Assembly (NCBI GenBank): GCA_027858735.1 | Contig: JAQICC010000361.1 | Location: 1-45,955, forward strand | Direction: 5' to 3' | DNA length: 45,955 nucleotides | DNA from: Salinivirgaceae bacterium | GTDB taxonomy: Bacteria; Bacteroidota; Bacteroidia; Bacteroidales; SZUA-534 | In this document: one piece after another, positions 1 to 45,955 of the stretch | Position numbering within the stretch: position 1 is the first letter of the stretch | Layout of the letters: each line of letters opens with the position of its first letter | Program-made: the position numbers and the translations under genes | The notes under the pieces: generated by a model | Seen by the model: the letters and a program-made list of their open reading frames with translations, nothing else | Databases searched by the model: none | Told to the model about the DNA's origin: nothing

Positions 1-82
1 GCTTACTGCTTACTGCTTACTGCTTACTGCTTACTGCTTACTGCTTACTGCTTACTGCTTACTGCTTACTGCTTACTGCTTA
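1..82. repeat. Heptamer tandem repeat (GCTTACT)n
   Basis: Eleven perfect copies of GCTTACT plus a partial copy fill the left edge of the window. They lie 25 bp beyond the stop codon of the leftward flavoprotein gene. The array may continue outside the window. Perfect short-unit arrays of this kind usually vary in copy number, so the true length may differ between strains or be mis-assembled. Confidence 0.97.
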
Positions 83-107
83 TTTGATACTTTCTTTTCA
101 TTACTTG

Positions 108-1664
108 CTACTTAAATGATATTGCTCCCGTTGGACAACTTTCTGCACATTTTTGAGCTGTTTTGGTTAAACTGTTCTGTAGGGTTTCATTATAAGGGAT
201 TCCAATCCTAACATCAAATCCTCTACCAACATAAGTTAAACCAGTTAATTCTTTCTCTTTTTGAGTGATATCTACACACAACCCACAGCGAATGCATTTT
301 TCTTCTTCGTAAATAATGGTATCATGTGTAAATTGCTTGGTAACCAAATTTCGTTCACCAAAGCTATAAGTTTTTTGAATTGCCCCATACTCATCTGCCA
401 ACATTCTTAATTTACACGCTTTTGGCTTTCGGCAATCGCAGCGCAGACATCTTTTTGCTTCATCAATAGAAGCTTGTGAAATAAATCCATCAAGTTCATT
501 CTCAGGTTCAAATCGGGCATTTGAATTTGATTCTTTCAAATACTCAGCATGTTCTTCTTTAGCTAATTTACCAAATTTTGAATTGAAAAGTCTAGTATTT
601 GTGATCTCTGAATTAGAAAGCACTCCATGAACATAATAGGCTGCAGCTTTGCCTTGTGCTAAGGCACGAACTGCCATTTTTTGAACCTTCACTGTACTTC
701 CGCAGGCATAAACATTGGGTAGGTTCGTTGAAAACAATCCATCGGCAATATCAATGCCCGAATGTTTCTCGTTTAACTTTAAACCCAAAGGGGCTTCACC
801 ATTTTTAATTTCGCCGGTAGCCACTACTATAGCATTATATGCTGTCGAAAATGATTTTAATTTTTCACTGTCAATTTCCTCTTTCAATGAAAATTGAACC
901 CCAAATGCTTCGAGAATTGCAATCTCATTTTCTAAAACTTCACTAGGTAATTCTTTGGGCTGATTATTATGCAACAATGCGCCACCCGCTTTTTCATTTT
1001 TATCGAAAACAGTTACCTGATGCCCCAACTTTACTAGATGAAATGCACATGCCAAACCTGAAGGACCCGCACCTATAATTGCTACCGTTTTACCTGTACT
1101 GGCAGCTTTGTTAGGTAAATAAGGGTTTTTAGAATTTGCATCTTCAAGTGCCACAAACTTTTTAAGCTGACATATTGAAACCGCTTCATCAATTGACCGC
1201 CTGCGACAAGCTCCTTCACAAGGTGCAGAACAAACATAGCCCAAAACCAATGGAAGGGCAATCTCTTCTTTAACTAATTTTAAAGCTTCAATAGGATTAC
1301 CTTTTGCAATTAACCGATTCATTTCAGGAATATCCATAAAGGCCGGACAAGCAATTCTGCAAGGTGCTTCGCAATCACCAACATGGTCGCTTAATAATAA
1401 TTCCAATGCATCTTTTCGAGCTTCAATAACCTCTATATCATTGGTTATTACCTCCATATTATCTTGAGCAGGATAAGCACATGATGGATGTAGTTGTCCT
1501 GTTTTTTTATCCTTTACCATACACACCATGCACGAAGGATGATTGCTATATCCTTTTAAATAGCACATGGATGGAATATGGATACCTATTTCCTTTGCTG
1601 CTTCAAGAATTGAAGTGCCCTTTGGTACAGTTACTTGTTTGTTATCTATTGTTAGTTTTATCAT
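108..1664 (-). CDS. NuoG/GltD-hybrid iron-sulfur flavoprotein without an NAD(P) domain
   Basis: This 518-residue cytoplasmic protein is the last gene of the leftward redox operon. Residues 1-75 form a [2Fe-2S] ferredoxin domain as at the NuoG/HydA N-terminus (C34, C45, C48, C62). Residues 80-170 match the GltD-type iron-sulfur domain (C98, C102, C106, C145, C149, C153). A FAD Rossmann motif GAGPSG lies at 198-203, with ATG at 282-284 and NVYACG at 317-322. Only about 35 residues separate the last two motifs, where GltD-family proteins normally carry the second NAD(P)H-binding Rossmann domain of about 120 residues, so that domain is absent. The C-terminus has further Cys clusters (406-417 and C457/C460/C463/C506/C510) resembling NuoG ferredoxin centres. 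I infer that it takes electrons from the NuoEF-like neighbour rather than binding NAD(P)H itself. The physiological acceptor is unknown. Confidence 0.85.
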
Positions 1665-1677
1665 CTCTTTCTTGTTT

Positions 1678-1949
1678 CAGGCCTTCAGCCTGTTGTCACT
1701 CGGTTCCCTCGTTTCTAGGGGCGACGCCCCACAGCTCACTTCGTTCACTGGCTAGGAGCTCTGCCCCTAGTTGGGGAATGTGAGCCTTTCAGGCTCTATC
1801 CTTGAATTGACTTTTGCAACATTATTTATATACTCAATTATATTTTTACAAAGCTTTAATCAAAAGGCTAAAAGCCTTAAATTCTTTAACTTGGGGCATC
1901 GCCCCAAACAGCTTTCGCAGAAAGCTTACTCACCCTGAAGGGGTGAAAC
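1678..1949. repeat. REP-type palindrome block, left of transposase
   Basis: This block is a chain of small palindromes: CAGGCCTTCAGCCTG at 1678-1692, GGGGCGACGCCCC, GAGCCTTTCAGGCTC, AAGGCTAAAAGCCTT, GGGGCATCGCCCC, GCTTTCGCAGAAAGC and CACCCTGAAGGGGTG at 1931-1945. The same palindromes recur in the same order on the other side of the transposase gene. This copy carries about 60 extra AT-rich bases near 1800-1858. It fills the space between the transposase and the NuoG/GltD-like gene. Confidence 0.9.
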
Positions 1950-1951
1950 AC

Positions 1952-2407
1952 CTAATCCCAAAAATAATTCTCATCGTATTCAATTACGTCATATTCTCTA
2001 ATAAATTCTTCAATTTCATCTTTATATGTTCTTGTTGAATGATGTACCTTCTGTTTTTTTATATAATTCTTAACAACATCAACTTTTGAACTGCTTACAG
2101 AAAAAGCTCCATAACCAATTTGCCATTTAAACTCATAATCAACACCTTCCTGTTCTTTGAACCATTTTGATGATGATTTTTTCACTTCTTCAATAACTTT
2201 TGCAAGTGCATGATTTTTCGAAAGTCGAAACAATATATGAATATGGTCAGGTACCGAATTAATAATTATTGATGGACTATCAAAATTATCTAATATACCT
2301 TTTATATAGGCATGAAGTTTTTCTTCAGCTTCAGTATTGATATATGGTTTTCTGCCCTTTGTACCAAAGGTAAGATGTACATATAGTTTCGATAATGATT
2401 GTCCCAT
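1952..2407 (-). CDS. REP-associated tyrosine transposase (IS200/IS605-like, Y1)
   Basis: This 151-residue protein has the usual length of TnpA_REP/IS200-type single-strand transposases. The HUH metal-binding motif appears as DHIHILF, and the candidate nucleophilic tyrosine lies in VKNYIKKQKVHH near residue 127. Proteins of this family nick and join single-stranded DNA at hairpins. The flanking palindrome blocks are the expected substrate. The frame is intact, so the enzyme may be active. The companion TnpB of IS605 elements is absent, which agrees with a RAYT rather than a complete IS. Confidence 0.9.
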   Translation of the reverse strand: MGQSLSKLYVHLTFGTKGRKPYINTEAEEKLHAYIKGILDNFDSPSIIINSVPDHIHILFRLSKNHALAKVIEEVKKSSSKWFKEQEGVDYEFKWQIGYGAFSVSSSKVDVVKNYIKKQKVHHSTRTYKDEIEEFIREYDVIEYDENYFWD

Positions 2408-2425
2408 ATTCTTATATTTATGTTA

Positions 2426-2673
2426 CAGGCCTTCAGCCTGTGGTTACTCGTTTTGCTTGTTCTAGGGGCTATGCCCCACTGCTCACTTCGTTCACTTGCT
2501 AGGGGCGATGCCCCATCGCTCACTTCGTTCACTTGCTAGGGGTGCTACCCCTAGTTGATGAATTAGAGCCTTTCAGGCTCTGGTCAAAAGGCTGAAAGCC
2601 TTATATTCCTCATCTTGGGGCAGCGCCCCAAGTTGCTTTCGCAGAAAGCTTACTCACCCTGAAGGGGTGAAAC
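2426..2673. repeat. REP-type palindrome block, right of transposase
   Basis: This is the second copy of the block seen at 1678-1949, in the same orientation and order. It starts with CAGGCCTTCAGCCTG and ends with CACCCTGAAGGGGTG and GAAAC. An internal duplication of the stretch CTCACTTCGTTCACTTGCTA occurs near 2480-2540. The block occupies almost the whole gap between the NuoEF-like stop codon and the transposase gene. Confidence 0.9.
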
Positions 2674-2684
2674 TTCTACAACAA

Positions 2685-5033
2685 CTATTCAATAACAACC
2701 GCATCCACCGGACAAATTTGCCTGCAAATATCACATTTTACACATTTTTCTGTATCAATACTGTGAAGCTCATACGGCTTACTCTCAATGGCATCAACAG
2801 GACAACGCTGAGCACATTTAGTACAACCAATGCATTCATCATTAACGCTATACTTTATTATATCCAGACATTTACCTGTTGGGCATTTGCCATTAATATG
2901 CTGTAAGTATTCTTCTCTAAAATACTTTAATGTGGATAATACTGGATTTGGAGCTGTTTTACCCAAGCCACATATACTACCCTTTTTAGTTTGATAGGCC
3001 AATTTCTCTAAAGTTTCAAGATCAGACATTACTCCTTTACCGGCTGATATTTTATCAAGAATCTGTAACATCCGTTTGGTACCCACCCTACAGAAAGTAC
3101 ATCTGCCGCATGATTGATCTTGTGTGAAAGCAAGAAAATATCTGGCAATATCAACCATACAATCTGTTTCATCAAGAACAATAAGCCCGCCTGAACCCAT
3201 CATGGCTCCTACTTCTTTTAAGGAATCAAAATCAATGGATGTGTCCATTAAATTTGAGGGAATACAGCCCCCTGAAGGTCCACCAATTTGCACGGCTTTA
3301 AACTTTTTACCATTGGGAATTCCTCCGCCAATTTTATCAATAATAGTACGAATGGTAATACCCATAGGAACTTCAATTAGTCCTCCTCTGTTAATTTTAC
3401 CAGCTAGTGCAAAAACCTTTGTGCCTTTACTCGCTTTAGTACCAACATTAGCAAAAGCCTCAGCACCATTTTTAATTATCCACGATACTAAAGAAAGGGT
3501 TTCTGTATTATTTATAAGCGTAGGCTTACCCCACAATCCTTTTTCAGCCGGGTAAGGAGGACGCATGATTGGAATACCTCTATTGCCTTCTATGGAAGCA
3601 ATCAACGCCGTTTCTTCGCCACAAACAAAAGCTCCTGCACCTTCAAAAACTTCAATATCGAATGAAAATTTACTATCAAAGATATGCTTACCAATATAGC
3701 CTTTCTCCCTGCAAATAGCTATGCCCTCTTTTATTCGTTCTACAGCTAAAGGGTATTCGGCTCGAATATAAAAAAAGCCTTTCGTGGCACCTACTGCCAA
3801 ACCGGCAATTAATAATCCTTCAATCACTCTAAACGGGTACGATTCCAACAACATTCTATCCATAAAAGCACCCGGATCGCCCTCATCGCCATTGCATATT
3901 ACGTATTTTTCATCACTTTGAGCATCTTTAACCATCTGCCACTTAATACCCGATTTAAAGCCACCTCCGCCCCTGCCTTGCAATGCACTCTGGGTTATTG
4001 TATCAATAATCTGTTGCTGAGAGAATTCTTTTAGGCACTTTTTAAAAGGATCAAACCCACCCAAATTAATATACTCATCTAATTCTGACGGTTTTAGCTC
4101 GCCACGAAACTCGGTAGCAATATTCATTTGACCATCTAAAAATTCCGCAATAGGCGTATTTAGCGCATCCCCTTTATATCTTTTAATAGATTTTGGTAGG
4201 TCATGTACCACATAATCCTCAAATACACTCAACAAACCTGCTTTTACTTTCTCAACTAAAGTCTCAGGCTTAAAATGATGATGGATTACCTGACTTACTT
4301 CTTCAGGCTTTATCTTGGTATAATAGGTTGGTTTTTCGTTTGGTTTATGCACCTCAAGCATGGGTACCTGATTACAAATTCCTACACAACCCACGTGTTT
4401 AACATCAACGTTAATCTGACTGCTTTCAAGGGTCGACTCTAATGCTTCCTTAACTTCTCTACTTCCACTAGCTACACAACACGAACCTAATCCAATTCGA
4501 ATTTCGCCTTGTAATTTGTGATTGGCATTTGCGATCACCGGTTCTTTTACAGCCAATTTTTTTTCTTTTGACTTAAAGTCTTTAATTATATCATCCACTT
4601 TTTCAGTGGTAACATGTCCGTAAGTAACATCATCAATCTGCACGACTGGTGCTATGGTGCAACATCCTAAACAAGCTACTTTTTCAACAGTAAAAAGTTT
4701 ATCGGCATCGGTATCGTCCTTCCCCTCAATTTTAAGCGAGCGTTTAAATGCATCGTGTACCTGCATGGCTCCTTTAACATGGCAGGCTGTTCCAATACAC
4801 ACTTTAATAATATGCTCACCCACGGGTGAATGCCTGAATTGTGAGTAAAAAGTTGAAATACCTGTTATTTTTGATGCCGAAATATCGGTTGTTTCACTCA
4901 CCCTTTTTAAAGCATCTTGAGGCAAATAATTAAATTCATCCTGAATGGATTGAAGAATTGGAATGGCATGATTTTCTGCCTTGCCAATGTCTTGGATTAT
5001 TTGATCTACCTTATCTAATATTTCTGAATCCAT
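2685..5033 (-). CDS. NuoE-NuoF fusion with ferredoxin tail (HydC/HydB-like NADH module)
   Basis: This 782-residue cytoplasmic protein has four parts. Residues 1-155 are a NuoE/HydC thioredoxin-like [2Fe-2S] domain (C79-x4-C84, C121-x3-C125). Residues 175-255 are a second thioredoxin-like [2Fe-2S] domain as at the HydB N-terminus (C185/C186, C216-x3-C220). Residues 285-700 are the NuoF core with the FMN/NADH loop GRGGGGF (353-359), NGDEGDPGAF (381-390) and the [4Fe-4S] ligands C642, C645, C648 and C688. The tail holds two CxxCxxCxxxCP ferredoxin clusters (C734-C744 and C764-C774). The family oxidises NADH, or reduces NAD+, and passes electrons through these clusters, often in bifurcating complexes. 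NuoE and NuoF are normally separate polypeptides. No hydrogenase or complex I membrane subunits are nearby. The partners are probably the downstream NuoG/GltD hybrid and the membrane polyferredoxin. Confidence 0.9.
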   Translation of the reverse strand: MDSEILDKVDQIIQDIGKAENHAIPILQSIQDEFNYLPQDALKRVSETTDISASKITGISTFYSQFRHSPVGEHIIKVCIGTACHVKGAMQVHDAFKRSLKIEGKDDTDADKLFTVEKVACLGCCTIAPVVQIDDVTYGHVTTEKVDDIIKDFKSKEKKLAVKEPVIANANHKLQGEIRIGLGSCCVASGSREVKEALESTLESSQINVDVKHVGCVGICNQVPMLEVHKPNEKPTYYTKIKPEEVSQVIHHHFKPETLVEKVKAGLLSVFEDYVVHDLPKSIKRYKGDALNTPIAEFLDGQMNIATEFRGELKPSELDEYINLGGFDPFKKCLKEFSQQQIIDTITQSALQGRGGGGFKSGIKWQMVKDAQSDEKYVICNGDEGDPGAFMDRMLLESYPFRVIEGLLIAGLAVGATKGFFYIRAEYPLAVERIKEGIAICREKGYIGKHIFDSKFSFDIEVFEGAGAFVCGEETALIASIEGNRGIPIMRPPYPAEKGLWGKPTLINNTETLSLVSWIIKNGAEAFANVGTKASKGTKVFALAGKINRGGLIEVPMGITIRTIIDKIGGGIPNGKKFKAVQIGGPSGGCIPSNLMDTSIDFDSLKEVGAMMGSGGLIVLDETDCMVDIARYFLAFTQDQSCGRCTFCRVGTKRMLQILDKISAGKGVMSDLETLEKLAYQTKKGSICGLGKTAPNPVLSTLKYFREEYLQHINGKCPTGKCLDIIKYSVNDECIGCTKCAQRCPVDAIESKPYELHSIDTEKCVKCDICRQICPVDAVVIE

Positions 5034-5144
5034 ATAATGATTCTCAATGTTTCTTTATTTATATTTTTTCTTATTCCGTTTCATGCAACATTTTAATTTC
5101 AATGATCATTTGCACTTGAAACGGTTTCTACTATTCATCTAGCA

Positions 5145-5190
5145 CATGGGGCGTTGCCCCATGCTGATATGTCTCAGGCTTTCAGCCTGA
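5145..5190. repeat. Isolated REP-like hairpin pair
   Basis: Two perfect hairpins sit just below the stop codon of the membrane PQQ-like gene. CATGGGGC/GCCCCATG has a 3-nt loop (5145-5163), and TCAGGCT/AGCCTGA has a 3-nt loop (5174-5190). The second is followed by seven Ts on the plus strand. Sequence and order resemble the palindromes around the RAYT, so this is probably a dispersed REP copy. It could affect mRNA stability between the two operon genes. The rest of the 162-bp gap shows nothing clear. Confidence 0.75.
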
Positions 5191-5195
5191 TTTTT

Positions 5196-7055
5196 TTATT
5201 TACCTATGCAATATAGGTTTTTATCTGTTCTAATATAAATTCTGCCATCGGCAAAAGCCGGAGTGGTTACCACATCTTCTCCCAAACTTGATTGTGCCAC
5301 TTCCGAATATTCCTTGCTTGCTTTAAAAATATGCATCACTCCTTTAATATCCATTAAATATACGTTATCACCCACCGCCATAGGCGACGCGTATATATTA
5401 TTCCCAAATTCATGTTCCCAATACATTTTACCCGTAACTGCATCATAGCAGGCAACCAAACCATAGCTTGTTGATACTATTAACAAACCGTTCGTGGCAA
5501 CAGGACTAGGAATATCAGACAATATCATATCATCTTCCCATAACACTTCCGATGGTTTATCCATGTCAATTGCTGCTAATGTTGCATACTCATTTAAGGC
5601 AAATATTTTTCCATCGACATATGCCGCTGAAGGACCTACTTCGCCGAAAATGCAATCAAGTTTCCAATTTTCTTGTCCCGTTTGCGGATTATAAGATGCC
5701 ACAAAGGGATCGGCAACTGTTATTATATGTGTTTCGCCATTATACTCTACTAAAATTGGTGATGCCCAAGAGATTTTCACTTCGCGTGGCGTACTCCAAA
5801 CTTTTTTTCCAGAGGAAGCTTCAAGAGCCATTATTTGGGAGTTTTTCTTCTGATCGTATTGAACAATCAATTTATCCTTATACATGATTAATGAAGATGA
5901 GTGTCCGTAATGGTTTTGTGGAACTCCTAAATTTATACCCCAAACCATTTTTCCATTCATATCAAAAGCAGCAATATCACCTGTTCCGAATATTACATAA
6001 ACACGTTTCCCGTCCGTTGTCATTGTTGCAGCTGCTAACCCCGTATCGGCGGTTGTTTTGGGTGCTACTGATGGGGAACCAGGAATATTTTCAATTTTAG
6101 TTCGCCACAACATTTCACCTGTTGTTCCATCAAAACAAAAAACTTCGCGAACCGCTTCAGTTGCACCACTTACAAATACTTTATTTTCCCAAATAATCGG
6201 AGAATTAAAACCATGCAAAGGAACTTCAGCTTTCCATAGAATATTTTTGTTTGAAGCCGCATCCCAATCTGTTGGTATATTCTTTTGATAAACAATTCCG
6301 TTGCTATAATACCCCCTAAATGAGGTAAAATTATTTTTCAATTCTTCTTCTGAAGGAATGCCTATATTACTTTTCTTTGGAGTATTACTAGTCTTTATTA
6401 CTTTTTCTTCATCTTTTATAGGCTCTTCAACAAGCTCGCTTAGCTCTTCACCTACCAATTCCTGAACTTCTGGCGTTTCTACATTTGCAATTGGTATTGG
6501 TGTTACTTCTTCCTCTTTATCATCTATCGGCGATTCTGCGATTTGCTCTGATTTATTTCCTGAATTACGTAATTTATCGCCCAATTGCGTATGCATGAAA
6601 AATGCCAAGAGTAACGCTAATATTACTAAACTACCACCCACCAGAGCAATTCCAATTCTGGCATTTTTTTGTATTCCAAGAATGTCTTTTGGTTGATCAG
6701 GATTTGCCAGCACTTGTTTGCGGTTATTGGCATCCATCAATTGATAGGCAATAACAAACACGGCTAGTGCAAGTAAAATTAAATAACCTCCCATTTTTAC
6801 TTGCCATTGATTTATAAAATATGCTTTCCGAGCCAATAAATCGAGCTCCTGAATTTGATGTTTCAATAGCTCATCCTTAGGATTTTCGTTCAAGCGCTCA
6901 ACTAAGGAATTAATTACCTCGGTATTGACAGGATCCATCCGGTTAATTTGAAAGTAACTGGCAATAACCAAAACACAAACTACCATAGCAAAAATCAGTG
7001 CTACCAAAGCAATACCTTTTAAAACCTGATCTTTATTTTTTTCTTTATTATTCAT
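5196..7055 (-). CDS. Three-helix membrane protein with periplasmic PQQ-like beta-propeller
   Basis: This 619-residue protein starts with three predicted membrane helices at about residues 14-34, 88-106 and 132-152. A charged, Glu-rich linker (about 160-235) leads to a PQQ-like (BamB/quinoprotein-type) beta-propeller over about 240-619. The propeller shows recurring blades with motifs such as W-x-TKI and Dx(T/S)G(K/E)-x-x-W. The domain probably lies in the periplasm, tethered to the inner membrane. It is 23 bp from the upstream polyferredoxin gene and is followed by the NuoEF-like gene, so it is part of the same operon. True PQQ enzymes need specific cofactor residues and PQQ synthesis genes. 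Neither is recognisable here, so a structural or binding role is as likely as catalysis. Confidence 0.85.
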   Translation of the reverse strand: MNNKEKNKDQVLKGIALVALIFAMVVCVLVIASYFQINRMDPVNTEVINSLVERLNENPKDELLKHQIQELDLLARKAYFINQWQVKMGGYLILLALAVFVIAYQLMDANNRKQVLANPDQPKDILGIQKNARIGIALVGGSLVILALLLAFFMHTQLGDKLRNSGNKSEQIAESPIDDKEEEVTPIPIANVETPEVQELVGEELSELVEEPIKDEEKVIKTSNTPKKSNIGIPSEEELKNNFTSFRGYYSNGIVYQKNIPTDWDAASNKNILWKAEVPLHGFNSPIIWENKVFVSGATEAVREVFCFDGTTGEMLWRTKIENIPGSPSVAPKTTADTGLAAATMTTDGKRVYVIFGTGDIAAFDMNGKMVWGINLGVPQNHYGHSSSLIMYKDKLIVQYDQKKNSQIMALEASSGKKVWSTPREVKISWASPILVEYNGETHIITVADPFVASYNPQTGQENWKLDCIFGEVGPSAAYVDGKIFALNEYATLAAIDMDKPSEVLWEDDMILSDIPSPVATNGLLIVSTSYGLVACYDAVTGKMYWEHEFGNNIYASPMAVGDNVYLMDIKGVMHIFKASKEYSEVAQSSLGEDVVTTPAFADGRIYIRTDKNLYCIGK

Positions 7056-7078
7056 TCTGAAATATTTTAAACAGTCTA

Positions 7079-8356
7079 TTAAATCAATTCATCACCTTCA
7101 GATTTCACCGGACAAAAATCGACACATCGAGCACAACTTAAACAATCGCCTCTATTGGGTTCATAATCTTCGCGATATCGTAGTATTGATAATGATGCTA
7201 AACTGATACCAATAACCAAACCTATAAATGCCCCTAAAATCCAACTACCCCGTTCAAATTGTTTTAGTATGGCAGCTGATTCTTCATAAAGTTCTGATGC
7301 AGACTTTCCGCTGCTTTTAAACGATTCAATATTTAATGATTCCACCCCTTTTGGATTCTCCATGGCTTCTATCATTTCATTTGCCATGCGAACTTTTGGA
7401 TTCACCTTAGCTAAAACCTCATGCATTTGAGAACCTGCCCATCCTCCAATTATAATCAATAGCGGAATTATTATTGATAGACCAATAAATCTAAAAATCA
7501 TGGTTTTTCTATCCAGCTTAATATCTTCAGGAACCGGTTTTTCAATGGCTCCGAAAGGACACGAATTTTCACATAGTTTACATTGAATGCAGCTTGCCGG
7601 AGTAATGGTTAAATGCTTTTTAGAAAACCTACTAACCCAATTAAGCAGCACTCCATACGGACATAAGAACCGACAGTATGGACGCGCTATAAAAACTCCA
7701 ATTAACAAAAGAATACCACCAATAATAAACATGGTGAACGTGCCATCGAGTCGGTAAATTCCAATAAATGGATCGTAACGGCAAATAACAAAATCGGAAG
7801 CTGTAGCGGCATACAGAACAGCCAATCCCAAATAAACAAATGGTAGGATACCTAGGGTTTTTTGCAGCCATGGCTTTATTTCAATAGGCTTAATTGCTAC
7901 AATATCTTGAATGGCACCCAATGGACATACTCCTGCACAAAAAGTTCGACCAAAAAAGAGTGTGAAAATCAAAGGCAAAGCAAAAAACAGAATAGCAGAA
8001 ATAGGAATCACATAATTTGGATTAAATAAAGCCAAAGAAATATTTTGCAATGACCCTACGCTGCAAATACAGCCTTCGCGAAAAAATCCGAAGTAAGCAA
8101 TGGAAAAAAGACTCATATAAAGCACCCCACGTCGCGATCGTTTTTTTAATACCAACCATGACACTACTGAAAGGCTTGCTAATAATACAAAAATGTCAAA
8201 ATACTCAAGAGCAGTTGATCGGGCTTCAGGCTTTTGCACTTCTGGTTGGGTGTGTCCATTTTCAAATTCAGGTTTTGGAAAGCGTTGAGCTTGTACAGAA
8301 ACACCCTGAATAATAAGAATAAAAAAAAGAAATATGTATATGAATTTTTTGGTCAT
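7079..8356 (-). CDS. NosR/NapH-type membrane polyferredoxin
   Basis: This 425-residue inner-membrane protein begins with a signal-like segment (1-24 ending VQAQ), followed by about five or six hydrophobic helices. Membrane Cys motifs typical of the NapH/NosR/CcoG family are CICS (96-99), CAGVCPLGA (140-148) and CRFLCPYG (228-235). Two [4Fe-4S] motifs follow: C256/C259/C262/C266 in the middle, and C405/C408/C411/C415 near the C-terminus after a last helix (about 371-392). The N-terminal FMN domain of NosR is missing. The family passes electrons across or along the membrane to periplasmic reductases. Here it would link the cytoplasmic NuoEF/NuoG-like pair to the Tat-exported polyferredoxin encoded next to it. 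It is a strong candidate for the membrane step of the system. Confidence 0.88.
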   Translation of the reverse strand: MTKKFIYIFLFFILIIQGVSVQAQRFPKPEFENGHTQPEVQKPEARSTALEYFDIFVLLASLSVVSWLVLKKRSRRGVLYMSLFSIAYFGFFREGCICSVGSLQNISLALFNPNYVIPISAILFFALPLIFTLFFGRTFCAGVCPLGAIQDIVAIKPIEIKPWLQKTLGILPFVYLGLAVLYAATASDFVICRYDPFIGIYRLDGTFTMFIIGGILLLIGVFIARPYCRFLCPYGVLLNWVSRFSKKHLTITPASCIQCKLCENSCPFGAIEKPVPEDIKLDRKTMIFRFIGLSIIIPLLIIIGGWAGSQMHEVLAKVNPKVRMANEMIEAMENPKGVESLNIESFKSSGKSASELYEESAAILKQFERGSWILGAFIGLVIGISLASLSILRYREDYEPNRGDCLSCARCVDFCPVKSEGDELI

Positions 8357-8430
8357 TCTTTTGTATTTAATATTGTGTTTTATGGTGCAGCATTTTCTAT
8401 TGACTTACAATACACTATATTCATAAGTAT

Positions 8431-9021
8431 TTATGTTTCATTGTCATCTTTATTTTTCATTATTCCGTTGAATAAGTAAGGATCTTTTGCAGGTACTCTT
8501 TTAAAGGCATCAACTGGGCAATCGCGAGCTATACCACACTCATTACAGTTTACACAAATGCTTTGATTTACTTGCAGTTGCATTGAGCCATTACCAAATG
8601 AACCACACCCCTTTACACATTTACCACAGCCAATGCATAATTCTTCAATTATATGATATTCGAAATAGGGCTTCTCAACATAAACCCTTTCAATGGCAGC
8701 AGTAGGACATAATTGCTTTTCGGCCGCTGTTGAAAGATTTTTAACACCTGGACGAAAATATCCACCACACAAATTGCAATAGCCACACATATTGAAAACG
8801 TGCATGCATTTAACTGCCGATGGTGTTAGCACACAGCTTGTAGCACACCGACCACATTGTACACATTTAGTTGCATCGAGCTGCCAAACCATTTCTTGCT
8901 TTGACGAGTTACTCAGCAATAAACCGCTTAAGCCACCAATACCAAGCGCTACAGAAAAGCGTACTCCACTATTTATAAATTCTCTTCGGTTTATTTTATT
9001 CCTTTTCTCACTATCTCCCAT
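8431..9021 (-). CDS. Tat-exported polyferredoxin (NapG/NrfC-like)
   Basis: This 196-residue protein has a twin-arginine signal (NRREFI at 11-16, then a hydrophobic stretch 21-36), so it is probably exported folded with its clusters. Sixteen or more cysteines are arranged for about four [4Fe-4S] clusters: C53/C56/C59/C63, C79/C82/C85 with C72 and C105, C129/C132/C135/C139, and C156/C159/C162/C168. NapG-type ferredoxins of this layout work with NapH-type membrane proteins, and the next gene encodes one. It probably carries electrons on the periplasmic face towards the beta-propeller proteins. The gap to the next gene is 74 bp. Confidence 0.88.
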   Translation of the reverse strand: MGDSEKRNKINRREFINSGVRFSVALGIGGLSGLLLSNSSKQEMVWQLDATKCVQCGRCATSCVLTPSAVKCMHVFNMCGYCNLCGGYFRPGVKNLSTAAEKQLCPTAAIERVYVEKPYFEYHIIEELCIGCGKCVKGCGSFGNGSMQLQVNQSICVNCNECGIARDCPVDAFKRVPAKDPYLFNGIMKNKDDNET

Positions 9022-9040
9022 GTTTTTTTAAGTCAACAGT

Positions 9041-9081
9041 CCACAGTCTTCAGTTCTCAGATAGATTACTGAAGACAGTGG
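9041..9081. other. Intercistronic 14-bp hairpin
   Basis: CCACAGTCTTCAGT at 9041-9054 pairs with ACTGAAGACAGTGG at 9068-9081. There is one mismatch and a 13-nt loop. The element fills the space between the small Tat protein gene and the Tat polyferredoxin gene within the leftward operon. It has no T-run on the minus strand. It is more likely an RNA-stability or processing element, or a repeat relic, than a terminator. Confidence 0.7.
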
Positions 9082-9091
9082 ATTTAAAATA

Positions 9092-9316
9092 TTAAAATTT
9101 CTTCCTTTCATTACCCTTTAAATCTTGCTTTCTATAACTATTAGCCTCCGGCAGATTGCAGTTTTTTACCTTTTTACAATTCTTGCAGACAAAATCTAAA
9201 TTGCAGGATCCTGCTCCTTCTGGCTTTTCTTTTAGCAAAAGGTAAGCTGAAGTAAATACAAGTCCAGATAAAATGGCTCCTCGTCCAATTGATTGTATGA
9301 AATTTCGTCTATTCAT
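9092..9316 (-). CDS. Small Tat-signal Cys4 protein
   Basis: I start this gene at the ATG at 9316, giving 74 residues. The longer reading begins with TTG and only adds seven residues ahead of the twin-arginine motif. The protein opens with MNRRNFI and a hydrophobic stretch (about 11-28), a Tat signal or anchor. A short mature part has four cysteines, C38-x5-C44-x2-C47-x5-C53, enough for one Fe-S cluster or a metal site, and a Lys/Arg-rich tail. I do not recognise a named family. Its place between an NHL propeller and a Tat polyferredoxin suggests a small periplasmic redox or assembly partner. Confidence 0.72.
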   Translation of the reverse strand: MNRRNFIQSIGRGAILSGLVFTSAYLLLKEKPEGAGSCNLDFVCKNCKKVKNCNLPEANSYRKQDLKGNERKKF

Positions 9317-9333
9317 GTGTAGTATATCCTTAT

Positions 9334-10299
9334 TCAATTCTTCTTACTATATACTCTTACTTCTTTGCTGTTGGGTACAATTAAAAATATATCATCGCTT
9401 GAGTTCACTGCAATATCAAGGCCTTTAGTGCCCTCTTCAAAGGCATTTGGCCCTTCAACTACACACCTAAAATCACCATTGGGTTCATGAATTTTTACAC
9501 GAATCAAACCTTTTTCGCTTGTAACGAAGGCTCCATCAGCTAATACAGCCATATGCGAAGGATTGCAGCAACCGCTGAATCCATCAAGCTGCATGCTGGT
9601 TCTTTCCCAAAATGATGCTAATTCGCCCATACTATTATACGACTCAAAGGCATGCAGCCCTGAATTAACAGCTATCAATTCACCTTCTCGACCAATTGCA
9701 ACATCAAAAAACGGACTTGGAATGATAAAACTTGTACGTCCATTCAAACTATCTTTCTTTCCAATCTCTTTTAAAAGCTCACCCGTGAAATCATATTGCA
9801 ATATCACTTTATTTCCCGCATCAGCAACGTAAACCGATGATTCCCCAACGACAATACTCGTAATTACGGATCTATCGTTATAACGATTCCAGCTATCAAG
9901 CTGCGTTCCTTCAACATTCCAAACTTCAACATGATCGCTTACTCCCAAAAAAATCTGTTTTGAATCAGAAACTGAAATATTCTTAGCCTCGCTATTAATT
10001 TTAAACCCTTTCTGAAACTCAAGATCTTTATTGTAAATCATTACTTTCTGAAGACCCGTTAGATACAAGTCATCATCATTATCGATAGCAATTCCTCTTA
10101 GTTTTTCAATAATGGGCGAAAAACGTTTAACTTCTTTGTAGCAATATAGAGATGTGTCAATATCCTTAAAACTATCAATGGTATATTCATACGGATTGCT
10201 CTTGGTAGCAGTTGGATTATTGTACATATCTTTAACCATAAGAACCACCACCACAATTAAAAGCAATACCGCACCTCCAATAATTATCTTTTGTCTCAT
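9334..10299 (-). CDS. Membrane-anchored NHL-type beta-propeller protein
   Basis: This 321-residue protein has an N-terminal hydrophobic anchor (about 5-23) and NHL-like blades (GIAIDNDDDLYL, SVYVADAGNKVILQYD, GLDIAVNSSDDIFLI). A distinctive segment, DGFSGCCNPSHMAVLADG (239-256), contains a vicinal Cys pair at 244-245 followed by TSEKGLIRVK. That signature is unusual for a generic propeller and could bind metal or form a redox disulfide. The protein probably faces the periplasm. The next gene starts 17 bp downstream. Its substrate or partner is unknown. Confidence 0.8.
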   Translation of the reverse strand: MRQKIIIGGAVLLLIVVVVLMVKDMYNNPTATKSNPYEYTIDSFKDIDTSLYCYKEVKRFSPIIEKLRGIAIDNDDDLYLTGLQKVMIYNKDLEFQKGFKINSEAKNISVSDSKQIFLGVSDHVEVWNVEGTQLDSWNRYNDRSVITSIVVGESSVYVADAGNKVILQYDFTGELLKEIGKKDSLNGRTSFIIPSPFFDVAIGREGELIAVNSGLHAFESYNSMGELASFWERTSMQLDGFSGCCNPSHMAVLADGAFVTSEKGLIRVKIHEPNGDFRCVVEGPNAFEEGTKGLDIAVNSSDDIFLIVPNSKEVRVYSKKN

Positions 10300-10349
10300 A
10301 TTACTAATTTTTATGTATTAAAATTACTCAAAATCAAACGAATAATCCA

Positions 10350-11768
10350 CTATTTGCAAATATCTAAGCATACCATCTTTTTTGAATCTCGCATGAGTAA
10401 CCTACCATCTGCAATTGCAATTGGTCCCCATGCATCATGTCCTTCAATAACCCGATATTGATCGAGTACTTTAAAGCCAGCTTTGCTTACCATAGCTATG
10501 GTCAAAGTTCCATCATCGTCAACAATAAAAAATTTGCCATCAGCAAAAACATAAGGCCCTAAACCAAACCTGTCGGTTTTCTCACTTGCCCATATTAGCT
10601 TTTGAAAATCATTTTTGGAATAACACACAAACCTATTACGCATTGAACCAGCATCTTTGGGCAAAATGCCGTAGACATTATTGCCAATTACTACAGGTGT
10701 TTGTTGTTCTGACGCCAGTCCCTCTTTTGGTTTATATTGTTGCAGTACTTCAATGCTATAGTTGTTCGGATTTATCTTAAAATGGATAGACCCTGCGCCA
10801 TAGCCTGCTGTCATAAAAATTCTGTTATCGTTGAATATTACAGGAGATGGCGCAATAACATTTGGCACAAACTCTGTGGTTTTCCAAAGCAATTCTCCTT
10901 GATTTTCAGGTTCGGCAGAAATGCCAACTAAAGCTCCAATAGCCGCATATACATAGGTATTTTTATTCCCCAGTTTCATTGGCATTACCGATGAATGCGA
11001 CATTTGCAAACCATCAGGATTTGGTGTTTCCCATACAACCTCACCTGTGGCACAATGAATGCCTATTAAAATAGCTTTTCCACCGGGTGCTAAAATAACC
11101 ACATCATTTTCAATTATTGGACACTGGCCGGTGTACCAAAAGGGAATTTCGGTGTGGTAAGTATCAACTAAATCTAAAGTCCATAGCAAATCACCACTTT
11201 GGGGATTTACACACATAACATGGCCTAATGGTCCAATAGTTACCAAATAGTTTTCGGTAATTGCAGGAACCGTACGCGACATACCATGATTTCGTTTTAC
11301 ATGAACGCTGTAGCTTCTTCGCCATAGTTCAGCGCCTGTTTCCAAAGAAAAACACCGCAATGCATCTTGCTTTTCTTGCTCTAAATAATCAAGCAAATAA
11401 ACCTTACCATTATAGATTACAGGTGCTGCATGTCCTTCTCCTAAATCTACATCCCAAATAACATTAGGACCATCATTCCCAAATTTAGCTATTAAAGGCG
11501 TTTTGTCTTTTACAATATTATCAGATTGTGCCCCTCGAAATCGCACCCACTTGCCTTGCAAACTACTTTCATGTTTTGAATACTCTGTAAAGAATTTTCC
11601 AATTTCAACAACTTCCATTAATCCGGAATCGGCAGCAGGAACACTATCCATGCCAGGAACACTTGCTATAAAATGTTTGGTGGGATTGTAAGTAAACCAA
11701 TACACAAAAGCCACAACTGCTATAGCTGTGAAAATATGAATTGCGTATTTTTTAATAATTGTGTGCAA
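10350..11768 (-). CDS. Membrane-anchored PQQ-like beta-propeller protein
   Basis: This 472-residue protein has one N-terminal helix (about 8-26) with no lipobox, followed by a PQQ-like/BamB-type propeller from about residue 70. Recurring blade motifs include LETGAELWRR, PQSGDLLWTL and CATGEVVWETP. It is related to the three secreted propellers upstream, sharing the WVRFRG/QWRG-type entry and the C-terminal GHDAWGPIAIADGRLLMR-type blade. It differs by having a membrane anchor instead of a cleavable signal. It probably acts as a periplasmic binding or redox partner. PQQ binding is not demonstrated. Confidence 0.85.
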   Translation of the reverse strand: MHTIIKKYAIHIFTAIAVVAFVYWFTYNPTKHFIASVPGMDSVPAADSGLMEVVEIGKFFTEYSKHESSLQGKWVRFRGAQSDNIVKDKTPLIAKFGNDGPNVIWDVDLGEGHAAPVIYNGKVYLLDYLEQEKQDALRCFSLETGAELWRRSYSVHVKRNHGMSRTVPAITENYLVTIGPLGHVMCVNPQSGDLLWTLDLVDTYHTEIPFWYTGQCPIIENDVVILAPGGKAILIGIHCATGEVVWETPNPDGLQMSHSSVMPMKLGNKNTYVYAAIGALVGISAEPENQGELLWKTTEFVPNVIAPSPVIFNDNRIFMTAGYGAGSIHFKINPNNYSIEVLQQYKPKEGLASEQQTPVVIGNNVYGILPKDAGSMRNRFVCYSKNDFQKLIWASEKTDRFGLGPYVFADGKFFIVDDDGTLTIAMVSKAGFKVLDQYRVIEGHDAWGPIAIADGRLLMRDSKKMVCLDICK

Positions 11769-11802
11769 ATTATTCTTTTTAAAATTACTATAAACTATTC
11801 AT

Positions 11803-13068
11803 TTATTTATTAGCAATATCATAAGCCATTAGGGCGTTTCCATGGCGAACATAAAGTTTACCATTGTTAATAACCATATGCGACCAATGTGGCCCTTTAC
11901 CTTTCGCTATTTTAAATTGGCTTACTATATTAAAACCATCGGGCGTTGCTGGCACTAATGCTATATTACCGCGCTTTTCATCGTAACAATATAACATGCC
12001 ATCGTTGCTAATTATTGATCCTTTATTTTGCCATTCAATTTCGTATTCAGCTTTACCCGTTTCCCAATTTATACAGCACCAGTTTCCATTACTGTTATTT
12101 AACCAGTTCGACCCATAAATGTATCCGTCAATCAAAACAACATTACCATGATGCACATCAAGGACAGAATCTGTCCAAACCACTTCAATATCAGTTAATT
12201 CATCATTAAGTTTATACTTTACACCTGAATGGTTATAACCACTTGTAATATAAATCTCATTATTATAATACACTGGTGTATTGGTATTTATTTTTGGAGC
12301 GCTGGACCACATAGCAATGGCTCGTGTATTATCAACATTTGCGTATTTATTGGTAAAAACAATACTTCCAGTTTCAGCATCTACACCAAAAACATTAGTT
12401 GCCAATACATTTACAATTACTTTTTTGCCATTTTTTTCAATTAAAATAGGCGATGCATATCCACAGGTATCATTTAGTGTTTCCGTTTTCCATATTTCAT
12501 CACCTGTTAACTTATTCAAAGCAACCATGGTGGTTTTGTGTCCGGCCGGAGTAAAAACCACTTTATCATCAATTATTAGCAGTGATTCCGCATATCCCCA
12601 TGTGCCTACTTTTCCTTCATATTTATCAAAAGCTTCAACCTTCCAAATAATTTCTCCGTTGGTTTTGTTTATACATGCAATATCACACATGCTGCTTTGC
12701 ACATATATATTGTTACCTTCAATGGTCGGAGTGCTACGACTGTCTTGAAAAGATTCCATAAAAGCTCTGCCGTAAGCAATTTTCCACTTCATAATGCCTT
12801 TATTGTCAAGAGCAATCAAATAATCTAACGTATCAATTAAACCAGTTAAATAAATTGTTTCACCATCAATTGCAGCCGATGAATGGCCCTTTGGAAGTGA
12901 ATCATTGAACCAAAGTAATTCAGGCCCGTCGACTGGCCATTCTTTTAACAAGTTGGTTTCATTATAAATACCATTGCGATTTTCACCTCGCCATTGACTT
13001 ATAATTTGCGCATTGGTGAATTGCGTAAAAATTGCAATTAATACGAGAGTAATAGTTACTGTTTTCAT
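11803..13068 (-). CDS. Secreted PQQ-like beta-propeller protein, paralog 3
   Basis: This 421-residue protein has a signal peptide (1-20, ending TNAQ) and then QWRGENRNGIYNETNLL, the entry motif shared with the next two paralogs. The body is a PQQ-like propeller with blades such as KTNGEIIWKVE, KLTGDEIWKTE and ETGSIVF. Shared elements also include GYAESLL and the final blade ending GKLYVRHGNALMAYD. It is probably periplasmic. A 355-bp gap containing a dispersed repeat separates it from paralog 2. No cofactor can be assigned from the sequence alone. Confidence 0.87.
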   Translation of the reverse strand: MKTVTITLVLIAIFTQFTNAQIISQWRGENRNGIYNETNLLKEWPVDGPELLWFNDSLPKGHSSAAIDGETIYLTGLIDTLDYLIALDNKGIMKWKIAYGRAFMESFQDSRSTPTIEGNNIYVQSSMCDIACINKTNGEIIWKVEAFDKYEGKVGTWGYAESLLIIDDKVVFTPAGHKTTMVALNKLTGDEIWKTETLNDTCGYASPILIEKNGKKVIVNVLATNVFGVDAETGSIVFTNKYANVDNTRAIAMWSSAPKINTNTPVYYNNEIYITSGYNHSGVKYKLNDELTDIEVVWTDSVLDVHHGNVVLIDGYIYGSNWLNNSNGNWCCINWETGKAEYEIEWQNKGSIISNDGMLYCYDEKRGNIALVPATPDGFNIVSQFKIAKGKGPHWSHMVINNGKLYVRHGNALMAYDIANK

Positions 13069-13238
13069 ATGTACTTTATTAATTAAGTTGATCGTTTATA
13101 AGTGCTTGTGAAAATAAAAGAAAAATAGCTCCAAAAATCACAATAACGACAAATTGAAATATGAACAAGTTAAATATGCAACTTAATCCGACTAAACTTT
13201 CAAAATCCTATTCTTTAATAAGCTCTAGTTTATTATAG

Positions 13239-13428
13239 CGTTGTTATTTGTATATTTTCCAAAATTCCGTCGCAAATAAACCCTTCTCTTTTAAATACGA
13301 AGTACGTGCGACGGTTTTCTAATCACCTCATTATTATCGGAGCCCCGAGCTACCCTGCCTACCGGCAGACAGTTTGATATTCAAACTCAACAAGCCTTTT
13401 AATTTTATCATCGCTATTTTAAACTACA
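13239..13428. repeat. Dispersed intergenic repeat, copy 1
   Basis: This segment of about 190 bp is homologous to 38075-38244. Both copies contain GTTATTTG, then an 8-bp perfect stem CCGTCGCA (13267-13274) and TGCGACGG (13307-13314) around a loop of about 32 nt, then TTTT. Both share a right end with TTGATATTCA and AAACTACA. Copy 1 runs into the stop codon of the PQQ paralog at 13424. It fills most of the 355-bp gap at 13069-13423. The remainder, 13069-13238, is AT-rich with nothing I can assign. Confidence 0.8.
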
Positions 13429-14674
13429 GCCTTTTAATATTATAAACCATTAATGCTGTGCTGCTTCTTAAAAATAGTTTCCCGTTTTTAATAACCGGAT
13501 GTGCCCAAAATGGACTATCGCCATAAGGCAATTTAAATGAGCTCACAATTTCAAACTTTTCAGGATTTATAGGGGCAATACCCATTGTTCCCAATTTTTC
13601 TTCATAACAATACAGCATACTATCAGCAGCTATTATTGAACCCTTATTATGCCATTCTTCGGAGTACATAACTTTCCCTGTATCCCATTTTATGCAAGCC
13701 CAATTTCCCATTCGGTTATGCAACCAATTAGTACCATAAATATATCCGTCAATTTGCACTACTCCACCATAATGCACATCTAAAATCGTATCTACCCATT
13801 TAACTTTTACGTCATTACCATCTTCGGCCAAACTTAGCATAACACTTTTATGATCGTAACCACTTGTTAAAAATATTTCGTTATTAAAAAATAAAGGCGT
13901 GTTGGTTTGGTTATTTCTTTTGCTTTTTCCACCAGCATATTCCCCAAAATCGAATTGCCACATAAGCTCTCCATTTTCAGGATTTAAGGAAAAAAGAAAA
14001 TGCTCTGTTAAATTCAGTATCATTTTTTTGCCTTTTGCCTCAATAATAAGAGGCGAAGCATAGGATGCATTATCATTTAATGATTTTGATTCCCATAAAG
14101 TTTCACCTGTATTTTTATTTAGTGCCACCATTGTTGTTTTTTCACCAGCCGGTGTAAAAAATACTTTATCATCAACAAGTAATAAAGACTCGGCGTAACC
14201 ATACTTTCCAGCAGCTCCTTCATAAATATCAACAGCCTTAACCTCCCATATAATTGAACCGTTTTCAGCATTTAAACAAGCTACATCGCCCAGTCCACTT
14301 GATAAAAAGATTCTATTATTTTCAACAGTGGGGGTGCAACGACTGTGCTCATAAGAGCCATTCCAAGCTCGCCCATAGGGTGTTTCCCATAGTTTTTGGC
14401 CTTCCATATCATAAGCCATTAGTACATCCTTGTCATTGACTATGCCCGTTACAAATACCTTACTATAAGCAACTGCCACCGATGCATAACCTTTGGGAAT
14501 ACTATCGACATACCAAAGCAATTCAGGACCATTTTGGGGCCATACTTTTAACAGATTTGTTTCATTTGTATAAACTCCAGTGCGGCCTAAACCTCGCCAT
14601 TCTGAAACTACTTGTGCATTCATTGAAACAGCTATCAGTAAAATAGCTGCAGAAACAACTCCTTTTTTTATCAT
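13424..14674 (-). CDS. Secreted PQQ-like beta-propeller protein, paralog 2
   Basis: This 416-residue protein has a signal peptide (1-20, ending SMNAQ) and a PQQ-like propeller of the same layout as the two flanking genes. It starts with EWRGLGRTGVYTNETNLLK and has GYAESLLLVDDKVFFTPAG in common with paralog 3. Blade motifs include AENGSIIWEVK, KNTGETLWESK and PENGELMW. It starts 2 bp after the stop of paralog 1, so the two are probably co-translated. Similarity among the three points to local tandem duplication. Confidence 0.87.
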   Translation of the reverse strand: MIKKGVVSAAILLIAVSMNAQVVSEWRGLGRTGVYTNETNLLKVWPQNGPELLWYVDSIPKGYASVAVAYSKVFVTGIVNDKDVLMAYDMEGQKLWETPYGRAWNGSYEHSRCTPTVENNRIFLSSGLGDVACLNAENGSIIWEVKAVDIYEGAAGKYGYAESLLLVDDKVFFTPAGEKTTMVALNKNTGETLWESKSLNDNASYASPLIIEAKGKKMILNLTEHFLFSLNPENGELMWQFDFGEYAGGKSKRNNQTNTPLFFNNEIFLTSGYDHKSVMLSLAEDGNDVKVKWVDTILDVHYGGVVQIDGYIYGTNWLHNRMGNWACIKWDTGKVMYSEEWHNKGSIIAADSMLYCYEEKLGTMGIAPINPEKFEIVSSFKLPYGDSPFWAHPVIKNGKLFLRSSTALMVYNIKRL

Positions 14675-14676
14675 AT

Positions 14677-15888
14677 TTATTGACTTATATCAAACACCAT
14701 TAATGAGGTTCCATGACGAACATATAGTTTTTTATTAGCAATAACTAAATGAGCCCAATGTTGTTTTTCACCAAAAGGAACATCAAACTGGCTAACTACT
14801 TTAAATTGTCCTGAATTGGGTTGAACTAAAGCCACCTGACCACCGCTACTGTACCAATAAAGCATACCATCAGCTGCAATTACACTCCCTACTTTAAGTT
14901 CTGATGCATTATTAATTTCCTTACCTGTTTCCCAGTCTAAGGAAAGCCATTTGCGTGACTTCTGACCTGCACCATAAATCTTACCATCTATTAATACAAA
15001 CCCACCAATTTGGTTATCTAACTCTTCGTTTCGCCATAGTTCTGATACAGAATTTCCATCATCAGCGAGTTTTAGCATAATACTTCCTTGTCCATATCCA
15101 CTGGCACAAAATAATTTTCCATCAGCGTATAAAGGTGTATTTGGGTGCACCGAATATTTATTTGTCCACGGAAAGCTCCATAAAAACATCCCATTATTTG
15201 CATCCAGAGCAACAATATTATTGGCTCCATGAGTAACAATCATCCGTTTTCCTTTATGGTTTATAAGCTGAGGAGAGCAATATGCACTTTTATCGCCTTT
15301 AGCTTTATTTGACCAAATAAGTTCACCCGTATTTTTATCAAGTGAAATTATATTTGAATCAGTTCCACCAGGCATACAAATCAATTGATTGTCATATATA
15401 AGTAAGTTTTCAGTTACTCCCCATTGAATATTGCGTCCACCATATTTGCTAAACAAATCTACTTTCCATAATAATGTTCCATTATTGGCATCCAAACAAG
15501 TAAGCACGCCAAAGCCACTCATCATGTAAACTCTGCCATCATTAAAAGTTGGAGTAGAACGAATACCATCCCAATTTTCCATCCATTCTTTACCGTACGA
15601 TGTTTTCCATACTTGTTTACCTTCTGAGCTTAAAGCAATAATAAACCCATTTTCGTCTTCTGTACCCCCTGTGTAAATCATTTCATTGGCAATAGTAGCC
15701 GATGCATGCCCTGGACCTAAACTATCGAAATGCCATAATAATTTTGGACCATCTGCCGGCCATTGCTTTAATAAACCAGTTTCATTATAAATACCATCGC
15801 GGTTTTTTCCACGCCATTGGTTTGCATTTTGTGCTTGTATTAAGCTAGCACTACACATGAGAATTAATAATAGAGTTTTTTGAATCAT
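14677..15888 (-). CDS. Secreted PQQ-like beta-propeller protein, paralog 1 (first gene of the leftward operon)
   Basis: The start at 15888 is chosen because it gives a clean signal peptide (MIQKTLLLILMCSASLIQAQ). A longer reading from 15951 adds 21 basic/aromatic residues ahead of it. The mature protein, about 383 residues, opens with NQWRGKNRDGIYNETGLLK and forms a PQQ-like propeller with blades such as ANNGTLLWKVD, KNTGELIWSNK and ANNGMFLWSF. The final blade, KKLYVRHGTSLMVFD, matches paralog 3. It heads the operon facing the terpenoid genes. No standard promoter was found between 15889 and 16060 on this strand. Confidence 0.86.
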   Translation of the reverse strand: MIQKTLLLILMCSASLIQAQNANQWRGKNRDGIYNETGLLKQWPADGPKLLWHFDSLGPGHASATIANEMIYTGGTEDENGFIIALSSEGKQVWKTSYGKEWMENWDGIRSTPTFNDGRVYMMSGFGVLTCLDANNGTLLWKVDLFSKYGGRNIQWGVTENLLIYDNQLICMPGGTDSNIISLDKNTGELIWSNKAKGDKSAYCSPQLINHKGKRMIVTHGANNIVALDANNGMFLWSFPWTNKYSVHPNTPLYADGKLFCASGYGQGSIMLKLADDGNSVSELWRNEELDNQIGGFVLIDGKIYGAGQKSRKWLSLDWETGKEINNASELKVGSVIAADGMLYWYSSGGQVALVQPNSGQFKVVSQFDVPFGEKQHWAHLVIANKKLYVRHGTSLMVFDISQ

Positions 15889-16064
15889 AACAATAGGTTT
15901 TAAGAGTAAATTTTTGAATTCATTTTTAAAAGTATGAATAAAAAACCTCATACAAAAATCACTATCTTTATCTAGACTAAATCTAAATAGTAATTCAATT
16001 ATTTAATTGATTTAGTGCAAGTTAACTACCTTGTTAAATAGTTGTTAAATACATAATATTTTTA

Positions 16065-16092
16065 TTTGCCTTAAAAAAACGAATTAGTTTTG
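16065..16092 (+). promoter_or_regulatory. Promoter for the isoprenoid gene set
   Basis: TTTG at 16065-16068 is followed after 16 nt by TAGTTTTG at 16085-16092. This matches the Bacteroidota -33/-7 pattern TTTG and TAnnTTTG, although the spacing is on the short side. Transcription would start near 16097, leaving an untranslated leader of about 160 nt before the first gene. This lies in the 370-bp divergent intergenic region, whose left half (15889-16060) shows nothing else assignable. Confidence 0.6.
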
Positions 16093-16130
16093 TACTTAAG
16101 TAATGCAAAAACCTTTTAAACCTTATTATC

Positions 16131-16205
16131 ATGTTTTCTAAATTCTCGTTTTACCGATTCAAACATCTTTTTTACCGTTTCTTTCATATAATCTATCGCA
16201 AATAA
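16131..16205 (+). CDS. Possible 24-residue leader peptide
   Basis: A short ORF lies in the leader of the isoprenoid operon, 53 bp before the first gene. It encodes a basic, aromatic peptide with a repeated FYRF motif (SFYRFKHLFYRFF). The repeat is visible as two TTTTACCG-TTC copies in the DNA. Phe, Tyr, His and Arg/Lys make up most of it. It could be a regulatory leader peptide or chance. No attenuator hairpin was identified after it. Confidence 0.25.
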   Translation: MFSKFSFYRFKHLFYRFFHIIYRK

Positions 16206-16258
16206 TAAGAATTACAGTTTAAATTTAATTAATTAGCGTCCATTAAATTCTTTAGATA

Positions 16259-17005
16259 ATGACACAACTTACAATTTGTGCCTGTAAAAGGGGTTCAAAA
16301 GTAGAAGAAGTTTCCCTTCAGAAATGGAAAGAAGAGTTAAGCAAAGCAAATATTGCCTATACCTTAATAGATGATATGTGCGGATTGGCAACTCAGGATT
16401 CAATTAACCACAGCTTAATCAAAAATGAGGAAAAACACTTACTGCTAGGCTGCCAACCTAAGGCCATGAATAATTTAGTTAAACACTTGGGAATAGACTC
16501 CGCTGAACATAATATTGATTTACGCAATTTAAATGAAAGCTCTACCGATTTAATAAGCAAGATGGAATTTACGGCTGGTGAGCCAAGAATTATTGCATAT
16601 AATGACAACTGGAAACCTTGGTATCCGGTACTTGATTATGATGTATGTAACAGCTGCCAAAAATGCCTGAACTTTTGCCTTTTCGGAGTATACAAACTCA
16701 ATAATGAGGGAAAAGTTATTGTTGAGAATCCTGAAAATTGCAAGGATTTATGTCCGGCTTGTGCCCGCACCTGCCCCACTAATGCAATCATTTTTCCAAA
16801 GCATCACGAAAGTCCTATTGATGGTGGTGAAGCCGAAAAGAGCATCGCTGTTGGAAATATATTAGATGGAATTCAACAAAGTCAGGATGTTTACAAGCTT
16901 CTTGCCAATAGAAGAAAAGCATCTGGCATACCATTATTTAAAGCCGACCAATTGCAAATTGCCAAACAAGAACGGGATCAATGTAAATGTAACGACAAAA
17001 AATAA
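16259..17005 (+). CDS. Ferredoxin-domain protein (two [4Fe-4S]) heading the isoprenoid set
   Basis: This 248-residue soluble protein has an N-terminal domain of about 110 residues with scattered cysteines (C7, C9, C41, C65), including LLLGCQPKAM, a pattern like the small Fe-S domains of heterodisulfide-reductase-type proteins. A 2x[4Fe-4S] ferredoxin domain follows: C130/C133/C136/C140 and C161/C165/C168/C172. A tail ends in CKC. It is probably the electron donor for the radical SAM enzyme encoded 56 bp downstream, although the N-terminal domain suggests an additional role. It is the first gene of the rightward operon. Confidence 0.8.
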   Translation: MTQLTICACKRGSKVEEVSLQKWKEELSKANIAYTLIDDMCGLATQDSINHSLIKNEEKHLLLGCQPKAMNNLVKHLGIDSAEHNIDLRNLNESSTDLISKMEFTAGEPRIIAYNDNWKPWYPVLDYDVCNSCQKCLNFCLFGVYKLNNEGKVIVENPENCKDLCPACARTCPTNAIIFPKHHESPIDGGEAEKSIAVGNILDGIQQSQDVYKLLANRRKASGIPLFKADQLQIAKQERDQCKCNDKK

Positions 17006-17061
17006 ATGGTAGCTTGCGTAACTAATTCATAAATATAACTTCAAATACATAAAAAACTTCA

Positions 17062-18255
17062 ATGATAATTCCTTTTACCAAAAGACTACTAACTGAAATT
17101 GATATGCGCTTGTTATTGAAACTCTCCTATAATATGGGTTGGAAAGCAATGCGAGCCATAGCAAAATATAAAAAACGACTTAAAAAAGGGGAACTATTTC
17201 CTGCTTTTTTAATGATTTCAGTAACCGACCAATGCAACTTAAACTGTCAGGGATGCTGGGTAAAAATAGACAATAAAAGCAAAGGGATGAATCCTGAAAC
17301 CTTGAATAATATCATAAATTCGAGCAAAGCCAAGGGATCCTATTTCTTTGGTATTTTAGGTGGTGAACCTGTAATGTATCCGCACTTAATTGAAATACTT
17401 GAACAACACTCCGATTGTTACTTTCAGCTTTTTACAAATGGCACGCTATTAACAGACGAAGTTGCCAAAAAACTCAGAAAACTTGCTAATGTTACTCCGC
17501 TGGTTAGTATTGAAGGATTGGAAGATGTGAGCGATATTCGCCGTGGAGCTGATAAGGTTTACAAGCGCAGCATGACGGGTATTGATGCATGCACATCGAA
17601 CAAACTAATGACGGGGGTAGCCACCAGTGTTTGTAAATCAAATTTCAAGGACTTGGTAAGTGAGGAATTTGTTCAGAAATGCATCGATAAAGGAATCCAT
17701 TATTTATGGTATTATATTTACCGGCCTGTTGGTGCTAATCCTAGCAAAGAATTGGCATTATCGGAAAACGAAATTCTGCAACTTAGAGAATTTATGGTAA
17801 ATGCCAGACTAAAATTCCCCATTATGATTGTTGATACTTATTGGGATGATAAGGGTAAAGCCCTTTGTCCGGGGGCTGTTGGAATAAGTCACCATATTAA
17901 CCCTCATGGTGGTATAGAACTTTGTCCGCCCATACAATTTGCATTGGATAATGTAAAAGATGGTAACAATTTGGGTGACATAATTGAAAATTCTGTCTTA
18001 CTAAGACACCTGCGTACCGAGATTCCAAAAACTACACAAGGATGTATATTACTGGATAGTCCTGAGGCTTTACAAAAAATGGTTGCTGATTTGGATGCTT
18101 ATGATTCATCGAAGCGAGGATCGGCCCTTACCGAGTTAAATAATATGGGAAAACTACCCGGACACCATATTCAAGACAAAGAAATACCAGAAAAAAGCTG
18201 GATGTACCGATTTGCAAAAAAGAATTGGTTTTTCGGGTTTGGAGTTTATGGATAG
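17062..18255 (+). CDS. Radical SAM enzyme
   Basis: This 397-residue protein contains the cluster motif C58-x3-C62-x2-C65 followed by W, and GGEP at 100-103 for SAM binding. It has a (beta/alpha)6-like core. A C-terminal extension contains C269 (ALCPG) and C288 (ELCPP), which may bind an auxiliary cluster in the manner of SPASM-type enzymes, and ends in an aromatic/basic segment. Radical SAM enzymes of this kind carry out methylations, C-C bond formation or lipid modification, such as HpnH-type adenosylation in hopanoid biosynthesis. Next to a polyprenyl synthase and a cyclase-like protein, an isoprenoid substrate is likely but unproved. Confidence 0.87.
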   Translation: MIIPFTKRLLTEIDMRLLLKLSYNMGWKAMRAIAKYKKRLKKGELFPAFLMISVTDQCNLNCQGCWVKIDNKSKGMNPETLNNIINSSKAKGSYFFGILGGEPVMYPHLIEILEQHSDCYFQLFTNGTLLTDEVAKKLRKLANVTPLVSIEGLEDVSDIRRGADKVYKRSMTGIDACTSNKLMTGVATSVCKSNFKDLVSEEFVQKCIDKGIHYLWYYIYRPVGANPSKELALSENEILQLREFMVNARLKFPIMIVDTYWDDKGKALCPGAVGISHHINPHGGIELCPPIQFALDNVKDGNNLGDIIENSVLLRHLRTEIPKTTQGCILLDSPEALQKMVADLDAYDSSKRGSALTELNNMGKLPGHHIQDKEIPEKSWMYRFAKKNWFFGFGVYG

Positions 18256-18305
18256 CACTTCGACTTCGCTATGTTTACCGTGTTAGACTTCTCTCTGTGT
18301 TCAGT

Positions 18306-18341
18306 ATTCAGTAATCGGTATTCAGTAATCGGTATTCGGTT
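18306..18341. repeat. 14-nt tandem repeat
   Basis: ATTCAGTAATCGGT occurs twice in tandem (18306-18319 and 18320-18333), with a third partial unit to 18341. A related TTCAGTATTCAG precedes it. It sits in the 146-bp gap between the radical SAM and polyprenyl synthase genes. It resembles other simple intergenic repeats in this window (1-82 and 9041-9081). Confidence 0.85.
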
Positions 18342-18401
18342 AATAAATAGATTAGAAAAAACAACCCTTATAAGCAAACAAAAAGCAAGTGAATAAATGT
18401 T

Positions 18402-20006
18402 ATGAGCTTTAAAGAAAACATAGAAATTACAGAAGCAAAAAACATAATGCCCAATGAGGATGAGTTGAATATACTCAGAGACTTGGTTGCTGTGTTTTTA
18501 GCTAACAAAAAATTAATTCCTCCGCTTTATAAAGACCAACTTTTTAGTTTAGCCACTACATTTATAAAATATCATTCTCAATATTCAGCTTTTTATAAAC
18601 TCATTGCAATTTTAATAAACAACTATACTTGGGAAAATGTGGTTGCCTCTGTGCCATTTAACAGAAGGGTTTTACTTTTGCCAAAATGCATTCAAAACTC
18701 GAAAAGTTGTAAGGCAAAAACCGATGAATTAGGATTGCTTTGTGAATTATGCGGTGGCTGCAATTTAGCAAATTATATTACTACAGCAGAAGAATTAGGG
18801 TATAATGTTATTGTAAGCGAAGGCTCAGGAGCTGTAAGTGTGCTTTTAAACTCCGGTCAAATTGAATGTGTGGTTGGTGTTGCTTGTCTTGATTCATTTG
18901 AACGTACTTTTCCAATTTCACTTAAGCAAGCCATACCCTCAATTGCAATTCCATTGTACAATTCAAACTGCAAAGATTCTAGAACTAACGAACCATGGTT
19001 GAAACAAGTTATAGAGTTAAGCCACTCAACAAATTCCGTGGCTAGGGTCGATTTAAAGCAATTAACCGCAAGCACAAATGCCTGGTTTACTTCAACCTAT
19101 TTAAATAATCTATTTCCATTAAACGATCAATCAACCCGTATTGCAAACAAATGGCTACAAGCTGGAGGAAAACGCTGGCGCCCCTTAATTATGATGGCAG
19201 TTTATACGGCACTAGCAGCTGAAAATGAGCAGAATACTCCTAAACTCGCCAAATTGGCCATTGCCATTGAAAGCTTTCATAAAGCATCTTTAGCACATGA
19301 TGATATTGTTGATAATGATACTTCAAGATATGGAGAAGCTTCTTTATTGAAAGAACACTCCATGAAAATTACTTTAAACACCGGAGACTTACTTTTAAGT
19401 TATGGCTATCAGCTAATTGCCGATTCAGGGTTAAATACCAAACAAATTCAGAAACTTATAACTGCTGCATCAAAAGCACATAGAGACTTATGTTTAGGGC
19501 AAGGAGAAGAACTCCTTTGGCAGCAAAAAATGCAGATGCCTTCTGTTGAAAAAACAATTGAAATTTTTGCATTAAAAACAGCACCCGCATTTGAAGTTTC
19601 TCTTGTATTTGGAGCTATTGCTGCAGAAAAAGAAGCGCTTTTATCTTCCGTATTAAAAAATTACAGTCATGCCATTGGAATTGCCTACCAAATAAGGGAT
19701 GATATTGATGATTTTAATCCTGAACAAATTAACAATGACATTTCAGATTTTCGTCCGTCCTTAATTTTGGCCATTTTAAATGAAAACAATCCTGAATTAA
19801 TGCAAAATAAATTACATCAGCATATAAACAAAGGAAATGCATTTGCCAATGATATATTTACTTGGGCAGAAAAATCAGGTGCAATTGAAATTGCGAAACA
19901 AATGCTTGATGTCTACAAAAGTAAGGCTTTGGAATCGTTAGAAGCCTTAGAAAATACCTCTGTTAAAATTCTGCTCTACCAATTGCTAAATAAAATTATT
20001 GGATGA
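18402..20006 (+). CDS. DUF116-polyprenyl diphosphate synthase fusion
   Basis: This 534-residue two-domain protein has a Cys-rich DUF116-type domain at residues 85-200 (C96, C103, C114, C117, C120, C156, C162, C190), probably metal- or Fe-S-binding. Residues 225-534 are a trans-isoprenyl diphosphate synthase with GGKRWRP (255-261), the first aspartate motif DDIVD (300-304) and the second DDIDD (433-437), both complete. Small residues Ala and Ser lie five and four positions ahead of the first motif, as in enzymes making long chains, where short-chain synthases carry bulky residues. It would elongate isopentenyl diphosphate to a polyprenyl chain. The stop overlaps the next start by 4 bp, so translation is probably coupled. 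DUF116 has no established reaction. Confidence 0.88.
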   Translation: MSFKENIEITEAKNIMPNEDELNILRDLVAVFLANKKLIPPLYKDQLFSLATTFIKYHSQYSAFYKLIAILINNYTWENVVASVPFNRRVLLLPKCIQNSKSCKAKTDELGLLCELCGGCNLANYITTAEELGYNVIVSEGSGAVSVLLNSGQIECVVGVACLDSFERTFPISLKQAIPSIAIPLYNSNCKDSRTNEPWLKQVIELSHSTNSVARVDLKQLTASTNAWFTSTYLNNLFPLNDQSTRIANKWLQAGGKRWRPLIMMAVYTALAAENEQNTPKLAKLAIAIESFHKASLAHDDIVDNDTSRYGEASLLKEHSMKITLNTGDLLLSYGYQLIADSGLNTKQIQKLITAASKAHRDLCLGQGEELLWQQKMQMPSVEKTIEIFALKTAPAFEVSLVFGAIAAEKEALLSSVLKNYSHAIGIAYQIRDDIDDFNPEQINNDISDFRPSLILAILNENNPELMQNKLHQHINKGNAFANDIFTWAEKSGAIEIAKQMLDVYKSKALESLEALENTSVKILLYQLLNKIIG

Positions 20007-20974
20007 AAACCATCAACCAACACATACTAAAAAGTCTTTTAAACGCAAGGAAGCAGTTAAGCCCCGAAGCAAATGATCTTATAACATCATTCACCCTTTC
20101 AAAACTACATGCTGACGGCGGGTTCATGGACAGATCGGGAAATGCTGATCCCTATTATTCGGTTTTTGGTTACACGCTATGCTATGTTTTTGGTATTGAT
20201 ATTTCTTATAAAAAGAACCTTTCATTTTTAAAAAATTGGCAAACCCAAAACAACGTTGATTTTGTGCACGCCATTAGCATGCTGCGATGCTATTATTTGC
20301 TTGAGATTATTTTTTATTCGCAAAAATTTAAAAAGGCTGCTGATTTGTTAAATAAATCTGCATTCATTCAAAATTTCGCAGGTTATCAATTTGCTCGAAA
20401 AATAAGAAAGCAGCATAAAGAATTACTTTTGCTGCTTACAAAATATGAAGCGAAAGATGGTGGTTTTAACCATTTAGAGCAAGGAGCGGAATACTGCTCT
20501 ATTTATGCTAATTTTCTTGCATATAGTCTTTTTGAAGATTTTCAATTCGGAAAATTATGGAGGAGACAAATTGCTAACAGCTGCCAAAATCTTCAACTGG
20601 AAAACGGTTCATTTGTGAATCATCCAAAATCGAAACAAGGAATTGGATCAACGAGCGCTGCTGGTTTAATTCTGCAAAATAAATATCTGATATCGGTAAA
20701 AAAATCAGCAGACTGGTTGAAAACTTTAATTTCACAAAATGGAGGTTTTTTGGCCGGTGAAGAGGTTCCTGTATCAGATGTTTTATCGACAGCAACTTCG
20801 CTTTTGGCTTTAAATATAGTAAACGAATCGAGCACTATTATAAATGCCAATGCCATAGAATTTGCAAACTTGCATTGGGATAGCTCCGGTGGATTTTTTG
20901 GCAGTATTGCCGATCAAATTCCGGATGTTGAATACACTTTTTATGGATTGTTAACCATTGGACAATATAGGTAA
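20003..20974 (+). CDS. Prenyltransferase/squalene-cyclase-type alpha/alpha-toroid protein
   Basis: This 323-residue protein is built of helical repeats with the DGGF/NGGF turns of the prenyltransferase beta-subunit and terpene cyclase superfamily (ADGGFMD, KDGGFNHL, ENGSF, QNGGFLAG, SSGGFFG). It also has DVEYTFYGLLTIG at the end, resembling protein prenyltransferase beta subunits. No DxDD motif is seen, so it is unlikely to start cyclisation by protonation. It may transfer or bind a prenyl chain or form a partner of the next protein. It overlaps the polyprenyl synthase gene by 4 bp and lies 3 bp before the cyclase-like gene. Confidence 0.78.
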   Translation: MKTINQHILKSLLNARKQLSPEANDLITSFTLSKLHADGGFMDRSGNADPYYSVFGYTLCYVFGIDISYKKNLSFLKNWQTQNNVDFVHAISMLRCYYLLEIIFYSQKFKKAADLLNKSAFIQNFAGYQFARKIRKQHKELLLLLTKYEAKDGGFNHLEQGAEYCSIYANFLAYSLFEDFQFGKLWRRQIANSCQNLQLENGSFVNHPKSKQGIGSTSAAGLILQNKYLISVKKSADWLKTLISQNGGFLAGEEVPVSDVLSTATSLLALNIVNESSTIINANAIEFANLHWDSSGGFFGSIADQIPDVEYTFYGLLTIGQYR

Positions 20975-20977
20975 ATA

Positions 20978-22762
20978 ATGACCGAAAATGAGAATGCTAA
21001 TATAAAAAGAACCATTAGAAACCTTCACAAAAATCTCTTGTCACAACGAAATGACAAAGGCGTTTGGGATGGTCAACTTTCAAGCAGTGCCTTAGCAGTA
21101 GCTGTAGCTATTTTTAGCTTATGGAAATATTCCCCCAAAAGTAATAGTGAGCTAATTAGTGGAGGGTTACAGTGGCTTAAAAATAATATAAATAGCAATG
21201 GTGGCTATGGTGATACCATTAAAAGCAAAAGTAACTTAAGTACCAGTTTATTGTGCTGGAGTGCTTTTTCCATAGTAAAAGATAATAGGGAATATCAAAC
21301 TTGTATTGAACAGCTTGAAAACTATATTATTAAATCGGCAGGCAGCCTTGAACCAAATGCCATTAGTCAGGCAATTCTAAAACATTACGCCAGCGATAAA
21401 ACATTTTCGGTACCCATTTTGGCCATGTGTGCTTTAGCCGGACGTTTAGGAGAAACGGGTTGGAAATTTGTACCCCAACTCCCCTATCAATTTGCAGCAT
21501 TGCCCCATATACTTTTTCGTTGGTTAAATTTAAATGTAGTAAGCTATGCTATTCCTGCCTTAATTTCTATGGGAATAATTAAGCAGAAAATGAATCCATC
21601 AAGAAATCCATTAGCACGTTTGATCAACCATATTCTTGAACCCAAACTCTTGCGAGTTTTAGCGGAGAAGCAGCCCGATAATGGAGGTTTTTTGGAAGCC
21701 ATACCATTAACAGCTTTCGTTTTAATGACTTTGGTTGGCGCTGGTTTAAAAAACAGCGCTGTTTGTGCTAAAGCTGAGGCTTTTCTACAATATTCCGTTC
21801 GTAACGATGGAAGTTTCCCTATTGATACAAGTTTAACCACTTGGGTTACAACTCTGGCCGTAAATGCATTAAGTAAAGAACAGTTTAATGCATTGGATGA
21901 AAAAGATAAAACCCAAATTAAAGATTGGCTTTTAAACCAGCAGCATAAAACGGTTCACTCATTTACCAAAACAGCTCCAGGTGGTTGGGCATGGATTGAC
22001 ACTCCAGGTGGAGTTGCAGATGGCGACGATACATCAGGCGCATTAATTGCTCTAAAAAAATTAATGGGTAATACAGAAGAAGGTATCGCATCAGCAAGAA
22101 TGGGATTAACCTGGCTACTCGGCATTCAAAACAAAGATGGTGGATTTCCAACTTTTTGTAAAGGATGGGGCAAATTGCCATTTGATGCCAGTTGTCCTGA
22201 TATTACAGCTCATGTCATTCGTGCTATTCTAGAATGGAAAGATGATATGGATAATGCCATTTCCAAAAAATTGGAAAAATCATTAAATAAAGCCATTCTC
22301 TATTTAAAAAACACTCAAAAGCGTGATGGCACATGGGTGCCTCTTTGGTTTGGAAATGAGCACGATAAAAATCACAAAAATCGGGTTTACGGAACATCAT
22401 TGGTTTTAATTGGGCTATGCATCGCAAAACAAAAAGGGTTTTCTGAATTAGATCGTATGATTGATTTGGGCAGTTTATACTTGCACTCGAATCGCAACAA
22501 CGATGGTGGTTGGGGAGGACATAAAGATTTACCCTCAACTTTAGAGGAAACAGCATTGGCAACTAAAGCTCTTTGCCTAAGTAAACGCAAAGTTGATCTA
22601 AGTTTTAGTACAAATTGGCTATGTGAAGAATGCTATTTTTCAGATCCAAAACCCTCTCCCATTGGTTTATATTTTGCTTCCCTTTGGTACCATGAGAAAT
22701 TATACCCTTTAACTTATACCTTAGGAGCTTTGAATACTGTTTCTGATATTTTAATTACCTGA
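20978..22762 (+). CDS. Class II terpene cyclase-like protein (squalene-hopene cyclase superfamily)
   Basis: This 594-residue protein has the layout of squalene-hopene/class II diterpene cyclases and is slightly shorter than typical hopene cyclases (about 630). The protonation motif appears as DGDDT (348-352, DxDDT). Cyclase-type features include GGWAW (335-339), the turns KDGGF and RDGTW, a VYGTSLVLIGL segment near 470-480 and NNDGGWGG near 508. Such enzymes cyclise squalene or polyprenyl chains by protonating a double bond. The probable substrate is the product of the upstream synthase or a derivative. No squalene synthase gene is visible in the window, so squalene is less obvious as substrate. 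It is the last gene of the set. Confidence 0.82.
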   Translation: MTENENANIKRTIRNLHKNLLSQRNDKGVWDGQLSSSALAVAVAIFSLWKYSPKSNSELISGGLQWLKNNINSNGGYGDTIKSKSNLSTSLLCWSAFSIVKDNREYQTCIEQLENYIIKSAGSLEPNAISQAILKHYASDKTFSVPILAMCALAGRLGETGWKFVPQLPYQFAALPHILFRWLNLNVVSYAIPALISMGIIKQKMNPSRNPLARLINHILEPKLLRVLAEKQPDNGGFLEAIPLTAFVLMTLVGAGLKNSAVCAKAEAFLQYSVRNDGSFPIDTSLTTWVTTLAVNALSKEQFNALDEKDKTQIKDWLLNQQHKTVHSFTKTAPGGWAWIDTPGGVADGDDTSGALIALKKLMGNTEEGIASARMGLTWLLGIQNKDGGFPTFCKGWGKLPFDASCPDITAHVIRAILEWKDDMDNAISKKLEKSLNKAILYLKNTQKRDGTWVPLWFGNEHDKNHKNRVYGTSLVLIGLCIAKQKGFSELDRMIDLGSLYLHSNRNNDGGWGGHKDLPSTLEETALATKALCLSKRKVDLSFSTNWLCEECYFSDPKPSPIGLYFASLWYHEKLYPLTYTLGALNTVSDILIT

Positions 22763-22859
22763 GTTTGATATAAAATTGATGACTCAAATTTTGATTGATA
22801 AGCACTACTTATCAAAATAGAGATGAGGTTAATAAATTAAAACCCCAAGCCTAAAAAAT

Positions 22860-24227
22860 CTACTCCATCCAAAGCTTTTTAGAAAATATTCCTTGCTTGC
22901 TTGAAACGCGTATTAAAACTAGATTTTTGGGGTAGTTATTCAATTCGATATTATGAAAATAATGCGGTAATAGTTGTGTATTTTCCGAATAAACCATGGC
23001 TCCAGTTGTAGTAAATACTTCAATTTTCACCTCCTCTTCCATTAAACATAAAACGCCAACCTTACCATTTTTATTAGTAATGATTATGTTTTCGTTTTCA
23101 ATTCGGTCATGATTAACACTGGTGGTTAAAGATACCTTTTGCGTAAACTGATCACTGCTACCAAACCCAATTTTGCTTGCTTGTACTGTTATATTGCCTG
23201 ATACAAAATCGTCGGAGTAGGTTATTTCAATTGAACTACCGGTACTACTCCCCGATGCATTTTCAGGCATTTGCCATAGGTATGAGTCAGCATTATAAAC
23301 TTCAGCAACACTGTACTCATAAGGTGTATTCTTTTGCAAATTACTTGTTTCTCCTTCAATAGCTTGCGGAGTTTCAGGAACACTATACCATTCAATATCT
23401 TTAATATCATCGTCTGTATTTAAAGCTATTAATTCAAATTCAACATTACCATCATCAAATACTTTTGCCAAAAGGTAATTTTCATCCTCAACCTCTCCCA
23501 TTCCTGACGATAGCAGTGTTATATGATTCCATTTATCGTAAAAGGCAGGAATAGCATCGGGGTTGCCAGCTACATCTCCCGAAATAACAAAAATATTTTT
23601 ATCCGAATGCTCTTCCAATAAAGGATGTACTTCATTCCAATAATTGGAATAGTCTTTCATTTGATCGTAACGCGATCGGCTATTGGACAATACTCCTTTA
23701 TATTTTTCATGGCTATTCCAGATAACCTCATGAAAAAAGATAAATACATTATCAATATCCCCAGCCCTTTCTAACTCAGCTTCTAAAAAGTCCATCTGAT
23801 TTGAGGAGATTGACCGATCTTGCTCAGTACTGTTTAGAATAATAAATCTATCTGTATTATAATCAAAAGCGTAGTAATCATTCCCAAATTTATCATCAAA
23901 CACCTCATATCCAATCGTATTATTATCATGGTTTCCCATAGAATAATAGTAAGGTAAACCATAAGTATCCAGATCATTTGCAACTTGCTGCCAACTTTCC
24001 TCTGTACTTTGATTTACAACGTCGCCTGTAAAAACAAAAAACTGAACGCTTGATTCAAAACCATTATTTAAAGCTTGTAAAAAAGGAGGATGCAAACCTA
24101 TATTATCGCCGCTATGTGAACCATAGCCATGGCCAGCTACAATAAAAGAATATGAAATCTCCTGACACTTGGCTCTATTTCCAAATATCAAAAAAACTGA
24201 GATAAATAGTAGTAAAATACTTCTCAT
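22860..24227 (-). CDS. Secreted metallophosphoesterase-like protein with degenerate active site and C-terminal sorting-like domain
   Basis: The start at 24227 gives a clear signal peptide (MRSILLLFISVFL and on to CQ). A longer reading adds four residues. The calcineurin-like fold shows FTGDVVNQ, SMGNHDNN and a FFHE histidine motif. The first DxH motif reads AGHGYG, and the final GHxH is replaced by SGDVAGN, so two metal-ligand motifs are altered. A PKD/Ig-like domain (about 290-380) follows. The end resembles a type IX secretion sorting domain (GVLCLMEEEVKIEVFTTTG to LIRVSSKQGIFSKKL). It is probably exported to the surface. Catalysis may be lost or use different ligands. Confidence 0.72.
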   Translation of the reverse strand: MRSILLLFISVFLIFGNRAKCQEISYSFIVAGHGYGSHSGDNIGLHPPFLQALNNGFESSVQFFVFTGDVVNQSTEESWQQVANDLDTYGLPYYYSMGNHDNNTIGYEVFDDKFGNDYYAFDYNTDRFIILNSTEQDRSISSNQMDFLEAELERAGDIDNVFIFFHEVIWNSHEKYKGVLSNSRSRYDQMKDYSNYWNEVHPLLEEHSDKNIFVISGDVAGNPDAIPAFYDKWNHITLLSSGMGEVEDENYLLAKVFDDGNVEFELIALNTDDDIKDIEWYSVPETPQAIEGETSNLQKNTPYEYSVAEVYNADSYLWQMPENASGSSTGSSIEITYSDDFVSGNITVQASKIGFGSSDQFTQKVSLTTSVNHDRIENENIIITNKNGKVGVLCLMEEEVKIEVFTTTGAMVYSENTQLLPHYFHNIELNNYPKNLVLIRVSSKQGIFSKKLWME

Positions 24228-24239
24228 AATATATGGCAA

Positions 24240-24787
24240 TTAACTTGGTTCATAAACATTCAATAATTCAATAGCATCATAAATAGTTAAATATGGAAAT
24301 TATTATTCTTAATACCTAACAACATTTCTCAAATACAAGACCATTTTAAGCAGCAAATCCCTTACAAAGATCAGCAAAACATACTTGATTAAATTAAGAT
24401 CCCCAATTTCAGTATGGTTGCATGCATTGAAAATGATATTGTTATATGGATTGCATCACTGAACCCTTATAAGGTTATCTTAGAATAAAAAGGATGGGTT
24501 GAAGATGCTGAAGATGTTAATTCAAGTATTCTAGCAATCATTTTTTCTAATGGATATAACAGGTGATAAATTCTGAAGAATTCAAAAAATACTGACAAAT
24601 CCTTGCACAAGGATTTAGAATGGAATATAAAAATAAAGGTTGTCACAAACAAACGGGCATTTTAAATATCCATTAGATATGATTTTCTATATAAATCAAT
24701 CATTTGCACATTTAATTATCAAATTCATAAGAAAAGCCTTAACTTTCAAATTAGAAGAATAATACATTAATTATAAGAATTTACGCC
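24240..24787. other. Intergenic stretch without assignable features
   Basis: These 548 bases lie between the divergent metallophosphoesterase-like and GldH-like genes. The stretch is AT-rich, with short ORFs that look like chance. No convincing promoter, hairpin or repeat was recognised, although both flanking genes must be expressed from it. Confidence 0.6.
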
Positions 24788-25255
24788 ATGAATAAAATAT
24801 TTGCAATTGTTTTCGTTTTTATTAGCCTAATAGCTTGTCAACCAAAAAATCGCGTTTACGTTAAACACAAAGATTTATCTTCAAATTTGGAATGGCTAAA
24901 AAAAGATGTGAGAGAATTTAAAGTTCCTATTGATGATACAATTTCGGCCTACAATTTGAGTTTATCCTTTCGATACGCTCAAGGGTTTCAACATAAAGTT
25001 GCCCAAGTTCTGGTTACAGAAATCAGTCCAAGTGGTGCGGAAAGTAAAAACGAATTTGAATTAAAAGTTCGCAATGATAATGGCGAATATATAGGCGAAC
25101 CCGGCTATGATATTTGGGATAGTGAACATATAGTAGTTCCAAATAAAATATATTCTGAAACAGGTGTCTTCACTTACAAAATAGAACATAACATGCCCAA
25201 TGATCCTTTAAATTTAGCGATGGAAATTGGAGTTATTTTAGATAAGGTTGAATAA
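24788..25255 (+). CDS. GldH-like lipoprotein
   Basis: This 155-residue protein has a lipoprotein signal peptide ending LIAC (Cys17). The body matches the pattern of the gliding-motility lipoprotein GldH: YNLSLSFRYAQ, GYDIWDSEH, TGVFTYKIEHNM, NDPLNLAMEIGV. GldH homologs occur in many non-gliding Bacteroidota. The gene stands alone here, without other gld genes. The assignment rests on length and these C-terminal motifs, so it should be treated as probable. Confidence 0.55.
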   Translation: MNKIFAIVFVFISLIACQPKNRVYVKHKDLSSNLEWLKKDVREFKVPIDDTISAYNLSLSFRYAQGFQHKVAQVLVTEISPSGAESKNEFELKVRNDNGEYIGEPGYDIWDSEHIVVPNKIYSETGVFTYKIEHNMPNDPLNLAMEIGVILDKVE

Positions 25256-25366
25256 TTAGCACAAAACAAATAAAGAAGTCGATGTTATAACAGTAAATAG
25301 AAATATTTGATATAATCACCAACCATTTTTGACCACATTACCACTATAAAAAAACTTCATAAAAAC

Positions 25367-25392
25367 AAAGGCTGCCCAAGTGAGCAGCCTTT
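25367..25392. terminator. Bidirectional terminator hairpin
   Basis: AAAGGCTGC (25367-25375) and GCAGCCTTT (25384-25392) form a perfect 9-bp stem with an 8-nt loop. T-rich sequence follows on both strands (ATTT on the plus strand, GTTTTT on the minus). It lies between the convergent GldH-like and SusD genes, the usual site for a shared terminator. Confidence 0.85.
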
Positions 25393-25442
25393 ATTTCAAT
25401 TGCATATTATCTCAAACTATCTATAAAAAATTCTTTTATATT

Positions 25443-27221
25443 TTACCATCCGCTATTTTGATTTAATACACCTTCCGATAAATTAATTTGACTTTCTGGA
25501 ATAGGGAGTAGACATTTTGTTTCTTCTCTATAAACACCAGTATATTCTCCAATAGTACCGTCGGGTTCAATAACAGAAACCCCTGAAGCTGCATTTAAAG
25601 CCGCATTTGTTTCACCCCAACGTGCTAAATCGAACCAACGAATTCCTTCAAAACATAACTCGAATGTACGTTCCTTTTTTACGTTTTCAAGAGTTGGTGG
25701 TACTGAAGATAAACCTGCACGAGTTCTTACTTCATCCATATAAGTTTGTGCATTGGTTGCACCTAATTCAGCTGCCATTAATAAACAATCAGAAAAACGC
25801 ATAACAATGAAATCCTGAGAGTTCCATAACATAAAATTTGCCTCGGCGCCACCAAATAAATTATAATAAAAACCTGTTAACGAAGTACTTCCATCTTCTC
25901 CAGCAGCCTGAACAGCCCACGAACTATATTTCTTATTGGCAAACGGAGTTACATCTCGTCCATGATCAACTGAAACATCAAAACCATAGCTACGTGTATT
26001 ATCTTCATCGGCATAAATTTCTAATTGTGCTTCATTAGAAACTGGTAAGCCTAGCTCCCAAGCAGGTATAACAGTAATCGATCCTCGTTTTCTAACATCT
26101 TCATCAGGCCACATATCCCACAACTTAGTATTTACGGTACACCAACCCCAAGCTCTATTGAAAGGAGCTTCCGATACAATATTCCGAATACCCTGAAAAA
26201 ACATTTTATTTGAAAATTGATCAGAACCATCCCAAGCCCAAGAAGCTCCGGTATACTTAATTGCCCATACCGATTCTTTATTGCCACCAAATTCACCTGC
26301 CCAAGATAAATTATTGTTTTCTGCATAAGGATAAAGTGATGCATCATGATCCCATCCCGGAGTTCCATCATAATAAGTAGAATCGGAATAAGCTGAGTAG
26401 GGCCAATTACTGCGTGGATCAGCATTTAATTCATGACCACTGTTTTCAATCATATCAACCAACCATGTTGTTACCTCTGATTTAGTTACAGTACCACCAT
26501 CACTTAATGGCAACACATCAGTACTTTCATTTAAAGTATTTGTTTTGTATCCTGTATAATAAAGATAGGCTCTTGCCATCATAGCTTCTGCAACCCATAA
26601 ATTTGCATGTCCATCAATTCCTGTCGAAATAGCATCGATTGACGTAGGTGGTAATATTTCAATGGCACTTTTAAAATCAGATGCTATTCTTGCCCATGTA
26701 TCATCAAGCGTTGCTCTAGGTTGATTAGGATCGTCACCCGGGTATACAAGTGGAACACCACCAAAAAACTGAGCCAATCTCATATAATAATAACCGCGCA
26801 TAAAGTAAGCTTCACCAAGTACTTGATTTTTATTTTCCTCATCCGTAAATTCAGCCTGATCAATTCTATCAATAATAGTGCTTGAGCGATATACTCCTTT
26901 ATAGCTAGCCTCCCATATTGAAGCATAAGTATCTTCATTAGGATCTTCAAATCTATCAACATCGTAAACTGAAAAATCATTTGCACCACCACCAGCAAAC
27001 ATATAATCTGACAATATATTGGCTGCCATAGCTGGTTCACTATGAACACTTACATATAAACATGAATATGTACCCGCCAGAGCCTCTGAATAATCCTGAG
27101 GTGTACGATAATAGTTATCTAAAGCTTTCTCTTCCATGTTTTGTGTATCGAGAAATTCGTCACCGCAACTTGCAAAAATAAGTGCAAGTGCTAAATTTAT
27201 ATATACTATATATTTATTCAT
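25443..27221 (-). CDS. SusD/RagB-family outer-membrane glycan-binding lipoprotein
   Basis: This 592-residue protein has a lipoprotein signal ending FASC (Cys19) followed by GDEFLDTQ, the typical SusD start. The SusD fold is indicated by QVLGEAYFMRGYYYMRLAQFFGGVPLV and the C-terminal RWFDLARWGE, CLLPIPESQINLS and NQNSGW. Members bind oligosaccharides or other nutrients at the cell surface and hand them to the SusC partner, whose gene is 18 bp upstream. The neighbouring ribokinase, sugar permease and GH3 genes suggest a ribose- or glycoside-type substrate. Confidence 0.95.
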   Translation of the reverse strand: MNKYIVYINLALALIFASCGDEFLDTQNMEEKALDNYYRTPQDYSEALAGTYSCLYVSVHSEPAMAANILSDYMFAGGGANDFSVYDVDRFEDPNEDTYASIWEASYKGVYRSSTIIDRIDQAEFTDEENKNQVLGEAYFMRGYYYMRLAQFFGGVPLVYPGDDPNQPRATLDDTWARIASDFKSAIEILPPTSIDAISTGIDGHANLWVAEAMMARAYLYYTGYKTNTLNESTDVLPLSDGGTVTKSEVTTWLVDMIENSGHELNADPRSNWPYSAYSDSTYYDGTPGWDHDASLYPYAENNNLSWAGEFGGNKESVWAIKYTGASWAWDGSDQFSNKMFFQGIRNIVSEAPFNRAWGWCTVNTKLWDMWPDEDVRKRGSITVIPAWELGLPVSNEAQLEIYADEDNTRSYGFDVSVDHGRDVTPFANKKYSSWAVQAAGEDGSTSLTGFYYNLFGGAEANFMLWNSQDFIVMRFSDCLLMAAELGATNAQTYMDEVRTRAGLSSVPPTLENVKKERTFELCFEGIRWFDLARWGETNAALNAASGVSVIEPDGTIGEYTGVYREETKCLLPIPESQINLSEGVLNQNSGW

Positions 27222-27239
27222 TTTTCTTGATTTTTTGGA

Positions 27240-30200
27240 TTAAAACGTAACATTTATTCCCATTAAATATGTTCTTGATGAAGGATACAATCCTAAATCA
27301 ATACCTCGTTGCCAACTAATAGGCTCATCATCATCATCATTAGGGTTATAACCAATTTCTGGATCCATACCGTTATACTTAGTAAACACATAAAGATTTT
27401 TACCAGTAACATATAAATTAATGTCTGAAATGAAATTCACATTCTTTAAAAACTTTCCAAATCGGTATCCAATAGTAAGGTTACTAAACCTTAAAAAATC
27501 AGCATCGTGCATATAAAAATCAGACATTAAAGTGTAATTTCGAGCAGCAGAACTACTTAATATTGGATAGGTATTGGATGTTCCTTCGCCATGCCAACGA
27601 TCGTAAACATCAGTAGTATAATTTGCCCATGTTTGCTCTGTATTTTGACGGTATGATTGCATAACTTGTGCACCTGCCTGCCCATTAAAAGTAGCAGCTA
27701 TATAAGCTCCTTTATACTCCATGTTTAATTGTAAACCAAAAATATAATCCGGATTCGGATCCCCAATCATTTTTTTATCTTCAGAATCAATTCTACCATC
27801 CCCATTCTGGTCAACATATCTGAAATCACCAGGTTGTATATTCGGCCACTGAACTAAACCATCTGCATCGGTTAAGTACTCTTCATAAGCCGCTAATTCA
27901 GCATCATTTTGAATAATTCCATCGGTTTCCAATGCCCAAAAATAACCTATTGGATAACCGACTTCAACTCTTTGAATTTCTGGTTTACCTTGATCTAACA
28001 CATCAGTATTACCATGAATAATACCATCTTCATTATTAACTTCCGTAACTAAATTTTTCCTATAATCAAAAGTAACAGTAGCACCATATTTAAAATTAGC
28101 GACCTGATCTCTCCAGCCTAAGGCTATTTCAAGTCCGGAATTCTCAATTTCGCCACCATTAACATTTGCAGCACTAGCACCTGCTGTAGCTAAAATTGGA
28201 GGAATTACTAACCAATCTTTTGTGGTTTTTTTATAAATATCGAAGGCCGTTTGCAACCTGGAGTTGAACATATTAACATCCAGTCCTAAATTAATTTGTT
28301 CTGATGTTTCCCATTGTACATTCGGATTAGGAACCCTAGCTGGGTAAGATGCAACCGCAGATGTAATTTTATCTGTTCCAAAATAGTAACGCCCACCATA
28401 ACTAATAGATGAACTGTATTCAAAATTTTGAATACTTTGATTTCCGTTTTGACCCCAGCTAAAACGAAGTTTTCCAAAATCAACAATATCGGTGATGTTA
28501 GCTAAGAACGCTTCCCTTGTAAACACCCAGCCAGCAGCAAATGAGGGGAATACACCCCATCTATTTCCTTTGTCAAAATTTGATGACCCATCAGCACGTA
28601 GTACTGCTGAAAATAAATATCTTTCTTGATAATCGTATGAAACCCTTCCAAAATACGATAACAATGCACCTCCACCTGCTGCATAATCAGATCCCCAAGT
28701 ACTTAGTTTAGTAACATCTTCGGGATCTTTCATTAAATCTAAATAACCATAATCAGGATATTCAAATATTGAATTACTAGCATTTCCATAAACCTGAAAA
28801 TCCAATTGCTTAGCCCACATTTCATGGCCGGCAACTGCTGCAATATTATGATCCCCAACTGAAAAATTGTAACTTGCTGTATTGGTCCATTGCCAGTTCT
28901 TGCCTTTTGTCATTCCCATTTCTACAGCATCTTCATCACGTTTCATACCATCACCCAAATTGTAAATTTCAGAATAAGTACGTCTATAACTCGACCACCA
29001 ATCAATACCATAAGTTGAACGTAATTTTAAATTACGTATGGGTTGTATTTCTGTATACACATTACCAATTACCTTTTCCTGAGGTTCCGAAGCAAAATTA
29101 CGGTCATACCACATGGTTGCAATTGGATTAGTCATATAAATTGCAATTTGATCGTAAGGAGGTGAATAATTATACTTATCGCCAAATTCCTCATCATATA
29201 CTGGCTGCAATGGAGTTGAACGAATGGCATGTCTTAAATCGTTCCAATATATACTACCATCTGCAACTCTTTTATTGCGACTAGACATATAAGTTAAATT
29301 CTGACCTACTTTAATAATATCTGAATCATTATTTTTAGCTAAAACATACTCCGTATTTAAACGGAATGTTGCACGTTTGTAACCAGCATCAATAATATCA
29401 CCACCAATTATACCAGCTTGATCAATATAAGATGCTCCAAATGAATAAACTACAGACTCTTCTGCTCCTGTAACATTTATTGAATGATTTTTAATTGGAG
29501 CATTTTTCATGGCTACCTCATCTAACCAATTAGTACCTTCCCAACCATTTTGCAGCATATTCCATGTACTTGCAGGTAATTTAGCCTCCCAATCATAAGT
29601 CTTACCTTTCAAATTCATGTTTCCTTCATCCATAATCTCCATATACTGTTGAGCATTAAGCATATCGAGCTTGCGGCTTATATTCTGAATACCATAGTAA
29701 CTATTGTAGCTTACTTTGATTGGTTGTCCTTTTTTACCTTTCTTTGTAGTAACTAATACCACCCCATTGGCAGCTCTCGATCCATAAATTGCAGCAGATG
29801 CGGCATCTTTCAATACATCAATTGACTCAATATCTGATGGATTTAAATAATCAATATCTCCAACAGTTACCCCATCAACAATATATAGAGGTTCTGAATC
29901 GCCAATGGTGCCCATACCTCTAATATTAACTTTGGTGCCACTACCTGGCTGACCATTATCTTGCGTAATACTTAAACCCGGAGTAATACCTTTAAGGGCA
30001 TCCATAGCATTTACGGGAGTAAGTTCTGCAATTTGTTCACCCTTAACATTTAAGTTTGCTCCTGTTATTAGTTTCTTTTTGATCGTTCCATAACCAACAA
30101 CAACCACTTCATCAAGGTCGGCAATATCTGTAACCATATTAACATCTAATGTCGCTTGTCCATTTACGGCTACTTCTTGGGTTTCATATCCAATAAATGA

Positions 30201-30419
30201 GAAAATTAGAATTGCATTTTCCATTTTTTCAAAAGAAATCGAATAATTACCATCAATATCTGTAATAGTACCTGTTGTTGTTCCCTTGAGCACAACAGTT
30301 ACTCCTGGAATTGGCACTTGATCATTTTGATCAATCACCTTTCCATTAATATTCATTGCTTGTGCCATTGTAAGAAATGGTAAAACAAAAAATAATAAAT
30401 TAAGTATTAGTTTTTTCAT
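27240..30419 (-). CDS. SusC/RagA-family TonB-dependent transporter
   Basis: This 1059-residue outer-membrane receptor has a signal peptide (1-20), a carboxypeptidase-regulatory-like domain (NINGKVIDQNDQVPIPGVTV), a TonB box-like segment DLDEVVVVGYGT, a plug domain (PLYIVDGV, IESIDVLKDAASAAIYGSRAANGV) and a long beta-barrel ending in aromatic-rich strands. It lacks the STN/anti-sigma extension. Paired with SusD, it should import a nutrient into the periplasm. A good promoter lies directly upstream. Confidence 0.96.
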   Translation of the reverse strand: MKKLILNLLFFVLPFLTMAQAMNINGKVIDQNDQVPIPGVTVVLKGTTTGTITDIDGNYSISFEKMENAILIFSFIGYETQEVAVNGQATLDVNMVTDIADLDEVVVVGYGTIKKKLITGANLNVKGEQIAELTPVNAMDALKGITPGLSITQDNGQPGSGTKVNIRGMGTIGDSEPLYIVDGVTVGDIDYLNPSDIESIDVLKDAASAAIYGSRAANGVVLVTTKKGKKGQPIKVSYNSYYGIQNISRKLDMLNAQQYMEIMDEGNMNLKGKTYDWEAKLPASTWNMLQNGWEGTNWLDEVAMKNAPIKNHSINVTGAEESVVYSFGASYIDQAGIIGGDIIDAGYKRATFRLNTEYVLAKNNDSDIIKVGQNLTYMSSRNKRVADGSIYWNDLRHAIRSTPLQPVYDEEFGDKYNYSPPYDQIAIYMTNPIATMWYDRNFASEPQEKVIGNVYTEIQPIRNLKLRSTYGIDWWSSYRRTYSEIYNLGDGMKRDEDAVEMGMTKGKNWQWTNTASYNFSVGDHNIAAVAGHEMWAKQLDFQVYGNASNSIFEYPDYGYLDLMKDPEDVTKLSTWGSDYAAGGGALLSYFGRVSYDYQERYLFSAVLRADGSSNFDKGNRWGVFPSFAAGWVFTREAFLANITDIVDFGKLRFSWGQNGNQSIQNFEYSSSISYGGRYYFGTDKITSAVASYPARVPNPNVQWETSEQINLGLDVNMFNSRLQTAFDIYKKTTKDWLVIPPILATAGASAANVNGGEIENSGLEIALGWRDQVANFKYGATVTFDYRKNLVTEVNNEDGIIHGNTDVLDQGKPEIQRVEVGYPIGYFWALETDGIIQNDAELAAYEEYLTDADGLVQWPNIQPGDFRYVDQNGDGRIDSEDKKMIGDPNPDYIFGLQLNMEYKGAYIAATFNGQAGAQVMQSYRQNTEQTWANYTTDVYDRWHGEGTSNTYPILSSSAARNYTLMSDFYMHDADFLRFSNLTIGYRFGKFLKNVNFISDINLYVTGKNLYVFTKYNGMDPEIGYNPNDDDDEPISWQRGIDLGLYPSSRTYLMGINVTF

Positions 30420-30452
30420 AAAAAGTTTAGTTTATGTTTTTAAATATTTAGT

Positions 30453-30486
30453 CAAAAATAGACTTATGTAATCGTTTTATCTCAAA
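30453..30486 (-). promoter_or_regulatory. susC promoter with operator-like core
   Basis: On the minus strand, TTTG (30486-30483) is followed after 22 nt by TATTTTTG (30460-30453), a match to the Bacteroidota consensus about 34 bp before the susC start. The spacer contains AATCGTTT (30470-30477), the core of the LacI-type operators found at 36.8 kb. LacI control of susC is therefore possible, although the outer bases match poorly. Confidence 0.55.
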
Positions 30487-31079
30487 ATATTACCTTAATA
30501 GTAACACAACATACAATAAAATATACCCATACAAAAATACAACATAATACATTTATTATACTTATTTTTAATTATTTATATATTTTAAATTATTTATTAT
30601 TCCTATTTATAAAACACAACAAAAGAATTACAATAGTTCCTCAAATTGTATAAAGTTAAAAGCATAACATTATGTTTCTATTAATTAAGGAGGAGATTCG
30701 CATAATTACGTATTCACACATCATATTACTATAAAATTATTATGTAATGATGGCCCGAAAGGAAATAACCCAATAGACTTGTTTTTCTTTATAAAAAACA
30801 CTCAACTCAACTACTCTGAATTAAATATACGGAGGTTTAAAATACGAATAAAATTCATCTACTAAGCAAACAACAAATAAATAGCGACCTAAAGGTCTTG
30901 GGTTTGGTGCAAGTGCTATAATTTTTAATCTTGTGATAAAAAGATCACATGCTATTAGAGAATAAGTTTACAACAGATTTCATCAATCATATAAATATAT
31001 TTATTGTTGTGTTTTAGTGCTTTATCCTCCGCAGCCTGTCTATGCATTGGGGCAGCCATACTCTTTGACAAGTTTTGGT
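30487..31079. other. AT-rich stretch downstream of the restriction gene
   Basis: This stretch between the susC promoter and the restriction-modification boundary contains no convincing gene. Short hairpins such as GACCTAAAGGTC and TGTGAT/ATCACA near 30890-30950 are visible. No remnant of the interrupted EEP gene was recognised here. Confidence 0.55.
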
Positions 31080-31137
31080 TTGTGCGCTTGCTCTTTTGAG
31101 CGACTTGGCAATGTGTATGGTTGCGAAGGGTTGGCAT
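31080..31137. repeat. Left boundary element of the R-M cassette
   Basis: The segment starts with TTGTGCGC (31080-31087) and ends with TTGGCAT (31131-31137), two bases from the restriction gene stop. The same two motifs, in the same order and orientation, bracket the sequence at 33640-33731 on the other side of the R-M genes. It contains the small palindrome GCTCTTTTGAGC. This suggests a recombination or cassette-boundary sequence. Confidence 0.6.
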
Positions 31138-31138
31138 A

Positions 31139-32074
31139 TTATCTTGGTCCTAAAAATCTATCTCCATTGAAATGAATCATATGTTCAGGAAAATCCATAA
31201 TCCAAACTTCGGTATCCCAAGCAATCTCATTTGTGTGTTTCTTAAATTCCGAAAAGTCAGGGAATGCAGAAACATAAATTTTTCCAGCTTTGCAGTCTTT
31301 TAGAAATTCTTCAAGTTCAACAATCCGTTTTGGTGACATCGGACCATGTGAAGTAACAGCTTCAATCAAATACAACCAATTTTTCTTTTCGTCATAAATT
31401 ACCACATCTGGTAATTTACTGTGTTCAGTAATTGGAATACCGATTCTTTCAAGCATTTCTTTTTCGATATGTAAATTCTTTTTTTCAGTATCGCCAACAT
31501 AAAGCAACATTGAACCTTGAGCAAATCTTGATGCAAACTCTTCAACTATTGCCGCTTGAACTTCATTGTGTTTACCTGGAGACAACAACAATACTTTGCC
31601 ATTTGCAAGTTTCAGAGGAACTCGTGACATCTCTCGGTCTTTGCTATATTTTTCCTTTAGCTTGCCAACCTGAGCTATGAAATTTTCTTTTGCCTTATTC
31701 CAACCTCTTGTTTTGTATGCCTTGATGGTTTCTAAAGCTATTTCAGAAATTGCATAATGTGCTCTTGGACTATTTACTGGTAATTCAGGAATATCAGGGT
31801 TGTAATCGGCAATACCAGCCTGTACAAATTGATGAAGTACTTGTCTTCTGAATGTTTCACGGGTGTTTGAAGCATACTCCTTTTCGAAATTTTCAGAGAT
31901 AAACGACATAATCCCTTTTGATACTCCGTGACTTTGCTTAATAGCTTTTGACCATTTATCCTTTTCTTTGATGTTACACAGTGCTAAAAGTGTATATCCA
32001 GATATTTCATTTTGTTGAGCATCAGGCACCCCCAACTCTTTCAAAATTGCTTGAGCTTCTTGTATTTTTGACAT
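31139..32074 (-). CDS. BsuBI/PstI-family type II restriction endonuclease
   Basis: This 311-residue protein matches the BsuBI/PstI restriction endonuclease family in its C-terminal half: LPDVVIYDEKKNWLYLIEAVTSHGPMSPKR contains the nuclease core residues, followed by a long conserved region to EVWIMDFPEHMIHFNGDRFLGPR at the end. Family members cleave CTGCAG. The N-terminal half is helical and probably DNA-binding. The gene starts 53 bp inside the end of the methyltransferase gene in another frame, so expression is coupled. CTGCAG does occur in the window, for example near 649 and 35778. Specificity is inferred from the family. Confidence 0.9.
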   Translation of the reverse strand: MSKIQEAQAILKELGVPDAQQNEISGYTLLALCNIKEKDKWSKAIKQSHGVSKGIMSFISENFEKEYASNTRETFRRQVLHQFVQAGIADYNPDIPELPVNSPRAHYAISEIALETIKAYKTRGWNKAKENFIAQVGKLKEKYSKDREMSRVPLKLANGKVLLLSPGKHNEVQAAIVEEFASRFAQGSMLLYVGDTEKKNLHIEKEMLERIGIPITEHSKLPDVVIYDEKKNWLYLIEAVTSHGPMSPKRIVELEEFLKDCKAGKIYVSAFPDFSEFKKHTNEIAWDTEVWIMDFPEHMIHFNGDRFLGPR

Positions 32075-33620
32075 AAATTCTTTCTAAAAGTACTTCATTA
32101 ATTATTTTATCAATCTCTTGTTTATTGTGGCTTTGCGATTGCTTAACTTTATTTCCAATTACCTCAATATCTTCAAGCGGTGGCATTTTTATTTGTTTTA
32201 ATTCAGATGCTCCAACTTGCGTATTACCATTAAAGGTTCTAAAAAAGGTATCAAACAAACTACTACTATAAAGTGCAGAAATACCCCAGATTTCAGTTTC
32301 ACTTAAAACACCATTAGGTCGATGAATATAGTTTATGTGGTTTTCTACACCTACCATTTCTGTTGCAATACTTTTTGAAAAGTACGGACAACAAACCAAT
32401 CGACTTTTATCGTCTTTTGAACTAAAGCGTCTTAAAAAGATGTAGTTTTTATTTTTTAACAATACTTTCCGTGAGTTTTCATTATTTTCAATAAGGCTGG
32501 GTTTATTTCCTTTTTGCAAAGGATAAGCAAACTCCATTTCCTTGACATTATGAAGCCAAACCAGAGGAGCGATAGCTCCATTCACTTGACCTTCATTTTT
32601 TAAAAAGTCGGTACAACGGAATGCCACAACAGGACCTGTTGAAATTTGAATATTAAAATCATTTAAGGTGTTATTCCACTTTCTGAAAATCTTGATTGTA
32701 TCAGATTCATTCTGATTTGATGGAATAAACAGCACTTTATCTTTTGACTTTAAATCAATCAGTGCTTCAGTTGAGTATAAATATTCTATTGGATTCAATA
32801 AGCCTTTATCGCATTCTGAAACAGTAACTTTGATTGATGCATTTTTAAATTTTGTTGCTCTCAGTATAATATTTTCCTGTAAAACATTATCATTTTTAAA
32901 CATTTTATTCCGAGATTCAAAAATATGAATGTCAGAAATACTGACCTCTCTAAAAAATGATTGTCTAAATGCTTTAAAATAGTTTCCTGCCGCAAAACTT
33001 CTTGGAGTAATGAAAATAAGTTCTCCATGGCTTTTAAGTAGTTTAGCTGACAATCCCATGAATATTGAATAAATATTGGGTTGTCCGTAAACTAATTCTT
33101 TTGCAACAGAGGCTCTTTTGTCAGCTTTAGAAATTTTGAAGTATGGTGGATTTGATATTATGTAATCAAATTGTTTTAAATTTTCAGTCCCGAAAAGTGA
33201 GTTTGAATTAAAAGCTTCTGAATTATCAAGTACGAAGTCCAACTCATTTATTGTGTAGTTAAATTCAATCTTTTGACTTTTCAACCATTTGGCAAGATAC
33301 TCAGCAACCAATTTGGTTTGAGTTAGTACGTTTTTATCAGTTTCGTAAAGAGTTAAATCAATTTTTCTTATTTCTGAATCTGATACAAGTTTTTCAATCA
33401 AAGAGCAAGAGAGTATTGCTGTTCCACAGCCAGGGTCAAGGATAGAAATCTTGTCCGAATTTGGTTTGGCAAGATTTGCCATGAAGTCAGAAATATGTTT
33501 AGGTGTAAAAAACTGTCCATTGTCCTTTTTATGTTTATCAGATGTTGATATCGCATAAGTAAGTCCAATAAAATCAGCATATTCTGACGGTAAATTATAT
33601 TTTTCTTTTAACTCTATCAT
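32022..33620 (-). CDS. Type II N6-adenine DNA methyltransferase (BsuBI/PstI partner)
   Basis: This 532-residue protein has the order of a gamma-class adenine methyltransferase: GQFFTP near residue 36 (motif X), ILDPGCGTA for SAM binding near residue 59, and catalytic NPPYFKI near residue 158. A C-terminal target-recognition region follows. It would protect CTGCAG sites from the endonuclease encoded downstream, which overlaps it by 53 bp. The pair is inserted between the EEP gene and susC of the sugar locus and flanked by related boundary sequences, which indicates horizontal acquisition. Confidence 0.92.
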   Translation of the reverse strand: MIELKEKYNLPSEYADFIGLTYAISTSDKHKKDNGQFFTPKHISDFMANLAKPNSDKISILDPGCGTAILSCSLIEKLVSDSEIRKIDLTLYETDKNVLTQTKLVAEYLAKWLKSQKIEFNYTINELDFVLDNSEAFNSNSLFGTENLKQFDYIISNPPYFKISKADKRASVAKELVYGQPNIYSIFMGLSAKLLKSHGELIFITPRSFAAGNYFKAFRQSFFREVSISDIHIFESRNKMFKNDNVLQENIILRATKFKNASIKVTVSECDKGLLNPIEYLYSTEALIDLKSKDKVLFIPSNQNESDTIKIFRKWNNTLNDFNIQISTGPVVAFRCTDFLKNEGQVNGAIAPLVWLHNVKEMEFAYPLQKGNKPSLIENNENSRKVLLKNKNYIFLRRFSSKDDKSRLVCCPYFSKSIATEMVGVENHINYIHRPNGVLSETEIWGISALYSSSLFDTFFRTFNGNTQVGASELKQIKMPPLEDIEVIGNKVKQSQSHNKQEIDKIINEVLLERIYVKNTRSSSNFERVGGA

Positions 33621-33639
33621 TCTACAAAGATAACGAATC

Positions 33640-33731
33640 TTGTGCGCGATGGCAAAAATTTGGCTCTTTTGTAAGCTGAAGCATCAGCCTGTGAGTTGGA
33701 GCTTACAAATGTGCCAAATTCGTGTTGGCAT
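33640..33731. repeat. Right boundary element of the R-M cassette, with large hairpin
   Basis: The segment is bracketed by TTGTGCGC (33640-33647) and TTGGCAT (33725-33731), as at the other end of the R-M pair. Inside is an imperfect inverted repeat: AATTTGGC (33657-33664) and TTGTAAGCT (33669-33677) pair with AGCTTACAA (33700-33708) and GCCAAATT (33713-33720), with a 4-nt mismatch between the two stems. The end of the EEP reading frame is encoded within it. The folded, asymmetric layout recalls recombination sites such as integron attC, but I cannot match it to a consensus. Confidence 0.62.
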
Positions 33732-34814
33732 TTCTTGCCAGCTCTTAGCATTAAACACAACTGTTAAATAGATAACATGATTGCCAACAGTCAGATTAAC
33801 CGTAGGATTAATACCTTCTGCTAATACTGTATCTGCCAATTTCCATATATATGTATCAATTATTCCATCAGTATCAAAACTGGCCGAAGCATCCAATTGA
33901 ACTATTGCATTTCCCCCATTATTAACATCGGTAATTACTAAATCGCTCCCGGCATTAGCAATAGGAAGTAAATTCCCTTCAACAGCATAAATAATTGATA
34001 TTTCAGCTACAATTGGCATATGGTCAGAGGCATCTGATGGATTATTTACTACCCATGAATCTTGTGTAATGTAATTGTCATGATTTTCATAATATATGTA
34101 ATCGAATTTAGTACCAAAGCCAGTATTTACTGTACCATCAGGATATTTATCTCTATAAGAATCTCTACATTGAATAGGGTTATCATTTCCTGTTTTCATC
34201 CACTTAGTTACTCCATCATTTTCTGATGAATTAAAGTCTCCTGTTGCAAGAATTGGTTCATTGAGCAATGCCCGTTCCGCCATATATTGAGCCATAAGCT
34301 TTATACTTTTCAAACGCGCCGCATAAATATCCGGTGTTGGAAAATGAGCATTAAAAAGATAAAAACCTTGGTGAGTTGCGGTATCAATTAACCTAACAAA
34401 AGTGCAAATACGGTTATAATCACCCCCAAACCGCGATGGCACATTAGGAGTATCGGATAACCAGAAATTTCCGGAATTGGCCGAATCAATAATATATTTG
34501 TCTTTTTTGTAAAAAATCCAACTCCCTTCTCCATTATCACCACCATCGCGCCCAAGCCCATACCAATTATAATTGCGTGTACTATCAATTAAATAGTTGC
34601 GTTGAGAATTAATCGCTTCTTGAGTACCAACAATATCGGGGTTTTCAATATTTATTATGGCAACCACACTATCTCTTCGTTCTTCCCAATTGTTTCCATA
34701 AGGTTGCTGAATATTAAACGACATTATTTTCAAGTCGATGTTTTGCCCCGTAACAACATGCACACATGAAATAAGGAATACTAAAACCCCGACTTGAAAA
34801 TCAATAATTTTCAT
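33684..34814 (-). CDS. Secreted endonuclease/exonuclease/phosphatase-family hydrolase, 3' end replaced
   Basis: This 376-residue protein has a signal peptide (1-23, ending VVTGQ) and a complete EEP catalytic domain: MSFNIQ, GTQEA, NAHFPTP, TGDFNSSENDG, KFDYIYY and SDHMPIV. Enzymes of this fold hydrolyse phosphodiesters of nucleic acids, lipids or sugar phosphates. A PKD-like domain begins near residue 285 but breaks off after VIYLTV. The final residues (VFNAKSWQEM to the end) are encoded by the R-M boundary element. The original C-terminus, perhaps including a sorting signal, has therefore probably been lost. The start overlaps the ribokinase stop by 4 bp. Confidence 0.85.
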   Translation of the reverse strand: MKIIDFQVGVLVFLISCVHVVTGQNIDLKIMSFNIQQPYGNNWEERRDSVVAIINIENPDIVGTQEAINSQRNYLIDSTRNYNWYGLGRDGGDNGEGSWIFYKKDKYIIDSANSGNFWLSDTPNVPSRFGGDYNRICTFVRLIDTATHQGFYLFNAHFPTPDIYAARLKSIKLMAQYMAERALLNEPILATGDFNSSENDGVTKWMKTGNDNPIQCRDSYRDKYPDGTVNTGFGTKFDYIYYENHDNYITQDSWVVNNPSDASDHMPIVAEISIIYAVEGNLLPIANAGSDLVITDVNNGGNAIVQLDASASFDTDGIIDTYIWKLADTVLAEGINPTVNLTVGNHVIYLTVVFNAKSWQEMPTRIWHICKLQLTG

Positions 34815-35740
34815 ATACTTACTTTTTTGGCAAATTCTTCAACCTCTTCAATTTTTGGAATAGATGGTTGCGCTCCTTTTCTTGTAACAGAAATGGCTGC
34901 CGCTTTATTGGCTAGCCTAATAGCTGCATCATAATTGATATCGGCAGCCAAATAAGTCGCAAAATATCCATTGAATACATCTCCAGCAGCAGTTGAGTCT
35001 ACTGCATCAACTTTTATTGAAGGTACATATCCTTTATCTCCATTTTTTGAACAGTAATAAACACCCCTGCTACCTAAAGTAATCATAGCGGTATCATTTA
35101 CTTTTTCTAGGAGTTTTTCTGCTGCAAATTCAATACTTGCTTCATCTACAGGGTTTATTCCAATTAATAGTTGAGTTTCAGTTTCATTTGGAGTTATAAT
35201 GTCAACCAAGCGTAATAGTTCATCCGATAAAGCTTGTGCCGGGGCAGGATTCAAAATGGTTTTTACCCCAGCACCTTTAGCAATTTGTAATGCATATTTA
35301 ACGGTTTCTATAGGTATTTCTAATTGCACCAACACCACCTCGGCAAGTTTTATTTCATTCTCCACCGCCTTAATATCATCAATAGAAAGTTTACTGTTTG
35401 AACCCGGTGCCACAACAATAGAATTCTGTCCAGAAACCTCATCAACCAAAATAACAGCAATTCCCGAAGGCATATCTTGGTCAATAGAAATATTACTCGT
35501 ATCAATATTGTCTTTTTGGTAACCGTAAAGGGCATTTTTACCGAAATCGTCGTCCCCAACTTTTGCAATGAACATAACATCGCCACCAGCTCGTGAGGCT
35601 GCTACTGCCTGATTTGCTCCTTTGCCTCCAGCTACCATATAAAATTCATTCCCCATTATTGTTTCTCCTGGTAAGGGTAACTTAGGTGAAGTAACCACCA
35701 TATCAGTATTGCTACTTCCTATTACTACAATCTTTCCCAT
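34811..35740 (-). CDS. rbsK: Ribokinase-family carbohydrate kinase
   Basis: This is a PfkB-family kinase of 309 residues from the ATG at 35740. A GTG two codons earlier is the alternative start, but MGKIVVIGSSNTDMV is the normal beginning. Motifs are GGKGANQAVAA (substrate site), a G-rich segment with IVVAPGSN, and the catalytic-base region DSTAAGDVFNGYF. It would phosphorylate D-ribose, or a similar sugar, with ATP in the cytoplasm. It lies between the transporter and EEP genes in one operon under the LacI-type operators. Confidence 0.88.
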   Translation of the reverse strand: MGKIVVIGSSNTDMVVTSPKLPLPGETIMGNEFYMVAGGKGANQAVAASRAGGDVMFIAKVGDDDFGKNALYGYQKDNIDTSNISIDQDMPSGIAVILVDEVSGQNSIVVAPGSNSKLSIDDIKAVENEIKLAEVVLVQLEIPIETVKYALQIAKGAGVKTILNPAPAQALSDELLRLVDIITPNETETQLLIGINPVDEASIEFAAEKLLEKVNDTAMITLGSRGVYYCSKNGDKGYVPSIKVDAVDSTAAGDVFNGYFATYLAADINYDAAIRLANKAAAISVTRKGAQPSIPKIEEVEEFAKKVSI

Positions 35741-35745
35741 ATACA

Positions 35746-36741
35746 CTATACTTTTGCCATAATTATTAATCCAATACCTGCAGCAAATAATAAGAACATT
35801 AAGGCTATTAAACCGTTGGTTCCTTTTGGTGCATTTTTAAACTCTTTCCAAATAAATACACCCCAAATTGCTGCAACCATGGTTGCTCCTTGTCCGAGTC
35901 CGTATGATATTGCAAAACCTGCTTCACCTGCAGCAATCATATTCAATAACATACCAATACACCATATAATACCCCCTAAAATTCCAATTAAATGCAATTT
36001 AGGAGTGCCCTGTTTAAAGTAATCTTTATAAGTAACTTTACTTCCGCTAATGGGTTTGTACATAAAAAAAGTGTTGAATAGAAAATTAGAAATAAAAATT
36101 CCAAGAGCAAACACAAACACTGCTGTGTAAGCTGTAAGTTTACCACTTTCAATAACAGCAAATTCAGATGACATTGAAGCTGCCACAAAACGGTAAAAGA
36201 AGCCCATTAAAATACCTGCCGCCACTGATATAAGAATGCCTTTTGTTGTTGCAGCCCCTTGTGAAATTCGCTTGTATGCAATGGCATCAACAATAATGGC
36301 AACAGTAACCAAACCTACACCAGCAAATAATAACACAGCATTACCATCGGGTGCAGCCATATAATTTACCAATACTCCTTGTACTAAGGCTATACCTATA
36401 CCAATGGGAAAAGCAATGGCCATGCCTGCAATATCAATTGCAGCAACCAAAAGCAAATTGGCGATATTAAAAATTACTCCACCCAATAATGCCAACATAA
36501 TGGCGTTCATTGATGCCTGAGCTAAATTTGGAATAAAAGCTTGACCGCTTTCACCAGAACTTCCTAAAGTAAATCCGAATATTAGCGTTAGAATAATAAC
36601 ACCCAGAGTATAATCCCAATAAAACAGAGGAAAACCCCACTCTTTTGAAGCGAGTTTTTGGGTATTGGCCCATGAACCCCAACATAACATAGTTACTACA
36701 CAAAGCAATACTGCTAAAGAATACGATTGAATAATGTACAT
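35746..36741 (-). CDS. GRP-family sugar permease (glucose/ribose porter type)
   Basis: This 331-residue protein has about ten membrane helices, in the drug/metabolite transporter superfamily. The start MLCWGSWANTQKL and the internal GGVIFNIANLLLVAAI, FPIGIGIALVQGVLVNY and AISYGLGQGATMVAAIWGVFIWKEF are typical of GRP/RhaT-type sugar porters. It probably imports the sugar phosphorylated by the neighbouring ribokinase. It is the first gene of the operon behind the LacI-controlled promoter at 36.87-36.90 kb. Confidence 0.85.
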   Translation of the reverse strand: MYIIQSYSLAVLLCVVTMLCWGSWANTQKLASKEWGFPLFYWDYTLGVIILTLIFGFTLGSSGESGQAFIPNLAQASMNAIMLALLGGVIFNIANLLLVAAIDIAGMAIAFPIGIGIALVQGVLVNYMAAPDGNAVLLFAGVGLVTVAIIVDAIAYKRISQGAATTKGILISVAAGILMGFFYRFVAASMSSEFAVIESGKLTAYTAVFVFALGIFISNFLFNTFFMYKPISGSKVTYKDYFKQGTPKLHLIGILGGIIWCIGMLLNMIAAGEAGFAISYGLGQGATMVAAIWGVFIWKEFKNAPKGTNGLIALMFLLFAAGIGLIIMAKV

Positions 36742-36777
36742 ACTTTAATTTTTAAGGTTTAGCATTTTTAATTAAAT

Positions 36778-36795
36778 AGCACAATCGTTTGTGCT
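36778..36795. promoter_or_regulatory. LacI-family operator O1
   Basis: AGCACAATCGTTTGTGCT is an 18-bp palindrome with one mismatched base pair and a central CG, the classic LacI-family operator form. It lies in the leader of the permease-ribokinase operon. It matches O2 at 15 of 18 positions, with centres 78 bp apart, which would allow looping by a tetramer. The regulator gene is immediately upstream. Confidence 0.78.
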
Positions 36796-36855
36796 TATAC
36801 TGAAAAAAAAATCGATTGCTAAATTTGAGAAAGAATACATCAACCACCACAAATT

Positions 36856-36873
36856 AGAACAATCGTTTGAGCA
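36856..36873. promoter_or_regulatory. LacI-family operator O2
   Basis: AGAACAATCGTTTGAGCA shares the AACAATCGTTTG core with O1. It overlaps the edge of the predicted -7 element and the expected transcription start, so bound repressor would block initiation. Confidence 0.75.
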
Positions 36874-36903
36874 AACTTAGACAATATTTTTGAATTGCAC
36901 AAA
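36872..36903 (-). promoter_or_regulatory. Promoter of the permease-ribokinase-EEP operon
   Basis: On the minus strand, TTTG (36903-36900) is followed after 20 nt by TAAGTTTG (36879-36872), a full match to the Bacteroidota consensus. Transcription would start near 36866, giving a leader of about 125 nt that contains O1. Confidence 0.75.
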
Positions 36904-36938
36904 ATAATTATTTATTTTAAGAACTATAAGTTTATATA

Positions 36939-37958
36939 TTAGCGTATTGTACACACAGAATTGCGTTCAATAAGTTTGATTGGAATAATTTTTGAATCAG
37001 TCTCATAACTTTCATCTTCAATTCGATTTAAGATATACTCAACTGCATATTCACCAATAATTTCAGAATTTTGTTTAACTGTAGTAATGGGTGGATTTAG
37101 GTAAGAAACATAAGGTTGGTCATCGAAAATAATAAGAGAAATATCATTGGGTATCGTTAATCCTTCTTCCTTAACAGCTTGTAAAACCCCCAGACCAATT
37201 AAATTACTCATAGCAAAAATAGCGGTAGGCCTATTTTTCAGTTGGAGCAATTCCTTTGTATATTTAAAGCCATTTTCAACACCAAACTCTACTCCTACAA
37301 TTAAACTTTCGTCTGCAAATATCCCAGCTTCTTCTATGGCCTTTTGGTATCCTCTTCTTCGCTCTTTTACTGGTTCAATAGTTTCATCACCTTTTAATAA
37401 TGCAATTCGTTGGTGGCCATTTTCAATTAAGTGTTTAGTGGCAATATATCCCCCATTAAAATTATCGGACGTTACGTATGGAATACTTGAATTATTGAAA
37501 TATCTATCAACAAAAATTATCGGAATTTTTATTTTGGTAATCTCCTTAAAATGGTCAAATGATATACCAACCGGAGCTGCAATTATTGCATCTACCTGAC
37601 GATTAAGCATATTTCGCACTTGTTGCTTTTCTTTCTCTACATTTTCCTCAGCATCAACCAATAATATTGAATAATTGGCAGCCGAAGCAGCTTTTTCAAT
37701 ATGCTTTGCCATCATGGAGAAAAAGGGATTTGCAATATCGGGTATCATTAACCCAATTGAAAAAGTTCTTGATGCACGAAGCCCCTTGGCGACCATATTA
37801 GGTGAATAATTATTATCTTTAGCATAGTTCATAACACTCTTAACTGTTTTATCGCTAATTCGAAACTCTTTTGCCTTTCCGTTTAAAACGCGAGATACGG
37901 TTCCAACAGATAGTTTCAAATCGGCTGCAATAGTTTTAAGTGTTACTTTTTTTGCCAT
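36939..37958 (-). CDS. LacI-family transcriptional regulator
   Basis: This 339-residue protein has an N-terminal helix-turn-helix (VTLKTIAADLKLSVGTVSRVLNGK) and hinge (YSPNMVAKGLRASRT), followed by a periplasmic-binding-protein-like effector domain starting IGLMIPDIANPFFSMMAKHIE. It probably binds the two palindromes between its own stop and the permease gene and represses the sugar operon until the sugar, perhaps ribose, is present. It may also act at susC, where an AATCGTTT core lies in the promoter spacer. Confidence 0.93.
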   Translation of the reverse strand: MAKKVTLKTIAADLKLSVGTVSRVLNGKAKEFRISDKTVKSVMNYAKDNNYSPNMVAKGLRASRTFSIGLMIPDIANPFFSMMAKHIEKAASAANYSILLVDAEENVEKEKQQVRNMLNRQVDAIIAAPVGISFDHFKEITKIKIPIIFVDRYFNNSSIPYVTSDNFNGGYIATKHLIENGHQRIALLKGDETIEPVKERRRGYQKAIEEAGIFADESLIVGVEFGVENGFKYTKELLQLKNRPTAIFAMSNLIGLGVLQAVKEEGLTIPNDISLIIFDDQPYVSYLNPPITTVKQNSEIIGEYAVEYILNRIEDESYETDSKIIPIKLIERNSVCTIR

Positions 37959-38074
37959 TTATGGTAAATAAAATTGGATTCAATAAGCAAGTTAATACGC
38001 CAAATATAAAAAAATATAAATTGGTTTAGACCTTATGCTTTAAGGAATATTATTTATGAAGGCTGTTTAACTCA

Positions 38075-38244
38075 ACGATGTTATTTGCATATTTTAAACA
38101 ATTCCGTCGCAAATAATCCTTTAATTTTCAAACAATAATCACCTGCGACGGTTTTTTCCCCATCTCAATATTCACAGGATTAAAACCCCGTGCTATTGAT
38201 ATTCATGATTATCAAGGCTTTTTAATCGCAATATTAAACTACAT
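38075..38244. repeat. Dispersed intergenic repeat, copy 2
   Basis: This is homologous to 13239-13428: GTTATTTG, stem CCGTCGCA (38104-38111) with TGCGACGG (38144-38151), then TTTTTT, and the shared right end with TTGATATTCA and AAACTACA. Like copy 1, it lies between two leftward genes. It occupies the middle of the 443-bp gap between the LacI and GH3 genes. Confidence 0.8.
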
Positions 38245-38271
38245 ATTTTACCATTAGCTCACTACATTTTG

Positions 38272-38309
38272 AGACCTAACAAGTTCTATAATCCAATAGG
38301 TCTTTTTTT
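38272..38309 (+). terminator. Terminator-like hairpin
   Basis: AGACCTA (38272-38278) and TAGGTCT (38297-38303) form a 7-bp stem with an 18-nt loop, followed by six more Ts on the plus strand. No plus-strand gene ends here. It may serve as a weak terminator for antisense transcription or be part of a repeat. Confidence 0.35.
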
Positions 38310-38401
38310 AATCTAATGAAATCCTCATGCGAGGGGAGCAAATATTTTCATTCGAACTCACACCATGAGACATCATTAAAACACAAACGCTTAAACACGT
38401 G

Positions 38402-40486
38402 TTAAAGAAATGAAATAGTGCCTTTAAGTTTTATATTATTAGATGCTGAACCTACTAAAATTTCAAAATCACCGGCCTCCACTTTCCAGCTTTTAGTGTC
38501 AATATCATAAAAAGCAAAATCTTCTTTTTGAAGATGTATTTCAACACCAACTTTTTTATTCTTCTCTATATCTTGTTTTTTGAATGCTTTCAGTTCTTTC
38601 TTCGGACGGATTACGGATGATTCCTTATCGGCCACATAAATCTGTGCTACTTCTGCCCCATCAAATTTTCCTGTGTTTGCCAATTCAAATTTAACTGATA
38701 CATAAAAATCATCTAGCTTTCCATCAACCTTAACAAGCAAGTTCGAATATTCAAATTTTGAATATGATAAACCATGACCAAAATGATAAAGAGGTTCAAT
38801 TTGTTTATGATCGTACCAACGGTAACCTACCATTATACCTTCATCGTACGCAACATCATACACCGCTGTATTTGCATCAAAATCATTTGGCCAATCTGAG
38901 TAAAGACTTTCACCTTCTGGAATGTAGGGATATCCCGGAGAATCTTTAAATTGCTTTTCGATGGTTATAGGCAGTTTACCTGATGGATTTACTTTGCCGG
39001 ATATTATTTCAGCTAAGGCTTTATACCCTATTTGTCCTGGATACCAAGAATATAGAATTGCTTTTACCTTGTTATTCCATAATGTCATATTTCTACCACC
39101 ACCACTATTCACAACAACAATTATATTTTTATTAAGCGCGGCATATCTCAAAATTAAATTGCTTATACTTTCCTGAAAATCGAATGAGCTATCCCAACCT
39201 TCACTATCTAATGTTCCAATACTTAGAATAATGGTTTCAGCACTTTTAATTTGCGCATCGGTTGGATCTTTTTTATAATTAATTTTATCTCCAAACTCAT
39301 TTTGTAAGCCCTTTAGCATGGTAACATTATTATAGCCTTCAACGGTTGCTGCTCCCCCTCCTGATGGTATTTCTTCAACAAACTGTCCTGTCAATAACAC
39401 TGCACTCACTTTTTCAGGATTCAATGGCAATAAATTTGTGTCGTTTCTTAAAAGTACAATCCCTTCCCGAGCAGTTTGCAATGCTACCTTTTCGTGTTCA
39501 TAAAATTTATTTAAATAGCTTATATCTTTTTGAGGCCTTTGATCGAAACCCATTGCCAAACTAGTTGCCAAAATATTCTGTGCCATCCTGTCAATTTCAC
39601 CTTCAGCAACTTTACCTTCATTTAGCAAATGCTTTGCATTGCTTCGAACATAAATATCTCCCAGTGCTGTTAAATCAGGTTGGCTCTCATCTCCATGTCC
39701 GGGCATGTCAATATCCAAACCCGATTTTATGGCTTTTTCAGGATTGTAAATAGACCACCAATCGGACATTACCAGCCATTTATAGCCCAATTGCTCACGC
39801 AACAAATCATTAATAACAAAACTACTTTCAGCTGCATACTCTCCATTTACTAAATTGTATGAAGTCATTACAGCCATTACACCAGCCTCTATTCCGGCTT
39901 TAAAAGCCGGCAAATAAATTTCGTGCAATTCTCGCAAGCCCAACACCGAATTCGATTTACGCCGCATATAATCGGTATTATTAGCCACAAAATGCTTAAG
40001 AGTTGCAATTGTGCCTGTGCTTTGCATACCTACTACATAGTTTTCAATCATACGAGCTGCTAAAAATGGGTCTTCTCCAAAATACTCAAAGTTTCTTCCA
40101 TTTTGCGAAATGCGGTAAATGTTCATACCTGGTCCAAGTAAAAAATGGGCTCCACCTGCACGGCATTCTTCACCAATGCTTTTGGCATAATCGTGCGACA
40201 ATTGCGTATTCCATGTAGAGGCTAGTAACAATGGACAAGGAAATGCGACGGATTTTTCCATTTGATCGGGCAAATCCCTTCTAATATTTACACCTTGAGT
40301 TGCATCAGTCATATAGAGTTTTGGCAAATTGGCCTCATCAACTTCTTTTATATAGAAAAAGTTATGCCCTCCAATTAGCTCTATACGTTCATCAATAGTT
40401 AAAGTTTTTACTATAGATTCAGCTTTGGCCAACGCTTGTTTATATGATATAACTGGCTTAAATACAGGTTTTTGTGATTTTTTCAT
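38402..40486 (-). CDS. Glycoside hydrolase family 3 enzyme
   Basis: This 694-residue protein has the GH3 N-terminal barrel with substrate-binding TDATQGVN, KHFVANN and the nucleophile Asp in VMSDWWSIYN. An alpha/beta second domain and a C-terminal fibronectin-III-like domain (NTGKFDGAEVAQIYV) follow. No signal peptide is visible, so it is probably cytoplasmic and acts on imported glycosides. GH3 enzymes are mostly exo-beta-glycosidases; the sugar cannot be read from the sequence. It lies upstream of the LacI gene with a long gap and probably has its own promoter. Confidence 0.92.
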   Translation of the reverse strand: MKKSQKPVFKPVISYKQALAKAESIVKTLTIDERIELIGGHNFFYIKEVDEANLPKLYMTDATQGVNIRRDLPDQMEKSVAFPCPLLLASTWNTQLSHDYAKSIGEECRAGGAHFLLGPGMNIYRISQNGRNFEYFGEDPFLAARMIENYVVGMQSTGTIATLKHFVANNTDYMRRKSNSVLGLRELHEIYLPAFKAGIEAGVMAVMTSYNLVNGEYAAESSFVINDLLREQLGYKWLVMSDWWSIYNPEKAIKSGLDIDMPGHGDESQPDLTALGDIYVRSNAKHLLNEGKVAEGEIDRMAQNILATSLAMGFDQRPQKDISYLNKFYEHEKVALQTAREGIVLLRNDTNLLPLNPEKVSAVLLTGQFVEEIPSGGGAATVEGYNNVTMLKGLQNEFGDKINYKKDPTDAQIKSAETIILSIGTLDSEGWDSSFDFQESISNLILRYAALNKNIIVVVNSGGGRNMTLWNNKVKAILYSWYPGQIGYKALAEIISGKVNPSGKLPITIEKQFKDSPGYPYIPEGESLYSDWPNDFDANTAVYDVAYDEGIMVGYRWYDHKQIEPLYHFGHGLSYSKFEYSNLLVKVDGKLDDFYVSVKFELANTGKFDGAEVAQIYVADKESSVIRPKKELKAFKKQDIEKNKKVGVEIHLQKEDFAFYDIDTKSWKVEAGDFEILVGSASNNIKLKGTISFL

Positions 40487-40580
40487 TCTTTTAATGTCTT
40501 TTTATAGTATTAATCGATAAAATAGTACACTGATAGTAATGCGAAAATATGATTTATTAAGATTTCAAATATCACCTAAG

Positions 40581-40779
40581 TTGAGCGATTCGAACAAAGT
40601 GAAGAGGCGCTTTACTTAGGTATAACCCTCCCGACCTCCGGTACGGAACAGGCTGACCTAGGAATTGTTGGTTTTCACATTTTGAGTAGCCTGCCCCGAT
40701 TATTTCGGGGAAACGAAAAGTATGAAAACTTTACAAGACCTCAGTCGATTGAGCAGATTTGCGATAGCGAATCGCTCAA
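40581..40779. mobile_element. MITE-like element with 12-bp inverted ends
   Basis: TTGAGCGATTCG (40581-40592) and its exact reverse complement CGAATCGCTCAA (40768-40779) delimit about 199 bp without a gene. It includes the palindrome CCCCGATTATTTCGGGG near 40695. The right end abuts a broken recombinase gene. An 8-bp inverted pair ACCTAAGT/ACTTAGGT (40574-40581 and 40614-40621) overlaps the left end. No clear target duplication is visible. Confidence 0.55.
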
Positions 40780-40780
40780 T

Positions 40781-41005
40781 TTGGGTTATACTGCCCGTCA
40801 TAGCTTTTCGACCGTATTAAAACGCTCTGGTGTTTCAATAGAATTTATTTCTGAAAGTCTGAGCCACAATGACCTGCGGACTACGGAGCTTTATCTTGAT
40901 AGCTTTGAGGATGAAAAGAAGAAGGAGGTTGCTAAGCATCTTACTTCTTTTAAAACCCAATTAAAAATCAAGTTTCTTAAAAGTACTGCCCAAGCTTTAG
41001 GGTAA
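40781..41005 (+). pseudogene. C-terminal remnant of a tyrosine recombinase
   Basis: About 75 codons match the end of Bacteroidota tyrosine integrases: YTARHSFST (the HxxR region), FISESLSHNDLRTTELYLDSFEDEKKKEVAK with the second His and the catalytic Tyr in ELYLDS. The N-terminal DNA-binding and first catalytic segments are missing. They are replaced by the MITE-like element, although an open frame by chance continues back to 40682. It marks past insertion of a mobile element between the sugar and nickel loci. Confidence 0.85.
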
Positions 41006-41077
41006 GGAACTTCAATTGTAAAAGAAGGGTTGAGTATTAAAATACTAAAAAAATAGTAGGAAAAAGTAAATCCATTA

Positions 41078-41108
41078 TTGGATATGTTCAAAAATATGTA
41101 TAGTTTTG
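41078..41108 (+). promoter_or_regulatory. nikR promoter
   Basis: TTG (41078-41080) is followed after 20 nt by TAGTTTTG (41101-41108), a good match to the Bacteroidota promoter. The expected start near 41114 is just ahead of the NikR operator, so NikR can repress its own gene. Confidence 0.7.
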
Positions 41109-41117
41109 ACGTCGTAA

Positions 41118-41144
41118 GTAACACGAATATAATAAAAGTAACAC
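41118..41144. promoter_or_regulatory. Predicted NikR operator at nikR
   Basis: There are two direct copies of GTAACAC, at 41118-41124 and 41138-41144, 20 bp apart start to start (two helical turns). The second ends 1 bp before the nikR ATG. The same arrangement occurs before the TonB receptor gene. Confidence 0.75.
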
Positions 41145-41145
41145 T

Positions 41146-41547
41146 ATGCCTGTTATTCGTTTTGGCGTATCATTAGAAAAAGAACTTTTAGAAGCACTGG
41201 ATAACTATGCTTCCGAGAACCAGTTTACCAATCGTTCACAGGCAATCCGTAATCTGATAAATAATAATATAGTAACCAGTAAATGGCAATGCAATAATAT
41301 TGTAGCAGGTTCAATAACTCTTGTTTACGACCACCATAAAAGAGATTTATTAACTAACCTTACCAATGTTCAGCACGATTATCACAATGTAATTCTCTCA
41401 TCCCAGCATTTTCATTTAGAAAAAGATATTTGCATGGAAATTATAGCAGTTAAGGGACAAGCAGCAATACTTACTATACTTGCCGATAAGCTTATTGCTA
41501 TAAAAGGCATTCAACATGGCAAATTAACGATGAGCAGAGCAGGGTAA
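41146..41547 (+). CDS. nikR: Nickel-responsive regulator NikR
   Basis: This 133-residue protein has the NikR layout. An N-terminal ribbon-helix-helix (RFGVSLEKELLEALDNYASENQFTNRSQAIRNLI) is followed by an ACT-like metal-binding domain with VQHDYH and QHFHLEKDICMEI. The latter contain the His-x-His and Cys positions that bind nickel in the family. It binds DNA when nickel is plentiful and represses uptake genes. It stands at the head of the nickel locus, and matching direct repeats precede it and the receptor gene. Confidence 0.93.
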   Translation: MPVIRFGVSLEKELLEALDNYASENQFTNRSQAIRNLINNNIVTSKWQCNNIVAGSITLVYDHHKRDLLTNLTNVQHDYHNVILSSQHFHLEKDICMEIIAVKGQAAILTILADKLIAIKGIQHGKLTMSRAG

Positions 41548-41564
41548 AAAAATTTACCATTTGA

Positions 41565-41591
41565 GTAACACGATATAATTTAAAGTAACAC
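41565..41591. promoter_or_regulatory. Predicted NikR operator at the TonB receptor gene
   Basis: GTAACAC at 41565-41571 and 41585-41591 has the same direct orientation and 20-bp spacing as the nikR site, and the intervening AT-rich bases are also similar. It lies 17 bp before the receptor start. Confidence 0.77.
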
Positions 41592-41607
41592 GTATTAATT
41601 TTAATAA

Positions 41608-43434
41608 ATGGAAATAAGAAAAAAATTTAATGCAGTAGTATTTCTATTAATTGTTTGGCAATATGCTGCATTGTCCCAAGAAAGATTAAAAGACACTATC
41701 GCGATAGATGAAGTGATTGTAACAGGCTCTAAAATTGAAGTTTCCAGAAAATTAATACCTGTTTCCGTATCGCAAATATCAAAACAAAACATTGAGAACA
41801 CTGGAGAAACAAACATTTTACCCACTATAAGCAACTATTCGCCCGGAGTATTTGTAACCGAAAGAAACATATTAGGATTCGGTGTTTCTTCGGGAGGTTC
41901 AGGGGCTATTAGTATTCGGGGAATAAGTGGTTCTCCTAATACCAACGTTTTGGTGTTAATGGATGGACATCCTCAATATCAGGGTATTTTCGGACATCCA
42001 TTGCCCGATGCGTATGTAGCATCGGATGTAGAAAAGGTAGAAATTATTCGCGGCCCGGCGTCAATACTTTATGGTTCAAATGCAATGGCAGGGGTGGTTA
42101 ATATAATTACTAAACAACAACAGACCGATGGTTTTAATACACATTTAGAAGCATCTTATGGTTCTTACAATACTCAGAAATACTCTGGGACAGTTGGCTA
42201 CAAGAAAAATAAACTAAGTTTATTTGCTTCAATAAATCATGACCAAACCAATGGTATCCGTGAAAATACCGATTTTAAGATTACAAATGGGTATACAAAG
42301 GTCTCTTATCAAGTAAATAAATATTTAAAGCTAACGGGGGATATTAATCTGGCCAAATACAATGCTAACGATAATGGTTCGGTTTACTTAGAAGAACCTG
42401 CTCCCTTTAATATTGATATCGCACGGGGAAAAACATCCTTTTCAATTGAAAACAGCTATAAAACCCTTACCGGAGCATTAAAATTATATCACAATTTCGG
42501 CACACACAACTTATCCGATGGATGGCACTCAACAGATAGAAATAGTGGTGTTATGGTTTTTCAAACCATGCAGCTATTTAAGGGAAATAAGCTAACAGCA
42601 GGAATAGATGCCAAACAATATGGAGGCAAAGGTAATAGTGGAATGGCAAAAGACAGCCTCGTAACTATCAACGAAATTGCTTTTTATACCTATATGCAGC
42701 AAACCTTTTTACAAAAAATTACAATAAGTGCCGGATTAAGAGTGGAAAATAATTCAAATTATGGCAATGAGTTTGTTCCTATGGTAGGCGTAAACTATAA
42801 TCCTATTGCATCAACGACTATAAAATCTTCCATTTCGAAAGGATTTCGCAGCCCAACAGTTATGGAGATGTACCTGTTTGCTCCTAACCCAAATTTAGAG
42901 CCTGAGCGCATGATAAACTACGAAATTGGTTGGTTGCAAAGTTCCATTAACAAAAGGTTAAACACAGAATTAACCCTATTTACAGCCATAGGAGATAATT
43001 TAATTCAAACAACAGGCCAATACCCAAACCTAAAACGTGATAACATAGGAACATTTTCAAATAAAGGAATTGAAATTTCAGCAAAAATCAGAGCAAGTAA
43101 AAATATATTCATCCATAGTAATTATAGCTACCTGTTCATAGAAAAACCTGTATTAGCCGCTCCTAGGCAACAAATTAATATTAGTGTAAATTATAGTTAT
43201 AAAATATTTAATTTGAATATTTCGTCACAGCACATCGAAAAACTATATATCTCTACAAATCCTGAAAAAACAAATAGTTATACATTGCTAAATGCCAGAT
43301 TAGGTGTGCAAATCCAAAAATATCTGAATGTTTTCATTTTAGGCAACAACTTGTTAAATCAGAATTACCAAATAAACTATGGATATCTGATGCCAAAAAT
43401 TAATTTTTTGGCAGGTATAAAACTAAAATTTTAA
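41608..43434 (+). CDS. TonB-dependent receptor, probably for nickel
   Basis: This 608-residue outer-membrane receptor has a signal peptide (1-23, ending ALSQ), a TonB box-like IAIDEVIVTGSK, and a plug with SIRGISGS, VLVLMDGHP, DVEKVEIIRGPASILYGSNAMAGVVNIITK. A compact barrel follows, ending in NFLAGIKLKF. It lacks the SusC-type N-terminal domain and has the size of metal or metallophore receptors. A NikR operator directly upstream and a NicO/UreH-type permease downstream point to nickel or a nickel chelate as the substrate. Confidence 0.9.
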   Translation: MEIRKKFNAVVFLLIVWQYAALSQERLKDTIAIDEVIVTGSKIEVSRKLIPVSVSQISKQNIENTGETNILPTISNYSPGVFVTERNILGFGVSSGGSGAISIRGISGSPNTNVLVLMDGHPQYQGIFGHPLPDAYVASDVEKVEIIRGPASILYGSNAMAGVVNIITKQQQTDGFNTHLEASYGSYNTQKYSGTVGYKKNKLSLFASINHDQTNGIRENTDFKITNGYTKVSYQVNKYLKLTGDINLAKYNANDNGSVYLEEPAPFNIDIARGKTSFSIENSYKTLTGALKLYHNFGTHNLSDGWHSTDRNSGVMVFQTMQLFKGNKLTAGIDAKQYGGKGNSGMAKDSLVTINEIAFYTYMQQTFLQKITISAGLRVENNSNYGNEFVPMVGVNYNPIASTTIKSSISKGFRSPTVMEMYLFAPNPNLEPERMINYEIGWLQSSINKRLNTELTLFTAIGDNLIQTTGQYPNLKRDNIGTFSNKGIEISAKIRASKNIFIHSNYSYLFIEKPVLAAPRQQINISVNYSYKIFNLNISSQHIEKLYISTNPEKTNSYTLLNARLGVQIQKYLNVFILGNNLLNQNYQINYGYLMPKINFLAGIKLKF

Positions 43435-43435
43435 T

Positions 43436-44887
43436 ATGATGAGAAAAACTATAGGTACACTGCTGCTAATGGCAATATCGTATGGGCAGTTGTTGGCACA
43501 TTCCGGGAAACCCGATTTTCATGTTATTATAGATACTGATGGGGCATTGGATGATATGCGTTCAATTTCCATGCTACTATCTGAAAATGATGTGCGAGTA
43601 TTGGCAATTACTTGCTCTCAAGGTACGTTATTGCCCGATTCAGTTTATGTGAAAATTAAATCATTGCTTTCGGTTTATCATCACGATGGCATTCCGGTTG
43701 GAATAAGCGAGAAAATAAATAATGAACTCCCAAAGTGGACATCGTTTGCTCAAAATATCAATTGGGGTAATACTGTAAACTCTCATAATTTAGATTTTAG
43801 ATTAAAGTCAACGAATCTGCTAAATGAAACCATTGAGGGCTATCGTAATAAAATTACATTAATAGCTTTGGGTTCTCTAAAAACTTATGCTGATTGGATA
43901 AAAGAAAACCCGAATTTATTCGATAAAATTGAGAGGATAATTTGGTACAATAATCATAAGGTTGAAGATGGTTTTAATTATATAGTTTCACCGGAAAGTT
44001 ATGATTTTATTAAGCAAACAGGAATTCAGTTAGATGTTGTTTCTAATGAAGAAGATAGATTCACTGTAAACAAGAATTACATAGAAAGTATTAATGAAGC
44101 AGAATCTATTTACGCACGTCAAATTGAGGTTGTGCATACCCAGCCTAAAATTAAAGTGCGAATAGAACAAGAACATTTAAAACTGTGGGATGATATCGTT
44201 CCAATATACCTTACAACTCCTATTTTATTTAAAGCTGAAACAAAAAATAATTTAAGATTTGTTTCAGTTATCAAAGGTATATCCCAAAACTTTATTAATG
44301 AAACAATAGCTAAGTTATTAGAGTCTGCAACGGCTACAAATAATAGGGTATTTATAAATTTCCCAATTGATTCAAGCTTGTACAAACCTGAATTTGCTGA
44401 AATTTTAAGTGTAACAATTGAAAATTATGGTTTAATTGAATGGAAAGCAATTTGCATGACAAATGAAATACATGGTCATACAGGGATTTATTCTATAATA
44501 GGTGCAAAAATGGGGATTAGAGTAATGGAGTATTTTAATGTGGGAGTTAATAACCTAGAGGTTAAGTCTTTTGCTGGAGCAAAACCACCATTAAGTTGCT
44601 TTAACGATGGGATTCAAATTAGTACGGGTGCGACCATAGGGCAAGGATTAATAACTGTTTCTGACAGTATTTCTATAATTCCATCCGCAAGCTTTGAATT
44701 TAATAATCGAAAAGTACATATTTCGCTTAAACCGGAGATTGCAATGAAAATGAGAAAAGATATTAAGCTGGGAATTCAAGAACATGGTTTGTTAACAGAT
44801 GCTTACTGGCTTTACATCGAAAAACTAGCGATTAATTATTGGACAGATTTTAATAGACATGAAATATTTATAATAGAACCTTTTTAA
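43436..44887 (+). CDS. Nucleoside-hydrolase-like/FmdE-like fusion protein in the nickel operon
   Basis: This 483-residue protein has a signal peptide (about 1-21). Residues 27-300 resemble inosine-uridine nucleoside hydrolases, with the metal-loop motif DTDGALDD (33-40) in place of DTDPGxDD. Residues 335-480 resemble the FmdE family: HGHTG (346-350), PPLSCFNDGIQ (384-394) and STGATIGQG (396-404). The His, Cys and Asp residues there bind metal in FmdE-type folds. The fusion is probably periplasmic. It starts 1 bp after the receptor stop, so it is co-expressed. A role in releasing or binding nickel, perhaps from a nucleoside-like or chelated form, is inference from context. Confidence 0.75.
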   Translation: MMRKTIGTLLLMAISYGQLLAHSGKPDFHVIIDTDGALDDMRSISMLLSENDVRVLAITCSQGTLLPDSVYVKIKSLLSVYHHDGIPVGISEKINNELPKWTSFAQNINWGNTVNSHNLDFRLKSTNLLNETIEGYRNKITLIALGSLKTYADWIKENPNLFDKIERIIWYNNHKVEDGFNYIVSPESYDFIKQTGIQLDVVSNEEDRFTVNKNYIESINEAESIYARQIEVVHTQPKIKVRIEQEHLKLWDDIVPIYLTTPILFKAETKNNLRFVSVIKGISQNFINETIAKLLESATATNNRVFINFPIDSSLYKPEFAEILSVTIENYGLIEWKAICMTNEIHGHTGIYSIIGAKMGIRVMEYFNVGVNNLEVKSFAGAKPPLSCFNDGIQISTGATIGQGLITVSDSISIIPSASFEFNNRKVHISLKPEIAMKMRKDIKLGIQEHGLLTDAYWLYIEKLAINYWTDFNRHEIFIIEPF

Positions 44888-44987
44888 TATAAAAATATGA
44901 AACAACCATGATAATCATGTTTAACACATACAAGCGAGACAATTCACATGGATGTTTCATCTAACCATTAAAATAAAATTTAGACAG

Positions 44988-45716
44988 ATGAATAATGAAT
45001 TAATAATTCTGACAATTACGGCAGCTACATTAGGTTTTATACATACTTTATTTGGCCCGGACCATTATCTTCCTTTTGTTGTTATGTCGAAGGCTAGAAA
45101 CTGGACAACGTTTAAAACGGTATGGATTACCTTGATTTGCGGTGTTGGACATATTGGAAGTTCCGTATTGTTGGGGACAATTGGGGTTGCTTTTGGAATA
45201 GGTGTTAGTAAATTAGAATTTATTGAATCGGTTCGTGGAGATTGGGCAGCCTGGGCATTCCTTATTTTTGGTACAGTTTATTTATTATGGGGATTACGAA
45301 AAGCTTATTTAAACAAACCACATAAGCATATACATATGCATGGTGAGGTAGTTCATAAACATGAACATAATCATTCGCATTCAACCGCCGATACTGAAAA
45401 AACACCACATACACATACGCATAAAAAGAATGCAAAAAACCTTACTCCATGGATATTGTTTTTAGTATTTGTTCTTGGCCCATGCGAACCATTAATTCCG
45501 ATATTAATGTATCCGGCTGCACAGCATTCAATTATTGGTGTAATATCGGTTACTGCTGTATTTGGTATAGCTACATTAGCAACAATGACAGCAATGGTTT
45601 TGCTTTTAAATTTTGGTGTAAGTTTTATAAATATTGGTAAACTGGAGAGATATACTCATGCCATTGCCGGTGGAACAGTTGCATTTAGTGGGATCTTAAT
45701 TTTGTTAGGGTTGTAG
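44988..45716 (+). CDS. NicO/UreH-type nickel permease with His-rich loop
   Basis: I start it at the ATG at 44988 (242 residues). The longer reading from 44952 adds 12 basic residues before MNNELIILTITAATLGFIH. About six membrane helices carry HTLFGPDHYLPFVV, the HxxxxDH-type motif of nickel/cobalt transporters, near the N-terminus. A cytosolic or periplasmic loop at about 115-155 is rich in histidine (HKHIHMHGEVVHKHEHNHSHS, then HTHTH). It would move nickel across the inner membrane, completing the TonB receptor system. The next base after its stop begins a ClpB-like fragment. Confidence 0.85.
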   Translation: MNNELIILTITAATLGFIHTLFGPDHYLPFVVMSKARNWTTFKTVWITLICGVGHIGSSVLLGTIGVAFGIGVSKLEFIESVRGDWAAWAFLIFGTVYLLWGLRKAYLNKPHKHIHMHGEVVHKHEHNHSHSTADTEKTPHTHTHKKNAKNLTPWILFLVFVLGPCEPLIPILMYPAAQHSIIGVISVTAVFGIATLATMTAMVLLLNFGVSFINIGKLERYTHAIAGGTVAFSGILILLGL

Positions 45717-45955
45717 AATTACAAAGGTGAGTTTGAAGAACGATTGAAAGCGGTAGAAGTCATTGCTGGGGAGGGCAGAATTGTACTGTTTATAGACGAA
45801 ATTCATACATTGGTAGGCGCTGGTGGCGGAGAAGGGGCTATGGATGCTGCCAATATTCTAAAACCAGCACTGGCAAGGGGTGAACTGCGTGCTATTGGAG
45901 CTACAACTTTCAATGAATATCAAAAATATTTTGAAAAGGATAAAGCCTTAGAGCG
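45717..45955 (+). pseudogene. clpB: 5'-truncated ClpB-like AAA+ fragment
   Basis: Directly after the permease stop codon, an open frame continues to the window edge and encodes [32 protein letters not shown] and [21 protein letters not shown]. These are the middle of the first ATPase domain of ClpB, including Walker B. The first roughly 250 residues of ClpB, with its start codon and Walker A, are absent. It may be a rearranged fragment or a chimeric assembly join. The right edge of the window cuts it. Confidence 0.85.

Follow-up and report, generated by a model that had tools for sequence, protein, structure and literature searches.

Do a set of isoprenoid genes and a redox operon that face each other on a bacterial contig belong to one system, and if so, what would link a lipid to electron transfer? 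The question is raised by a stretch of 45,955 nucleotides from a Salinivirgaceae bacterium (order Bacteroidales; GenBank assembly GCA_027858735.1, contig JAQICC010000361.1), hereafter the window. Five isoprenoid genes on the forward strand, set A (16259-22762), form a divergent pair with a reverse-strand redox operon, set B, which runs from 15951 (or 15888) to 108 (Table 1). The first-pass annotation had singled out 14677-22762, an interval that takes in a single gene of set B, the last, although the operon extends to the contig end; every gene that the annotation named was found as an open frame.

Table 1. Features of sets A and B and of the region between them, with positions in the window
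Feature	Positions	Strand	Basis or remark
2Fe-2S/GltD-like subunit, BfuA type, short	108..1664	-	residues 1-288 resemble StnA/NfnA-type chains 9bov, 9n5u, 8oh5, E 2e-78 or better
Fused NuoE+NuoF protein, BfuC-BfuB type	2685..5033	-	NfnB 9n5u E 4e-209, cluster Cys aligned
Membrane-anchored propeller	5196..7055	-	PF13360 E 1e-27
NapH-like membrane 4Fe-4S protein	7079..8356	-	Fer4_5 E 2e-15
Ferredoxin, TAT-like leader	8431..9021	-	Fer4 families
NHL-like propeller, N-terminal anchor-like segment	9334..10299	-	weak ScyF/NHL match, 24 of 350 bits
Propeller, N-terminal anchor-like segment	10350..11768	-	PF13360 E 1e-16
Exported PQQ/BamB-like propeller	11803..13068	-	PF13360 E 7e-16
Exported PQQ/BamB-like propeller	13424..14674	-	PF13360 E 9e-22
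Exported PQQ/BamB-like propeller	14677..15951 (start may be 15888)	-	PF13360 E 2e-25
Divergent spacer	15889..16258		370 bp with ATG at 15888; 307 bp with start 15951
2[4Fe-4S] protein, N-terminal Cys domain	16259..17005	+	Fer4_10
Radical SAM enzyme, own subfamily	17062..18255	+	Radical_SAM E 9e-16
DUF116-polyprenyl diphosphate synthase fusion	18402..20006	+	PF01976 E 2e-25; PF00348 (polyprenyl_synt) E 2e-40
Single alpha-alpha toroid protein, prenyltransferase-like	20003..20974	+	PF00432 (Prenyltrans) E 7e-10
Class II terpene cyclase	20978..22762	+	SQHop_cyclase N and C domains, both over Pfam cut-off

The distribution of the two sets was compared in two phyla. Set A was followed in the order of the window by its cyclase (E 1e-3); in the phylum to which Lentisphaeria UBA2565 belongs, the fusion protein (E 1e-60) served instead. 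Set B was followed in both samples by its ferredoxin (8431-9021, E 1e-20). The order is represented by 295 genomes, and the B marker was present in 11 of the 13 with set A versus 37 of the 282 others (p 4.5e-8 by a Fisher test that, like those below, treats genomes as independent; p 2.7e-8 when G216 and G136, two weak matches of 94-104 bits among the 48, are left out). The UBA2565 phylum, sampled by 145 genomes, has set A in 20, set B in 21 and both in 19 (p 1.5e-20), in assemblies whose completeness is not given and whose fragmentation can mask genes and linkage. Neither chance-level co-occurrence nor independent distribution, the outcomes that would speak against a pairing, was found in either phylum. 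Set A stands without the B marker in G167 and G164 (2/13, order) and in G754 (1/20, UBA2565 phylum). The reverse case, B without A, accounts for 37 of the 48 B genomes of the order, which indicates that the lipid expected from set A is not needed by set B in every case. When 395 genomes sampled from the window's phylum were searched with the cyclase profile, it matched only the window's own.

Sets A and B are adjacent in 15 genomes of the two phyla, and their relative orientation varies (divergent, co-directional or convergent). These are the window, G257, G023, G205, G137 and G164 in the order, and G764, G771, G788, G797, G811, G717, G738, G753 and G700 in the UBA2565 phylum. Both sets are present and apart in five genomes of the order (G016, G100, G112, G197, G268) and unlinked in ten of the UBA2565 phylum. 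All five genes of set A were recovered in 10/13 genomes of the order and 8/20 of the UBA2565 phylum. The radical SAM gene is absent from the stretches of G700 and G806 and the cyclase gene from those of G692, G695, G708 and G741, the fusion is the sole set A gene seen in G754, G789 and G820, and some other set A loci are truncated by contig ends. A gene for a CobW-like GTPase adjoins set A in G257, G753, G700 and G806, and a GcvH-like gene was noted in G753. The fusion-protein tree requires three changes of phylum, at least two of them on well supported branches, whereas the trees of the NapH-like and NuoE+NuoF proteins require one each, implying that set A has joined set B more than once. The suggestion of the first-pass annotation that A and B make up one system is therefore strongly supported by co-occurrence in two phyla, by adjacency in 15 genomes with three layouts, and by more than one independent pairing; the coupling of the two sets is well supported.

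The annotation fared less well in taking the head-to-head arrangement as a sign of joint control. The spacer holds one Bacteroidota-type promoter-like match (16065-16092, forward strand), but such matches occur across the window at chance level (6 observed versus 6.2 expected), so that joint control is at most a possibility. Of all the loci that were read, the window alone is divergent. Since loci in other genomes are co-directional or convergent, and the motifs are at chance level, a head-to-head promoter is rejected as the general link between A and B.

The genes of set A follow one another at distances of 56, 146, -4 and 3 bp. In the 2[4Fe-4S] protein, C7, C9, C41, C65 and the eight cluster cysteines are invariant in 11/11 aligned homologues, and in the radical SAM enzyme so are the CxxxCxxC motif and C269, C288 and C328 (10/10 aligned). 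The alignment of the fusion protein (25 rows) has seven invariant cysteines in the DUF116 part, an invariant first motif, D300-D301-D304, in the synthase part, and a second motif in which D433-D434 are invariant and the third Asp varies. Its predicted model (pLDDT 85.5) matches 3llw/3q1o with a Z of 33, and by this fold and the two Asp-rich motifs the fusion is placed among the trans-polyprenyl diphosphate synthases (PF00348). For the DUF116 part, usable matches were found neither by Foldseek (best E 0.022), nor by VIA-align (best Z 8.2 with a designed Rossmann fold, rmsd 3.2 over 99 residues), nor by a PDB sequence search (best E 0.7). The toroid protein matches only part of the Rab geranylgeranyltransferase beta subunit in the PDB (E 2e-6). 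The final enzyme has the SQHop N and C domains and the D-x-D-D acid motif of a class II terpene cyclase; the motif occupies residues 348-351, with D348, D350 and D351 invariant in 11/11. Domain and family profiles recognised no UbiA-type or head-group gene within set A.

By family assignment, set A resembles the hopanoid pathway (squalene synthase or HpnCDE, SHC, HpnH) in that an isoprenoid is acted on both by a class II cyclase and by a radical SAM enzyme. It differs in that the cyclase reaches 84.9 of the 431.1 bits required by the squalene-hopene cyclase model TIGR01507 and the radical SAM enzyme 55.4 of the 225.05 bits required for HpnH (TIGR03470), both below the curated cut-offs, and in having the fusion and the toroid protein in addition. 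A further difference concerns squalene/phytoene synthases (PF00494), a family that also includes HpnC and HpnD. None was detected in 22 of the 33 genomes with set A (6/13 in the order, 16/20 in the UBA2565 phylum), the window's own among them, by a search whose controls gave a signal in 7 of 14 named genomes; matches were detected in the other 11. G688 (locus L021) has both the set A radical SAM enzyme and a PF00494 match. The lack of PF00494 matches in most A genomes implies that the cyclase probably acts on a substrate other than squalene, and together with the sub-threshold scores it led us to reject set A as a hopanoid pathway.

Set B encodes four PQQ/BamB-like propellers, an NHL-like propeller, a ferredoxin, a NapH-like protein, a membrane-anchored propeller, a fused NuoE+NuoF protein and a 2Fe-2S/GltD-like subunit. 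An ATG at 15888 in the first propeller yields a signal-peptide-like N-terminus, 15951 being the alternative start. The propeller at 10350-11768 is 40-62% identical to its counterparts in other set B loci, and the place of the NHL-like propeller in the operon is conserved across them. Three propellers exceed the 26.7-bit cut-off of PF01011 (29.8, 35.7 and 31.1 bits), each with a score below that for PF13360, and none reaches more than 51 of the 480 bits of the PQQ-dependent dehydrogenase model TIGR03075; pqqC was found in 0/34 genomes by a search whose control was equally silent in all. The NapH-like gene is present in 20/20 stretches read from the order, and its product scores 45.4 of 213.05 bits against NapH/MauN (TIGR02163), so that it is NapH-like only. 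The TAT-like leader of the ferredoxin was called by eye. In other genomes set B extends further: one more propeller gene and the pair ABC/FtsX follow, often together with a gene for a GT4 glycosyltransferase. An IS200-type transposase lies inside set B of the window (1952-2407), and the region may be mobile.

The core of set B belongs, by its domain content, to a recognised family. Enzymes of the Bfu family (StnABC/Nfn-Bfu) are described in PMC9304861 as electron-bifurcating and as exchanging electrons with ferredoxin and NAD(H). Residues 177-782 of the NuoE+NuoF protein align with NfnB/StnB-type chains with the cluster cysteines kept; the Nuo51 FMN-binding, NADH_4Fe-4S, 4Fe-4S dicluster and NuoE-type 2Fe-2S domains exceed their Pfam cut-offs, and an SLBB domain is found at 23.2 bits, under its cut-off of 27. 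The partner subunit resembles the first 288 residues of StnA/NfnA-type chains, with Fer2_4 and Fer4_15 both over cut-off. With the domains of BfuA, BfuB and BfuC thus present, set B holds, by sequence, a Bfu-type NAD(H)/ferredoxin module. In contrast to the enzymes of PMC9304861, BfuC is here fused to BfuB, and BfuA is, at 518 aa, short; the text of that paper, as consulted, makes no mention of PQQ. Set B also differs in that the module shares its operon with the NapH-like protein, the ferredoxin with a TAT-like leader and the propellers, and here adjoins terpene genes. The NapH-like protein beside this ferredoxin recalls the NapGH quinol dehydrogenase module of periplasmic nitrate reduction, from which set B departs in its low NapH score and in that propellers and a Bfu core stand where the Nap system has its catalytic genes.

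We propose that A and B form one functional system, and give about even chances to the electron route, lipid pathway and membrane role that follow, taken together. Set B would shuttle electrons between cytosolic NAD(P)H or ferredoxin and propeller-bound periplasmic partners. The DUF116-polyprenyl synthase would produce a long polyprenyl diphosphate, which its Cys-rich domain and the 2[4Fe-4S] protein may process reductively, for example by removing the diphosphate. The cyclase would then fold the chain into rings by means of its D-x-D-D acid, and the radical SAM enzyme would modify the lipid, its precursor not being squalene. Least certain is the last step: the polycyclic terpenoid would act within the membrane portion of set B, either linking the NapH-like protein to its partners as a carrier or staying bound as a lipid cofactor, and it would do so beside menaquinone or in its place. 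The first-pass annotation had cast the lipid as a membrane carrier or substrate, and both roles are compatible with the genomic data, provided that they accommodate the 37 genomes of the order that have the B marker but lack the set A cyclase, and the menaquinone-type prenyltransferases of this genome and of many others with set A.

Menaquinone and methanophenazine are polyprenyl redox carriers, and the product of set A, if our reading is right, would likewise be a polyprenyl-based membrane lipid linked to electron transport. It would differ from them in the predicted cyclisation of its chain by a class II cyclase, and in set A no UbiA-type or head-group gene was recognised. UbiA-family genes (PF01040) occur in 51/51 genomes searched. 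Their typing was partial, with G145, G247, G747, G058 and G268 incompletely covered and the A genomes G164, G167, G197 and G257 of the order left out. The window's genome has MenA over cut-off, and the MenA-like genes of G023 and G137 score 94 and 95 bits, just short of the 102 required by TIGR00751. In the UBA2565 phylum, a MenA- or MqnP-type gene, typed in part by best BLAST match at 78-192 bits, is present in at least 12/19 genomes with A and B, and none was seen among all UbiA matches of the remaining 7/19. MenA in this genome and these types in at least 12/19 weaken the idea of a simple menaquinone replacement, and imply that the lipid is not simply a substitute for the quinone. A more far-reaching version of our proposal, which we hold to be possible but doubtful, is that the product of set A represents a respiratory lipid of a new class (squalene-independent, class-II-cyclised and radical-SAM-modified). 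This lipid would carry electrons or protons for a transmembrane complex of the Bfu/NapH type, and would let organisms without a detectable MenA/MqnP-type prenyltransferase run the complex without menaquinone. One of the seven, G771, has an essentially single-contig assembly.

The likeliest alternative treats the terpenoid as a substrate: set B would pass electrons outwards, or draw them in, and so reduce or oxidise the lipid at the periplasmic face, the propellers would bind it there, and the GT4 and ABC/FtsX proteins would decorate and move it. The presence of exported propeller, GT4, ABC and FtsX genes in set B operons and the rarity of A without the B marker (2/13 and 1/20) agree with this, but 37 of the 48 B genomes of the order, being devoid of set A, would have no such substrate, and we consider it unlikely. 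The same rarity, the abundance of Fe-S proteins in set A, and the electron exchange with ferredoxin and NAD(H) described for Bfu enzymes in PMC9304861 could instead mean that the Bfu-type core is a power supply, feeding low-potential electrons to the 2[4Fe-4S] protein, DUF116 and the radical SAM enzyme, while the lipid has an unrelated task. This would leave the NapH-like protein, the ferredoxin with a TAT-like leader and the propellers unexplained. Moreover, radical SAM enzymes are commonly served by general cell reductants; we rate the idea as quite unlikely.

Lower still we place a structural role, in which the terpenoid stiffens the membrane as hopanoids and sterols do and the sets are kept by shared anaerobic habitats, having moved together without joint function. 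The closest solved structure to the cyclase is squalene-hopene cyclase 1gsz (E 5e-27) and the fusion tree points to transfer of set A between lineages, as this account would have it, but it sits poorly with adjacency in 15 genomes and three layouts and with the co-presence of A and B even where they are unlinked (five genomes of the order, ten of the UBA2565 phylum). That A and B are neighbours by chance, as the transposase in a possibly mobile region and the separate location of set B in five A genomes of the order might hint, is scarcely credible, being already contradicted by the co-occurrence in both samples (p 4.5e-8 and 1.5e-20) and by adjacency in 15 genomes of two phyla.

The component superfamilies of A and B are all known already. 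As a conserved unit, a Bfu-type module with a NapH-like protein, exported propellers and a dedicated class II terpene pathway was not found among the matches listed by searches of the open-licence PMC literature, and the proposed joint system of A and B looks like an undescribed one, possibly involving a new kind of membrane lipid that aids electron transport. Should the link prove functional, DUF116 fusions would for the first time have a function that can be put to the test, and polycyclic bacterial lipids would have a source independent of squalene, with a bearing on how such lipids are read as biomarkers; the electron carriers of membranes might also come to include one other than a quinone.

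The isoprenoid gene set (set A: a 2[4Fe-4S] protein, a radical SAM protein, a DUF116-polyprenyl synthase fusion, a toroid protein and a class II cyclase) and the redox operon (set B: exported or anchored propellers, an NHL-like propeller, a ferredoxin with a TAT-like leader, a NapH-like protein, a NuoE+NuoF (NuoEF) protein and its 2Fe-2S/GltD-like partner) very probably form one system, as the first-pass annotation had suggested from their divergent arrangement. Families were assigned with Pfam and NCBIfam on contig C71 (1-45955) of a 6.0 Mb draft genome, 98.9% complete. Among 295 genomes of the order, 13 (this one counted) carry the set A cyclase, 48 the set B ferredoxin and 11 both (Fisher p 4.5e-8), and 37 have set B without set A. 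Two have the cyclase without the ferredoxin: G164 (82% complete), in which set B propellers yet come after the cyclase, and G167, which has near set A only a NuoEF homologue, 45% identical. In the phylum of Lentisphaeria bacterium UBA2565 (Verrucomicrobiota in GTDB), 21 of 145 genomes carry the ferredoxin, 20 the fusion and 19 both (p 1.5e-20), the exceptions being G747 and G827 (set B alone) and G754 (set A alone). A cyclase profile found no match outside the source genome in 395 genomes of its phylum, and a literature search of open-licence PMC papers found no description of the pairing by title or abstract.

Features in the window (contig coordinates) and in compared loci (L numbers)
Feature	Position	Strand	Remark
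Set A, five genes	16259-22762	+	gaps 56, 146, -4, 3 bp
Set B	15951 or 15888 (start) to 108	-	contig end reached
Set B ferredoxin	8431-9021
Y1_Tnp (IS200-type) transposase	1952-2407	-	within set B, between NuoE+NuoF gene and 2Fe-2S/GltD-like partner
Stretch within radical SAM-fusion spacer	about 18294-18340		similar copies at five other places in the genome (C275, C1, C227)
BsuBI/PstI-type restriction endonuclease and Eco57I/N6-type DNA methylase genes	31139-33620	-	endonuclease gene overlaps end of methylase gene
Nickel-looking genes	41146-45716	+	NikR-like regulator, TonB receptor, nucleoside-hydrolase/FmdE-domain protein, DsbD_2-type membrane protein
CobW-like GTPase, GCFCC motif	L036:16898-18121; L175:13013-14116; L176; L178		adjoins set A in G257, G753, G700 and G806, which span two phyla
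GcvH-like gene	L175:14119-14613		adjoins CobW-like GTPase in G753

The window's own pair aside, set A is followed co-directionally by set B in five genomes of the order (G257, with the CobW-like GTPase between the sets, G023, G205, and G137 and G164, whose loci are cut by contig ends). The cyclase lies 9.4 kb from set B propellers in G058, and the two sets are both present and unlinked in G016, G100, G112, G197 and G268. In the second phylum the cyclase precedes a propeller, the NHL-like protein, ferredoxin, NapH-like protein, another propeller and NuoEF in G764, G771, G788, G797 and G811; the order is similar in G717 and G738 (contig cut), the sets are convergent neighbours in G753 and G700, and the markers lie on separate contigs in the remaining ten genomes with both. 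The neighbourhood is thus kept and its layout changes. All five set A genes were present at the fetched loci of 10 of 13 genomes of the order (G164 split over two contigs) and 8 of 20 of the second phylum. The fetched stretches lacked the radical SAM gene in G700 and G806 and the cyclase in G692, G695, G708 and G741; the fusion was the sole set A gene in G754, G789 and G820, and was joined by the cyclase alone in G802. Contig ends cut set A in G137, G058, G786 and G812, and G016 has the cyclase on one contig and the radical SAM and 2[4Fe-4S] genes on another.

Trees took in 23 of the 30 genomes with both sets. The fusion-protein tree (22 proteins) needs three phylum changes, at least two forced by well supported branches, with G023 and G205 of the order grouping with G771, G764, G788, G797 and G811 (98/96); the NapH-like (23 rows) and NuoEF (18 rows) trees need one each. 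The sequence from the window sits on a long branch, and its position is uncertain. These counts indicate that set A crossed phyla more than once, or a deeper mixed history; in either case set A is still found in set B genomes. The closest named relative found for set A is 'Bacteroidales bacterium isolate C14-25' (L021; 53-74% identity), which makes Bacteroidales the likely order of the source genome.

The set A product is likely a squalene-independent cyclic terpenoid. PF00494 (squalene/phytoene synthase) had no match in 6 of 13 set A genomes of the order (the window's own, G016, G100, G112, G137, G205) or in 16 of 20 of the second phylum, and three of that phylum's four matches (G695, G708, G741) fall in genomes without a cyclase at the set A locus; the cyclase therefore probably uses a product of the fused synthase. 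Across 25 homologues, the fusion has both Asp-rich motifs of trans-polyprenyl synthases, the second motif's last Asp being variable, and its DUF116 part shows seven Cys that never change. Its AlphaFold model (pLDDT 85.5) resembles geranyl and geranylgeranyl synthases in the synthase part (Z 33); DUF116 modelled alone is an alpha/beta domain (pLDDT 81), for which structure comparison and PDB sequence comparison gave no usable match. All 11 cyclase homologues compared retain D-x-D-D. Among solved structures the set A cyclase is nearest to squalene-hopene cyclase, whose family model it matches far under cut-off (85 of 431 bits). The NCBIfam models that fit the radical SAM protein best, which include HpnH, NirJ and AhbC, give it 55-70 bits and have cut-offs of 225-650.

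Judged from its sequences, set B would provide an electron route between NAD(P)H or ferredoxin and the periplasm, through a Bfu-type core, the NapH-like protein, the TAT-leader ferredoxin and the propellers. NuoE+NuoF is a BfuC-BfuB-type core (Bfu family, PMC9304861), matching NfnB 9n5u at E 4e-209 with cluster Cys aligned, and its partner matches the beginning of NfnA/StnA-type subunits. Twenty ferredoxin stretches from other genomes of the order, some short, hold the NapH-like gene (20/20), an anchored propeller (18/20) and NuoEF (16/20). Where loci extend further, genes for an ABC ATPase, an FtsX-type permease and one more propeller come next, frequently accompanied by a GT4 glycosyltransferase gene; the window's contig stops before this point.

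UbiA-type genes were typed by NCBIfam, then by BLAST against the genes so typed. The window's genome has MenA (268 bits, cut-off 102). A MenA- or MqnP-type gene is present in 12 of the 19 second-phylum genomes with both sets, and none was seen among all UbiA matches of the other seven (G764, G771, G788, G797, G811, G812, G820), G771 being essentially one contig of 5.73 Mb. Among 15 genomes of the order searched that have set B without set A, 12 have such a gene, none was seen in G010, and typing did not settle two. This distribution is compatible with the lipid serving as carrier where quinone is missing. Its standing in for a quinone seems doubtful to us, and is one part of a broader reading, given even chances, in which the set A lipid would serve set B as a carrier or as a bound cofactor.
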